Both the position numbers and the translations under genes were made by a program. Source: Sphaerolaimus hirsutus (taxonomy: Eukaryota > Nematoda > Chromadorea > Monhysterida > Sphaerolaimidae). Taken from it: a stretch of DNA of 64,000 nt. Shown here piece by piece: positions 1-64,000 of the stretch (positions within the stretch are counted from its first letter, which is position 1; each line of letters begins with the position of its first letter). Location: positions 30,506,794-30,570,793 of the forward strand of contig OZ038450.1 in NCBI GenBank assembly GCA_964036195.1, in the 5' to 3' direction. The notes under the pieces are model-generated. The model worked only from the letters and a program-made list of their open reading frames with translations. It ran no database searches and was not told the origin of the DNA.

Positions 1-103
1 TGCCATTTGTGTTTAAAGTTTTCCTTTTCCTGGCAGCAGTACCACTCGATCGGCTCGCGGTATCCGTAGCAGTCGCCGTGATTTTTGCACGGCACGAATT
101 TGC
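1..103 (-). CDS. Cys-rich exon, left gene copy (partial)
   Basis: Minus-strand exon starting after an acceptor CAACGCAG at 104-106, read from phase 1. The visible residues include VPCKNHGDCYGYREPIEWYC, followed by CQEKENF. The window edge cuts the exon before its end. The right-arm partner is 26646-26791, and the two differ by at least two amino-acid changes (K to E after the acceptor, G to K after the DCY motif). The Cys-rich, basic composition suits a secreted disulfide-rich module. I do not recognise the family. Confidence 0.65.
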
Positions 104-411
104 CTGCGTTGTTCAGCGTTACATGGTAGCCACAGAACGTTTTTAAAATGTATTAAGAAAGTATACTCGGCAGACATGATACTCTACAAACAGATAGGAG
201 TTATGTCGTCGGCTGGCAGACGGCCAGCCGAGAACTTATGGAAGACGTGCTGCTGGCCATGTGATGGCGAGAGATACGGCGACGGAAGTGATCACGTCAT
301 GATGGAGTGTTTCCTCCGGGAAAATGTACGGCGTAATGTCATCCGAGTATATTTACCTGTACACGTTGGTGAGCAGGACCCATGGGTGAGTAGAGCAAAC
401 TGTGAACTAAC
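104..411 (-). other. Intron of left gene copy with an empty hAT site
   Basis: Presumed intron between the two Cys-rich exons. Positions 372-379 (AGCAGGAC) are the uninterrupted form of the 8-bp target that flanks the hAT insertion at 25499-26365 in the right arm. Nothing else recognised. Confidence 0.6.
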
Positions 412-534
412 CTGTGGGATAGCCATCATAGACAGCATTTTCGGAATTCAACGTAGGCACGCAAAAGGCACCGCTGCCACGGCTGTTGAAGCACAACTGG
501 TCATCTTTGCATTTGATCTCGCACTGTCTTCCAT
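412..534 (-). CDS. Variable Cys-rich exon, left gene copy
   Basis: A 123-nt minus-strand exon with acceptor ACATCGCAG and donor GTTAGT, phase 1 at both ends. It encodes about 40 residues with Cys spacing C-x3-C-x5-C-x9-C: GRQCEIKCKDDQLC, then FNSRGSGAF, then CVPTLNSENAVYDGYPT. The right-arm exon 25333-25458 keeps KCKDDQLC and the CVP..LNS.NAVYDG tail. Its first residues and the loop between the third and fourth Cys are quite different, although the flanking introns match almost base for base. The module is probably secreted and disulfide-bonded. No named family recognised. Confidence 0.75.
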
Positions 535-652
535 CTGCGATGTGCGGCGAGATGCAGCCACATTAGGTCACTTATTAACACATTTGAGAGTTGTCTCTTG
601 TGCTAAAGACTCTGTTCACATGGAATCAGGCACTTTTCCTGTGGCAACAAAA

Positions 653-1556
653 ATTAGGCTTTTTACAGAGGCCCCAGTCGGGGACCAGTCCCCAGCAAAA
701 AATATTTTTTTCTTTCTTCAAAAGTCAATAATTGGCATGTATGGGTTGATTGCACATTAATTAGGTTAATTATCACTTAATTTGCATGCACACAATTTCT
801 CCAAGGAGGTTACACACGCTGATGCATATTCTTTGTGGGGGTGTAAAATTTTTTCTTCTATTTGTGTCAATTTTGGCATGCATGTACTCCTTCATTTAGT
901 GAGTATGCGTCACAAGTTTCAGGTCAGAGTGGTGAGTGGTTCTTATGTTTTTATTGCTTTTATTTTTGTCATTCACAGTATTTTTGTATGGGCCCTGGTG
1001 GCAGCCAAACATCCCCAGTGAGAAAAAATGTTTCTCAGTAAACAAAGAATTTTGGTCCTGACCCGGGATGTTTGTCCCCAACAGGGGACATATTTTTCTC
1101 GTGTAACCTTCTTGGAGAAATTTTGTGCATGCAACTTAGGTATGTGATAATTAACACAGCAAAAAATAGGTGTGTGATGTGTGGTGAAGTGTCCTGAAGT
1201 GTCTTCACGCAGACGAGCAATGTTGGCGTGAAGACACTTCACTGCATTCCAGATGCTTCACGGCTCTTCATGTACCATGCAAAGTGTGCTGCAAAAATTC
1301 ATGAAGTGCACTTCACAAATTTCAGTCTTCATGAAGCTAGGTGAAGTGAGTGGAAGACACTTCACCAAAAACTTCGTGAAGTGTGTGGAAGTGAGTGGAA
1401 GTGTCTTCACAGAGCGCACTTCCACACACTTCACGAACCTATTTTTTTGCTGTGTAACCTAATTAACATGCAAACAACCCATACACACCTTGACTTTTGA
1501 AAATTTGTATTTTTTGCTGGGGACCGGTCCCTGACCGGGGCCTCTGTAAATAGCCC
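653..1556. mobile_element. Mutator-like foldback element with nested MITE
   Basis: The ends are GGCTTTTTACAGAGGCC and GGCCTCTGTAAATAGCC, the same terminal repeat as the complete copy at 28925-29796. The inside is largely self-complementary. It lies in an intron of the left gene copy. A PIF/Harbinger-like MITE is nested at 1155-1454. The right-arm counterpart spans about 24370-25210 and has lost one terminus. Confidence 0.75.
1155..1454. mobile_element. PIF/Harbinger-like MITE (CACAGCAAAAAATAGG)
   Basis: A 300-bp element with inverted ends CACAGCAAAAAATAGG and CCTATTTTTTTGCTGTG, flanked by a 3-bp direct repeat TAA (1152-1154, 1455-1457). The inside is made of repeated GTGAAGTGTCTTCAC-type palindromes. 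The right-arm copy 24467-24765 is flanked by TTA. A related copy lies at 33003-33306. A 3-bp TWA target is typical of the PIF/Harbinger superfamily. Confidence 0.75.
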
Positions 1557-2025
1557 AACAATTTCTATTTTTCAACCATTTCTGGGATGAAGAAAAGCTT
1601 ATGCCTTGATTAATAATGATTTCGGTTGCCTCACTACATATGACAGACATCCAACTGCACATATTATGTAATCATGCACACTAAATCAGATGTTATTTTT
1701 GTTGTCAGGGGCAGTCTAGTGTTTGTTTGTTCTGTGCAGTGCAGTCTCTTAAACAAGGTTGCATAGAAGAAATGTTCCCAGCAGACAAGGAAAAGTATGG
1801 TCTAATGTGCATGAGTACATAATCTATGAAGTGTGGTGTTTGTCCAAGGCAACAAGACTGACCAAAATCGTGGCGTCCCACAAGACAACAAAAATCATCA
1901 AATTTCATGACAAAAAGATGGTTGAATGCTCAAATTTCGTTTTCATCACAAAAATAGAAAAAACAATAGTTGGTGAACAGCACCTTAGTTGACAAAGGTA
2001 TTTGTATACACAGCTACTGACTGAC
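1557..2025. other. Intron sequence, no recognised element
   Basis: Intron between the variable exon and the EGF-like exon of the left copy. The right arm has the same sequence at about 23885-24362. No transposon ends or exon-like stretch seen. Confidence 0.5.
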
Positions 2026-2109
2026 CAGAAACGCATTCGTAGTTATTGGACCAAGTGGGCACGCATCTCTCTCCATCTCCACACGGATGCTCGTCGCAGG
2101 GATTTTTCT
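2026..2109 (-). CDS. EGF-like exon, left gene copy
   Basis: An 84-nt minus-strand exon with acceptor AAAAATCAG and donor GTCAGT, phase 1 at both ends. It encodes KNPCDEHPCGDGERCVPTWS followed by NNYECVS. The NPC...PC..G..C......YEC order is that of an EGF-like repeat, although the module is short and the last Cys of a full EGF domain would have to come from another exon. EGF-like repeats are extracellular disulfide modules used in protein binding. The right-arm copy 23801-23884 differs at three residues (K/E, H/N, G/R). Confidence 0.8.
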
Positions 2110-2150
2110 CTGATTTTTCAAGTGATTTTTCTTGATTAGAAAGTTGAAAC

Positions 2151-2465
2151 TAGTGATGTAAAAGTGTCATGGCACTGTCACCGGGCGCCACACACTAAAG
2201 CAAAAAAGTACTTGGTGTGATTTGTTGTGACGCGTAAAGGATCCATGGTGTTTTGGCACTTGACACTATTTTTGCAGGGTGCCAGGCACAAAATGCCTGG
2301 CACTGGTGACTGGTGTTCGGTGATAGCACAGCAAAAACAACAATGATGATATTGGTGTGGATTTGGTCCGGCACAATTGGCACTTGTTGTGTGTGTTGGA
2401 TGAACTTTTGCATCACTTGACACTTTTACATGACGCACCAATGTCTTGACACTTTTACGTCACTA
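2151..2465. mobile_element. hAT-like MITE related to the TAGTGATGTAAAAG family
   Basis: It begins TAGTGATGTAAAAGTGTCATG and ends with CACTTTTACGTCACTA, matching inverted ends. The 8-bp flanks no longer match. The right-arm copy is at about 23445-23759. It sits in the intron between the EGF-like and Cys-rich exons. An apparent Cys-containing open frame inside it is not treated as coding. Confidence 0.6.
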
Positions 2466-2543
2466 ATTTACACTATTGGCGCCACACAGACTAGGTATTT
2501 AGTTTTCATGGTTCCAAATGAAAACTAGTAATACTACACATAT

Positions 2544-3438
2544 CGTATTTCCTCGAAATACCCCCCCCCCCCTCGAAATACCCCCCCTCAAAATAGGCAC
2601 TATGAATTTGTATTCCGGGAAATGCATAACAGACGTTCAAAACACTTACTGTGTTACGTTAGAACATCGTTTATACTAGGGTGTCAAAAAAAAATTTTTA
2701 CGGAAACAGCAACGGAAAAAAATTTCCAGGGGCCGGAAAACGGAACGGAAAACGGAAAAAAATTTGCACTTGGCAGAAAATGGAGACAGAAACGGAAAAC
2801 AAAATTCAGCAGCTGGAAAACGGAAAAAGGGGGTGGAAAAACGGAAACGGAAAAATGAAATTTGCATGGAAACAGAAAAATTAGCTGAAATTTTGCCAGA
2901 AAATGGATAAAATTCGCTGAAATTTTGCTGGAAACAGAAAATTTTTTACATAATAAACAATCTGCATGAACGTTTACCAGTTTGGCTGGAACAGAAAACA
3001 GAAAGTTGAGCCTGAAAAAGGTAAAATGATGCAGAAAAATGGAAAATTGTGGCAGAAAACGGAAAAAAGGCTGAAAAAATAGAAATTGAGGTGGAAAACG
3101 GAAAAAAGGTGGAAAAACTGAAAATTTGGCTGGAAAATGGAAAAAGAGCCGGAAAAATGGAAATGGAAAAAAGTGGCCGGAAAACAGAATGGAAAACGGG
3201 AAAAAAATTTCAGCAGCCGGAAAACGGAACGGAAAACGGAAAAAACTTGCTTGCGGAAAACGGAAACGGAAAACGGAAAACGGAAATTTGACACCCTAGT
3301 TTATACCATCTACATCCTTATAAATATAAGGCTGTAAAAACTTATAAATGGTGGTTATTGTTGCATTTTTCACGTTTTTCTCTCAAAATTTTCACTCTGA
3401 AAAAATAAACCCCGCGGGGGTAATTCGAGGTAATATGA
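2544..3438. mobile_element. CCGTATTTCC-type mariner-like MITE with nested hAT
   Basis: Degenerate inverted ends CGTATTTCCTCGAAATACCCC and GGGGGTAATTCGAGGTAATA enclose a body split by the hAT element 2677-3298. The right-arm copy is at about 22473-23366. The same family recurs many times in the window with TA next to the ends. Confidence 0.7.
2677..3298. mobile_element. hAT MITE, TAGGGTGTCAAA family
   Basis: A 622-bp element with inverted ends TAGGGTGTCAAA and TTTGACACCCTA and a perfect 8-bp target-site duplication GTTTATAC (2669-2676 and 3299-3306). The 8-bp target is the mark of the hAT superfamily. The inside is a purine-rich array of GGAAAACGGAAAC-like units, which creates long but meaningless Lys- or Phe-rich reading frames on both strands. 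Confidence 0.9.
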
Positions 3439-3678
3439 TATATTTCATACCAGCTTTGTACATTTCGATGCGCATACCGCAATATTTTTTCCAACACTGT
3501 AATTCTATTAGCAACATGATTCAAAACTTTTGGATTTGAACGTCGTTCGTCGGCTCCACAGCATGCTTTGAATTGGGATGGGAACCATGAACATAGTTTT
3601 TCATAGAAATAAGTTTTTCATTTTGGAACCATAAAAACTAGTCTGTGTGGCCACATTAAAGCTAAACAGTAAATTTAC

Positions 3679-3798
3679 TATACGAGTCCAAGCAGATATC
3701 ATCGGGGCACTTGCTAGTGCCTTTGAATTTGCACACGCCCCTCGGTATATGGATGCACTGGGCGTCGGATGTACTGCATTTTTCACTGCCACATGTTT
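3679..3798 (-). CDS. Cys-rich exon, left gene copy
   Basis: A 120-nt minus-strand exon with a strong acceptor (poly-T then CAG) and donor GTAAAT, phase 1 at both ends. It encodes about 39 residues: TCGSEKCSTSDAQC, then IHIPRGVCKFKGTS, then KCPDDICLDSY. Six cysteines with spacing C-x4-C-x6-C-x7-C-x6-C-x4-C suggest a three-disulfide extracellular module. I cannot name the family. The right-arm copy 22113-22232 differs by one residue (K to Q). A diverged relative may be the exon at 53419-53496, which shares C-S-x3-A-Q-C. Confidence 0.78.
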
Positions 3799-3859
3799 CT
3801 GAAAAAAACAGCAAGTGAAGGGTTGATTTTTCTGATTTAGTGCTGCCAGGGCTGGATAA

Positions 3860-4012
3860 AATATGATTGGGCCCTACCGGAAAATGTAAAATGTAAAATA
3901 TTACATAAAATGCCATGAAAATTATAGAACGACCAGTCAAGCAAAGTTGAAATTTTTGTTGGACATTTCACATGAATTTTTGACACTTTACCGGTTCTGG
4001 GAATGGTACCTG
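3860..4012. mobile_element. GTAAAG-type TIR element
   Basis: Degenerate short member of the family with ends carrying CCGGTAAAGTG and TTTTACATGGTCCGG (read on the right-arm strand, about 21605-21750). It lies upstream of the Cys-rich exon in both arms. Confidence 0.5.
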
Positions 4013-4090
4013 GTTAAGTATGTTAGAGGTTATGGAAAAGTACAGTACGTTAAAGGTTATGTAAAATACAAATTTACTAAACGTCATGGC

Positions 4091-4260
4091 TAGTTATGGA
4101 AAAGCGCCATGACGCTGGCGCCTGGCGCGCTAGCGCGAAACCAAAAAGTGCTTGGCACTAAAATGCTCTGGCGCCATTGGCGCTTGGCGCTGCAATCTGA
4201 AAAAGTCCCATGGCGCTTCTGACGCTTGGCGCCAAAACTTTGGCGCTTTTACCATCGCTA
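4091..4260. mobile_element. hAT MITE of the GCGCC-array family
   Basis: A 170-bp element with ends TAGTTATGGAAAAGCGCC and GGCGCTTTTACCATCGCTA and a perfect 8-bp duplication GTCATGGC (4083-4090, 4261-4268). The right-arm copy 21320-21531 has the complementary duplication GCCATGAC, so it was inserted before the arms were duplicated. Confidence 0.85.
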
Positions 4261-4291
4261 GTCATGGCAAATGTCAAACTTCAGTAATAAC

Positions 4292-4779
4292 CACAGTTGT
4301 TGAAATACTGGTATTTTGGCATGCGTGAAAATAAACATAAATACACTTTCCAAATTTCGAGAATGCATGGATACTAAAGCGTAAGCTATTGTTAAAATAC
4401 CAAGGAAATCATAAAAAGGCATAAGTGTTCTTTTTTTTTAAGAAAGTGCTCTTGCTGTAGAGCATCTAAAAACACCATTGCTTTCACGTTTAGATGAATT
4501 TATACATCATTTCAACTCCTTATTTCATACCTGTTTGTAGGGCTGGGAATTTCAAAATTTTCGGGTTTGGGTCTTAAAAATTTTGGGCTGTGTATCGAAT
4601 ACCGGTTCCGAAAATTTTGCTGGTATAGAGTTTGGGTTCGGGACAGCTCTCCAAAGGGCCGGGACAGTCTAATAAAGTAGGTATATGGGTATTTTACAAA
4701 AGCATAAGCATAAGCGTAAGTATATAAACACATTAAACCGTGTATTTCAGGTAGGTGTAAATATGCTTTCACAACTCTG
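4292..4779. mobile_element. hAT element, CAGAGTTG family
   Basis: The ends are CACAGTTGTTGAAATACTGG and CACAACTCTG, with a perfect 8-bp target duplication GTAATAAC (4284-4291, 4780-4787). The right-arm copy 19342-21288 has the same duplication but is enlarged by two later insertions. Confidence 0.85.
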
Positions 4780-4966
4780 GTAATAACCTTTAGGTTTTTT
4801 TATTTTAATTGATATTTCACACTGCACTTGACACTTGACTTCACACTTTACATGGTGTGATAATGCCAAAGTACATCACTTACTTGTTGTTTTTATCTGG
4901 CGTGGGCGAGAGGGAGTGCGAGGGAGAGGGCGATAGTGATGGATAATGTGAGTGTGGTACCCGGTA

Positions 4967-5447
4967 GAGTTGTTAAAAGTGCTCAAACTTTTTATTGAAA
5001 ATAAACATAAATGTAAAGTATTTATTTTTTACTCATCGCTGAGTACAGAAAATATAAAGTAATTTTCTTACTTTTACTCATGAGTAAACGTGATTAAATG
5101 AATTCTGTCTGCGGAAAATGGAGAACTTTGGCTACAATCATCACACAAAATCAATTATTTTCAACCTTTTTCATCCTCAAATTCACGAGTTAATGTCTTT
5201 TTGCCTATTATTTAGGTTATTTTGTTCCTATTTTTAGTCTTTTCTACCCTTTTCTCCCTTTTTATGCCTTGAAAAACATGTATAAAAGCTTATCTGAAAT
5301 AGGTTTTCTGCACTTGAGTACTTTCAAAAAGTACCAAGTAATTGAGTACCAATATTCTTTTGGGATGAAACATGGACATGTTTATGCAGTGCTCCTGTCC
5401 AGCATACTGATTTATCGAGTAAATGTAAATACATTTTAACAACTATG
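4967..5447. mobile_element. hAT-like element, CAGAGTTG family, degraded
   Basis: It runs from AGAGTTGTTAAAAGTGCTC to TTTTAACAACTATG, with inner ACTCATGAGTAAA and TAAATGTAAAGTA motifs typical of the family. The target duplication is no longer clear. The right-arm counterpart is at about 18676-19156. The stretch 4788-4966 holds only TGACACTTTACATGG-type fragments. Confidence 0.55.
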
Positions 5448-5468
5448 ATACGGTGTATCGTACCAGGG

Positions 5469-6280
5469 GGCAGTGCCAAGCCATGTAAAATGTAAAGTCT
5501 CAAATAACTCAAATGTAAAGCTGGAATTACAGCTCGACGGAAAATTATGACACAATGAAGAATTATTTTTCACCGCAAAATTTTTTACAGAAGAATGGAG
5601 TTAGATACAGTGTTATATCATTAGAGTTCAGTAGTCCTATAACGTGTATTTTATGTGTGTAAATTTCATTTCATCATTCATATTTTTTATGTAGTAATAA
5701 ATTTTGCGGTAAATTTTCGTCATCACGGGAAATTGCAATGGGAAATTCTAATGGAAAATTACAAAAAAATGTACCGCAAAATTATTTACTACATAAATAA
5801 TAAGGATAATAAAACAATTTTTACACACATAAACGACAATTTATAGGACTATATTTAACACTGAAGTTACCACCTTGTATCTTTCTCCATTTTTCTGTAA
5901 ATAATTTTGCGGTGAAAAGTACCTAATTCTTCGTTGTGTCATAATTTTCCGTCGAGCTGTAATACCAGGTTAAAGTAAAGTGCATTTGGATGCAAAAACA
6001 CAAGATTTAGATAAAAAAAAGAGATTTGGATACACAATAGACACTTTGAGCCCACACACACTAGTTTACAAACATAAAATTCTCGACCATTTTGGTAAAC
6101 TGTTTTGACAAAAAAGTACGAACTCTGTACAGCGTTTCGTACTGCTTTGTGAATACAGTTTACCAAAATGGTAAAAATGGCAAATTTCATGTTGGAAAAC
6201 TAGTGTGTGTGTTGGTTTAACATTGCAATTGACTTTACATTTGACACTCTACTTTACACTTTACAGGGCTCGGGACTGCC
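5469..6280. mobile_element. GTAAAG-type TIR element beside the signal-peptide exon
   Basis: It runs from GGCAGTGCCAAGCCATGTAAA to TTTACAGGGCTCGGGACTGCC. A second palindromic element (5526-5963) is nested inside. On the gene's strand (minus) the boundary next to the signal-peptide exon reads CCCT|GTAAAG, a good splice donor supplied by the element's own terminal repeat. The far end reads ACAT instead of ACAG. Confidence 0.65.
5526..5963. mobile_element. Long-TIR MITE (ATTACAGCTCGACGG)
   Basis: Inverted ends ATTACAGCTCGACGGAAAAT and its complement enclose an almost fully self-complementary 438 bp. The right-arm copy is 18159-18595. No convincing target duplication, so the superfamily is not assigned. 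Confidence 0.7.
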
Positions 6281-6347
6281 ACTTGCTCTGGGGCCAGTGC
6301 GCCGCGCAAAGGGCCAGTGTCGCCAGTGAGAGAAGTAGTCGAAGCAT
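6261..6347 (-). CDS. Signal-peptide exon, left gene copy
   Basis: The minus-strand ATG at 6347 opens MLRLLLSLATLALCAA, a classic signal peptide (basic start, Leu-rich core, small residues before a likely cut near A-A/H), then HWPQSKWQ. The frame then enters the terminal repeat of a GTAAAG-type element: a donor CCCT|GTAAAG would end the exon in phase 2 at 6265, and without splicing the frame stops at 6261. The right-arm copy 17777-17863 has synonymous changes plus I/L and T/A. This is the likely first coding exon of the secreted Cys-rich gene, which then reads away from the palindrome centre. Confidence 0.7.
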   Translation of the reverse strand: MLRLLLSLATLALCAAHWPQSKWQSRAL

Positions 6348-7417
6348 GCTGCCCGATGAAACTAGCGCTAGATTGTTTGAATAATATTCTGTAAATAATG
6401 TATTTACTATGAGAAGGCGTCAACCGTTGCCTCGTAATTTATACTACTCAATGCTAAGTAACGATGCCAAACCAACTGCAAAAAGTGTCATTAAATGAGT
6501 TTTTGAGTTTTCACATTTTTTGTGATACTTTTCGAATTTTCGAATTCTTTACTCAATCACTGAATTTTTTTCATGAATTTTTCTGCTGAATTTTGTTTCT
6601 CCGCTATAAAAAGATCCATGTGAAATTGATGTTTTGCACTGTTTTGCATTCAGTCAAAAATAGCATGCAATATGTGGTGAAAAAAAATTAATAAATATTC
6701 TAGTGGTGAAACAGAAATTCGAAAACTGCTAAAAAATTGAAAATATGAAAACATTTTCGAATTATTGGATTTTTGTTTGCCATCTTTAGTCCTAAATAAA
6801 CGGCATGAGGGCGCCATTCTTTCATGGCATTAATGGAGCTTGGTGCTTGGGTTAAAAAGTTGACAAATTTTGACTATTCTCTGAGAGAGAAAATGTTAAA
6901 ATGAAAACTGTTTTGATTTCATCAGCTTAAATACTTCACATAGGTACATATTGAATACCGATATTTAATAGCATTGAAAAAATCACTAGAGATTTATATT
7001 TTAAAAATATCAGAAAAATTATGATATTTATATATTTTTTTCCCCCAGTATTTCCAAACGAATTAAACTATTTCTTTATTTTAAATTTTAAACATATCAG
7101 AGAATCTCTCTAAAGTATTGAATATATACATTGTATATTTTGCTATTTAAATTTTATACATTGTTAAGATTATATTTTATTTCGTTCCAATAACAAACAT
7201 GCCTTTCAGTGGTGCAATTGCATTTGAACCATTTTTGTAAAATCACCACTGTTTAGTGTTAAAAAATTTCTAATTCACTCTCCATTTATCATTCATTATA
7301 GATTCTGGCCTTTACTTTTTTGTCAAAGTGCCATGTTTAAAAGTTTAAAAAAAGTAAAGTTTGAAAAAACAAATGGCAATTCCTATTTCCTAGACATGTG
7401 CACATCTGGTGTAAGTA
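6348..7417. other. AT-rich upstream region, left arm
   Basis: No exon recognised. 6490-6790 carries repeated TTCGAA/TTTTCGAATT motifs, and the rest is AT-rich. The right arm holds the same sequence at about 16703-17776. As the region 5' of the signal-peptide exon it should contain the promoter, but I see no motif I would call. Confidence 0.5.
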
Positions 7418-7617
7418 NNNNNNNNNNNNNNNNNNNNNNNNNNNNNNNNNNNNNNNNNNNNNNNNNNNNNNNNNNNNNNNNNNNNNNNNNNNNNNNNNNN
7501 NNNNNNNNNNNNNNNNNNNNNNNNNNNNNNNNNNNNNNNNNNNNNNNNNNNNNNNNNNNNNNNNNNNNNNNNNNNNNNNNNNNNNNNNNNNNNNNNNNNN
7601 NNNNNNNNNNNNNNNNN
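7418..7617. other. Assembly gap of 200 N
   Basis: Exactly 200 Ns, a conventional scaffolding gap size. The last base before the gap still matches the right arm of palindrome 1, so the contig break lies at or within the inner part of the left arm. The relative placement and orientation of the two arms therefore rests on scaffolding. Confidence 0.99.
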
Positions 7618-8094
7618 TATGCTGTGCAGTGGACATGTACACACGTTGGCCATGTAGACCCGGCGGACATGTATTTCGACCCCCTGGCCATGTACACCCG
7701 ACCGACATGTACCCTGCAAAATGTAATCTGATGTAAGTGTTTAGATGCGCAGGGGGCAAATTACATGCGCGCTGGGAGCAAATTACATGCGCTGGGATGC
7801 AGTGAGAGTTTACAAGATCAACAACATCGAATATCGCTATCAACCTTTGTTATAAAAAAAAATTATTTTGTACATACAGCAGTCCAGGCGCCAAATAGCA
7901 ATGACTCCATAGTCCATGGCGGTTTTTTGTGCCATTACATGGTGACATTCAATTGCAATTCGTCATGGAGCATGTAAAAACTGCAACTACCACACTCCAA
8001 CTCAAATGGCCACCAGGGGGAACTCCAGGCCCTGTAAAATTTGTTTAGCCATTTTACAGGTTATGCGAGTGACACCTATTGTCGCTATTCCCAG
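7618..8094. other. Spacer start with short repeats
   Basis: 7625-7715 repeats GGACATGTA/GGCCATGTA every 20-30 bases. 7745-7797 contains two copies of GCAAATTACATGCGC. 7993-8060 is a minimal GTAAAG-type element, with GGCCCTGTAAAAT and CATTTTACAGG only about 25 bases apart. No exon recognised. Confidence 0.5.
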
Positions 8095-8195
8095 TCGCAG
8101 TGATTAGGTATGATTATTCCCACCGCGCAGCACAACACATACAAAAACGAGACACTGCGATCAAACCAGAAATGCACGACGCAGACATACAGCAG
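8095..8195 (+). CDS. Candidate exon a of Lys-rich gene
   Basis: It opens after acceptor TATTCCCAG in phase 1 and ends in phase 0 before GTTAGC. It encodes about 33 mixed charged residues, including RDTAIKPEMHDADIQQ. The phase-0 end fits the phase-0 start of the next exon at 8557. No domain recognised, and the support is only splice borders and phase. The frame stays open beyond the proposed donor for some distance, so the 3' border is uncertain. Confidence 0.38.
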
Positions 8196-8217
8196 GTTAG
8201 CAAAGTCGGGGTCGGAC

Positions 8218-8482
8218 AACTCCCGGACACAATGTCAAATGTCAAGTGTCATGTAAGGTTAAAAAGTCATGTAAAATGGCCTGTAGAATGCGATTTTTTT
8301 TACTTTATTTTTTTTTACTGAAAGTTTGACATTCTACAGGGCATTTTACATGACTTTTAACATATTGCGTGATATTTTTAAGCTTTTAAGCATGATTGAG
8401 GTTTCGAAATTTTACACGACATTTTGCATGACATTTGACACTTGACACTTGACAAGGTGCGGGACTGCGAGACTGCTACCTG
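8218..8482. mobile_element. GTAAAG-type TIR element
   Basis: Made of TGTCAAATGTCATGTAAAA units and their complements. The ends are CTCCCGGACACA and TGACAAGGTGCGGGACTGC, degenerate relative to the family. It lies in the intron between exons a and b. Confidence 0.5.
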
Positions 8483-8556
8483 ATGTTTTTCACTGAAGTA
8501 TCACATCCCTCAAAGCAACTGGAACTAGGGGGAGAAAAATGTTTATCCCTTTTAAG

Positions 8557-8914
8557 ACTGCAGATGCAAAAGCCAAAAAATCCGATGAAAAAGAGAAAGC
8601 CAGAAAAGTGAATGAACAAGAGAAGAGTAAAAAAAACTATGAACAAGTCATAAACGAGAAAGTAAAAGATAAAGCCAAAAAAGAGAAAGTACAAGAGAAA
8701 GCCAAAAAAGAGGTTGAACAAGAGAAAAGAAAGAAAGACTTTGGACAAGAGAAAATCATAAAAGAGAAAGCACAACAGAAAGTCTTAAAAGAGGAAGTGC
8801 AAGAGAAACCAAAAAATGAGAAAGTGCAAAATAAACCAAAACAAGAGATCGTAAAGGAAGAAAGTAAAAAAGACAGTGACAAATTGAAAGCCAACGCCCC
8901 CGTTGCTGATGAAG
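8557..8914 (+). CDS. Lys/Glu-rich repeat exon b
   Basis: A 358-nt exon after acceptor CCCTTTTAAG (phase 0; an internal ACTGCAG would give phase 1), ending in phase 1 at donor GTACCG. It encodes about 119 residues, nearly all K, E, Q, V, A and N, in imperfect units such as EKAKKEVEQEK and EKVKDKAKKEKVQEK. It predicts a highly charged, probably helical or disordered segment with no Cys. It ends APVADEG. Repetitive charged exons of this kind occur in structural, adhesive and mineral-binding secreted proteins, but composition alone does not give a function. A mariner-like MITE begins 14 bases after the donor. Confidence 0.65.
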
Positions 8915-8927
8915 GTACCGATGACTA

Positions 8928-9093
8928 CCGTATTTCCTCGAAATACCCCCAGGGGGTTAATTGTTTCAGAGTGGAAATTTTGAGGGGGTATTTCGAGGGG
9001 GGAGGGGGAATTAGGTTTTCCCCAGCTGAAAAACACATGGGGGTATTTTGAGGGGGGGTTAATTCAAGGGGGGGGGTAAATCGAGGAAATACA
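8928..9093. mobile_element. CCGTATTTCC-type mariner-like MITE
   Basis: The inverted ends CCGTATTTCCTCGAAATACC and TCGAGGAAATACAG are bordered by TA, with runs of G inside. Confidence 0.75.
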
Positions 9094-9533
9094 GTAGTTT
9101 ACATGACATCAATCATTGTTCACATTTACATTACAGCATAAATACCACTGTAAATTAGGGTGTATAATAACTTTTATATAAAAAATGGAAACAAAAAATT
9201 TGTCCTTCAGAAATTTAAATGGCAAATTGAAAACAGAAAGTTTACACCCAACTTATAATAATGTTTCAGTAGCGAAACCAATTCTCAAAGAAATTTAGTG
9301 GAATTAAAAAATACCTACCGTATTTCCCCCCCCCCCTCAAAATGGGCACTATGAATTTGTGGTCTGGGTATAAATGGTGGTTATTGTTGCATTTTTCACG
9401 TTTTTCTCTAAAAATTTTCACTCTGAAAAATAAACCCCCCGGGGGTATTTCGAGGAAATACGGTATTTGACAAAATTCTTATCCAAGTCAAATTTCATGC
9501 GGAATTCAAGGGATGTCCATTTTCTGCACACAG
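9094..9533. mobile_element. Intron with a second CCGTATTTCC-type MITE
   Basis: About 9321-9465 is another member (CCGTATTTCCCCCCC to GGGGGTATTTCGAGGAAATACGG). The remainder is AT-rich intron. 9157-9250 has a faint TAGGGTGT/ACACCC pairing that may be a decayed hAT. Confidence 0.55.
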
Positions 9534-9737
9534 CACCAGCCAATATCCACAAGGTAAAGCCGAGAACCCCGAAGAAATACAAGACTGCCAAAAAAGATAA
9601 TTTACAAGAGAATACCAAAAGAGATATTGTGCCGGTGAAAAACAAAAAAGGGGATGGAACAGAGAAAGCCAAAACGGCTGAGCGCCCAGCGTCACCACAT
9701 CCGGATGAGTTGAGATATGAGAATGTCAATAATAAAG
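9534..9737 (+). CDS. Lys-rich exon c
   Basis: A 204-nt exon between acceptor CTGCACACAG and donor GTTTGT, phase 1 at both ends. It begins PANIHKVKPRTPKKYKTAKK and continues with Lys, Thr, Glu and Pro, with no Cys, ending NVNNK. Its start resembles that of exon d at 12183 (PVNIQLVNISDKK), which suggests the two exons arose by duplication. Function unknown; the composition matches exon b. Confidence 0.6.
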
Positions 9738-9774
9738 GTTTGTTGGATGAAAAAAACACAATTAAAAATAGATA

Positions 9775-10125
9775 CCGTAAATGCTCTAATAATACGACAG
9801 TCGTACTATTTTTTTCAGCACATTTTTTAGGTGTCGTACTATTGGAGATGTCGCATTATTAGAGAGTGTCGCATTATTGTTTTCGTCGAATCAAAAACTT
9901 CTCGGCCAGTGAATAGTGGCGGTTGTGAGGCGGCTGGCGCCCTTGCGAACTGCCGAGCGACTCTTGCGAACTGCCGCCAGCCGCCGCTTTGTCCAAAAGC
10001 GCCGAATCCGCGGCTTCTGCAGATTGCCACATCGTTACGGCCTTTTTCTTTTTATTTCTCAGGTGTCGCACTATTGAAGAGTGTCGGATTATTGGAGACC
10101 TGTCGTATTATTAGAGCATTTACGG
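9775..10125. mobile_element. Mariner-like MITE, CCGTAAATGCTC variant
   Basis: The inverted ends CCGTAAATGCTCTAATAATA and its complement are flanked by TA on both sides. The inside holds repeated TGTCGCACTATTGGAGA units and a GC-rich core with GAACTGCCG repeats. 351 bp. Confidence 0.75.
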
Positions 10126-10140
10126 TAATTATCTGTATAC

Positions 10141-11239
10141 CGTATTTCCTCGAAATAACCCTCCCCCCGAAATACCCCCGTCTCGAAATACCCCGCCTAA
10201 AAATGGACACTATGAAATAATTACCCACCCCCTCGAAATACCCCCCCCCCAAAAAAAAATTGAGTGTACAGAGTACGTACATACCAAAACTGCGGTGTGT
10301 GATTCGGGCGATGCAAAACACACGTAAAAAGAATGAATTGTTACGTTAGAACATTGTTACACACTTAAATAAGTCAATAGACTCTTATATACAGTGGTTA
10401 TTGTTGCATTTTTCTACGTCTGCGTACGTTACAGACGACAATTTAGTACTGGAATTTTAAAAATTTTCATGCGAAAAAATAAGCCCCCCCCTCGAAATGC
10501 CCCCCCTCGTTTAACCCCCCCCCCCCCTCAAAATTCTCACTCTGAAACAATCACCCCCGGGGGGTATTTCGAGGAAATACGGTATGTGTAGCTGCAATGC
10601 AAATTAACAGCAAATAAATACATTCTGTACATCGCATACCGTATTTCCTCGAAATACCCCCCCGGGGGGTGATTGTTTCATAGTGGTCCCGAGAGGGGGG
10701 GGGGGTTAAACGAGGGGGGGGGGGGTATTTCGAGGGGGGGGTTATTGTTTCACAAGAAAATTTTTGAAAACCAAGTACGAAATTGTCGTCTGAAACGTAC
10801 GCAGACGTCGAAAAATGCAACAAAAACCGCCATTTATAAGGTTCTGTAGACTAATATTAGTATGTAGATGGTATGTACACTGTTCTAACGTGACACCGAC
10901 ATTGTTTTAACGTGTGTTCTGCAGTACACTGAACACAAACTACAGTTATTGTCATGTACGTTCCCTTTACACTCAATTTGGGGGGGGGTATTTCGAGGGG
11001 GGGGGTGATTGTTTCATAGTGGTCTCGAGAGGGGGGGGGGTCAAACGAGGGGGGGGGTATTTCAAGGGGGGGGGTATTTCGAGGAAATACGGTACATGAT
11101 GTAGTACATCATTCCGGAGGGGGGTATTTCGAGGGGGTTCATCATTTCCCCAGCCCGTTTTGAGAGGGGGGGAGGGGTTAATTCGAGGGAGGGTAAATTC
11201 AAAGGGGGGGGGGCGGGGGTAATTTGAGGTAATACGGTA
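10141..11239. mobile_element. Cluster of three CCGTATTTCC-type MITEs
   Basis: Two copies with both ends, about 10141-10581 and 10641-11092, and a third partial copy to 11239. Each has TA-bordered CCGTATTTCCTCGAAATA ends and long C or G runs. The interior of 10641-11092 is nearly the same as 60780-61229. Confidence 0.75.
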
Positions 11240-11664
11240 TTCTGGTATTGGGGGTGGCACAATTGACTGACTCATTGTTTATAATGTTTTGTATGAAAGA
11301 CCCAAAGAATTTTCAATGTAGGGCTAATTTTGCAACTGGACAAGTGGCAGGAAAGTTGATATTGTGGGGCCACTGAGTAAACCACTGACAAATGACAACA
11401 TTGTTTACATTCGCAGCATACCCACTGTGAACTATTTTAAATACATGTCACTATTGTAAAATAATGAAAAAGTTGTGTTTAAACATTTCATGTTTATGTT
11501 TCTGTGTTAACAACACAACAGTTAAACTCTCTTGTCATGTCAGTTATCACAAATAAGACTTGAGCTATAGAAACTTTCTCAAAGAAATAAGGTAAACAGG
11601 ATTACAAAAAATTACTTAATTCTTATCTGAGTACAATTTACTTCAAAATTCGAGGAATTTCATC
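11240..11664. other. AT-rich intron or spacer
   Basis: No transposon end, exon or repeat recognised. Confidence 0.4.
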
Positions 11665-12168
11665 CAGAGTTGGAAAAACGTATTTACGTTTACCCGAAAT
11701 ACCCGGTTATTTGGGTATTTATATTTACGTTTACGTTTACGTTTTCCAAAAATACCATTACATTTTGTTACGTTTTCCTGGCACAATTACCCGGGTACCA
11801 GAGAAAACGTAAAAATCGTATGGAAAATGCACAAAAACAGTGCATTTTTGAACTTTTTTCTGATACAATAAGTACAATTTATGTTTATGGCCAATTATCT
11901 TCTTAATTGTTTGATAAATAACATAGGTAAGCAAGAATGTGATCGTATCAGCAGAGAAATGGTTGAAATAGGAAAAACAAAAGTGTTTTTCAATGCACTT
12001 GATCATGGGTGGTGCACTTCAAAGAAATTTTTACGTTTACGTTTTTTTTACGTTTACCCGGGTATTTTAGAAGTATTTTACGTTTTCAGTATTGATACTC
12101 ACAATTTAGAAAAGGTATTTACGTTTACGTTTACGTTTTCCAAAAATACCAGTATTTGTACAACTCTG
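11665..12168. mobile_element. hAT element, CAGAGTTG family
   Basis: 504 bp with ends CAGAGTTGGAAAAACG and TACAACTCTG and a perfect 8-bp duplication ATTTCATC (11657-11664, 12169-12176). It sits 14 bases upstream of the exon d start, so it inserted within the splice-acceptor region of that intron. Confidence 0.88.
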
Positions 12169-12182
12169 ATTTCATCATGCAG

Positions 12183-12627
12183 CACCAGTCAACATTCAAC
12201 TGGTCAACATAAGCGACAAGAAGTTTCTTAAAGCCAAGTCCAGGTCTGCCAGGTCAGTCAAATCAAGGTCAGCCAAGTCAAAGTCAGCCAGGTGCCATTC
12301 CCAGACCCTGCAAAAGACTCTGTTAAGTGTAAAAGATCCTTACAATGTCATGTATCATGTGAAAGACCCTGAAAAGTGTCATGTGTCATGTAAAACGACC
12401 CCGTAAAGTGTTATTCAAAACTTGTTGTATCATATCCAAATATTTTTGTACAATATCCAAACTTATGTTTTTGTATTGAGATCTGATATCCAAAAGTAAG
12501 ATTTGGCACATTTTACGGGTTTCTTTTACACTTTACAGTGTCTATTACAGTGTCTTGGACTGCCTCCATGTCAAAACCAGCCAAGTCAAAGACGCCTAAG
12601 TCAAGGCAAGTAAAGGAAAGAGCATAA
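12183..12627 (+). CDS. Ser/Lys-rich exon d, interrupted
   Basis: Acceptor ATCATGCAG opens phase 1 with PVNIQLVNISDKKFLKAKSR, followed by a Ser/Arg/Lys/Ala run in A-K-S-[RK]-S units up to about 12290. A GTAAAG-type element (12291-12564) follows. Then the same composition resumes, SMSKPAKSKTPKSRQVKERA, and stops at TAA 12625-12627. The two halves look like one exon split by the insertion. Simple removal of 12291-12564 does not keep frame, so the exact borders of the insertion or of splicing are uncertain. This would be the C-terminal exon of the Lys-rich gene. Confidence 0.45.
12291..12564. mobile_element. GTAAAG-type TIR element inside exon d
   Basis: It runs from GGTGCCATTCCCAGACCCTGC to TTACAGTGTCTTGGACTGCC. 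The inside repeats GTCATGTGTCATGTAAAA and has a TATCCAAA palindrome. The 5' splice-like position reads GC instead of GT here, while the 3' end keeps ATTACAG. Confidence 0.6.
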
Positions 12628-12703
12628 AAGGAATGATTTGAAATGTGTATAATCTTGAATGAAAATAACGATACAACAATTAATGATGGAGAGACGAATC
12701 CAG

Positions 12704-12792
12704 TAATTACTAGCACAATAAAAAATGAATCCATGACGTGTGTGGATGTAAGGCAAACTGAATGTGTGTCTGTTCTGTGTGAAGAACGCTGA
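12704..12792 (+). CDS. Candidate short terminal exon with Cys
   Basis: After ACGAATCCAG the phase-1 frame reads ITSTIKNESMTCVDVRQTEC and ends VSVLCEER and TGA. The frame is also open upstream to about 12637, so the start is not firm. Three Cys in a short tail fit the style of the other modules. The last part (from 12765) belongs to a direct repeat recurring at 15738. Confidence 0.33.
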
Positions 12793-13108
12793 CAAATCCT
12801 CTGGAATCCTCAGTGTTTTTTTTCTAAAATGACATTCATACCGCGACACAATTTGTAAATGTGCCACTATTTCCAGCACACTACTGCACGCATGCAGTAA
12901 TTTTTTGGTATGCAGTTTCGTTCACTCTTTTGTGATTTTATGCTTTTTCAAAAGTGCAAGAATGAACTGTGTGAAAAGCTTTTTTACGCTTTTAGTACCC
13001 GGGTATTTTGGGCGTACGGGTATTTTATGAAAGCGTAAGCGTAAGTATAAATACCCATTTACCCGTGCATTCCGGGTAAGTGTAAATATGCTTTCGCAAC
13101 TCTGAATA
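12765..13108. repeat. Direct repeat unit 1 (about 344 bp)
   Basis: From GTGTCTGTTCTGTGTGAAG to CAACTCTGAATAAAGGTAAGC. The same sequence in the same orientation is at about 15738-16088. It includes the half of a CAGAGTTG-family hAT with TACCCGGGTATTTTGGG motifs (about 12990-13106). Confidence 0.85.
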
Positions 13109-13120
13109 AAGGTAAGCTGT

Positions 13121-14425
13121 CTTGACTAGGGTGTGTGTTTTTGATTTCTAGGCGCACCGCGTCTGAGTTTCCATTTTGCAGGGGATTTTCCATGATTTTT
13201 GGCACTTTGCATGACATTTGACATTTTACAGGGTCAAAAGTCATGGAAAATGCTCTGCAAAATGGAAACTTGGACAGCCCCGCGCCTGGAACTCATTGAG
13301 CTGCCGGTTTTTGTACTAAGTGCAGAGTATAGCCATATCTATTGTGCCTACACACACTAGTTTTCACCGTGACTTCACATAGCACGCATGTCGGCAGTTT
13401 TTTATTTCAAAGGGCGCCGCCCATTCCCCAGGCGACCAAACTTTTGGGGATAATCCCCATTTCCTGCCAGCAAAAGCGCACTTGTGCATGTCCGCGGTTT
13501 TTTATTTAAAAGGGCGCCGCCCATTCCCATGCAACATGACCAATCTTTTGGGGATTATCCCCATTTCCTGCCAGCCAAAGCGCACTTGCGCATGTTGGCG
13601 GTTTTTTATTTCAAATGCCCCCCCCCCCACGCCCACACAACCTATGGCGCCGCGGCCAAACTTAACTTTTGCAGGGCAGTTTTTTTCCATTTGAAGTGCG
13701 CCACCCCCCATTTCGATATTTGTCTGGGCAAAGGCGCGGAATCGGAATGCCATCCTGCGTAGGCAAAGCAATGATGCAGACGCGTTATTTCCCTTGTTTT
13801 TTTTATTTTTGTGTCTTGACTAGGGCGTGTGTTTTTGATTTCTAGGCGCACGGCGTCTGAGTTTCCATTTTGCAGGGGATTTTCCATGATTTTTGACACT
13901 TTGCATGACATTTGACATTTTACAGGGTCAAAAGTCATGGAAAATGCTCTGCAAAATGGAAACTCAGACAGCCCCGCGCCTGGAACTCATTGAGCTGCCG
14001 GTTTTTGTACTAAGTGCAGAGTATAGCCATATCTATTGTGCCTACACACACTAGTTTTCACCGTGACTTCACATAGCGCGCATGTCGGCAGTTTTTTATT
14101 TCAAAGGGCACCGCCCATTCCCCAGGCGACCAAACTTTTGGGGATAATCTGCATTTCCTGCCAGTGAAAGCGCACTTGTGCATGTCTGTGGTTTTTTATT
14201 TAAAAGGGCGCCACCCATTCCCATGCAACACGACCAATCTTTTGGGGGTTATCCCCATTTCCTGCCAGCCAAAGCGCACTTGCGCATGTCCGCGATTTTT
14301 TATTTCAAACGGCGCCCCCCCCCCCCCCCCACGCCCACACAACCTATGGCGCCGCGGCCAAACTTAACTTTTGCGGGGCAGTTTTTTTCCATTTGAAGTG
14401 TGCCACCCCCCATTTCCCCTAGCCA
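13121..14425. repeat. Tandem duplication of an approximately 691-bp unit
   Basis: 13121 onward and 13813 onward both begin TCTTGACTAGGG, contain TTTTGATTTCTAGGCGCAC, and run in parallel for most of their length. Each unit itself holds three imperfect copies, about 104 bases apart, of a segment with CGGTTTTTTATTTCAAAGGG and GCGCCGCCCATTCCC. A short TGACATTTTACAGGGTC palindrome of the GTAAAG type also lies in each unit. Confidence 0.85.
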
Positions 14426-15454
14426 CCAATAAATAACATATTTATGCATTTGGCACAATTCCAGCACTTTGTGCTATTTGAGACCGTGTTTCTATTATTC
14501 AAATCCAGTGGAGGCCCAAATTCAGTTGAAAAAGTGTACCTTCTTTTGGAAAATGCCCTTCTTTTGGAGACCTGGGGCCAGTTCAACAAAATGAGAAGTG
14601 AGAAGTGAAATGGCAAAAGCAAAGTGAATTGAGAAGTGAATTGAGAAGAAAATTGGCAAAAGCGAAGTGAAATGGCAAGTAAATTGGCAAAAGCGAAGCA
14701 AAAATAAAGAAATAAAAAGTGATTTCCCTTGGCTTTTGCCAATTTCCTTCTCAATTCACTTCTCACTTCTCATTTCACTTTGCAATTTGCTATTTCACTT
14801 TGCAATTTGCAGAACTCTCCCCGGGCCGTCTATTAGAAGAAATATGGAAACTGTTTAAAAAATGTTTTGCTTGAGTAGGTAAATCTAAAAACTCCAAGTT
14901 TAGATGCTATTCTGAGCGATGTTTATATATTGCATAGAACTTGTGTGCATTCTGTGGGTTGTGCATTTTCTTTTATTTATCTTATTTGCTTTTCACTTGA
15001 CTTCATTTGCTTGCATTTTTTATTTCTATCATTTTCCTGCTCCTATGGTGTAGGCTACTAAAGGCGTTATTTCCCAGTATTTTGTGCATATGTTGGCGCT
15101 CTTATCATTAAAGAAAGTCGGTTTGTAAGTTCTTAGGTCGGATCTAATGGTTTGCGACCCTGAATTATTCCACCAAAAAAGTACATATGAATTTGGCACA
15201 CATCCAAATTCCTTGCGTTTCATACAACAAGTTTAAAGATCACGATTTCAGTGTGCGTAATGGATAATGGCTGCAAGGCAATTTAGTTGCCATTAGTGAC
15301 CATTTGCAGTCGCTTAATTGCATTCCGCGGCCATTATAGGTGACGCGAACAGAAATACCTAAATAATGATTCAGAGTGAATTTATTCACGTTTTCCCAGT
15401 TTGCAACTGATATCCCAGTTTTTTACTTATCGAAAAAAAATTTTCAAAATTTGT
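14426..15454. other. Spacer with a palindromic MITE
   Basis: About 14577-14826 is self-complementary, made of GAGAAGTGAAATGGCAAAAG units with ends GGGGCCAGTTC and GAACTCTCCCCGGGCC, and looks like a MITE of unknown type. The rest of the interval shows no gene or repeat I can name. Confidence 0.5.
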
Positions 15455-15725
15455 ATGTGCCCGCGCTGGGGAACATACAATCACCTCGGAATCATGTATG
15501 TGCCCAGTAACGGGAACATACAGACTTCTAAAAAAATGTATGTGCCCGCGTTTTGGAAACATACACGCGCACACGCGCGTGCATGTGCCCAGCCGCGGGC
15601 ACATACAAACATGCATGTGCCCGGTAGTTTGGGCACATACAAACTGTAAATGAAATGTATGTTTCCAAGTTTGGGCACATGCAAATTTGTATGTGCCTCG
15701 TGTACCCCAGTTTGTATGTGCCCCT
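15455..15725. repeat. Array of short hairpins, TGTATGTGCCC / GGGAACATACA
   Basis: Four to five successive units each contain TGTATGTGCCC and the near-complementary GGGCACATACA or GGGAACATACA, separated by 4-20 bases. The array alternates arm and counter-arm along about 270 bp. No open frame is needed to explain it. Confidence 0.75.
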
Positions 15726-15737
15726 CCCGGACAGCCT

Positions 15738-16088
15738 GGTGTCTGTTCTGTGTGAAGAACGCTGACAAATCCTCTGGAATCCTCAGTGTTTTTTTTCTAA
15801 AATGACATTCATACCGCGACACAATTTGTAAATGTGCCACTATTTCCAGCACACTACTGCACGCACGCAGTAATTTTTTGGTATGCAGTTTCGTTCACTC
15901 TTTTGTGTTTTTATGCTTTTTCAAAAGTGCAAGAATGAACTGTGTGAAAAGCTTTTTTACGCTTTTAGTACCCGGGTATTTTGGGTGTACGGGTATTTTA
16001 TGAAAGCGTAAGCGTAAGTATAAATACCCATTTACCCGTGTATTCTGGGTAAGTGTAAATACGCTTTCGCAACTCTGAATAAAGGTAA
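15738..16088. repeat. Direct repeat unit 2
   Basis: Second copy of 12765-13108, same orientation, starting GTGTCTGTTCTGTGTGAAG. It follows directly on the hairpin array. Confidence 0.85.
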
Positions 16089-16144
16089 GCGTATTTATAC
16101 AGTACTTCTGTTGTGTATACTTTTTTTCCAAGTCATTGTAAATA

Positions 16145-16476
16145 CCGTATTTGCTTGAATAGTTCCCCCCTTGAATTATTCCCCCCTCGAACCCCCCCCC
16201 CCCCTGTAAGACGAGTGAGGAAATAATAATTCCCCCCTTGAATAATCCCCCCCTTTAAAGATTTGATTAATTTGTTGTACCTAATTTTAACAAAAATGAC
16301 ACATTATTATGTTTATGTAGCATATTTTGTGAGATTAGTTGATAGAAACATGCTTGAAAATTTTGATGAAACAATAATCCCCCCCCCCCTGAATAATTCC
16401 CCCCTCGAATAGTTCTCCCCTCAAAAATGTCTGACAAAATAATAATCCCCCAGGGGGAATATTTAAGCAAATACGG
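16145..16476. mobile_element. Mariner-like MITE, CCGTATTTGCTTG variant
   Basis: Ends CCGTATTTGCTTGAATAGTT and TATTTAAGCAAATACGG, with TA on each side and C-rich inner repeats. 16477-16702 between it and the palindrome arm shows nothing recognised. Confidence 0.78.
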
Positions 16477-17776
16477 TACGTCTGAACAGCTTTGCATAAT
16501 AAATATGGTGCTTTAAAAATTAGCAGACACATATACAAAGCCATTCAAATCCAAAATACAATGGCATAGACGATACAAAACTGTTTGACAAATTAATCGT
16601 GATGATAAAATGGGCAGTTATTTTCATATTTTCTAAAGCTTCTGAAATATTACAGATGCATTTCAATCAGATAACTATTCCACCCTTTGTGTGATTATTG
16701 GTTACTTACACCAGATGTGCACATGTCTAGGAAATAGGAATTGCCATTTGTTTTTTCAAACTTTACTTTTTTAAACTTTTAAACATGGCACTTTGACAAA
16801 AAAGTAAAGGCCAGAATCTATAATGAATGATAAATGGAGAGTGAATTAGAAATTTTTTAACACTAAAACAGTGATGATCTTACAAAAATGGTTCAAATGC
16901 AATTGCACCACTGAAAGGCATGTTTGTTATTGGAACGAAATAAAATATAATCTTAACAATGTATAAAATTTAAATAGCAAAATATACAATGTATATATTC
17001 AATACTTTAGAGAGATGCTCTGATATGTTTAAAATTTAAAATAAAGAAATAGTTTAATTCGTTTGGAAATACTGGGAAAATAAAAATATATAAATATCAT
17101 AATTTTTCTGATATTTTTAAAATATAAATCTCCAGTGATTTTTTCAATGCTATTAAATATCGGTATTCAATATGTAACTACCTATGTGAAGTATTTAAGC
17201 TGATGAAATCAAAACAGTTTTCATTTAAACATTTTCTCTCTCAGAGAATAGTCAAAATTTGTCAACTTTTTAACCCAAGCACCAAGCTCCATCAATGCCA
17301 TGAAAGAATGGCGCCCTCATGCCGTTTATTTAGGACTCAAGATGGCAAACAAAAATCCAATAATTCGAAAATGTTTTCATATTTTCAATTTTTTAGCAGT
17401 TTTCGAATTTCTGTTTCACCACTAGAATATTTATTAATTTTTTTACACCACATATTGCATGCTATTTTTGACTGAATGCAAAACAGTGCAAAACATCAAT
17501 TTCACATGGATTTTTTCATAGCGGAGAAACAAAATTCAGCAGAAAAATTCATGAAAAAAATTCAGTGATTGAGTAAAAAATTCGAAAATTCGAAAAGTAT
17601 CACAAAAAATGTGAAAACTCAAAAACTCATTTAATGACATTTTTTGCAGTCGGTTTGGCATCGTTACTTAGCATTGAGTAGTAAATTACGAGGCAACGGT
17701 TGACGCCTTTCTCATAGTAAATACATTATTTACAGAACTTAATTCAAGCAATCTAGCGCTAGTTCCATTGGGAGGC

Positions 17777-17863
17777 ATGCTTCGACTACTGCTTTCGCTG
17801 GCGACACTGGCCATTTGCACGGCGCACTGGCCCCAGAGCAAGTGGCAGTCCCGAGCCCTGTAA
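17777..17863 (+). CDS. Signal-peptide exon, right gene copy
   Basis: ATG at 17777 opens MLRLLLSLATLAICTA then HWPQSKWQ, a typical secretory signal peptide followed by the start of the mature chain. A splice donor CCCT|GTAAAG (exon end 17859, phase 2) comes from the terminal repeat of the GTAAAG-type element that starts at about 17844. Unspliced, the frame stops at 17863. The left-arm partner 6261-6347 has mostly synonymous third-position changes plus I/L and T/A, which supports coding. An upstream acceptor ATTTACAG at about 17737 could mark a 5'-UTR intron. Confidence 0.72.
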   Translation: MLRLLLSLATLAICTAHWPQSKWQSRAL

Positions 17864-18652
17864 AGTGTAAAGTAGAGTGTCAAATGTAAAGGCAATTGCA
17901 ATGTTAAACCAACACACACAACTAGTTTACCAACATGAAATTTGCCATTTTTACCATTTTGGTAAACTGTATTGACAAAGCAGTACGAAACGCTGTACAG
18001 AGTTCGTACTTTTTTGTCAAGACAGTTTACCAAAATGGTCGAGAATTTTATGTTTGTAAACTAGTGTGTGTGGGCCCAAAGTGTCAATTGTGTATCCAAA
18101 TCTCTTTTTTTCTAAATCTTATGTTTTTGCATCCAAATGCACTTTACTTTAACCTGTTATTACAGCTCGACGGAAAATTATGACACAACGAAGAATTAGG
18201 TACTTTTCACCGCAAAATTATTTACAGAAAAATGGAGAAAGATACAAGGTGGTAACTTCAGTGTTAAATATAGTCCTATAAATTGTCGTTTATGTGTGTA
18301 AAAATTGTTTTATTATCCTTACTATTTATGTAGTAAATTCTTTTGCGGTTCATTTTTGTAATTTTCCATTAGAATTTCCCATTGCAACTTTCCCGTGATG
18401 ACGAAAATTTACCGCAAAATTTATTACTACATAAAAAATATGAATGATGAAATGAAATTTACACACATAAAATACACGTTATAGGACTACTGAACTCTAA
18501 TGATATAACACTGTATCTAACTCCATTCTTCTGTAAAAAATTTTGCGGTGAAAAATAATTCTTCATTGTGTCATAATTTTCCGTCGAGCTGTAATTCCAG
18601 CTTTACATTTGAGTTATTTGAGACTTTACATTTTACATGGCTTGGCACTGCC
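17844..18652. mobile_element. GTAAAG-type TIR element, right arm
   Basis: It runs from GGCAGTCCCGAGCCCTGTAAAG to TTTTACATGGCTTGGCACTGCC, with the long-TIR MITE 18159-18595 nested inside. It starts within the last codons of the signal-peptide frame. If it were spliced out, the frame would continue through AWHCPLVRYT, but the 3' end reads ACAT rather than ACAG. Confidence 0.65.
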
Positions 18653-19341
18653 CCCTGGTACGATACACCGTATCATAGTTGTTAAAATGTATTTACATTT
18701 ACTCGATAAATCAGTATGCTGGACAGGAGCACTGCATAAACATGTCCATGTTTCATCCCAAAAGAATATTGGTACTCAATTACTTGGTACTTTTTGAAAG
18801 TACTCAAGTGCAGAAAACCTATTTCAGATAATATTTTATACATGTTTTTCAAGGCATAAAAAGGGAGAAAAGGGTAGAAAAGACTAAAAATAGGAACAAA
18901 ATAACCTAAATAATAGGCAAAAAGACATTAACTCGTGAATTTGAGGATGAAAAAGGTTGAAAATAATTGATTTTGTTTGATAATTGTAGCAAAAGTTCTC
19001 AATTTTCCGCAGACAGAATTCATTTAATCATGTTTACTCATGAGTAAAAGTAAGAAAAGTACTTTATATTTTCTGTACTCAGCGATGAGTAAAAAATAAA
19101 TACTTTACATTTATGTTTATTTTCAATAAAAAGGTTGAGCACTTTTAACAACTCTACCGGGTACCACACTCACATAATCCATCACTATCGCCCTCTCCCT
19201 CGCACTCCCTCTCGCCCACGCCAAGTAAAAACAACAAGTAAGTGATGTACTTTGGCATTATCACACCATGTAAAGTGTGAAGTTGAGTGTCAAGTGCAGT
19301 GTGAAATATCAATTAAAATAAAAAAACCTAAAGGTTATTAC
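18653..19341. other. Right-arm intron with degraded hAT
   Basis: Mirror of about 4780-5468. A degraded CAGAGTTG-family hAT lies at about 18676-19156, followed by a short TGTAAAGTGTGAAG fragment. No exon seen. Confidence 0.5.
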
Positions 19342-19557
19342 CAGAGTTGTGAAAGCATATTTACACTTACCTGAAATACACGGTTTTATGTGTATTTTTA
19401 CTTACGCTTATGCTTATGCTTTTGTAAAATACCCATATACCTAATTTTTTAGACTGTCCCAGCCCTTTGGCGAGCTGTCCCGAACCCAAACTCTATACCA
19501 GCAAAATTTTCAGAACCGGTATCCGATACACAACCCAAAAATTTTAGGACCCGAGAC

Positions 19558-20362
19558 CAGGGTTGGCAAAATCTCAGAAAAAAATAAAAATAAAATAAAA
19601 ATAAAATGGAAAATTAGAGAATAAAATAAAATAAAATAAAATGGAAAATTAATAAAATAAAAATACAATTTTACTAAAATTTGAATTTTTGTAAAATTTT
19701 ACTAAAATTGTACAATAATTCAATTTTTTTTACAATTTTAGTAAAATTTTACAAAAACTCGAGTGCGTTAAAATCTATAGAAAGTTTGCTCTCATGTTGC
19801 TTAAGTTCCTAGCTACCAATTTGCAGAACTAGTGCCTTGTTGTATCTTTCATTGTTGTGATTGAAACATATGGTTGCTCAAAATTGCAAATTTTCACATT
19901 TTCACCTTAAAGATCACTAATTTATGTGATTTGTTTCCCATTTTCTTCGTTCCATACCTTGAAAAAGCCTTATTGAAGGCCCCCACCCACAAAAACAACA
20001 ACCAAATTTTAGGTATCTTCCCTTGGGAGGAGCAATTAGATGCATATCCAGGACGTCCTGAGGGTCAAATGCAAAATGCCTACCTCACAACTCATGTCAA
20101 AATTCACATAAAATTTTGTTTTGTATTCATCTGCATGCTTCTAGCATGCACATTGTTTTATGTCCTTGCATCCAAGATTTCCGATTTTTTGTAAAAAATT
20201 TGTAAAATTTTTGTAAAATGGTTTCATTTTATTTTATTAATGACATTTCAGAATAAAATAAAATAAAATAAACTGAAACATGAATAAAATAAAAATAAAA
20301 TACAATTTTAATAAAAATAAAATACAATTTTAGTAAAAAGAATTTTACTAAAACCAACCATG
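19558..20362. mobile_element. hAT-like element, CAGGGTTGG family (right arm only)
   Basis: Ends CAGGGTTGGCAAAATC and AAAACCAACCATG, with a perfect 8-bp duplication CCCGAGAC (19550-19557, 20363-20370). The inside is AATAAAATAAAAT-rich at both ends. The left arm has the unoccupied site near 4560-4580. Confidence 0.85.
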
Positions 20363-20467
20363 CCCGAGACCCAAACCCGAAAATTTTGAAATTCCCAGCC
20401 CTACAAACAGGTATGAAATAATGGGTTGAAATGATGTATAAATTCATCTAAACGTGAAAGCAATTGA

Positions 20468-21110
20468 GGCGTCCAATTCTAAAAGTCAACAAGTCCAAAA
20501 CTGAAATGTTTGAGTTAGGCCCAGAAACGTCATCTGGGGCTTCTCCCGCACATTTTTCATCATTTTCCATAAATTTTTTGACCTCACATGCCGATATGGC
20601 AAAGTGCCAAATTTGACATTTTCAGGGAAAAATGCAAAAAATTTGGGCAAGAAGTCGACAAGTCCACTTAGTTTTGGGCTAAAAGTCGACAAGTCCACCT
20701 TCCGCAGCCTTATTTTATGGAAAAAAACGCAAGAAATGTGATAAGTCCATCATGGACACCGATTTCTAAAAGTCAACAAGTCCATAAATTTACCATAAGG
20801 CAAGCGCAACGCGGGCGGGAACAAAAATGTTCTCGAGTGCAAGAAGTCGACAAGTGCATTTTCCTCCCCAAAACGGTTTTGTTCTGTCCGAGTAGAATTT
20901 TATAGACACCCAATTTTTCCATTATACGTTGAGAGCAGGAGCTGAAAATTTGACACTTTATTGTTAACATTTGGAACCTAATGTTGAGCATAAGAGAGCC
21001 CCATTGGACACGCACCACGGACCTGGAATTAGAAATGAAGCTTAAAATGCGATTTACTCAAAATGGCATTTTGTGCACTTGTCGACTTTTAGAATTAGAC
21101 GCCTCAATTG
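20468..21110. mobile_element. Long-TIR element with TTGAGGCGTC ends (right arm only)
   Basis: The ends GAGGCGTCCAATTCTAAAAG and its complement enclose repeated GACAAGTCCA / GGACTTGTCGACTTTT motifs. The left arm reads AAAGCAATGGTGTT at this point without the element. The flanks suggest AATT or CAATT as the duplicated target, but the length is ambiguous. A larger relative begins at about 26815. Confidence 0.75.
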
Positions 21111-21319
21111 TGTTTTCAGATGCTCAACAGCAAGAGCACTTTCTTGAAAAAAGAACACTTATGCCTTTTTATGCTTTCCTTGGTATTTTCAAAATAGCTT
21201 ACACTCTTGTATCCATACTCAAAATTTGGAAAGTGTATTTATGTTTACGTTTACGTTTGCCAAAAATACCTGTGTTTCAACAACTATGGTTATTACTGAA
21301 GTTTGACATTTGCCATGAC

Positions 21320-21531
21320 TAGCGATAGTAAAAGCGCCAAAGTTTTGGCGCCAAGCGTCAGAAGCGCCATGGCGCTCGTCCACACCCAGCGCCATGGGAC
21401 TTTTTCAGATTGCAGCGCCAAGCGCCAATGGCGCCAGAGCATTTTAGCGCCAAGCACTAAAAGCGCCATGGCGCTTTTTGGTTTGGCGCTAGCGCGCCAG
21501 GCGCCAGCGCCATGGCGCTTTTCCATCACTA
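21320..21531. mobile_element. hAT MITE of the GCGCC-array family, right arm
   Basis: Ends TAGCGATAGTAAAAGCGCC and GGCGCTTTTCCATCACTA with 8-bp duplication GCCATGAC (21312-21319, 21532-21539). Partner of 4091-4260. Confidence 0.85.
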
Positions 21532-21784
21532 GCCATGACATTTAGTAAATTTGTATTTTACATAACCTTTAACGTACTGTACTTTTCCATAACCTCTAAC
21601 ATACTTTACCAGGTACCATTCCCAGAACCGGTAAAGTGTCAAAAATTCATGTGAAATGTCCAACAAAAATTTCAAATTTGCTTGACTGGTCGTTCTATAA
21701 TTTTCATGGCATTTTATGTAATATTTTACATTTTACATGGTCCGGTAGGGCCCAATCATATTTTATCTAGTCCTGGCAGCACTA

Positions 21785-22070
21785 CCGTATTTCTCCGTGT
21801 AAAGCACCCCCCCGTGCACAACACCCGGGGTGTTACACAGCTGCATAGCACCCCGGGGTGCTATGCTAGGTTGCAAAAAAATCCGTAAAAATGGACCTTA
21901 TGATGTATGGACATTCCTAGAAAATGGAAGCACGCTGGCATTTTTACACTCGATATGTACCACAACCCCGTTGACCTAACACCCGGGTGCTATACAAGTT
22001 TTCAAAAATGGTTACTGAAAAGCACCTCAATTTTGTATAACACCCGGGTGCTTTACACGGAGAAATACGG
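21785..22070. mobile_element. Mariner-like MITE, CCGTATTTCTCCG variant (right arm only)
   Basis: 286 bp with ends CCGTATTTCTCCGTGTAAAG and its complement, with TA on both sides (21783-21784, 22071-22072). The left arm has a single TA (3838-3839) in otherwise matching flanks. That direct empty-site comparison proves insertion at TA with TA duplication, as in the Tc1/mariner superfamily. The inside repeats CACCCGGGTGCTATAC. Confidence 0.92.
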
Positions 22071-22112
22071 TAAATCAGAAAAATCAACCCTTCACTTGCT
22101 GTTTTTTTTCAG

Positions 22113-22232
22113 AAACATGTGGCAGTGAAAAATGCAGTACATCCGACGCCCAGTGCATCCATATACCGAGGGGCGTGTGCCAATTCAAAGGCACTAGCAA
22201 GTGCCCCGATGATATCTGCTTGGACTCGTATA
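22113..22232 (+). CDS. Cys-rich exon, right gene copy
   Basis: A 120-nt exon after a poly-T CAG acceptor, donor GTAAAT, phase 1 at both ends. It encodes TCGSEKCSTSDAQC, IHIPRGVCQFKGTS and KCPDDICLDSY, with six cysteines as in the left copy and one K/Q difference. It follows the signal-peptide exon in the same orientation and precedes the EGF-like exon at 23801. No named family. A right-arm-only mariner-like MITE ends about 40 bases upstream of the acceptor. Confidence 0.78.
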
Positions 22233-22472
22233 GTAAATTTACTGTTTAGCTTTAATGTGGCCACACAGACTAGTTTTCATGGTTCCAAAATGAAAAACTT
22301 ATTTCTATGAAAAACTATGTTCATGGTTCCCATCCCAATTCAAAGCATGCTGTGGAGCCGACGAACGACGTTCAAATCCAAAAGTTTTGAATCATGTTGC
22401 TAATAGAATTACAGTGTTGGAGAAAATATTGCGGTATGCGCATCGAAATGTACAAACCAGGTATGAAATATA

Positions 22473-23366
22473 TCATATTACCTCGAATTACCCCCGGGGG
22501 GTTTATTTTTTCAGAGTGAAAATTTTGAGAGAAAAACGTGAAAAATGCAACAATAACCACCATTTATAAGTTTTTACAGCCTTATATTTATAAGGATGTA
22601 GATGGTATAAACTAGGGTGTCAAATTTCCGTTTTCCGTTTTCCGTTTCCGTTTTCCGCAAGCAAGTTTTTTCCGTTTTCCGTTCCGTTTTCCGGCTGCTG
22701 AAATTTTTTTTCCGTTTTCCATTCTGTTTTCCGGCCACTTTTTTCCATTTCCATTTTTCCGGCTCTTTTTCCATTTTCCAGCCAAATTTTCAGTTTTTCC
22801 ACCTTTTTTCCGTTTTCCACCTCAATTTCTATTTTTTCAGCCTTTTTTCCGTTTTCTGCCACAATTTTCCATTTTTCTGCATCATTTTACCTTTTTCAGG
22901 CTCAACTTTCTGTTTTCTGTTCCAGCCAAACTGGTAAACGTTCATGCAGATTGTTTATTATGTAAAAAATTTTCTGTTTCCAGCAAAATTTCAGCGAATT
23001 TTATCCATTTTCTGGCAAAATTTCAGCTAATTTTTCTGTTTCCATGCAAATTTCATTTTTCCGTTTCCGTTTTTCCACCCCCTTTTTCCGTTTTCCGGCT
23101 GCTGAATTTTTTTCCGTTTCTGTCTCCATTTTCCGCCAAGTGCAAATTTTTTTTCCGTTTTCCGTTCCGTTTTCCGGCCCCTGGAAATTTTTTTCCGTTG
23201 CTGTTTCCGTAAAAAATTTTTTTTGACACCCTAGTATAAACGATGTTCTAACGTAACACAGTAAGTGTTTTGAACGTCTGTTATGCATTTCCCGGACTAC
23301 AAATTCATAGTGCCTATTTTGAGGGGGGTATTTCGAGGGGGGGGGGGGGTATTTCGAGGAAATACG
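22473..23366. mobile_element. CCGTATTTCC-type MITE with nested hAT, right arm
   Basis: Mirror of 2544-3438. The nested hAT 22613-23233 has ends TAGGGTGTCAAATT and TTGACACCCTA and an 8-bp duplication GTATAAAC (22605-22612, 23234-23241). Confidence 0.82.
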
Positions 23367-23800
23367 ATATGTGTAGTATTACTAGTTTTCATTTGGAACC
23401 ATGAAAACTAAATACCTAGTCTGTGTGGCGCCAATAGTGTAAATTAGTGACGTAAAAGTGTCAAGACATTGGTGCGTCATGTAAAAGTGTCAAGTGATGC
23501 AAAAGTTCATCCAACACACACAACAAGTGCCAATTGTGCCGGACCAAATCCACACCAATATCATCATGGTTGTTTTTGCTGTGCTATCACCGAACACCAG
23601 TCACCAGTGCCAGTCATTTTGTGCCTGGCACCCTGCAAAAATAATGTCAAGTGCCAAAACACCATGGATCCTTTACGCGTCACAACAAATCACACCAAGT
23701 ACTTTTTTGCTTTAGTGTGTAGCGCCCGGTGACAGTGCCATGACACTTTTACATACCTAGTTTCAACTTTATAATCAAGAAAAATCACTTGAAAAATCAG

Positions 23801-23884
23801 AGGAAAATCCCTGCGATGAGAATCCGTGTCGAGATGGAGAGAGATGCGTGCCCACTTGGTCCAATAACTACGAATGCGTTTCTG
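23801..23884 (+). CDS. EGF-like exon, right gene copy
   Basis: An 84-nt exon with acceptor GAAAAATCAG and donor GTCAGT, phase 1 at both ends. It encodes ENPCDENPCRDGERCVPTWS followed by NNYECVS. The order N-P-C...N-P-C..G..C.P.....Y-E-C is the start of an EGF-like repeat. Compared with the left arm there are three amino-acid changes and at least one silent change. EGF-like modules act outside the cell in binding. Here the module is one of several phase-1 exons that appear to be joined in series. Confidence 0.8.
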
Positions 23885-24369
23885 GTCAGTCAGTAGCTGT
23901 GTATACAAATACCTTTGTCAACTAAGGTACTGTTCACCAACTATTGTTTTATTTTTTCTATTTTTCGTGATGAAAACAAAATTTGAGCATTCAACCATCT
24001 TTTTGTCATGAAATTTGATGATTTTTGTTGTCTTGTGGGACGCCACGATTTTGGTCAGTCTTGTTGCCTTGGACAAACACCACACTTCATAGATTATGTA
24101 CTCATGCACACTAGACCATACTTTTCCTTGTCTGCTGGGGACATTTCTTCTATGCAACCTTGTTTAAGAGACTGCACTGCACATAACAAATAAACACTAG
24201 ACTGCCCCTGACAGCAAAAATAACATCTGATCTAGTGTGCATGATTACATACATAATATGTGCAGTTGTATGTCTGTCATATGTAGTGAGGCAACTGAAA
24301 TCAATTTTAATCAGGGCATAAGCTTTTTTTCATCCATGAAATGGTTGAAAAATAGAAATTGTTGGGCTA

Positions 24370-25210
24370 TTTACAGAGGCCCTAGTCAGGGGTCGGTCCC
24401 CAGCAAAAAAATAAAAATTTTCAAAAGGCAAGGTGTGTATGGGTTGTTTGCATGTGAATTAGGTTACACAGCAAAAAATGGGTTCATGAAGTGTGTGGAA
24501 GTGTGCTCTGTGAAGACACTTCCACTCACTTCCACACACTTCACGAAGTTTTCGGTGAAGTGTCTTCCAGTGACTTCACCTAGCTTCACGAAGACTGAAA
24601 TTTGTGAAGTGCACTTCATGAATTTTTGCAGCATACTTTGCATGGTACATGAAGTGCCATGAAGCATCTGGAATGCAGTGAAGTGTCTTCACGCCAACAT
24701 TGCGCATCTGCGTGAAGACACTTCAGGACACTTCACCACATATCAAACACCTATTTTTTGCTGTGTTAATTATCACATACCTAAGTTGCATGCGCAAAAT
24801 TTCTCCAAGAAGGTTACATGAGAAAAATATGTCCCCTGTTGGGACAAACATTTTTTCTCACTGGCGATGTTTGGCTGCCACCAGGGCCTATACAAAAATA
24901 CAGTGAACGACAAAAATAAAAGCATAAAAAACATAAGAACCACTCACCACTCTGACCTGAAACTTGTGATGCATACTCACTAAATGAAGGAGTACATGCA
25001 TGCCAAAATTGACACAAATCGAAAAGAAAAAAACATTTTACACCCCCACAAAGAATATGAATCAGCGTGTGTAACCTCCTTGGAGAAATTGTGTGCATGC
25101 AAATTAAGTGATAATTAACCTAATAAATGTGCAATCAACCCATACACACCAATTATCGACTTTTGAAAAAAAATTATTTTTTTTTGCTGGGGACTGGTCC
25201 CTGACCGGGC
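24370..25210. mobile_element. Mutator-like foldback element with nested Harbinger MITE, right arm
   Basis: Starts GGCTATTTACAGAGGCCC. The other end breaks off at GGGGACTGGTCCCTGACCGGGCC without the final GTAAATAGCC. The nested MITE 24467-24765 is flanked by TTA. Counterpart of 653-1556. Confidence 0.7.
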
Positions 25211-25332
25211 CTAATTCTTGTTGCCACAGGAAAAGTGCCTGATTCCATGTGAACAGAGCCTAAGCACGAGAGACAACTCTGAAATGTGTTAATAAGTGGC
25301 CTAATGTGGCTGCATCTCGCCGCACATCGCAG

Positions 25333-25458
25333 ATAAGTGCAAGAACAAATGCAAAGATGACCAGTTGTGCCTAACCGAACGCAACGGCCATCACCGAACT
25401 CGCCATTGCGTGCCTATGTTGAATTCCAAAAATGCTGTCTATGATGGCGTTGCCACAG
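25333..25458 (+). CDS. Variable Cys-rich exon, right gene copy
   Basis: A 126-nt exon with acceptor CACATCGCAG and donor GTTAGT, phase 1 at both ends. It encodes KCKNKCKDDQLC, then a loop LTERNGHHRTRH, then CVPMLNSKNAVYDGVAT. The left copy (412-534) is one codon shorter. It shares KCKDDQLC and the tail but has an unrelated first segment and loop. The bases just before the exon (TGTGGCTGCATCTCGCCGCA) are the same in both arms. The difference is therefore concentrated in the coding segment. Confidence 0.75.
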
Positions 25459-25498
25459 GTTAGTTCACAGTTTGCTCTACTCACCAATGGGTCCTGCT

Positions 25499-26365
25499 TA
25501 GGGTGTCAAAAAAATTTTTTTACGGAAAATGGAAAACGGAAAGGTAAAAATTATTCACTTTACGGAAAACGGAAAACGAAAAGGTAAAAAAAAATTTCTG
25601 CCAGAAAACGGAAAGGTAAAAAAAATTCACTCAGCGGAAAACAGAAAAACGAAAAGTAAAAAAAATTTATTGGCTGGAAAACGGAAAACAAAAAAAATGA
25701 AATGCTGGAAAATGGAACACGGAAAGCAAAATTTTCACGGAAACGGAAAAAATAATGTGAAATTTGCACAAAAATGGGCAAATTTGCAGAAGGAAAACCT
25801 GCATGCCGGTTTGCCTGTTTGGCTTTGATTGTGGTAGCTGTACATTCTGCAACTATGGACTATGCCAGTAACTTCACTTGTAGTTCAAGCTTGACTGAAC
25901 CAACAAAAAATCATCAAAAGGTAGCAAAAATACACTACAACAACAAAAAGAATTTAACAAAAGTGAACTTTGATGTAACTGAACAGTAAAAAGAATACTC
26001 AGCAGACTGCAAAGTATGTGTCCAAAATTACTTTGTGTTTTTTAAAGATTTGGATACAGATAAAAATTATGAACAACACAAGAACCTGGTGGTTAAAAAC
26101 ACCATAGTGAAAAAAGATAAATACAGATTGGAAAAATAATAGAAAAATGCCAGAAAACTGAAAATCAAGCCAGAAAGTGAAAAAAATGGCCTGAAAAAAT
26201 GGAAACGGAAAGGTAAAAAATTTTCAGCTGGAAAACAAAAAAATGGGCCAGAAAAACGGAAACGGAAAGGTAAAAAATTTTCAGCTGCCGGAAAATGGAA
26301 AACGGAAAGGTAAAAAATTTTTGGCTGGCGGAAACGGAAAACGGAAACGGCAATTTGACACCCTA
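25499..26365. mobile_element. hAT MITE, TAGGGTGTCAAA family (right arm only)
   Basis: 867 bp with ends TAGGGTGTCAAAAAAATTT and ATTTGACACCCTA and a perfect duplication GTCCTGCT (25491-25498, 26366-26373). The left arm shows the empty target at 372-379. The inside is purine-rich GGAAAACGGAAAGG repeats around a unique core. Confidence 0.92.
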
Positions 26366-26645
26366 GTCCTGCTCACCAACGTGTACAGGTAAATATACTC
26401 GGATGACATTATGCCGTACATTTTTCCGGAGGAAACACTCCATCATGACATGATCACTTCCGTCGCCGTGATCATCTCTCGCCATCACGTGGCCAGCAGC
26501 ACGCCTTCCATAAGTTCTCGGTTGGCCATCTGCCAGCCCAAGACATAACTCCTATCTGTTTGTAGAGTATCATGTCTGCCGAGTATACTTTCTTAATACA
26601 TTTTAAAAACGTTCTGTGGCTACCATGTAACGCTGAACAACGCAG

Positions 26646-26791
26646 GCGAATTCGTGCCGTGCAAAAATCACGGCGACTGCTACAAATACCGCGAGCCGAT
26701 CGAGTGGTACTGCTGCCAGGAAAAGGAAAACTTTAAACACAAATGGCACAAGTTCGTCGCGTGTAAAATATGCAAGCCTGTAGATTTGTAA
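26646..26791 (+). CDS. Cys-rich exon, right gene copy, possibly terminal
   Basis: After acceptor CAACGCAG (branch-like GCTGAAC 15 bases upstream) the phase-1 frame reads EFVPCKNHGDCYKYREPIEW, then YCCQEKENFKHKWHKFVACKI, then CKPVDL and TAA. Six cysteines and many basic residues suggest an extracellular module. If spliced at GC|GTGTAA (exon end 26760, phase 2), the frame would join the phase-2 exon at 28827; otherwise this is the last exon. The left copy is cut by the window start. Confidence 0.68.
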
Positions 26792-26814
26792 ATGCAAAAC
26801 GACATGAATATGTA

Positions 26815-28790
26815 ATTGAGGTGTCTACTTCTAAAAGTCGACAAGTCCACCAAATGCGATTTTGAGTAAATTGCATTTTAGGTTTCAGACCCAATTCCAG
26901 GCCCGTGGTGCGTGTCAAATTTGGCTCTCTCATGCTTTCCATCAAGTTCCATATGTTGAAAATAAAGTGTCAAATTTTCAGTCCCTAATCTCAACCTATA
27001 TGTGAAAAAATGGGGTGTCCATAAAATTCAATTCGGTCAGAGCAAAACTGTTTTTGGGAGGGAAATGGACTTGTCGCTAGTGATGTAAAAGCGCCATGGC
27101 GCTGGCGCCTGGCGCTAGCGCCAAACCAAAAAGCGCCATGGCGCTTTTGGCGCTTGGCGCCTTTTTACAGTGGCGCCATTGGCGCTTGGCGCCGAGACCT
27201 ACAAAAGCGCCATGGCGCTTTTGGCGCTTGGCGCTATAATGCCGTGCGTGGCGCCATTGGCGCTTGGCGCTCACACTTGAAAAAGTGCCAAAAAAGCGCC
27301 ATACCATCTGTGTACGATCTGTGGATAGGTCAGGTGGCATCAAATTTACCATCAAAAATTGAGATGATTGGTTTTTTGTTCCATCCAATTTTTCCATCAC
27401 CTAACAATTGGTAATTATGGTTCACACATCCAAATTTCATAATTTGAATATAAATAGCACAACTTCACTTGCTTTAAAAGAGTAACCTACTGAAACTTTT
27501 TGCATTCGGAATAAAACTACCTATATAGCATGCTGAATGTACACGTTAAAACAATCTATCTATCATATCACAACTATTTTTCCCACGGTGACACCCGCCC
27601 CAAACGCTCCAGATATCTATCTATCCCCGGGGCCGCTCAGCTTTCTATCTATCCCTCCCAAATCGGCAGCTATGTAACTCGAAGCGATTTTTGAGGTAAT
27701 TTGTCCCAATTTGAGGATATACGGCACTTGCATTCACTGCGACTAATTTTTTGCACTTCATTTCACGCAGTTTCATTCATCAAGTAGAGGAACAGCTTTG
27801 TGTATTGAGCATCCAGTTCACTCCATACACAACGCACCATGTAACTTAAAACATTGATGTACATGGCTAATTGTAAATCGGACAAGAACTTTTTGGCGCT
27901 GGCGCTATTGGCGCTTGGCGCCATTGTCCTCTGGCGCCATTGGCGCTTGGCGCTACGGTCTGGAAAAGCGCCATGGCGCTTTTGGCGCTTGGCGCTAAAA
28001 TCGTTTGGCGCCATTGGCGCTTGGCGCCACAATGTGAAAAGCGCCATGGCGCTTTTGGCGCTTGGCGCCAAAATTCTGGCGCTTTTCACATCACTACTTG
28101 TCGCCTTCTTGCACGCGAGAACATTTTTGTTCCCGGGAAAGCCGCGAGGCTGCCTTATGGGAAAATTATGGACGTGTCACCTTTAATAAATCGTTGTCCA
28201 CAGTGGACACATTTCTTGCGTTTTTTCCCATAAAATTGATGCGGAGGATGGACTTGTCGACTTTAAGCCCAAAACTAAGTGGACTTGTCGACTGCTTGCC
28301 CAACTTTTTTGCATTTTCCCCAAAAAATGTCAAATTTGGCACTATGCCATATGGGCATGTGAGGTCAAAACATTTATGGAAAATGATGAAAAATGTGCAA
28401 ACGTAGCCCAGATGACATTTCCGGGCCTAACTCTCAATTTTCATATTTTGGACTTGTCGACAATAAAGTGTCAAACTGCTCTCAACCTATGTGAAAAATC
28501 GGGTGTGTGCAAAACTGATTCGGGGAGGGAAATGGACTGGTCGACTTTTTGCACGTGAGAACGTTTTTGTTCCTGGAGAGGATGAACTTATGGAAAATTT
28601 ATGGACTTGTCGACTTTTAGAAATCGGTGTCCACAGTGGACTTTTCACCAAAAATGTCAAATTGGACACTATCGTGTATAGGCATGTGAGGTCAAATTTT
28701 TTATGGAAAATAGTGCAAAATGTGCAGGAGTAGCCCCAGATGACGTTTCTGGGCTTAACTCGAAATTTTCATATTTTGGACTCGTCAACT
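26815..28790. mobile_element. TTGAGGCGTC-type element split by a hAT
   Basis: It begins ATTGAGGTGTCTACTTCTAA and holds many GGACTTGTCGACTTT motifs to about 28790, without a clear far end. The hAT 27078-28096 is inserted inside it. It carries several copies of a TGTCAAATTTGGCACTATGCC-like block. Confidence 0.65.
27078..28096. mobile_element. hAT element of the GCGCC-array family
   Basis: 1019 bp with ends TAGTGATGTAAAAGCGCC and GGCGCTTTTCACATCACTA and a perfect 8-bp duplication CTTGTCGC (27070-27077, 28097-28104). Both ends are arrays of TTGGCGCTTGGCGCC / GGCGCCATTGGCGC. The middle (27310-27890) is unique AT-rich DNA with a CTATCTATC tract. Confidence 0.92.
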
Positions 28791-28826
28791 ACAAAGACAT
28801 TGTACAACTGTGATAAAAACTCTCAG

Positions 28827-28909
28827 ATCGGGCGCATTCTGCGACGACAAAATAGGCGCGTGCGTCATGGAACGCTGGGAACAGGGCAAACTGCGCTGGA
28901 CATTGCCAG
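28827..28909 (+). CDS. Candidate Cys-containing exon
   Basis: Acceptor AAAACTCTCAG, then a frame read from phase 2: SGAFCDDKIGACVMERWEQG and KLRWTLP, ending in phase 1 at donor GTGCCA. The base composition (GC-rich codons) contrasts with the surrounding repeats. The phase-2 start would match an alternative donor at 26760. A Mutator-like element begins 15 bases beyond the donor. Two Cys only; no family recognised. Confidence 0.45.
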
Positions 28910-28924
28910 GTGCCAGCCAAATCA

Positions 28925-29796
28925 GGCTATTTACACAGGTCCCGGCCAAGGACCGGGACCCGGCAAAAAAACAATTTTTTCTTCAAAAGTGAATAATTGG
29001 CGTGTTTGGGTTGTTTGCATGTTAATAAGGTGAATTATCACCAAATTAGCATGCACAAAATTGTTTTGAGACGGTTACACGCGCTGATGCATTTTCTTTG
29101 GGAGAGTATATAATTTTTTTTGGATTTGTCTGAATTTTGGCATGTAAGTACTCCTTCCTTTACTGAGTACGTATGCCAGATTTCAGCTCAGCGCGGTTAC
29201 CGGTTGTTATTTTATTGATGCTTCAATTTTTTTTCGATCACTGTGAGAAATTTTTTTTTCAGTATACAAAGGGTTTTGGTCCCTGACCGGGGACGTTCGT
29301 CCCCGGCAGGGGACTAAAAATTTGTCCCCTGTCGGGGATGAACGTCCCCGGTCAAGGACCAAAATTCTTTGTTTACTGAAAAAAAAAATTTCTCACTGGG
29401 GACATTTGACCCCGGTCGGGGCCATTTCGACGTTGCCGGGGACCGGTCCCCGGCAGGATTTCGATCACTATACAAAAATACAGTGATCAAAAAAATTGAA
29501 GTATAAATAAATTAACAACCAGTAACTGCGCTGAGCTGAAATTTGGCATGCGTACTCAGTAAACGAAGGAGTACTTACATGCCAAAATTCAGACAAATCC
29601 AAAACAAAAATTATACACTCGCCCAAATAAAATGCACCAGCGCGTGTAACCGTCTCAAAACAATTTTGTGCATGCTAATTTGGTGATAATTCACCTAATT
29701 AACATGCAAACAACCCAAACACGCCAATTATTCGCTTTTGAAAAAAATTATTTTTTGCCGGGTCCCGGTCCCCGGCCGGGACCTGTGTAAATAGCC
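28925..29796. mobile_element. Mutator-like foldback element, complete
   Basis: 872 bp with ends GGCTATTTACACAGGTCCCG and its complement and a perfect 9-bp duplication GCCAAATCA (28916-28924, 29797-29805). Almost the whole element is self-complementary about a centre near 29335. The 9-bp target and long terminal repeats point to the Mutator superfamily. This is the reference copy for the family. Confidence 0.9.
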
Positions 29797-29819
29797 GCCA
29801 AATCAACAGCATTTTATTT

Positions 29820-30373
29820 TATGGTTTCCTTGGTATTTTAAAAATACCTTACGTTTTTGTATTTATACTTTTAATTTAGAAAATGTATTTTCCGTATTAC
29901 CTCGAAATACCACCAGGGGGTTTATTATTTCGCCAGCAAAATTTGAGGGGGGATAATTCGAGGGGGGGGGGTTTATTCGTGGGGGGGGGGGGGGTCTATT
30001 ATTTCGCCAGAAATTTTCGGAAATTCCCCATACGCAGACGTAGAAATATCGAACAATCACATAGATTTATATGTGTTTATAGGCATATATTACTGTATAT
30101 ACACAAAAACCCTTCCCTAACGTCACTTAATCATCAGTGTTAACGTGTGTTCTGCATAGTACCGATCACAAACTGCGGTATTTGTCATGTACATTCACGT
30201 TACACTCAATTTTAGTGGGCTATTTCGTGGGGGGGGGGTTATTATTTCCTCAGCCGAAATTTAGGGGGGTATTTCGAGGGGGGGGGGGGTAATTCAAGGG
30301 GGGGATAATTCGAGGTAATACGGTATGTTTACGTTTACATTTTCCAATAATACCAGTATTTTAGCAACACTGG
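29820..30373. mobile_element. hAT fragment (CAGAGTTG family) split by a CCGTATTTCC-type MITE
   Basis: AAAATACCTTACGTTTTTG and the terminal TACCAGTATTTTAGCAACACTG are parts of a hAT end. Between them lies a MITE (about 29890-30324) with CCGTATTACCTCGAAATACC ends and G/C runs. Confidence 0.65.
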
Positions 30374-30551
30374 TATCCTGCTCCCGCGATATCGATGATC
30401 TCATACGAAATTTTGAACACAGAATTGGCAATCCGCTCAGTACCTACATATATTTACTTTACTTTCAAGAATTTACTTGCCATTTTCACTCGCCATTTTC
30501 ACTTGCCATTTTTACTTGTAAATATACATTTTTTACATCTCCACTTACCAG

Positions 30552-30628
30552 ATCGCTCCTCGTTTGTGGCTAAGATAAAGTGCAAAAGAGAGTGCCCCTG
30601 TTGCGAACGAAAGGGCCACCGCGGGTGA
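30552..30628 (+). CDS. Candidate terminal Cys/Lys-rich exon
   Basis: Strong acceptor TCTCCACTTACCAG, phase 1, then RSSFVAKIKCKRECPCCERK, GHRG and TGA. Four Cys in a basic tail resemble the end at 26791. It could be the last exon of the right-hand gene if the exon 28827-28909 (which ends in phase 1) is used. A mariner-like element begins 12 bases after the stop. Confidence 0.45.
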
Positions 30629-30639
30629 GACTGGAAATA

Positions 30640-31712
30640 CAGGGTGGTGCAGGTCATAATTTGCTCCCAACACGTCAATTTTAAATGAAAACTGCTCAAA
30701 TTTGGTATGGCAGTAGATAAATGTACCCCATTTGTTGTGTTAAGTGCGTGGTGTCATATCGCAAGAGCTCATGTTCAAACGTGAAGCACAGTGGCATACG
30801 TGTTTGAACGTGTTCCATTGGCACACCGCACAATCAATATTGGAAAGGGTGGTTCAAACGTTTTTTTCATTTACACCCGGGCGGAATTCTAAAATCGGTT
30901 TAGACGATTTTGTTAATGACAAGACTGAAAACATACTGCAATTTGGGCTGGTTCGGACGATTTTGAATTCCGCCGTGCTTTTTTGAACCTTCAAGCAAAA
31001 TTTTGAACCTTCAAGATGCTGTCAAGCTGTCAAATCAGCTGTGCTACCTAGTAGCTGCATGGTTCAAGGAACCTAAGCAAAATTGGTTAATCATTTGTGT
31101 ATTGTCATGGATAATGGCCGTGGTTGTGTGGACTTATGTTGTTTGGCTATTTACACAGGTCCCGGCCGGGGACCGGGACCCGGCAAAAAATAATTTTTTT
31201 CAAAAAACAATAATTGGTGTGCATGGGTTCTTTGTGTGTTAATTAGGTTAATTAACACCAAATTTGCATGCACAAAATTTCTGCACGACGGTTACACACG
31301 CCGATGCAATTTTGTTGGGGGTGTAATTTTTTTCTCTTTTTTCTCAAATTTGGCATGCGTGAACTGCTTCGTTTAGTGAGTAAGCACGCCAAATTTCAGC
31401 TCAGCGCGGTAACCGGTTGTCATTTTATTAATACTTCAGTTTTTTTCGATCACTATATTTTTGTATAGTGATCAAAATCCTGCTGGGGCCCGGTCCCCGG
31501 CAATGTTGAAATGGCCCCGACCGGGGTCAAACATCCCTGGTGAGAAAATTTTTTTTTCAGTAAACAAAGAATTTTGATCCCTGACCGGGGACGTTCGTCA
31601 CACACAAAATGTCACACATTTTTCTACTTCCATACCTAATTTGAGCAGTTTTCAATCAACATTGTCGTCTTGGGAGCAAATTGAAAATGTGTGCCTGACA
31701 TGCGCCACCCTG
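30640..31712. mobile_element. Mariner-like element, CAGGGTGG family
   Basis: Ends CAGGGTGGTGCAGGTCA and TGACATGCGCCACCCTG, with TA on both sides (30638-30639, 31713-31714). It contains an internal truncated Mutator-like fragment from GGCTATTTACACAGG at about 31144 to about 31600. A second copy is at 51058-52437. No transposase frame seen. Confidence 0.8.
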
Positions 31713-32515
31713 TATGATGATTTGGTGATGATTGATGTTTTTTATGAACATGTTTATGATTGTGTGAAAGGTTACTTGGGTGCTTTCTAGCAAACATAAA
31801 TTGACTGCATTCATTCTAACCATTACAACGGACTTTTTACTGAAATAAATTAACACATTTTATGAAAAGTTTTGGTTTATAACGTGACATCAAATTAACC
31901 TCACTAATTGAAATACTTGCATCAACAAATTAATTAAACGCATCACATAGTATTTTACATAGTTGTGCATATTGTAGTAATTAAATCAAATACTACACAT
32001 GGCTTGCTCACTGAAAATAGTGAAGTTTGAAATGTTGAAAACAAAGCGTGAAATTTTCCGGCTCTGCTCTCAACATGTAAATAACAGTGGCCTTCCGACA
32101 AAATGCATTTACAAAGGGAAAACAACAGTTGTATTTCCTCTATCAGATTGATCTGCACACATGTCAGGAGGGACATACACACTGTTTTTTTGTATTTTCC
32201 CAGGTTGCTCAGACCTGGGGGTATGTCGAGGGGGTCAATTGAGGGGGTAATTTGAGGTAATACGGTAGGTTCACTGGAGGGTAGTAATTCAGGGGTTTGG
32301 CCATGAATCATGCTGCTATCCGTGGCCTGAACCCCACCCCCAAAGTGACCAGCTATCAGAACACTTTTTGAGAAATATTGCCGAAATTTTTGCTTAAAAT
32401 CTCGAATTTTTGGAATCTTAAAATCACCAATTATCGTTGATTGGTTTCTTGTACCGCGGTCATTGTTTACGGTAAAAAACTGATCATCAGAATCAAGGTA
32501 TTTACTGAATATAAC
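31713..32515. other. AT-rich spacer
   Basis: No exon. 32215-32267 is a fragment of a CCGTATTACC-type MITE end. 32325-32345 carries a CCCCCAAAGTG...CAGCTATC motif shared with 59883-59910. Confidence 0.4.
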
Positions 32516-32517
32516 GT

Positions 32518-33002
32518 ACCGTATTTCCGCGAAATACCCCCCTCAAAATACCCCCCGTCTCGAAATACCCCACCCCCCCCCCCCCTCAAAAATGACACTA
32601 TGAAATATTTACCCACCCCCTCGAAATACCCCCCCCCCAAATTGAGCGTACAGAGTACATACATAACAAAACTGCGGTTTGTGATTCGGGCGATGCAAAT
32701 CGTACAGATCACATAAGTGGTATTTGTTGTGTACATACTGTTTACACTGTATTTTGGGGGGGGGTATTTCGAGAGGAGTCTGCACCGCTCGGCATCTAAA
32801 CCTGCATGGCTTCTGGACCCGCGTAGCATGGATTTCTGCCTGCATGGCATCTAGACCCGCGTAGCATCTATCTTCCCATAGATGCCAAGCGGGCTACATG
32901 CCGGCACATGCCATGCGGTCTCCATGCCGTGTGGGTGTAGATGCCAAGCAGGCTGAACCCCCCCCCCCACACACCCACGAGACCGCACATGTATGTATCT
33001 GA
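32518..33002. mobile_element. CCGTATTTCC-type MITE remnant and short inverted repeats
   Basis: 32518-32780 has CCGTATTTCCGCGAAATACC and several C-run blocks. 32780-32945 is a set of GCATGGCATCTAGACCCGCG / GATGCCAAGCGGGCT inverted motifs. Confidence 0.55.
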
Positions 33003-33306
33003 CACAGCAAATAATGTGCTCGTGAAGTGCACTGAAGTGATCTGAAGTGCCCCTTGTGATCACACTTCAGAGCCTGATCACGCCTGATCACCAGGCACTT
33101 CACCGCCCGTGATCACACTTCAGAGCCTGATCACGCCTGATCACCGATGGAATGCACTTCACCGACACTTCACGAATTTTATTACTAAATTGTTTACAGA
33201 AATCAAAAATCTGAAATTCGTGAAGTGCGTTGAAGTGCCTGCGAGCATCTGCGTGAAGGCACTTCACCGCAGATCACGGCAGATCACCAGCACATTTTTT
33301 GCCGTG
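33003..33306. mobile_element. PIF/Harbinger-like MITE
   Basis: 304 bp with ends CACAGCAAATAATGTGCT and AGCACATTTTTTGCCGTG and a 3-bp duplication TGA (33000-33002, 33307-33309). The inner GTGAAGTG and GATCACAC repeats parallel the copy at 1155-1454. Confidence 0.75.
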
Positions 33307-33421
33307 TGACCCCCCCCCCCCCCCCGCAGCTGATTTTAGGCTTTGAATGTGCATATCATTTTACTTATACTCTGGTTACTTTACACCCTGCACGCATGAT
33401 TCCCGCTGGGAGTGTGCCAAC

Positions 33422-34262
33422 CAACGATGGCAAAAACACAGAAATCGAACACAGAAACTCATTGAGTTTCTGTGTTTTTGTTTTACACAGAAACACGGAA
33501 ACTCAATAATTTCAAAAAACTCAAAACTCAAATGAGTTTTTTATTGGAGAACACGGAAACACAGAAACACGGAAACACAGAAAAGTTTTTTGAGTTTTTT
33601 TCTTGGATTTGAGGATTTGTGGATTTGAATACTGCTGTAATCGACTGAACAAAATAAGGAATGTGCATTTGATCAGGGGTCTCCAGTAATTTCGTCTTGA
33701 TAGATAGCAATATTTATAAACAGTGATAGATCAATAGACTGCTGGCCGATTTGGGGGCTACATCCGCCCCCCCATTGATGGCCGCTGCATTTGATTTTGT
33801 TGACCATGTGGACATGTTGTTAATTTTTGTGTTGCTTTTTTCTACATTTGAATGGTAGGCGGGTTGGTACAGTGGTGTTTATATGGTATCAATCACAGTC
33901 CATGTAAAATTTCATGTGACGTGTAAACAGTCAAGTAAAATGTCATCAAAAATCCCAAATGCCCAGTTAAAAAATAAACTTTGACATTTTACATTTTTCA
34001 ACACATCTTTCAGAGTCTTCTGGTGCCCCCTGTACATGCACAAAGAAATTTTTATGAGAAAACCACTGTTTTTGCACTGAAATGCTGCATTTGGGTAAAA
34101 ACTTGCATTGTATGAAAAAACTCGAGTTTTTAACAAAAACACAGAAATAAAAACAGAGTTACTCAAGTTTTTTATTGCAAAAAAACTCAAAACACAGGTA
34201 TTCATTTTTGAAAAACTCAAAACACAGAAAGTGTTTTTTTCTGGAGAACTTACCCATCGTTG
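33422..34262. mobile_element. hAT MITE, CAACGATGG family
   Basis: 841 bp with ends CAACGATGGCAAAAACACAG and TTACCCATCGTTG and a perfect 8-bp duplication GTGCCAAC (33414-33421, 34263-34270). The inside repeats ACTCAAGTTTTT and GAAACACGGAAACTCA. The sequence it interrupts, CCTGCACGCATGATTCCCGC followed by TGGGAGTGTGCCAAC, could be a Cys-containing exon piece, but no acceptor supports it. Confidence 0.9.
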
Positions 34263-34430
34263 GTGCCAACGATGGTTAGCGCGTGCGAGTTTCATAAAAA
34301 GATGACAAAATTGATTGTTGTTATAATGTCATTCATTTACATATTCACATCGATGAATTTTTTCATCTTTTTATGGAAATCGCGTGACTTAACAATCATT
34401 GGCACGCTTCCAACACGAGACATAAATCAG

Positions 34431-34588
34431 TGTGACGGCAGAGTATCATGTACGCCGAGCCATGGCGCTTTTCCATCACTACACCCGACACATCAATTTC
34501 CAATTCAATTCACGCGTTTTGTCGGGCGCGTGGACGACAAAAAAAAAGTAATAAAAATCTGCCCTCCACAAAAATGCTGTCGGGAGCG
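34431..34588 (+). CDS. Weak candidate Cys-containing exon
   Basis: After ATAAATCAG the frame reads CDGRVSCTPSHG. It passes through a GCGCC-family hAT scrap (34460-34482) and ends ICPPQKCCRER at a good donor GTAAGG. Cys content and the donor are the only support. It may be a broken exon. Confidence 0.25.
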
Positions 34589-34594
34589 GTAAGG

Positions 34595-35086
34595 CCGGAA
34601 TTAGAGCTCAGCGTCGATTCGACGTGAAATGATGACGTGAAATGTTGTCGTGAAATTAATTACACAAGTGTGGATCATGCTACGGGTCTACAATTTTCTA
34701 AGGATAATATATGAATCAATACCTTAATCGTGTCCAATACTGAGTGTTATCAGCCACAACTAGAGCGAATTGAAAAATTCAATTTTTATCATTTCACGTC
34801 ATCATCATTTCACGTCAGAGTGTCAGGGAACAACTTGACATTTCACGTCAGACTTTTGCAAGCAATATAGTAGCAAGTTAGAAAATGGAAAAAGGTGGAA
34901 AAACTGAAAATTTAGCCGGAAAATGGAAAATGAGCCAGTAAAATGGAAACAGAAAAAAAGTGGCTGGAAAACAGAACGGAAAACGGAGAGAAAAAATTCA
35001 GCAGCCAGAAAACGGAACGGAAAACGGAAAAAATTTGCCTGCGGACAACAGAAACAGAAAACGGAAAACGGAAATTTGACACCCTA
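34595..35086. mobile_element. TIR element remnant and truncated TAGGGTGTCAAA hAT
   Basis: 34595-34855 pairs ACGTGAAATGATGACGTGAA with TTCACGTCATCATCATTTCA, a palindromic MITE of unknown type. 34865-35086 is the right part of a TAGGGTGTCAAA-family hAT ending TTTGACACCCTA. Its left end is missing. Confidence 0.65.
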
Positions 35087-35186
35087 GTCATGTTGCACCT
35101 GGTGCGCGGGGGGCAGCAGTGCGCGTGGTCCCTGCAGCACACGGCATTCGGCACGGGGCAATAGCCAAAGCCCTGCACATTTCCCA
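35087..35186 (-). pseudogene. Granulin module exon, truncated
   Basis: Minus-strand acceptor CAAATAGCAG, phase 1, then GNVQGFGYCPVPNAVCCRDH, AHCCPPRTRCNM. The pattern G..GYCP.PNAVCC.DH.HCCP...C is the core of a granulin/epithelin repeat, a small stacked-hairpin secreted growth-factor module. The exon ends abruptly at the terminal repeat of a truncated hAT (35086). The second half of the 12-Cys repeat is absent on the other side, so this copy looks broken. Confidence 0.78.
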
Positions 35187-35311
35187 CTGCTATTTGAAGG
35201 GTTTCGTTCCATAAGTGCGTAAGCGCCAAAATCACAAAAATCGAGTTAAGCATGGACTCGACGTCCACATATATGTTTGTACATTTTAGAAAAAAATTTA
35301 GTGTCATAGTT
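35187..35311. other. Sequence upstream of granulin exon
   Basis: On the minus strand this would be intron or an upstream exon. The frame is open through LALTHLWNETLQIA, but no splice border supports coding. Confidence 0.3.
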
Positions 35312-36348
35312 AGTGATGGAATGGCGCCATGGCGCTGGCGCCATTTGAGGGCGCCAAAGGGCGCCGCGCCATGGCGCCATTGGCGCTTGGCGCCCTTTTT
35401 CTGTGGCGCCCTTGGCGCCTGGCGCCCACTTTCTGAAAGGCGCCATGGCGCCCTTGGCGCTTGGCGCCCTTTATCCGTGGCGCCCTTGGCGCCTGGCGCC
35501 CTGCCCTAAAAGGGCGCCAAAATGGCGCCAGCATGGTTTCAAGGTGAGTGCTGCGTGAATGAATAAAAAAGAAAAAATGGGTCTGTGAATGATCAAAATT
35601 CACTGGAAAATAGACAAAGTGGTGTGAGTGGGTGTATATGTTTCATCCAATTTTTATCAGATGCGTGTAACGGATCAGAAGCTGAGCATGATAGGCCGGT
35701 GAACTTGCAAACTCGTAAATCAACGGATTGAAATTATCGGAATTCCGTTGTCGTCCGCTTCAAGCAAACATATATAGGAAAATCTATTTGATGTGCATTC
35801 ATTGTTTTGTCGAATGAGGATTTTCAAATTTTTTGAATTGATTACCACGTGTGAGTACGGTTTTTGCACCAAAGTTTGTTGCTAGTCTCATTTTTACTGA
35901 TTACATCCTGGAGAACATGAATAAAGAAGTGAATGTGTGCACTACAGTGCTGGAGAAGCATTTTTAGCACACGCAGGGTATTCTACTCGCTTTTTTATTC
36001 TGGCGCCATTGGCGCCTGGCGCCCTTCTTATCAATTGGCGCCATGGCGCCCTTGGCGCTTGGCGCCCTCTTTCCGTGGCGCCCTTTTCTAATGGTATAAC
36101 CATACCAAACCATTTTAAAGCGATTAAAATGGGCAAAAAAGTTATAAAAAGTGGTGGTTTTGGGCGAAAATTGGGGTGGATTTTCTCAAAAATACTCACA
36201 TTTACGTTTTCCAGGGGAAAAAGTACGTTTACTCACGAGTAAAAGTAAAAAAAATTTACTTTACGTTTTCTGTACTCAGGGGGTGAGTAAAAAAATATAC
36301 TTTACATTTACGTATACTTTGAAAAAAGTTCTGTACTTTTAACAACTC
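35312..36348. mobile_element. GCGCC-array hAT and CAGAGTTG hAT fragments
   Basis: 35312-35540 begins TAGTGATGGAATGGCGCC and is a dense GGCGCCCTTGGCGC array. A second array is at 36001-36088. Between them is unique AT-rich DNA. 36190-36348 is the end of a CAGAGTTG-family hAT (ACTCACGAGTAAAAGT to AACAACTCTG). No matching target duplications found. Confidence 0.6.
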
Positions 36349-36788
36349 TGTATTTTACATTGCACCTTTTATTTATCGTTGTGCTGTAAGTCCACATTTA
36401 ATGCATTTTATGCACATTGACTTAACGATATCTATATCGACTCGGCATCACACATTGACTAACGCATTTGTTGCCGTTTTTACCACAGAAAGAGTGCACT
36501 TTTTCCTGTAGATGGTTGAAAAGTGTCCCTAATTGTCCCAAAAATTACAGTGCAGTTGGCACTGGCAGGAGAACTACCTGATTTCACCGGAATTTTTTTC
36601 CGTATCAACATCGAAAACTATGATGATATTTTGATGAATCTTTTCAAATACTTGGCCGACATCACACTTAGTATCAAAAAATACCATAATTAATCTGAAA
36701 AATGAACCAAAGTATACAGTTTTTCATCATATTATTTTGTTTTTACTATGGAATAAGTAATTATGTACGAAATTTATCGAAATTATTT
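36349..36788. other. AT-rich flank of palindrome 2
   Basis: No element or exon recognised. The last nine bases, AAATTATTT (36780-36788), are the left copy of the direct repeat that flanks palindrome 2. Confidence 0.5.
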
Positions 36789-37560
36789 GGCTATTTACAC
36801 AGGCCCCGGCCGGGGACCGGACCCCGGCAAAAAATAAATTTTGTCAAAAAACAATAATTGGTGTGCATGGGTTCTTTGTGTGTTAATTAGGTTAATTAAC
36901 ACCAAATTTGCATGCACAAAATTTCTGCACGACCGTTACACACGCCGACGCAAATTTTGTTGGGGGGGTGTAAAATTTTTTTTGATTTTTCTCAAATTTG
37001 GCATGCGTGTACTCCTTTGTTTAGTGAGTACGCATGCCAAAATTTAGCTCATAGCGGTTACTGATAATTTTTTTATTGACACTTAAATTTTCGTTAAATA
37101 CTGTATTTTTTATAGTGCATGAAATCCTGCCGGGGACCGGTCCCCGGCAATATTGAAATGGCCCCGACCGGGGCCATACGTCCCCGGTGAGGAAATTTTT
37201 TTTTCAGTATACAACGAAATTTGGTCCCCGACCGGGGTCGTTTGGCCCCGGTACCACACTAAAATTTATGGTACTTTTTGGGACTTTGTGGTAATTGTCC
37301 CCGGTCGGGGCCAAACGACCCCGGCGAGAAAAATTTTTTTTAGTATACAACAAATTTTCGTCCCCGACCGGGGTCGATTGGCCCCGTGCCCATACCACAC
37401 AAAAATTTATGCTACTTTTTGGGACTTTGTGGTAACTGTCCCCGGGCTAAACGACCCCGGCGACAAATTTTATTTTTGTAAACAGAATTTTTGACCTTAC
37501 AAAAGGTCCATTCGGCCCTTGTGCTTCAGAAAGATTATTGCATTAGGGTGTCGACTGAGT
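36789..37560. repeat. Mutator-like terminal region, left end of palindrome 2
   Basis: Terminal GGCTATTTACACAGG, then blocks of GGCCCCGACCGGGGCCA and GCATGCGTGTACTCCTTTG shared with other family members. Mirror at about 49912-50684. Confidence 0.8.
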
Positions 37561-38421
37561 TAGTTTTATTTTTTGTGATTTCACTCAAATAGGTATGCAT
37601 GGTCGGGCTGAAAAGTCCCTGGACAGTGCTCGCCATTTGCGCTAGGGGCGAGCTACTGTCACAAAATTTTAACACGTAAACATATCAGGTGTTTTGAGTT
37701 TTTACCCAAAATTTCACCCCTCAAGCTCCACCCACTGCGGAACTGTGGGTGTTACAATTTCGGTCATTTTGTACTGATGTACACATGGTGCTCTAGCTCA
37801 ACGCTGCTTTAAGTTGTGATCGCGAAACTTTGGCTAGTGTAAGCCACCGGTGTTGGCAATGTGCTGATAGTATTCAACACTTTCATCAACAACACTGCTA
37901 TTAAGGTAAAATTAATATGCAAATCAGGGTGATGTGCAAGAAACGTGGGAACTGATGGATGTTTTTGGTGATCATCTGAGATCATGTTGTATTGCAGTGA
38001 TTTTAATGTTGTTTTGAAATGTGCAGTAAATAATTATGTACATTAAATTTCATTTGTGTTGTGACCAAACATTTTTGTTTGCTCAAATAATCCCCCAGTC
38101 CTGAGATTAGGGCGTCTATACAAAGGCGTTCATTTTGTATGCCTTATCTGGACATTGATTTTGAAGCTTAATAAGTTGGTCATTTATGGGCTGTTTATGA
38201 GCGGTCAACAATTAAAATGATCAGGACAGCGTGCAGATTAAATTTGTGTGGTCGGATTAGTGATGTGTAAATTTCATATGCTGATTTGATCCAGTTGAAT
38301 GAAAATGCATGCAATTTCAGAACTCAATATCTCAGCTATTTCTCAACCAATTTTCACCAGTAAACAATTAAAATGATCAGAATCACCTGGAGCTTCCATA
38401 TTTATGTTCTGATTATCAGCT
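37561..38421. other. Palindrome 2 arm, unique sequence
   Basis: No exon or named element. It includes GCGCTAGGGGCGAGCTACTG and two copies of a CAATTAAAATGATCAG segment. Mirrored at about 49053-49912. Confidence 0.45.
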
Positions 38422-38789
38422 GCCACGCTTAGACCCTGTAAAAGACCCTGAAAAGTGGTCAAAGACCCTGTAAAATGTGATGTGTCATGTAAAATAGCAT
38501 GTAAAGTGTCACGTGTATCCAAATCTTATTTTATCATATCCAAATCTTATGTTTTTGTATCCAAATCTTACTTTTTAGATAAGATTTGGATACAACAACA
38601 TAAGATTTGGATACAAAAACATAAGATTTGGAAACACATGACACTTGCCAGGGTCTTTTACATGACATTTGACAATTGACAGGGTCTTTTACATGACACA
38701 CAACATTTTACAGGGTCTTTTACATGACACATGACATTTTACAGGGTCTTTGCCACTTTACAGGGTCTTTTATAGGGTCTGGGAGTGCC
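38422..38789. mobile_element. GTAAAG-type TIR element, palindrome 2 left arm
   Basis: It runs from CCACGCTTAGACCCTGTAAAAG to TTTTATAGGGTCTGGGAGTGCC, with repeated TTTACATGACACATGACATT and a TAAGATTTGGATAC palindrome inside. It ends seven bases before the signal-peptide ATG. Mirror at 48704-49052. Confidence 0.65.
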
Positions 38790-38795
38790 CCCAGC

Positions 38796-38909
38796 ATGTG
38801 GTCTATGCCCTTTCTAGTTTACACACTATTATTATTTTGCATATGGACTGCAGCAACATCTTTTGATCTCCAAATGATCGAGATTGTGAATCACATTTGT
38901 GATTTATAA
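38796..38909 (+). CDS. Signal-peptide frame in palindrome 2, left arm
   Basis: ATG at 38796 opens MWSMPFLVYTLLLFCIW, then TAATSFDLQMIEIV. The hydrophobic core followed by small residues is a convincing secretory signal. The right-arm copy (ATG at 48698, minus strand) reads MLSMPF with T/P later. The exon end is unclear; unspliced, the frame stops at 38909, and a 13-base insertion relative to the right arm falls just before that stop. The likely role is the first coding exon of a secreted protein carried in the arm. Confidence 0.5.
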   Translation: MWSMPFLVYTLLLFCIWTAATSFDLQMIEIVNHICDL

Positions 38910-39633
38910 TGATCTATGGTGCACAGCAATAATTACTTTGAATGGCTCTGTCAGTGACAGATTATTGTTAGAATTGTTTTTTTACAATGTGGTATTTATT
39001 GTGGCATATATTTTGCAATGGGACACATTTGTAAATTGAAAAAGTTCACATTGATGCAATTGAATAGTCAATGTTTGATTTATCAAGTGGAGCATTTGAT
39101 GTTTGCATGTGTTTTACTCTGCTCCAACATGATAGGCACATGGTTTCTGCATGGTACTTTTACAAAGTGCAGAAAACTTGTAACCTACATGTTTCGTTGT
39201 CAAAATTGAAACAGCTACTCAATTGAGCCCTCAATAAATTCCACTTTGAATACCCCCATGGTGCTTTTGGCATACGAGCACCAAACACAAATAGCGCCAG
39301 CGCCAAAAGCAAGATTATGCCTAATCGAGTCAAAAAAAATAAAGATAAAGTTGGCCTTGAATAGTGATGTAAAAAACGCCAGACTTTTGTGGCCATATGC
39401 CAATGGCGCCACAGCAAAATGGCCAAAAGCGCCATGGCACTTTTCAAGAACAAGGCGCCAAGCACCAATGGTGCCAAATGATGTTGGCACAAAGCGCCAA
39501 TGGCGCCAGCGCCAAAAACTTTTTGCTGCTCCTCAAGTGCAGCAATGCTAATGCAGTGCTATTTACTTGTGTAAGATGCAAGATAACACCTAATCAAGAC
39601 AAGTTTTTGTCTTTTTGTGATGTGTTTTTACAG
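38910..39633. other. Arm sequence with GCGCC-family hAT
   Basis: About 39363-39525 has the start TAGTGATGTAAAAAACGCC and TGGCGCCAGCGCC array motifs. The remainder is AT-rich. Mirror at about 47860-48600. Confidence 0.5.
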
Positions 39634-39721
39634 CTGCGAGTTCCGGTTGACAATGGCAAGCCATCACAGAAAAAAGTGCTTAGATTTGTATTGTGTTGAC
39701 CGTGGCAAAATGGATGGATAA
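39634..39721 (+). CDS. Very weak candidate exon, palindrome 2 left arm
   Basis: Excellent acceptor TGTGTTTTTACAG. In phase 2 the frame reads CEFRLTMASHHRKKC, LDLYCVDRGKMDG and stop. Another frame is also open (LRVPVDNGKPSQKKVLRF). The mirror is at about 47772-47859 on the minus strand. A diverged copy of the last part occurs at 56400. Differences between arms do not favour either frame. Confidence 0.22.
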
Positions 39722-40833
39722 AGAAATACAGAGAATTGATAATTAGGTTCATTTTGTTCAATATCTATATTCACGCACTTTATCTATTTCATGCACTATA
39801 TTAATTTACCACGCAAAATAGATTTCCTGCACTATATTATTTATCCATGGAGAATATTTGATTAAGAAAGTGTCTTATAAGTTATTGATAGGTTTATGTG
39901 AAATATTTAAGTTATAAGGTCAAATATGTTACTATTAGGTTTATGAACATAAATTTATGTTCATTCGATTCGCCATAATTTTCTGATTATTATTATATAC
40001 ACACATGTTTAGTTTACTTGCAATTTGGGAAACTCAAATCTTATAAATAATATTTACGGTACATTATTTCACATAACTTCTTTGAATGAGCGTCCTAATA
40101 GAGAAATGGTGCCCTGTGTTTGACTAGCACGTATTTACTAAGCCCTTCGCGTAGGCATAATTATTATAGCTTTGCAATGCTTTATATATATTTATATTAC
40201 TTTGACATTTATGTTGGATACCCTGCTCAAATTATATCAAATATATTATATTAACCCTGCTCAATTAATATACCCATTTACCTCGAATAAGTCCCAATTT
40301 GCCAATTATCAAGTATACGTTTTCAGGAAGTGATTATTATGATGAATATACTCGGCTCTACTTACGACATTAGGAACATTTGCATTACTATTTACAATTT
40401 CCAACTCTATTATATTAGTTTCCAAAGTGGGTCAATGTTTTCTGACAAATTGAAACTGATTAGTAAATCGGCTGAGTTTGCCAACTTAGCGCCTCACAAG
40501 ATTAATAGTTTTTCTATTCGCCCAATTTGTACCTGGTATTTATTTACCATAAGTATTTGAATGTACACGCGCTTAGTTTAAGCCAACTGTTTTGGCTAAA
40601 TGTGTCTTATTGGTGCATTTGTGTCTTATTTGTGCATATATGTGTCTTATTGGTGTATTTGCACATTTGTATTTAGGGAATTATTGTAGCCATGTTTTTA
40701 TACACAATTTCCATGTCTTGGCTACTTTGGAAGTTTTTATTTCAGTCTTCTGACCCCAAGCTTGTGACCGACAATAAGCTTCGACTTCGACTTTGACTAG
40801 GAAGCTCGCTAACATTGCGCTTTTATATTCAAG
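39722..40833. other. AT-rich arm sequence
   Basis: Unique AT-rich DNA mirrored at about 46690-47770. A 77-codon frame at 40330-40560 is open in both arms but changes at replacement sites as freely as elsewhere, so it is not called coding. 39722-40000 resembles 57690-57860. Confidence 0.4.
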
Positions 40834-41003
40834 CTGTATCTGATCAAAATAAAGTACCTGAAACAACTTCAAAACCCCCTGTCAACCACGAAATAAACTC
40901 AACTTGGCTGTCGACAAGTGGACGTTCAGCTACAACAAGAAAATCCAACTACTCTAGAGGCCGTCACTCACTACGGTCTTGGAGTTGGCGGAATCGGTGG
41001 TAG
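40834..41003 (+). CDS. C-terminal Ser/Arg-rich exon, palindrome 2 left arm
   Basis: Acceptor TTTATATTCAAG, phase 1, then VSDQNKVPETTSKPPVNHEI, NSTWLSTSGRSATTRKSNYS, RGRHSLRSWSWRNRW and TAG. No Cys; the end is rich in Arg, Ser and Trp. The right-arm copy is open over the same length and differs by one visible replacement near the end (SWR/SCR). Together with the signal-peptide frame upstream in the same orientation, it suggests that the arm holds a small secreted-protein gene or its remnants. Confidence 0.48.
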
Positions 41004-41039
41004 AAGACGCTGACTTTGGTTGCTTCATAACATGTATAG

Positions 41040-41672
41040 ATAATGTCATGTGTCACTTAAAAGACTCTGTTTAGTGTCAAATGTCATGTAAAAGACCCTT
41101 TAAAGTGTCATGTGTATCTAAATCCTATTTTATAGTATCCAAAACTTATGTTTTGTATCCAAATCTTACCCTTTTACATAAGATTTGGATACAAGAACAG
41201 AGGGTTTGGATATGATAAAATGAGATTTAGATATCATAAAATAAGATCTGCATTCACATGACACTTTACAATGTCTTTTACATGACATTTAACACTTAAC
41301 ATGGTTTTTACATGACACCTGACCACAGTTGGTTGAAAAAAAATTATTTGTATACATATTGTAAAAAAATTGTATAAAAATTGTATTTTATTTTAATTTT
41401 ATTCGTGTTTCATGTTATTTTTTATATTTTATTCTTCAATTTTCCATTTTATTTTAATTTTTTTATTGCATTTGAACATCGCTCATTGGCCCATTATTTG
41501 GGAAAAGTGTTGAATATCCTTGCAATTGCATGAACATGTATACAAAATAAGCAGTAGAGGGTTTGTTCTTCCTGAATACACTTACAGTAACACATTTACT
41601 TCTGTAAATCATGCACACAAAATCTTTTCACACAAAATAGTGATATATTTTTTGAACTCCTTGGCACTTATT
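41040..41672. mobile_element. GTAAAG-type and AATAAAAT-type repeat remnants
   Basis: 41040-41325 repeats TGTCATGTAAAAGACCC and TCCAAATCTTA with their complements. 41345-41465 is a TTTTATTTTAATTTT tract like that in 19558-20362. The rest is unremarkable. Mirrored at about 46005-46490. Confidence 0.5.
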
Positions 41673-42493
41673 TGGCTATTTAGACAGCTCCCGGCCGGGG
41701 ACCAGTCCACGGCAAAAAATAAAAAATTTCAATAGTCTATAATTGGTGTGTATGGGTTGTTTGCCCATTAATTAGGCGAATTATCACCAAATTAGCATGC
41801 ACAAAATTTTTGCAAGACAGTTACCCACACCCATGCATATTTTTTGGGGTGTGTGTAAATTTATTTCGCTTTGGCTCAAATTTGGCATGTGTGTACTCCT
41901 TCGCTTAGTGAGTTTGCATGCCAAATTTCAGCTCAGGGCAATTATTGAATTCTATTTTATTTACAGTTTAATTTTCATCGATCACTGTATTTTTGTATAG
42001 TGATTGAAATTCTGCCTGAAGACTACAAATTTGTCCCCTGCCAGGGACAAACGTCCACGGTTGGGGACCAAAATTCTTCCTTTAGTGAAACAAAAAATTT
42101 CTCACTGGGGACGTTTTACCCCGGCCCGGTCGGGGCCATTTCGACATTTCCCCAGCAGGATTTCGATCACTATACAAAAATACAGTGATCGATGAAAATT
42201 AAAGTGTAAATAAAATAGGGTTCACTAATCGCCCTGAGCTGAAATTTGGCATGCGAACTCTCTAAGCGAAGGAGTACACACATGCCAAATTTGAGCTAAA
42301 TTGAAATAAATTTACACACCCCAAAAAATATGCATGGGTGTGTGTAACCGTGTTGCAGAAATTTTGTGCATGCAAATTTGGTGTAAAATTCACCTAATTT
42401 ACATGCAATCAACCCATACACACCAATTACTGACTTTTGACAATTTGAATTTTTTGCCGGGGACCGGTCCCAGTCGGGGCCTGTGTAAATAGC
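41673..42493. mobile_element. Nested Mutator-like foldback, palindrome 2 left arm
   Basis: Ends GGCTATTTAGACAGCTCCCG and CTGTGTAAATAGCC, flanked by near-matching 9-mers CACTTATTT and CGCTTATTT. Present in both arms (mirror about 44860-45845), so it was inserted before the arms were duplicated. Confidence 0.75.
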
Positions 42494-43095
42494 CCGCTTA
42501 TTTGTCGCTTTTTAAAATGCTACCACCGAGCACGAATGGCACCACGGCATCATTGCGCCGAGCACCAAAAGCGCCATGGCACTTTTTCATAACACAGTGC
42601 CAAGCACCAATGGCACCACAGCAAAAAGGCGCCAAGCACCAAAAGCACCATGGCGCTTGTTGCTTTGAGGCTAGCACCAGGTACCAGCGCCATGGTGCTT
42701 TTACATCACTAGCCTTGAATAACACCCCTTGAATAAATCCCTCCTCATTGAGTAATTCCTTGCTTGAGTAAGATGTGATTGAGATTAATTAGTCCTTGGT
42801 TGGTTAATTTTGTGCACAATTCCTGCGTGGTACTTGTAGACAGTGCAAAGAAGTTGTAACTTACATCTCTCTTTGCCAAAATTGATAGAGCTACTGTATT
42901 TACCTCATTTTATCCCTCTCTAACTCCCCCCTGTTAGTTGAGTTTAGGAAAAATAAAAAATACTTGCTCCCTCTAAAAAATACCACTCCCTAGTAAAACT
43001 CTTCTCTGATTGATGTCTGTGAAAACATTCATGGAAAAAAATATGTTATGTTTGTTTTCTTTTTAGTCATATATATTTTTTGTCTGTATTATGGG
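42494..43095. mobile_element. GCGCC-family hAT remnant and unique arm sequence
   Basis: 42494-42714 is a degenerate array ending GGTGCTTTTACATCACTA. 42715-43095 is AT-rich without features. Mirrored at about 44260-44858. Confidence 0.55.
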
Positions 43096-44259
43096 CAATG
43101 ATGGGTGAGTTCTCAAAAAAAAACACTTTCTGTATTTTGAGTTTTTCGAAAATGAGTTTTGAGTTTTGAGTTTTTTTTCACAAAAAAACTTGAGTTTCTG
43201 TTTCTGTGTTTTTTTAAAAACTTGAGTTTTTTGGCAAAAACTCAAGTTTTTTTTTGGTAAAAACTCAAGTTTTTTTAGTAAAAACTCAAGTTTTTTGATA
43301 AAAACTCAGTTGTTTTACAAAAAGTTGCATTTTACAGCATTTTACTGTTAAAATAGGGGTTTTCTTATCTAATATAGGTTTTGCATATGTTTTGTCATGT
43401 ATTGGAAAATTCTCATTAGTTCACTGGAGGTGGAGGTAGTTCCAAATGGGTGACCACTACATTTGACAGTATGGGAGGTGAGGAGCCCTCAGCTCAATTG
43501 TGTGAGCTAGCAGCCCCTGGTGGACACTCCTCAACACTTCAATACTGTCAAAACAACCAGGAGTTGCGGACACCATTATTTTTAGATACTTATTTCATTG
43601 TTAAACTTGGATACTATGTACATATTTACACACTATACATACATGCATACCTTATGTATGCACATACATACATTGTTCAGTTCAAACGTTGTGCCTTCAA
43701 TTGCTTGGATAAATAAAACTCAAAAAACATTTCCATATTTTCTGTGTTTCCATGTTTCCATGTTTGGCTATTTACACAGGTCCCGGCCGGGGACCGGGAC
43801 CCAGCAAAAAATAATTTTTTTCAAAAGTGAATAATTGGCGTGTATGGGTTGTTTGCATGTTAATTAGGTGAATTATCACCAAATTAGCATGCACAAAATT
43901 TTTGAGAGACGGTTACATGCGCTGATGCAAATTTTTTTTGGGGGGTGTATAAATTTTTTTTCGATTTGTCTCAAATTTGGCATGTGTGTACTCCTTTGTT
44001 ATGAATAAAATAACAACCGGTAACCGCGCTGACTGAAATTTGCATGCGAAGGCATGCACTCACTAATGCGGAGTTTTTACCAAAAAACTTGAGTTTTTAC
44101 ACAAAAAAACTTGAGTTTTTACCAAAAAACTCAAGTTTTTTCAAAAAACACAGAAACAGAAACTCAAGTTTTTTTATGAAAAAAACTCAAAACTCAAAAC
44201 TCATTTTTGAAAAACTCAAAATACAGAAAGTGTTTTTTTTGAGAACTCACCCATCATTG
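43096..44259. repeat. Centre of palindrome 2
   Basis: Both borders are the same end of a CAACGATGG-family hAT (CAATGATGGGTGAGTTCTC and its complement), so this is two facing copies and not one element. The left copy runs nearly complete to about 43760. A Mutator-like fragment follows (43766 to about 44060), then only about 190 bases of the right copy. The arms therefore meet inside a hAT, with a spacer of about 43330-44070. Confidence 0.75.
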
Positions 44260-45228
44260 CCCATAATACAGACAAAAGAATATGTGACTAAAAAGAAAAC
44301 AAACATAACATATTTTTTCCATGAATGTTTTCACAGACATCAATCAGAGAAGAGTTTTACTAGGGAGTGGGATTTTTTAGAGGGAGCAGGTATTTTTTAT
44401 TTTTTCTAAACTCAACTAACAGGGGGGAGTTAGAGAGGAATAAAATGGAGTAAATACAGTAGCTCTATCAATTTTGGCAAAGAGAGATGTAAGTTACAAC
44501 TTCTTTGCACTGTCTACAAGTACCACGCAGGAATTGTGCACAAAATTAACCAACCAAGGACTAATTAATCTCAATCAGATCTTACTCAAGCAAGGAATTA
44601 CTCAATGAGGAGGGATTTATTCAAGGGGTGTTATTCAAGGCTAGTGATGTAAAAGCGCCATGGCGCTGGTGCCTGGTGCTAGCCTCAAAGCAACAAGCGC
44701 CATGGTGCTTTTGGTGCTTGGCGCCTTTTGCTGTGGTGCCATTGGTGCTTGGCACTGTGTTATGAAAAAGCGCCATGGCGCTTTTGGTGCTCAGTGCAAT
44801 GATGCCGTGGTGCCATTGGTGCTCGGTGGTAGCATTTTAAAAAGCGCCAAATAAGTGGGCTATTTACACAGGCCCCGACTGGGACCGGTCCCCGGCAAAA
44901 AATTCAAATAGTCAAAAGTCAGTAATTGGTGTGTATGGGTTGATTGCATGTAAATTAGGTGAATTTTACACCAAATTTGCATGCACAAAATTTCTGCAAC
45001 ACGGTCACACACACCCATGCATATTTTTTGGGGTGTGTAAATTTATTTCGATTTGGCTCAAATTTGGCATGTGTGTACTCCTTCGCTTAGAGGGTTCGCA
45101 TGCCAAATTTCAGCTCAGGGCGATTAGTGAATCCTATTTTATTTACACTTTAATTTTCATCGATCACTGTATTTTTGTATAGTGATTGAAATCCTGCTGG
45201 GGAAATGTCGAAATGGCCCCGACCGGGG

Positions 45229-45394
45229 TCATAGGCGGCGCAAGTGCTTGTGCACTTGTGAATGTCACAAGCGGAATTTTCTGTGTCACAAGCAGAAATA
45301 CCTAGTTTATCTAGTAAAAAGTGTCACAAGGTCAAATTTTGGCCAATGTGATTGTGAATGTCACAAGCACAAATTGGGACCTTGCTCCGCCCAT
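45229..45394. mobile_element. Small TIR insertion in right arm only
   Basis: Inverted ends ATAGGCGGCGCAAG and CTTGCTCCGCCCAT. GACCGGGG stands on both sides (45221-45228, 45395-45402). The left arm lacks it near 42115-42140. The inside repeats GTCACAAGC. Confidence 0.7.
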
Positions 45395-46519
45395 GACCGG
45401 GGTAAAACGTCCCCAGTGAGAAATTTTTTGTTTCACTAAAGGAAGAATTTTGGTCCCCAACCGGGGACGTTTGTCCCTGGCAGGGGACAAATTTGTAGTC
45501 TTCAGGCAGAATGTCAATCACTATACAAAAATACAGTGATCGATGAAAATTAAAGTGTAAATAAAATAGAATTCACTTATCGCCCTGAGCTGAAATTTGG
45601 CATGCGAACTCACTAAGCGAAGGAGTACACACATGCCAAATTTGAGCCAAAGCGAAATAAATTTACACACACCCCACAAAATATGCATGCGTGTGAGTAA
45701 CTATCTTGCAAAAATTTTGTGCATGCTAATTTGGTGACAATTCGCCTAATTTACAGGCAAACAACCCATACACACCAATTATAGACTATTGAAATTTTTT
45801 ATTTTTTGCCGGGGATTGGTCCCCGGCCGGGAGCTGTCTAAATAGCCAAATAAGCGCCAAGGAGTTCAAAAAATATATCACTATTTTGTGTGAAAAAATT
45901 TTGTGTGCATGATTTACAGAAGTAAATGTGTTACTGTAAGTGTATTCAGGAAGAACAAACCCTCTACTGCTTATTTTGTATACATGTTCATGCAATTGCA
46001 AGGATATTCAACACTTTTCCCAAATAATGGGCCAATGAGCGATGTTCAAATGCAATAAAAAAAATTAAAATAAAATGGAAAATTGAAGAATAAAATATAA
46101 AAAAATAACATGAAACAAGAATAAAATTAAAATAAAATACAATTTTTATACAATTTTTTTACAATATGTATACAAATAATTTTTTTTCAACCAACTGTGG
46201 TCAGGTGTCATGTAAAAACCATGTTAAGTGTTAAATGTCATGTATAAGACATTGTAAAGTGTCATGTGAATGCAGATCTTATTTTATCATATCTAAATCT
46301 CATTTTATCATATCCAAACCCTCTGTTCTTGTATCCAAATCTTATGTAAAAGGGTAAGATTTGGATACAAAACATAAGTTTTGGATACTATAAAATAGGA
46401 TTTAGATACACATGACACTTTAAAGGGTCTTTTACATGACATTTGACACTAAACAGAGTCTTTTAAGTGACACATGACATTATCTATACATGTTATGAAG
46501 CAACCAAAGTCAGCGTCTT

Positions 46520-46689
46520 CTACCACCGATTCCGGCAACTCCAAGACCGTAGTGAGTGACGGCCTCTAGAGTAGTTGGATTTTCTCGTTGTAGCTGAACG
46601 TCCACTTGTCGACAGCCAAGTTGAGTTTATTTCGTGGTTGACAGGGGGTTTCGAAGTTGTTTCAGGTACTTTATTTTGATCAGATACAG
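46520..46689 (-). CDS. C-terminal Ser/Arg-rich exon, palindrome 2 right arm
   Basis: Mirror copy of 40834-41003 with the same acceptor, phase 1, length and stop codon. It ends RGRHSLRSWSCRNRW. The open frame is kept in both arms. Confidence 0.45.
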
Positions 46690-48497
46690 CTTGAATATAA
46701 AAGCGCAATGTTAGCGAGCTTCCTAGTCAAAGTCAAAGTCGAAGCTTATTGTCGGTCACAAGCTTGGGGTCAGAAGACTGAAGTAAAAACTTCCAAAGTA
46801 GCCGAGACATGGAAATTGTGTATAAAAACATGGCTACAATAATTCCCTAAATACAAATGAGCAAATAAGACACAAATGCACCAATAAGACACATTTAGCC
46901 GAAACAGTTGGCTTAAACTAAGCGTGTGTACATTCAAATACTTATGGTAAAGAAATACCAGGTACAATTTGGGCGAATAGAAAAACTATTAATCTTGTGA
47001 GGCATTAAGTCGGCAAACTCAGCCGATTTACTAATCTGTTTCAATTTGTCAGAAAACATTGACCCACTTTGGAAACTAATATAATAGAGTTGGAAATTGT
47101 AAATAGTAATGCAAATGTTCCTAATGTCATAAGTAGAGCAGAGTATATTCATCATAATAATCATTCCTGAAAACGTATACTTGATAATTGGCAAATTGGG
47201 ACTTATTTGAGGTAAATGGGTATATTAATTGAGCAGGGTTAATATAATATATTTGATATAATTCGAGCAGGGTATCCAACATAAATGTCAAAGTAATATA
47301 AATATATATAAAGCATTGCAAAGCTATAATAATTATGCCTACGCGAAGGGCTTAGTAAATATGTGCTAGTCAAACACAGGGCACCATTTCTCTATTAGGA
47401 CGCTCATTCAAAGAAGTTATGTGAAGTAATGTACCATAAATATTATTTATAAGATTTGAGTTTCCCAAATTGCAAGTAAACTAAACATGTGTGTATATAA
47501 TAATAATCAGAAAATTATGGCGAATCGAATGAACCTAAATTTATGTTCATAAACCTAATAGTAACATATTTGACCTTTTAACTTAAATATTTTACATAAA
47601 CCTATCAATAACTTATAAGACACTTTCTTAATCAAATATTCTCTATGGATAAATAATATAGTGCAGGAAATATATTTTGCGTGGTAAATTAATATAGTGC
47701 ATGAAATAGATAAAGTGCGTGAATATAGATATTGAACAAAATGAACCTAATTATCAATTCTCTGTATTTCTTTATCCATCCATTTTGTCACGGTCAACAC
47801 AATACAAATCTAAGCACTTTTTTCCGCGATGGCTTGCCATTGTCAACCGGAACTCGCAGCTGTAAAATAACATCACAAAAAGACGAAAACTTGTCTCAAT
47901 TAGGTGTTATCTTGCATCTTACACAAGTAAATAACACTGCATTAGCATTGCTGCACTTGAGGAGCAGCAAAAAGTTTTTGGCGCTGGCGCCATTGGCGCT
48001 TTGTGTCAACATCCTTTGGCACCATTGGTGCTTGGCGCCTTGTTCTTGAAAAGTGCCATGGCGCTTTTGGCGCTTGGCGCTTTTTTGCTGTGGCGCCATT
48101 GGCGTATGGCCACAAAAGTCTGGCGTTTTTTTACATCACTATTCAAGGCCAACTTTATCTTTATTTTTTTGACTCGATTAGGCATAATCTTGCTTTTGGC
48201 ACTGGCGCTATTTGTGTTTGGTGCTCGCATGCCAAAAGCACCATGGGGGTATTCAAAGTGGAATTTATTGAGATCTCAATTGAGTAGCTGTTTCAATTTT
48301 GACAACGAAACATGTAGGTTACAAGTTTTCTGCACTTTGTAAAAGTACCATGCAGAAACCATGTGCCTATCATGTTGAAGCAGAGTAAAACACATGCAAA
48401 CATCAAATGCTCCACTTGATTAATCGAACATTGACTATTCAATTGCATCAATGTGAACTTTTTCAATTTACAAATGTGTCCCTTTGCAAAATACAGT

Positions 48498-48698
48498 TTA
48501 TGCCACAATAAATACCACATTGTAAAAAAACAATTCTAACAATAATCTGTCACTGACAGAGCCATTCAAAGTAATTATTGCTGTGCACCATAGATCATTA
48601 TAAATCACAATCTCAATCATTTGGAGATCAAAAGATGTTGCTGCAGGCCATATGCAAAATAATAATAGTGTGTAAACTAGAAAGGGCATAGACAACAT
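48498..48698 (-). CDS. Signal-peptide frame, palindrome 2 right arm
   Basis: ATG at 48698 reads MLSMPFLVYTLLLFCIWPAA, then TSFDLQMIEIV. Unlike the left arm the frame continues past this point to 48498, because a 13-base segment near the end is absent. The true exon end is not identifiable. The GTAAAG-type element 48704-49052 lies immediately upstream. Confidence 0.45.
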   Translation of the reverse strand: MLSMPFLVYTLLLFCIWPAATSFDLQMIEIVIYNDLWCTAIITLNGSVSDRLLLELFFYNVVFIVA

Positions 48699-50693
48699 GC
48701 TGGGGGCACTCCCAGACCCTATAAAAGACCCTGTAAAGTGGCAAAGACCCTGTAAAATGTCATGTGTCATGTAAAAGACCCTGTTAAATGTCGTGTGTCA
48801 TGTAAAAGACCCTGTCAATTGTCAAATGTCATGTAAAAGACCCTGGCAAGTGTCATGTGTTTCCAAATCTTATGTTTTTGTATCCAAATCTTATGTAAAA
48901 AGTAAGATTTGGATACAAAAACATAAGATTTGGATATGATAAAATAAGATTTGGATACACGTGACACTTTACATGCTATTTTACATGACACATCACATTT
49001 TACAGGGTCTTTGACCACTTTTCAGGGTCTTTTACAGGGTCTAAGCGTGGCAGCTGATAATCAGAACATAAATATGGAAGCTCCAGGTGATTCTGATCAT
49101 TTTAATTGTTTACTGGTGAAAATTGGTTGAGAAATAGCTGAGATATTGAGTTCTGAAATTGCATGCATTTTCATTCAACTGGATCAAATCAGCATATGAA
49201 ATTTACACATCACTAATCCGACCACACAAATTTAATCTGCACGCTGTCCTGATCATTTTAATTGTTGACCGCTCATAAACAGCCCATAAATGACCAACTT
49301 ATTAAGCTTCAAAATCAATGTCCAGATAAGGCATACAAAATGAACGCCTTTGTATAGACGCTTTAATCTCAGGACTGGGGGATTATTTGAGCAAACAAAA
49401 ATGTTTGGTCACAACACAAATGAAATTTAATGTACATAATTATTTACTGCACATTTCAAAACAACATTAAAATCACTGCAATACAACATGATCTCAGATG
49501 ATCACCAAAAACATCCATCAGTTCCCACGTTTCTTGCACATCACCCTGATTTGCATATTAATTTTACCTTAATAGCAGTGTTGTTGATGAAAGTGTTGAA
49601 TACTATCAGCACATTGCCAACACTGGTGGCTTACACTAGCCAAAGTTTCGCGATCACAACTTAAAGCAGCGTTGAGCTAGAGCACCATGTGTACATCAGT
49701 ACAAAATGACCGAAATTGTAACACCCACAGTTCCGCAGTGGGTGGAGCTTGAGGGGTGATATTTTGGGTAAAAACTCAAAACACCTGATATGTTTACGTG
49801 TTAAAATTTTGTGACAGTAGCTCGCCCCTAGCGCAAATGGCGAGCACTGTCCAGGGACTTTTCAGCCCGACCATGCATACCTATTTGAGTGAAATCACAA
49901 AAAATAAAACTAACTCAGTCGACACCCTAATGCAATAATCTTTCTGAAGCACAAGGGCCGAATGGACCTTTTGTAAGGTCAAAAATTCTGTTTACAAAAA
50001 TAAAATTTGTCGCCGGGGTCGTTTAGCCCGGGGACAGTTACCACAAAGTCCCAAAAAGTAGCATAAATTTTTGTGTGGTATGGGCACGGGGCCAAACGAC
50101 CCCGGTCGGGGACGAAAATTTGTTGTATACTAAAAAAAATTTTTCTCGCCGGGGTCGTTTGGCCCCGACCGGGGACAATTACCACAAAGTCCCAAAAAGT
50201 ACCATAAATTTTAGTGTGGTACCGGGGCCAAACGACCCCGGTCGGGGACCAAATTTCGTTGTATACTGAAAAAAAAATTTCCTCACCGGGGACGTATGGC
50301 CCCGGTCGGGGCCATTTCAATATTGCCGGGGACCGGTCCCCGGCAGGATTTCATGCACTATAAAAAATACAGTATTTAACGAAAATTTAAGTGTCAATAA
50401 AAAAATTATCAGTAACCGCTATGAGCTAAATTTTGGCATGCGTACTCACTAAACAAAGGAGTACACGCATGCCAAATTTGAGAAAAATCAAAAAAAAATT
50501 TACACCCCCCCAACAAAATTTGCGTCGGCGTGTGTAACGGTCGTGCAGAAATTTTGTGCATGCAAATTTGGTGTTAATTAACCTAATTAACACACAAAGA
50601 ACCCATGCACACCAATTATTGTTTTTTGACAAAATTTATTTTTTGCCGGGGTCCGGTCCCCGGCCGGGGCCTGTGTAAATAGCCAAATTATTT

Positions 50694-51057
50694 ACGAAGA
50701 TTTTAATCATGAATTTATGGTAACTTTCCATACTAAGTGTGCTGTGCGCCGAGTATAGATGTATCGGCAATCTCAATAAGTCTGATCAAAATTTCTGTAT
50801 TTGACCCACACTGGTCAAAATGAACACGTTGCGTCATGATCCATTGCAGATTAATCCGCAAATGACCGCACAGATAGCTTGTGCAAACAAAAATGGTGAT
50901 TGGTCAGCGCGTTCATGCGACAATGACCGTATTCTTAAAGTGACCCTTTTTCTACCCAACCCTACAAACCTGTGCATAAAAATGGACTTAAAATGAATTT
51001 GTATTGAAAATAATGTGAACTGGAAATGCAATTGACTTTAGTCTGTGAGACGAAGTA
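50694..51057. other. Spacer right of palindrome 2
   Basis: Unique sequence with no exon or repeat recognised. Confidence 0.4.
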
Positions 51058-52437
51058 TAGGGTGGCCCACGTCAGGCGCACGCTTTCAATTGGCTTCCAA
51101 CACGTCAATTTTGAATGAAAACTGCTCAAATTTGGTATGGGGGTGGATAAATGTACCCCATTTGTTGTGTTAGGTGCACGGTTCCACATCACAAAAATTC
51201 ATGCCGGATCGTGGAGCAAAGTTTAATACGTGTTTGAGCGTGGCGCATGTCAGGCAATCGTCTACCAAAGCACCAATTATTCATAAAAATAGTCCAACTT
51301 TGGCATGACAGTAGATAAATGTAACCTATTCAGTATGTTAAAAGCAACGATGGGTGTATTCTCAAAATAAAAACACTTACGGTATTTTGAGTTTTTCAAA
51401 AATGAATATCTGTGTTTTGAGTTTTTTTCACGAAAAAAACTTGAGTTTCTGTGTTTTATTTCTGTGTTTTTTTAAAAACTTGAGGTTTTTGGTAAAAACT
51501 CAAGTTTTTTTAATAAAAACTCAAATTTTTTATTAAAAACTCAAGTTTTTTTTAGTAAAAACTCGAATTGTTTTACAAAAAGTTGCATTTTACAGCATTT
51601 TACTGTTGAAACAGTGGTTTTCTTATCAAATATTGGTTTTGCATATGTTTTGTCATGTATTGGACAATTTTCATTAGTTCACTGGAGGTAGTTCCAAATG
51701 GGTGACCAATACCTTTGACAGTTTGGGAAATGAAGAGCCCTCAGCTCAATTGTGTGAGCTAGCAGACCCTGGTGGACACTCCTCAACACTTTGATCACAG
51801 TCCATAATATTGTCGAAACCACCAGGAGCTGTCGACACCATTATTTTTTGGATACTCATTTCATCGTTAAACTTGGATACTATGCACATATTTACACACT
51901 ATACATACATGCATACTTTATGTATGCACATACACACATTGTTCAGTTCAAATCTTGTGCCTTCAATTGCTTGAAAAAAACCCTCAAAATAACATTTCCT
52001 TATTTTCTGTGTTTCCGTGTTTCCGTGTTCTCCAAAAAAGAACTCATTTGAGTTTCCGTGTTTTTCAAAATTGTTGAGTTTCCATGTTTCTGTGTTAAAC
52101 AAAAACACGGAAACTCAATGAGTTTCCGTATTTAATATGTGTGTTTTTGCCATCGTTGGTTAAAAGCACACACATAAATATCACTAAATTTTCACATTTA
52201 TCACATCGTATGCAAAACAACGTCACTCCACAGGACCATCTACAATGGGACACATTCAAAAACCGAAATATGAAACTCTTTCACGTTCTGACACGAAATC
52301 TTGCGATATGAAACCGTGCACTTAACACAACAAATGGGGTACATTTGTTTACCCCCATACCAAATTCGAGCGGATTTCATTCAAAACTGATGTGTTGGGT
52401 GCCAATCAAAACCGTGCGCCTGACGTGGGCCACCCGG
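51058..52437. mobile_element. Mariner-like element, CAGGGTGG family, with nested hAT
   Basis: Ends TAGGGTGGCCCACGTCAGGC and GCCTGACGTGGGCCACCCGG, flanked by TA. A CAACGATGG-family hAT is nested at 51345-52158 with a perfect 8-bp duplication GTTAAAAG (51337-51344, 52159-52166). Related to 30640-31712. Confidence 0.85.
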
Positions 52438-52575
52438 TATTATCTTCCACATATCACATGTTACAATGATCCCATGGGAATTTTTCAATAAACTGGACAT
52501 AACTTTCCTATTTTTTTATTGCACTACAGCTAGTGAAACACTCCAATGAAGCGCGGTCAACGGAAACAGTAAAAA

Positions 52576-52674
52576 ATGAAAAACTTTACTTTGATATTGT
52601 TTTTCACCAGTTTTGCAACATTCTATTTTGTTGGGAAGGCAAAGGCACCATTAAGGATGATTGACAAAATGAAG
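52576..52674 (+). CDS. Candidate signal-peptide exon
   Basis: ATG opens MKNFTLILFFTSFATFYFVG then KAKAPLRMIDKMK, a strong hydrophobic signal with a likely cut after AKA. Donor AAG|GTATAC ends the exon in phase 0. A later donor at 52754 (phase 2) is also possible, since the frame continues with two Cys. It is probably the first coding exon of a secreted protein. The next plausible plus-strand exon with a matching phase is 53419-53496. Confidence 0.45.
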
Positions 52675-52864
52675 GTATACAAGAAGAACATCATGATTTT
52701 GTGCAGAGATAAAAAACTCCAGAGCAACCCGAGTATCCAGGCAACTTGCCACAGGTAGAAAAACAAATCTTCCGAACATGTAACCGCAGTGTCATTATCA
52801 TAGATATCTGCTCAGGGGGACATTTGCAAAAAAGCGTTTATTAGTTCATTGAACTGATCTGCCT

Positions 52865-53375
52865 CTGTGAACTACCGTATTACCGTATTTCCTCGAAATA
52901 TCCCCCGGGGGGTGATTGTTTCAGAGTGAGAATTTTGACAGAAAAATGTGAAAAATGCAACAATAACCACCATTGATAAGTTTTTACAGCCTTATATAAG
53001 GATGTAGATGGTATAAACAATGTTCTAACGTAACACAGTAAGTGTTTTGAACATCTGTTGTGCATTTCCCGGACCACAAATTCATAGTGCCGATTTTGAG
53101 GGGGGTATTTCGAGGGGGGGGGGGTATTTCGAGGAAATACGGTACCTCGAAAAACAGGTAATAAATGTGTCCAAACAGGGTATTTTTGGACATAGTAACG
53201 TAGATAGCTACATAAACTAGTCGATGTGTAGCCGCAATGTCAATTAGCAGTAACAAAATACATCATGTACATTGCATACATGATGTACATAATTTCGGGG
53301 AGCGGGTATTTCGAGGGGGGGGGGGGGTAATTCGACGGGGGGTTAATTCAAGGGGGGATAATTCGGGTTAATACA
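52865..53375. mobile_element. CCGTATTTCC-type MITEs
   Basis: 52876-53142 has CCGTATTTCCTCGAAATATC and TTTCGAGGAAATACGG ends with TA borders. A second partial copy lies at about 53295-53375. Confidence 0.7.
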
Positions 53376-53418
53376 GTAATAGGGTTGGTGTGAAGAGTGA
53401 GTTTGATGTCGATCACAG

Positions 53419-53496
53419 GTATCGAGATGTAGTGCAAACAATGCGCAGTGTAATGTGGAATGCACTTCATTAGTCACTTTCTTGATGTGGTTTCAG
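53419..53496 (+). CDS. Candidate Cys-rich exon, diverged
   Basis: After TCGATCACAG the phase-0 frame reads VSRCSANNAQCNVECTS and ends in phase 0 at TTTCAG|GTTTGA. C-S-A-N-N-A-Q-C resembles C-S-T-S-D-A-Q-C of the palindrome 1 exon (22113-22232). It matches the phase-0 donor of the signal-peptide exon at 52674. Short and without a copy for comparison. Confidence 0.3.
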
Positions 53497-53552
53497 GTTT
53501 GATGAGGGGATTGATAATTGAAATGCCTGTACAAAATGTGGGTTTGTATGTG

Positions 53553-55008
53553 CAACGATGGAAAAAACACAGAAATTGAACACAGAAACTCATTGAGTTT
53601 CTGTGTTTTTGTTTTACACAGAAACACGGAAACTCACAAATTTTGAAAAACTCAAAACTCAAATGAGTTTTTTTTGGAGAACACAGAAACACAGAAACAC
53701 GGAAACACATAAAAGTTTTTTTTGAGTTTTTGAGTTTTTTTCAGCAAAGTGGTTGAACACATTTTCAGAATGCACATGAATTCAGTTAAACTAAACAAGA
53801 TAAGATATGTATGTATAGCATGTAAATATGTACATAATGTATTCATATTTTATGATGGAACAAAAAATAAATAAAAGATAGCATGCACATCTCCTGGTGG
53901 ACATGTTTAAATATAATTGTAGTTCAAATCAATTCTGTAGTCTTCCATACAGTGCACATCCATTGAAGAATTTAGGAGTACTGCGTAAATTGTTGTTTGT
54001 GAGCATTTTGTTGATGCTGGTGTTGCGATGTGGGTGGATGTCCTCATTGAGGACATTTTTATGGACTTTTTCGACACTTGAATGAATACACATATGTTAT
54101 GTGGGGTGAAAACATGTGCAAAACCAATATTTTATAAGAAAACCACTGTTTCCACATCAAAAATGAAAATGCTGTAAATCAGAATTTTTGGGGGGAAAAC
54201 CAGAGTTGTTAGAATTACTGAACTTTTTTAAAAGTATACGTAAATGTAAAGTTTTTTTTTTACTCACCACAAAGTATAGAAAACGTAAAATACTTTTTTT
54301 TTACTCGTACGTACGCGTAAATGTGGGTACTTTTTTGTGAGTGTAGAAACGGCTACTTTTCTCCATAGAATGTGTAAAAGTGGGCACTTTTCCATACGTG
54401 TACAGCACAACGTATGTTTTTCTATAATCAAATGACAGATTATATAGTTTTCAAGGTCTCTTTTTTCTAGGAGATAATAATAATCGTTCTCCCGACTCGT
54501 TTACCACATCCATTGTCTCCACAACCATTTCGATTTGGTTGCGAATTTTGAAATTTTTAAAGGCACTACAGCCGCATATCTAAAATATTCAATGGAACCA
54601 CTTCTGTAAATACGTAGCAATGTAGTTACTTTATAAATATCTCCCACATTGAATTTTCATAAATACATTTTCCGTACGCGTACGCTTTGAAAGTGTACGC
54701 GTACAAGTGCGTACGATATTTTTTTGAAAAGTATATGTAAATGTATTTACCGCGTACTCGCGTACGCGTATTTTTTGAGTAAACGTACGTACCTTTTAAC
54801 AACTCTGGGGAAAACTCGAGTTTTTTCAACAAAAACTCGAGTTTTTTTAGAAAAAAACTCAAAAAACTCGAGTTTTTACAAAAAAACACAGAAATACAAA
54901 CAGAGTTACTCAAGTTTTTTTCGATAAAAAAACTCAAAACACAGGTATTCATTTCTGAAAAACTCAAAACACAGAAAGTGGTTTTTCTGGAGAACTTACC
55001 CATCGTTG
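53553..55008. mobile_element. hAT MITE, CAACGATGG family, with nested hAT
   Basis: Ends CAACGATGGAAAAAACACAG and TTACCCATCGTTG, with a perfect 8-bp duplication TGTATGTG (53545-53552, 55009-55016). Nested 54201-54807 is a CAGAGTTG-family hAT with a perfect duplication GGGAAAAC (54193-54200, 54808-54815), rich in TACGCGTACG motifs. Confidence 0.92.
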
Positions 55009-55077
55009 TGTATGTGTCAATGCGTAGAAACCGACGCAAAGGTCCGTTGATAAGTCTGCTAGTACAACATGGTCGAT

Positions 55078-55447
55078 TCAATTTAACCACAAGCAGCACA
55101 GCACACATTTGCGCAGCCAACTGAGGAGAGGGCAGCGGGCGCAGGGGACGTCGCTGCAGCTGTGCGAGCGAATGGTGCTGCCGCAACTCACAAGGGGCCC
55201 GGCCGCACCCAGGTGCCAATCCCAAGCCCTGTAAAGTGTAAAGTAAAGTGTCAAATGTAAAGTCAAATGCAAAGTAAAGTGTCAATTGTCATGCTAAGTT
55301 CAGTAATAAAATCTTTTCTTTTTTGTTTTGATTGACACTTTACTTTGCACTTGACTTTACATTTGACACTTTACTTTACACTTTACAGGGCTTGGGACTG
55401 CCCCCTGAAGCGCACACAGCCGGCGCTGCCTCCGCCTGCATCCGCAG
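55078..55447 (-). CDS. Candidate two-exon Cys-rich frame split by a GTAAAG-type element
   Basis: Minus strand. Acceptor GCGCCCGCAG at 55448-55450 opens phase 1: ADAGGGSAGCVRFRGQSQA to 55387 (phase 2). Removing 55229-55386, which starts GTAAAG and ends TTTACAG, continues in frame from 55228: AWDWHLGAAGPLVSC, GSTIRSHSCSDVPCARC, then further Cys to TGA at 55078. The region is GC-rich, unlike its surroundings. A second minus frame is open across the same junction, so the reading frame is not certain. Confidence 0.4.
55211..55400. mobile_element. GTAAAG-type TIR element, best-preserved copy
   Basis: About 190 bp: GGTGCCAATCCCAAGCCCTGTAAAG... and ...CTTTACAGGGCTTGGGACTGCC, with nested TAAAGTGTCAAATGTAAAGT units and their complements. 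Because the ends are inverted repeats, either strand offers GTAAAG near the 5' end and TTTACAG near the 3' end. Confidence 0.75.
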
Positions 55448-55616
55448 CTGCGGGCGCAGCGCAACAAACTCACCAGGTTCAAATCGGCCTGAACGAGACT
55501 CCGCTTTTTTTTATTTTTTTTCTGAAAGTGCTTGCATAAGTATAGTGTCGGTGCGATGGCGTAAAATACAAAAGTACCTGTGGCGGATGTAAACGGGTGC
55601 TGTCCGCAGAAGCGGT

Positions 55617-56115
55617 CCTAAGACAGCGTTTACACTGTGACAACTGTGATGTGACGACATGAAAGCGATCTTTCAGCCATTTTTGTGCGATACATATGAA
55701 ATATTTTTCATGTGTGGAGCCTCAATTGATCATGACTTGATCAGCACCACTGTCTAAGACAAACATAAAATAATATACGTCATAATGTATAAAAATCATG
55801 CACAATAGATCACACTTTTTTCTTGTTGTCGGAGGTTGTCGCTGATCTGTTGTCGCCAGTCCCTTTAATGAGGCCACCGACAACGCCCGTTTAACAAATA
55901 CAGTGACAGCATCTGACAACAAAAAAAGTTAATCTAGTGTGCATGAACACACAATGTATATAATTTGATGTCGGTTTTAGGCAGTGGGGCTGATCAAGTC
56001 ATGATCGATTGAGGCTTCACACATGTAAAATATTTCATATGCATCCAACAAAAATGGCTGAAAAATTGTATTTTTTGTCGTCACAGTCGTCACAGTGTAA
56101 AAAGCGCCTTAAGAC
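55617..56115. mobile_element. Long-TIR element, CTAAGACAGCG ends
   Basis: Inverted ends of about 190 bases: TCCTAAGACAGCGTTTACAC pairs with GTGTAAAAAGCGCCTTAAGA, and GAGCCTCAATTGATCATGAC pairs with GTCATGATCGATTGAGGCTT. No coding sequence seen. The target duplication is unclear. Confidence 0.65.
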
Positions 56116-56280
56116 TCTCCTATACAGCAGAAACACAATCCCAACACACATTCGTGGCAACACTGCGCAGCAGGAGAGCGACACGATGCAAAGCGATTCT
56201 GATTGGCAGAGGCCAAAAGAAGCGGGCACATAGGCGGGCACAGAGGCGGGCGGCAACGCGCTGTTTGCGGCTATTTCCAG

Positions 56281-56355
56281 GGCTCGAGGCCATGCGCAGA
56301 CATTCCGTTCCACCAACAGCGGGCTTCTCTGTTGCACCGACAACTGAACCAACTG
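56281..56355 (+). CDS. Candidate Pro/Thr linker exon
   Basis: Acceptor GGCTATTTCCAG and donor GTCAGT, phase 1 at both ends, 75 nt. It reads LEAMRRHSVPPTAGFSVAPT and TEPT. Short Pro/Thr-rich linkers between Cys-rich modules are common in secreted proteins. No copy to compare. Confidence 0.38.
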
Positions 56356-56509
56356 GTCAGTTCAGTATTCAAGATGTACTAAATACAGCTTCTAAATGTA
56401 CTGTGTTGACCGTAGTGGAATGGATGGATAGAGAATACAGAGATTTGATAATTAGGCTCATTTTATCCATTTTATTCATTTGTCCAATTTATTTATTTCA
56501 TGCGCTATA

Positions 56510-57682
56510 CAACGATGGAAAAAACACAGAAATTGAACACAGAAACTCATTGAGTTTCTGTGTTTTTGTTTTACACAGAAACACGGAAACTCATAAATTT
56601 TGAAAAACTTAAAACTCAAATGAGTTGTTTTTTTGAGAACACAGAAACACAGAAACACGGAAACACAGAAAAGTTTTTTTGAGTTTTTGTGTTTTTTTTT
56701 CAGCAAAGCGGTTGCATGCACATTAATTCAGTTAAACTCAACAAAATGAAATAAGCATGTATAGTATGTAAATATGTACATAATGTATTCATATTTTATA
56801 ATGGTACAAAAAAGAAATTCAAGATGGCATGCAGATCTCACGGTGGATTTGACAATTTAAGTTTCGACATTTAAGTATACCTTATTACCTCGAAAACCCC
56901 CCCCCCTTGAATTAACCCCCCTCAAAATGGACTGGTGAAATAATAAGCCCCCCCCCTCCCTTGAAATAGCCCCCTCCGGGATTATGTACATCATGTATCC
57001 AATGTAAATGATGTATTTATTACTGCTCATTTGCATCACAGCTACACATAGACTGTACTAGGTTGTGTAGCTATCTACATGTTTATTTCAAATATATCCT
57101 GTTTGTACGCATTTATAACCTGTTTTGGGTACGTAAATGCCTACTATTTTCTATGATCCTTACAAAACTTTCTGATGAAATAATAAACCCCCATGGGGGT
57201 ATTTCGAGGTAAATGGTAGTTGTAGTTCAAATTAATTCTGTAGTCTTCCATACAGTGCACATACATTGAAGAATTTTGGAGTACTGCATAAATTGTCGTT
57301 TCTGGGCATTTTCTTGCTGGTGTTGTGATGTTGATGTCCTCATTGTGGACATTTTTATGGACTTTCTTGACACTTGAATGAATACACAAATGTTATGTGG
57401 CGTTAAAACATGTGTAAAACCAATATTTTATAAGAAAACCACTGTTTCTAGATCGAAATGCTGTAAATAGAAATTTTTGGGGGGAAAACTCGAATTTTTT
57501 TGGAAAAAAAACTTGAGTTTTTTAGAAAAAAACTCAAAAAACTTGAGTTTTTACAAAAAACACAGAAATAAAAACAGAGTTACTCAAGTTTTTTTTGAGA
57601 AAAAAACTCAAAACAAAGGTATTTATTTTTGAAAAACTCAAAACACAGAAAGTGTTTTTTTTGGAGAACTTACCCATCGTTG
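56510..57682. mobile_element. hAT MITE, CAACGATGG family, with nested MITE
   Basis: Ends CAACGATGGAAAAAACACAG and TTACCCATCGTTG. The 8-bp flanks GCGCTATA and GTGCTATA differ at one base. About 56878-57216 is a nested CCGTATTTCC-type MITE with degraded ends. Confidence 0.85.
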
Positions 57683-58096
57683 GTGCTATATTATTTAACC
57701 ACAGTTAATATTCGGTTTTCATGCACGCTATTATTTATCCATGGAGAATATTTAACTCATAATGTGTATTATAAAATATTTGGAGAATTATGTAGAATAT
57801 TGAAGTTAAAGGGTCAATTATGTTATATTTAGGTTTATGGACATAATTTTAGGCTCATTCGATTCACCTTAATTAACTAGTCATTTTTATATATACATCT
57901 ACATAGTTTACATGTAAAATGGAAGCGTCAAACCTTGTTAAATATATTTACTTTACTTTACATAACTTCTTTGAACCAACGTCCAAAATTAAAAAAAACG
58001 TTTTTTTATATAAAAAACAGCGTTAAAAAAAGCGTTTTTTCCAACCCTAGTGCAACCACATAAAAATACACTATGCCACTTGAAATGTGCCTTGCT
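57683..58096. other. AT-rich spacer
   Basis: 57690-57860 resembles 39830-39990 of palindrome 2 (TATTATTTATCCATGGAGAA). Otherwise nothing recognised. Confidence 0.45.
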
Positions 58097-58858
58097 CAAC
58101 GATGGCAAAAACACACATATTAAATACGGAAACTCATTGAGTTTCCGTGTTTTTGTTTAACACAGAAACACGGAAACTCAACAATTTTGAAAAACACAGA
58201 AACTCAAATGAGTTTTTTTATCCAAGTAATTGAAGGCACAAAATTTGAACTGAACAATGTGTGTATGTGCATACATAAGGTATGCATGTATGTATAGTGT
58301 GTAAATATGTACATAGTATCCAATTTGAACAATGAAATGAGTATCCAAAATATTTATAGTGGTGTCCACATCTCCTGGTAGTTTCGACAATATTAGGGAC
58401 TGTGACTGAAGTGTTAGGAAGTGTCCACCAGGGTCTGCTAGCTCACACAATTGAGCTGAGGGCTCCTCACCCCCCAAACTGTCAAAGGTATTGGTCACCC
58501 GTTTGGAACTACCTCCAGTGAACTAATGAAACATTTTCCAATACACGCCAAAACAAATGCAAAACCCATATTTGATAAGAAAACCACTGTTTCAACAGTA
58601 AAATGCTGTAAAATGTAACTTTTTGTAAAACAACTTGAGTTTTTATCAAAAAACATGAGTTTTTACAAAAAAAACTTGAGTTTTTATCCAAAAACTTGAG
58701 ATTTTACCAAAAAAAAACTCAAGTTTTTTCAAAAAACACAGAAAAAAACACAGAAACTCAAGTTTTTTTTTCATGAAAAAACTCAAAACACAGATATTCA
58801 TTTTTGAAAAACTCAAAATACAGAAAGTGTTTTTATTTTTATAACTCACCCATCGTTG
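58097..58858. mobile_element. hAT MITE, CAACGATGG family
   Basis: 762 bp with ends CAACGATGGCAAAAACACAC and TCACCCATCGTTG and a perfect duplication GCCTTGCT (58089-58096, 58859-58866). Confidence 0.92.
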
Positions 58859-58871
58859 GCCTTGCTATACC

Positions 58872-59065
58872 AAATCGCAATATCGAATATCGAAAACATC
58901 AAAATATCGAATATGGAATATCGACCATTTTTAAATATCGAATATCGAATATAGATATCGAGGTTCCATATCATATCGATATCGAGGTTGCATATTGTAT
59001 CGATATCGAATATCGAGTTTCAGCAAAAAAATATCGAATCTTGAATATCGATATAGAAAAGTCAT
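58872..59065. repeat. ATATCGA-type simple array
   Basis: Imperfect repeats of ATATCGA and TCGATATCGAGGTT over about 190 bp. Confidence 0.75.
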
Positions 59066-59196
59066 ATTGTTTGAACGGTCAAATTGAACCCTACCCTGCG
59101 GGTCTTATTCGAGATTTGGGGTATGTAAATACAAATATATTGTGTTTGATTTGGCTGGAATTCATCAAAATTGGATTTTTTTCAAAAAACAAAAAG

Positions 59197-59298
59197 ACAT
59201 AAAAACTGACGCAGCAGTTACCACTACTGATGCAGCAGTTAAAACTACAAATGCAGTGGTTACCAACACTGATACAGCAGTGGATAATGGAAACACAG
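59197..59298 (+). CDS. Candidate Thr/Asp/Ala/Val repeat exon
   Basis: Acceptor ACAAAAAG (weak) and donor GTAGGT (strong), phase 1 at both ends, 102 nt. It encodes four imperfect copies of an 8-residue unit: TDAAVTTT, DAAVKTTN, AVVTNTD, TAVDNGNT. No Cys. A low-complexity linker of a secreted or structural protein is the likeliest reading. Confidence 0.4.
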
Positions 59299-59416
59299 GT
59301 AGGTGTACCATGTGGGTATATTATTATTGAGGATGTTAAACTGCAATGCGCACACCTTCTTCCCTGCTGACTGCATGTTTTACACTTTTCTGATGGAAAC
59401 CATGTTAGTCATGTGT

Positions 59417-59775
59417 AGTGATGAAAAAGCACAAGAAAAAAGGGCGTTAAGCACCAATGCCAGGCTTTCGGAAACAGGGCGCCAGGGGCGCCACAGAATT
59501 GAAAGAGGGCGCCAAGCATCAGGGGCGCCATGGCGCCATCCGGAGACGTGGCGACAGCCAGGCGCCAAGAGCGCCACAGAGACAGCGCGCCAGGCGCCAC
59601 AGTAATAGGTGCATTATTACTTTATATTCTATTACCATATTTCCTCAAATAACCCCCCCCCCTCCCGGGGGTTTATCTTTTCAGAGTGGAAATTTTGAGG
59701 GGGGTTACACGAGGGTGTATTTATGTTGAGGGGGATTATTATTTCGCCAGAAATATCTTCAACTCCCAGCCTAAG
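59417..59775. mobile_element. GCGCC-family hAT and CCGTATTTCC-type MITE remnants
   Basis: 59417-59606 starts TAGTGATGAAAAAGC and is a GGGGCGCCA array. About 59635-59770 is a degraded CCATATTTCCTC MITE. Confidence 0.55.
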
Positions 59776-60328
59776 CCTAAGCGTAAGACTAAGGTTAAAC
59801 CAAAAAATTACCGGAAATGTGGTAAATATCACCTAAATGACATCCTGGAGGCAAAATTTTGGACCACTAGCCATTCAACAACCCCGCCCCCCAAAGTGGG
59901 CCAGCTATCTATAGATCTGGAGTAATTTTTGAGAAATTTTGACTAAATTTTTGCTCAAAATCGCTAATTGTCATACCTTTTTAGTTTTTCACCATCAAAA
60001 TCGCTGTTTGATGTGTTTCATTGCCTATTTTCAGCTATTTCTGTACTATATATGCTTATATACGAATTTTTCACCTACTTTTAGCGATTTTTTTTTCATT
60101 CTATACCTTGGAAAACCCTATATATTGAATCCCCATGAACACCCCCCAAATTTTTTTTCCAGCTATCTATCCCTCCAAAGGAGCGATTTACTATCTATAT
60201 GATTCTCCGCAGGGGTCCAAATCTACAAAATCCCATGTCCAGCACCATCCAAAGCAATGGCGTCCGGGCGCCAAACTGGCGCCAATGAAAATTGGCCAAG
60301 CACCAAGGGCACCATGGCGCCATTTGAA
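59776..60328. other. Spacer with CTATCTAT motifs
   Basis: AT-rich. 59883-60200 shares CCCCAAAGTGGGCCAGCTATC and CTATCTATCCCTCC motifs with 27600-27680. 60255-60325 has a small GGCGCC scrap. No exon. Confidence 0.4.
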
Positions 60329-60714
60329 ATAATTCATATATAGTATTTGGAAACACAGTGTTTCGACAAAAATCGGGTTTACCAATGGGCTGTGCATCAG
60401 CACCAAGTATAGCATGCTGTAGTCTTATGAACCGTGAAATTGAATGGCTGCTAAAGAAGAAGGAAAGTGGTAATAAGCTGTTTAGATGCTTTAGTTACAT
60501 AGATGATCTGCTCTTTTGCTACAAATCTACCTCAAACTTTGACCCTTTGCAATGTACTAAAGATATTTACCCCATAAACCTGCCATTAAATAGAACAGAT
60601 GATAATGGCATCAATACAGCTTTCTTGGATTTGTCTATCAATTTTAGAAATTTAGAATGGCAACTCTATGGCAAACGACAGGACTTAAATTTTAGATGCA
60701 TAACAGCCACCAAC
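60329..60714 (+). pseudogene. Reverse transcriptase fragment
   Basis: The open frame begins mid-domain (NNSYIVFGNTVFRQKSGLPM, then GCASAPS), continues to the catalytic motif FSYIDDLLF, and ends FLDLSINFRN, LYGKRQDLNFRC. Q..GLPMG, Y-I-D-D and the later FLDL...Y.KR.D.NF blocks are the palm and thumb signatures of a non-LTR-type reverse transcriptase, most like Penelope-like elements. The family is uncertain. Both ends are missing and a hAT interrupts it at 60715. Confidence 0.82.
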
Positions 60715-61961
60715 CAGAGTTGCGAAAGTGTATTTACACTTACCCAAAATACCCGGGTAAATGGGTATTTATATTTACCGTATTTCCTCGAAATACCCCC
60801 CGGGGGGTGATTGTTTCATAGTGGTCCCGAGAGGGGGGGGGGGGTTAAACGAGGGGGTGGGTATTTCGAGGGGGGGGTTATTATTTCACAAGAAAATTTT
60901 TGAAAACCAAGTACGAAATAGTCGTCTGAAACGTACGCAGACGTCGAAAAATGCAACAAAAACCGCCATTTATAAGGTTCTGTAGACTAATATTAGTATG
61001 TAGATGGTATGTACACTGTTCTAACGTGACACCGACATTGTTTTAACGTGTGTTCTGCAGTACACATAACACAAACTGCAGTATTTGTCATGTACGTTCC
61101 CTTTACACTCAATTTGGGGGGGGGTATTTCGAGGGGGGGGGTGATTGTTTCATAGTGGTCCCGAGAGGGGGGGGGGTCAAACGACGGGGGGGGTATTTCG
61201 AGGGGGGGGGGTATTTCGAGGAAATACGGTACACTTACACTTACACTTTCATAAAATACCCATACACTTTTTTACACTTTCCTGAGCAAAATACCTGGGT
61301 ACAGAAAGTGTATTTTTATTCTTTCAGATGACACTGTTTTATGCTTTTGAGAAAGCATAAAATAGGGTCATGTGCAAAAAATAACTGCACGGTGCACACA
61401 TGCAGTTATGCATTGAATGTAGAAAATATGGCAAATGTACAAACTAGCTTTTGATCTCCAACGTTTGATCAGTACTCATGGTATCCTACAGTTTCATCAT
61501 ACTTTTGTAAAAAGGACAAGATCAATGAAAATTCACCAGCTAGACACAAAGTCAACTGGCTTTTGCATTGACATTTGCTGCATGTCCATTCTTGCATTTA
61601 AACAGTGTGTATCGCATTGCTTTATCAGTAAAATATCAACACTGAAAAAGTGCCATTATTAGGGAACTTCATACCACTACAGTATTTGTTACAGTCTGAA
61701 ATGTTTCATAAAAGGCAGTAAAATACAAAATAATGCATGAAAATGATAAATAAATTGATCTAAAGGTGAAAACAGTGGTGTTTTCTAATGCTCAACAGTG
61801 AGAGCTCTTTCTAAAAAAAATTTTTACGCTTACACTTTATTTACACTTTCCTAGGTATTTTTAAAATACCTTACACTTTTGGTATCCATACTAAAAATTT
61901 GGAAAGTGTATTTACACTTACACTTACACTTTTCAAAAATACCAGTATTTTAACAACTCTG
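60715..61961. mobile_element. hAT element, CAGAGTTG family, with nested MITE
   Basis: Ends CAGAGTTGCGAAAGTG and TTTTAACAACTCTG and a perfect 8-bp duplication CCACCAAC (60707-60714, 61962-61969). A CCGTATTTCC-type MITE is nested at about 60780-61229. It splits the reverse transcriptase frame. Confidence 0.92.
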
Positions 61962-61969
61962 CCACCAAC

Positions 61970-62074
61970 TACAACAGTGCACAAGCCATCTCAGTCAAGA
62001 AAGGTGTCTTTTTTGGACACTGGCTAAGAACTCAGTTCTCAGTTCTTCATGGAATTTGTTTTGCAATGGTATAA
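61970..62074 (+). pseudogene. Continuation of the interrupted frame
   Basis: Beyond the hAT duplication the same frame stays open for 34 codons to TAA (62072-62074). It is probably the downstream remnant of the retroelement, although these residues match no motif I recognise. Confidence 0.45.
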
Positions 62075-62800
62075 AACCAATTATAAGAGGACACCTGTCA
62101 AATGAATATACCTAGTACAAATTGATTGTTTGAAATTGCTCTAACTTGTTCAGTAAAATATAGAGAATCATTAAGGAAATTGGGAAAGCAGATAGATCAC
62201 AGTACAATGGAAGAGATACGCAATTTAGTGATCGGGTAATCTGCACATTACCCTGAATTTCAAGTAAGATACAAAGGCAGGAAATTCTAAATGTTCACGT
62301 GGGTACAAATACCTGAGTTTTTTTCATGCTCACTTCACTATGCCAAAAATTGGCACAAAACGCCGCGCCGCAACACTCTCGCCTGCACCACAACAAGAAA
62401 TGTCATCATCAAATGCCACCATGATGACAGGCGCTGGCGCCCCGCGCGCACCAGTAAGTTTGTAGGTTAAGTACCGTATTACCTCGAAATACCCCCAGGG
62501 GTAACAATGGCAAAAAAAGATTCGAAAATTCGAAAATATTTTCGAATTTTCGAATTTTTTCGGAATTTTCGAATTTTTATTCCACCACTGGAAAAAACAC
62601 TTAAAAATCGATTTATTTTTGAAAAAATTCGAAAATTCTAAAATTCGAAAATAGTTTTCGAATTTTTCAGGGAATTACAAGACATAAATTACAAGACAAG
62701 ACCATTCTTAGGTTCTATGTGCTGAATTAATCAATAATTGATACACAGTGTGTGTGAAAGAGTCTATCGAAATGAAAAAAACGTCAATGAATGTTGAAAT
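62075..62800. other. Spacer with TTCGAA array
   Basis: 62473-62505 is a CCGTATTACCTCG end fragment. 62515-62670 is an AATTTTCGAATTTT array related to 6490-6790. No exon. Confidence 0.5.
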
Positions 62801-63409
62801 CAGAGTTGTTAGAATTACTGAACTTTTTTAAAAGTATATGTAAACGTAAAGTATTTTTTTTTTACTCACCACAAAGTATAGAAAACGTAAAATACTTTTT
62901 TTTTACTCGTACGTACGCGTAAATGTGGGTACTTTTTTGTGAGTGTATAAACGACTACTTTTCTTCATAGAATGTGTAAAAGTGGGCACTTTTTAATACG
63001 TGTACAGCACAATGTATGTTTTTTATAAGCAAATGACAGATTATATAGTTTTCAAGGTCTCTCTTTTCTAGGAGATAAAAATCATTGTTCTCCCGACTCG
63101 TTTACCACATCCATTGTCTCCACAACCATTTCGATTTGGTTGCGAATTTTGAAATTTTTTAAAGGCACTACCCCCGCATGTCTAAAATATTCAATGGAAC
63201 CACTTCTGTAAATACATAGCAGTGTAGTTACTTTATAAATATGTCCCACATTGAATTTTCTTAAATACATTTTCCGTACGCGTACGCTTTGAAAGTGTAC
63301 GCGTACAAGTGCGTACGGTATTTTTTTGAAAAGTATATGTAAATGTATTTACCGAGTACTCGCGTACGCGTATTTTTCGAGTAAACGTACGTACCTTTTA
63401 ACAACTCTG
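62801..63409. mobile_element. hAT element, CAGAGTTG family
   Basis: 609 bp with ends CAGAGTTGTTAGAATTAC and TTTTAACAACTCTG and a perfect duplication GTTGAAAT (62793-62800, 63410-63417). By eye almost the same as 54201-54807. Confidence 0.92.
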
Positions 63410-64000
63410 GTTGAAATGGCATCCGTGGCAGACCCATAGCTTGAATCGGGGAATGCATTTTAGGGGGTGGGTCCACCAGACTTTTGTGTCACCCCATTCT
63501 GTTGCATTCTGTTCCTTGAATCGCCCCCATTCCCAAGATAAGGGGGGTCTATAAAAAGGTGTTGATTGTACATGGCCGATCTGGCTAGTTGACTTTGAAG
63601 CTTGATCACATGACCATTTCTTGGCTGATTTGGACCGTAAATTACTTAAAATGATCTGCACAACCTGTAGATTCTATTTTTGAGGTTGGATTAGTGATGT
63701 ATAAATTCATTATGCCAATTTGACCTAGTATTTCAACATGTAAAATAGATTTTTCTGAACATGCCATCATATACTTAATACAAATAGTGCATATCCTAAA
63801 ATAAGTCCTCCATGGGGGGGGGGGGTATTTTTTGTCAGTGATATTTGAGGGGACTTATTCGAGGGGGACTTATTCAAGAATTTATGGTAAATGTATATAT
63901 AAAAACCACATAAATACAGGGTCCAATTGACATAAACTTTTTGTAATTACATAATCAGCAAATGTACAACAGAATGGAATGACACAAAAGTCTGGTGGAC
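63410..64000. other. Window end, no gene recognised
   Basis: 63532-63720 resembles part of the palindrome 2 arm (AGGCGTCTATACAAAGGCG and GGATTAGTGATGT, near 38110-38280). About 63815-63890 is a GGGGGGTATTTTTTGTC MITE fragment. Confidence 0.45.

Follow-up and report, generated by a model that had tools for sequence, protein, structure and literature searches.

The window analysed here, a 64,000-nt stretch of Sphaerolaimus hirsutus DNA (GCA_964036195.1, contig OZ038450.1, positions 30,506,794-30,570,793 of the forward strand), contains a 13.9-kb palindrome whose parts are listed in Table 1 in window coordinates. The terminus GGCTATTTACACAGGCCCCG starts at 36789 and its exact complement ends at 50684, and a perfect 9-bp duplication, AAATTATTT, stands at both sides; in this respect a sequence-only reading of the same DNA is confirmed. 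Because AAATTATTT is palindromic apart from its centre base (9/9 as a direct repeat, 8/9 as an inverted repeat), the repeat finder extended the palindrome through it. Ends placed by chance are ruled out by the perfect AAATTATTT, by the low probability (5.4e-5) that two 9-mers drawn at random from the window coincide and by the 9-bp duplications of sibling elements described below.

Table 1. Parts of the 13.9-kb palindrome and its target site (window coordinates)
Feature	Coordinates	Strand	Remarks
Hairpin repeat (~204 bp, MITE-like) hosting the element, left part	36648..36779	.	
Target duplication, left copy, AAATTATTT	36780..36788	+	Perfect duplications of other 9-mers at 10 sibling end pairs
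Left arm (L lineage)	36789..43307	+	L state in common with left arms of siblings
Foldback-type end	36789..37490	+	~460 bp common to small foldbacks, then direct repeats
Outer tract, left arm, near-identical to right arm	36789..38701	+	6 differences in 1,892 columns
Nested small foldback A, left arm	41674..42494	.	Flanks CACTTATTT / CGCTTATTT, 8/9
Unpaired centre, remaining after deletions	43308..44070	+	
Nested small foldback B, remnant	43766..44066	.	Both deletion joints cut into it (~44000; ~44067-44071)
Right arm (R lineage)	44071..50684	-	R state and 169 bp in common with sibling right arms
Nested small foldback A, right arm	44858..45847	.	Flanks AAATAAGTG / AAATAAGCG, 8/9
Outer tract mirror, right arm	48793..50684	-	
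Target duplication, right copy, AAATTATTT	50685..50693	+	
Same ~204-bp hairpin repeat, right part	50694..50756	.	

The two arms differ by 112 substitutions in 6,420 aligned columns and by 18 indels, and the right arm contains 169 bp that are absent from the left. The step in divergence at the boundary of the outer tract was reached by 0 of 500 permutations. Nested foldback A, flanked imperfectly in both arms here, has perfect CACTTATTT flanks in the left arms of two siblings (C4b and C14a). The earlier claim that the foldbacks of this window have 9-bp duplications stands for the neighbouring foldback at 28925-29796 (perfect GCCAAATCA), but the nested arm copies match at only 8/9 and the foldback at 657-1555 has no 9-bp duplication. 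Another large palindrome within the window adjoins a 200-N gap.

Sibling elements and the internal deletion

The 512-bp end of the element recurs in the genome in convergent pairs with spacings of 9-43 kb. Of the 13 end pairs examined, 11 are flanked by perfect 9-bp duplications, no two of them alike (the 13.9-kb copy itself, 9 of 10 pairs in one set and 1 of 2 in another); the two pairs that have none are C9b and C14a, the latter having lost its right terminus. Other sites with different 9-bp flanks contain these arms, the nested copies and the apex too, and two siblings, C4b and C14a, are near-complete palindromes of ~19.8 kb with arms of ~9.7 kb. The features of a foldback element are evident: long terminal inverted repeats make up most of the element, they contain repeats of their own (in the left-arm end, direct repeats at 37156-37349 and 37293-37484, with ~137-bp spacing and 82% identity), and the target duplication has a constant length at independent sites.

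Alignment to C4b explains the smaller size of the 13.9-kb copy, which matches C4b 1-7192 at 98.0% and then skips its centre. Window positions 43300-44000 are collinear with C4b 6493-7192, 44000-44066 with C4b 12242-12310, and 44071 onward with C4b 13002 onward. By this comparison, the 13.9-kb copy is a ~19.8-kb-type element minus its centre, removed through two internal deletions. Its arm length of 6.5 kb is therefore not the original one, contrary to the earlier suggestion of terminal repeats of about 6.5 kb. The exact deletion joint was found nowhere beyond the 13.9-kb copy among the 40 scored of 1,555 candidates. The second copy that the sequence-only reading had proposed to look for thus exists as a family whose members share their ends and differ in their 9-bp flanks, but was not seen in the exact 13.9-kb form. 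This counts against the explanation preferred here, since that form is seen at one site and the evidence of spread is the family's.

Taken together, the 13.9-kb palindrome very probably derives by internal deletion from a giant foldback transposon, apparently without coding capacity, that measures ~19.8 kb with ~9.7-kb arms when complete. The earlier proposal of one giant foldback transposon is upheld by siblings that share the ends and have 9-bp duplications of their own, by the two near-complete ~19.8-kb elements and by arm-specific differences common to several insertion sites. As to mechanism, a transposase acting in trans would cut at the common termini and reinsert the whole palindrome; the 9-bp duplications are compatible with MULE-type enzymes and do not prove them. 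Breaks at the termini would be repaired by copying the opposite arm, which would keep the ends identical, and near-symmetric deletion of the foldback-derived apex would have produced the 13.9-kb form.

Arm lineages, target site and rival origins

Within the arms, 31 diagnostic columns separate left from right across three insertion sites, and nine other splits are supported by 0-1 columns each. C4a has the R state in 31/31 of these columns, and C6a has the expected state in 15/15 readable columns of its left arm and 5/5 of its right. The R-specific 169 bp occur in three elements and in the flipped C4a. Since the 31 columns are common to three sites, two distinct arms existed before the spread, and the palindrome is mobilised as a whole. 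By contrast, in each of three elements the two arms have been homogenised over their outer 1.2-1.9 kb, up to boundaries at 1,914 (13.9-kb copy), 1,217 (C4b) and 1,676 (C6a); such homogenisation is not seen in C14a, the fourth element tested. Counted against the preferred explanation are this exception and a divergence as low as 1.22% between the left arm of C14a and the right arm of C4b (fewer than 1,000 columns). A tentative reading, less likely than not, is that the palindrome is a stable inherited form and no by-product: a ~20-kb gene-free lineage, its two arms evolving apart over many rounds of transposition, perhaps from a time before it divided into two subfamilies, with new copies re-copying their ends from arm to arm. 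If so, transposition would include, or be followed by, end-anchored arm-to-arm repair, and nested insertions would get copied from arm to arm.

The target site bears on how the element arrived. Once joined, the flanks of the 13.9-kb element match uninterrupted paralogous stretches, and 29 of the 40 scored matches are confined to about the ~204-bp hairpin repeat. The flanks themselves form a 42-bp inverted repeat (34/42; score reached by 18 of 1,956 random pairs and 0 of 1,000 shuffles). Spreading of the palindrome into the flanks was rejected as its source, as the target itself is a hairpin repeat. Three aligned paralogs read TTTATC-AC(G)AAG, and the element site reads TTTATC-GAAATTATTT-element-AAATTATTT-ACGAAG. 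These three empty sites lack the 10 bases GAAATTATTT, so no single unduplicated 9-mer is seen there. Their lack of GAAATTATTT is what favours arrival with some flanking bases attached, for instance after capture of an excised fragment, AAATTATTT then being the duplication of an old donor site. This course of events is very unlikely, however, given the ordinary perfect duplications in 10 sibling end pairs, and a local duplication in this repeat copy before insertion (CGAAATTTAT / CGAAATTATTT) would explain the 10 bases equally well. An empty allele reading TTTATCGAAATTATTTACGAAG would fit ordinary transposition into a target copy that had varied locally, and one reading TTTATCACGAAG would fit arrival with old flanks.

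Less probable still is the alternative raised in the sequence-only reading, that AAATTATTT first received a small foldback whose interior then grew in place, for example by end-copying repair or a template switch at a hairpin. Each arm does resemble, over its outer ~460 bp, one half of an ordinary small foldback, the centre joint lies within a hairpin-forming remnant, and for Galileo a passage of PMC3573991 proposes such extension, with repair that transfers a copy of one end, along with what lies behind it, onto the opposite end. However, elements elsewhere, between different 9-bp duplications, contain the arms, the nested copies and the apex as well. Together with the L/R differences common to several sites and the identity of the joint as a deletion joint relative to C4b, this refutes such an origin for the 13.9-kb copy; the founder palindrome may have arisen by that route. 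A template switch at the hairpin 43766-44070 (GAGT microhomology) with rejoining at the right end fitted the window alone but was likewise rejected, its supposed switch point being the deletion joint, and the siblings also speak against it. Copying of the same donor by both ends of a broken foldback, and an end-copying scheme modelled on that passage of PMC3573991, fitted the window alone and are refuted by the siblings and the deletion joint. Least credible is an assembly artefact fusing two haplotypes or a foldback read head to head: palindromes are prone to such errors, the 200-N gap adjoins the window's second large palindrome and a long-read foldback artefact is on record (in part of PMC12870357), but the 13.9-kb unit contains no gap, its flanks differ beyond the direct 9-bp repeat, the arm differences are mostly substitutions (71 transitions and 41 transversions, with 11 one-base indels), and the same arm-specific states are found in siblings that were inserted independently and also have long inverted arms.

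Coding content, classification and known systems

The family is apparently non-coding, as judged from the arms tested, in which no gene was detected apart from what some siblings carry as nested insertions. Open frames in the left arm extend to 132 codons at most, and 82 of 300 order-1 Markov sequences have one at least that long; the longest frame of the C4b arm has 135 codons (Markov median 127, 95% point 170). Searches of Pfam with 9 of the 81 frames of at least 40 codons in 36780-44070, and with one right-arm frame, returned no match. The signal-peptide frame and C-terminal exon once proposed as cargo are unsupported by these lengths and searches, and captured gene fragments, the mark of Pack-MULEs and other gene-carrying elements, were not found in the open frames tested. 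Rfam (gathering thresholds) and ARAGORN gave no matches, terminus pattern scans of IMG/VR and GTDB contigs gave 0 matches each, and one protein search with the reverse transcriptase frame at 60328-60807 gave 7 candidates, none at E <= 0.001.

Genome-wide, PF10551 yielded one remnant among 9 scored candidates, unlinked and without these ends. The target duplication falls within the 8-11 bp, usually 9 bp, of MULEs, a length that is not MULE-specific; Merlin elements also make duplications of 8-9 bp. The 9-bp duplications thus fit the Mutator-like assignment proposed earlier, but membership is unproven because a search for the MULE domain found no linked transposase. The term foldback transposon holds.

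Drosophila FB is an animal foldback element of the same general build. In Tm1 of Meloidogyne, as partly described in PMC3169594, terminal inverted repeats likewise form much of the element, with internal repeats, 9-bp duplications and mostly non-coding copies. Tetris of Drosophila virilis, according to passages of PMC4079207, also has large terminal inverted repeats with internal repeats and is mostly non-coding, with duplications of 8-10 bp. Unlike in Tm1, Tetris and FB, the inverted repeats here reach ~9.7 kb in near-complete copies, which makes nearly all of the ~20-kb element palindromic; the arms harbour nested small foldbacks that have the same terminus, and each arm is a lineage of its own, passed on through transposition. 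Galileo, a P-superfamily element of Drosophila, makes a 7-bp target duplication, compared with 9 bp here. Like the present element, it has terminal repeats lengthened by tandem repeats and recruited internal sequence, and ends near-identical within one copy; the longest repeats in the relevant part of PMC3573991 are about 1.26 kb, versus 6.5-9.7 kb here. Mutator-like elements, including Phantom/Muta1 and Rehavkus, share 9-bp duplications and long terminal repeats, and Muta1 is termed a type-2 foldback (sections of PMC5225508 and PMC6446971). However, terminal repeats span 14-500 bp in the portion of the survey concerned (PMC6446971), whereas those here measure kilobases and no linked MULE transposase was found. 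In size (~20 kb and more), the element resembles giant eukaryotic transposons such as Teratorn, Polintons and enlarged En/Spm, and Teratorn has long inverted repeats too; those elements carry genes, whereas none were detected in the palindromes here besides some siblings' nested insertions (compared with extracts of PMC6431247). The same extracts state that cut-and-paste efficacy falls over 6 kb and note artificial constructs with 100-200 kb cargoes.

Short-read assemblies would break up or miss such elements. The insertion sites offer a natural series for measuring palindrome copying, end conversion and apex trimming. Long palindromes are regarded as unstable; here, a near-pure palindrome measuring up to ~20 kb has reached many sites with its two arms kept as separate lineages.

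Sibling elements and the 9-bp repeat

The ends of the palindrome are exact inverted copies of each other, starting GGCTATTTACACAGGCCCCG..., and AAATTATTT lies directly outside both. Comparison of its arms over ~6.5 kb gives 71 transitions, 41 transversions and 18 indels, and an unpaired stretch of ~0.76 kb separates them. Because AAATTATTT is palindromic except for its centre base, it might be taken for an imperfect extension of the arms. In direct orientation, its two copies agree at 9/9 positions, the flanks diverge immediately beyond them, and the chance identity of two random 9-mers from the window is 5.4e-5. The siblings decide that AAATTATTT is a real target duplication, since they carry different perfect 9-mers of their own.

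These siblings were found with the 512-bp end as a query against the window's own genome (348.5 Mb, 762 contigs). Scoring covered the best 40 of 1,324 first-look candidates, which makes the counts lower bounds. Of the 40 scored places, each matching the greater part of the query, 26 make up 13 convergent end pairs, 9-43 kb apart and including the window element; the other 14 have no partner in the list. Both ends were inspected for every pair. Perfect, mutually different 9-bp duplications flank 11 of the 13, namely AAATTATTT (window element), ATATATTTG, ACCCCTCTC, TTTATAAAA, TGTAAAAAT, TAAAGCAAT, AGTTTTTTT, AAAAATTTT, TAATTGTTT, TCATTTATG and TATTAATAT. The remaining pairs, without a duplication, are C14a, which has lost its right terminus, and C9b, whose two ends have different flanks. 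The perfect duplication described in the sequence-only reading is thus confirmed, and the search it proposed for further copies with other 9-bp flanks returned them.

Coordinates of the features discussed, counted within the window (G000:C1:30506794-30570793) unless a contig or sibling element is named
Feature	Position	Strand	Remarks
Palindrome	36789-50684		13,896 bp
Left arm	36789-43307
Right arm	44071-50684
Small-foldback half	31145-31599		86% to the giant element's end
Granulin frame	34915-35505	-	~1.3 kb left of the palindrome
Reverse-transcriptase-like frame	60328-60807	+
Second inverted pair	1-7417 / 16703-26748
200-N gap	7418-7617
Nested foldback A	C4b 4871-5688		flank CACTTATTT on both sides
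Nested foldback B	C4b 6959-7844		flanks TCCATGTTT / TCCATTTTC, 7/9
MULE-domain match	C15:12236230-12236487		122-aa remnant

Arm lineages and homogenised ends

Movement of the palindrome as one unit is evident from an alignment of nine arms from five elements. Across the two inner regions used for comparison, left arms at different sites differ by 0.94-1.51% and right arms by 0.28-1.40%, and the two arms within one element by 2.03-2.84%; the exception is C14a-left, only 1.22% from C4b-right (<1,000 columns). For the three elements whose two arms both cover the region, 31 diagnostic columns have identical left arms, identical right arms and a difference between the two, and each of the remaining nine 3/3 splits of the six rows is matched by 0 or 1 column. 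The single long arm of C4a has the right-arm state at 31/31 of these columns. Likewise, C6a-left has the left-arm state at 15/15 readable columns (16 gaps or other) and C6a-right the right-arm state at 5/5 (26 gaps or other). Moreover, a 169-bp indel segregates by the same split in four elements. Divergence of the left and right arms therefore preceded these insertions, and what transposed was a palindrome carrying both, as proposed when the whole structure was read as one transposon.

The outer 1,892 positions have no arm-diagnostic column and 12 element-diagnostic ones (three in the window element, two in C4b, seven in C14a); inside the arms there are two element-diagnostic columns. The two arms of the window element differ in this outer tract at six of 1,892 columns (up to position 1,914), those of C4b at 0 of 1,214 (up to 1,217) and those of C6a at one of 1,673 (up to 1,676). 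The step in left-right difference, permuted on the window element alone, was reached in 0/500 permutations. Because the tract boundaries differ between elements, these data point to separate arm-to-arm copying events per element, each reaching inward from the terminus. The likeliest cause would be a break at the terminus, repaired with the opposite arm as template. C14a shows no end homogenisation; its arms are 1.38% apart in the outer region, in part because of its disrupted right terminus and of non-homologous columns at the start of that row.

Parent form, nested foldbacks and coding content

Two siblings, C4b (19,823 bp) and C14a (~19.7 kb), are near-complete palindromes paired almost to the centre. 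In C4b, 5320-9712 pairs with 14154-9789 at 94.6% identity and the outer blocks at 97.5-97.7%; its right arm is short of ~0.85 kb and has ~1.0 kb duplicated, and the left arm of C14a carries one insertion and one deletion. The window element matches C4b 1-7192 at 98.0%, then 12242-12310, then 13002 onward, and is therefore a C4b-like form that lost its centre through two deletions. The endpoints of the first deletion are nearly mirror-placed: the mirror position of 7192 is 12310, and the far end of the deletion lies at 12242. A deletion-joint probe matched fully only at the window locus among the best 40 of 1,555 candidates scored. The idea of a giant foldback thus holds, but ~6.5 kb is not the original repeat length: the window copy is a form without its centre, and the near-complete siblings have ~9.7-kb arms. 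Trimming took another form in other siblings: C6a is down to 9.1 kb, and C4a keeps one long arm together with 0.66 kb from the opposite end.

A second subfamily, with 91.6-93.0% identity in the first ~550 bp, also has inverted arms (C15a, C15b, C9a, C700a, C7a). Segment trees show a similar arm split there, with both arms common to C9a and C15b in most segments. For segment 4247-4676, one arm lineage of this subfamily clusters with the first (support 0.977), which weakly hints that the palindrome may predate the subfamily split; the tree of segment 5803-6307 does not resolve that order. Some copies contain nested retroelement frames (C2a, DUF1759; C7a, GIY-YIG; C15a, an RVT_1 match just below the curated cut-off), presumably BEL/Pao and Penelope-like.

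Small nested foldbacks with the same terminus type occur in C4b and C14a. Foldbacks A and B are each mirrored in the opposite arm, with mirror-copy flanks at 8/9. The apex is similar to the interior of a small foldback that lacks the termini (74-75% to 28925-29796), and apex-like adjacent plus/minus pairs occur at many sites. A foldback hairpin would be a plausible seed for the giant palindrome. Separately, the window contains a small-foldback half whose right half is absent from it.

The longest arm frames of the window element and C4b are within expectation, and none of ten arm frames tested has a Pfam match, so the suggestion that the arms carry gene pieces was not borne out. A transposase search with the MULE domain in the window's genome identified no autonomous partner; the one match is without the giant foldback's ends and lies between unrelated inverted repeats. 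In C15c, a 43-kb sibling of which 20 kb of interior, 3.5 kb of left end and 161 bp of right end were read, ~7.1-27.1 kb is occupied by nested open frames that form a Maverick/Polinton-like set and are named mostly by eye. The sole tool-based name is an rve integrase match (E = 4.8e-5), which falls short of the curated cut-off; scans of two other frames gave no match. The stretches read share at most three short matches (70-91 bp, 80-82%) with the sibling stretches compared.

Target site, neighbouring features and published elements

The joined flanks (338 bp) have uninterrupted matches at C14:23381258 (95%) and C14:13192885 (93%), and 29 further matches among the best 40 scored are confined to about a ~204-bp hairpin repeat in mid-flanks. 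The window element is therefore inserted within a MITE-like repeat. The paralogs show that both flanks belong together; they do not display a single unduplicated 9-mer. Ten bases, GAAATTATTT, flanking the element at 36780-36788 / 50685-50693, are absent from 3/3 aligned paralogs of the target repeat. Either a short stretch had been tandemly duplicated in this repeat copy, or the element brought flanking bases with it.

Elsewhere in the window, one frame matches Pfam Granulin (E = 4e-10), and the reverse-transcriptase-like frame, whose RVT_1 match (E = 1.5e-4) does not reach the curated cut-off, has no relatives in a protein search. The second large inverted pair has 3.2% substitutions and 34 indels; its left arm continues beyond the window and stops exactly at the 200-N gap. 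Its right arm alone has four insertions of 288-875 bp, of which three show duplications (GTCCTGCT, CAATTG, CCCGAGACC). A misplaced haplotig, and not a true palindrome, may account for this pair.

By title and start of abstract, the literature searched, whose coverage excludes most subscription papers and all bioRxiv preprints, contained no foldback with arms near 10 kb. Galileo has terminal repeats of up to about 1.26 kb, which can lengthen by recruiting internal sequence (PMC3573991), and MULE terminal repeats span 14-500 bp in one survey (PMC6446971). Tm1 combines foldback ends with 9-bp duplications (PMC3169594), Tetris makes duplications of 8-10 bp (PMC4079207), and Muta1, termed a type-2 foldback, makes duplications of 8-9 bp (PMC5225508).
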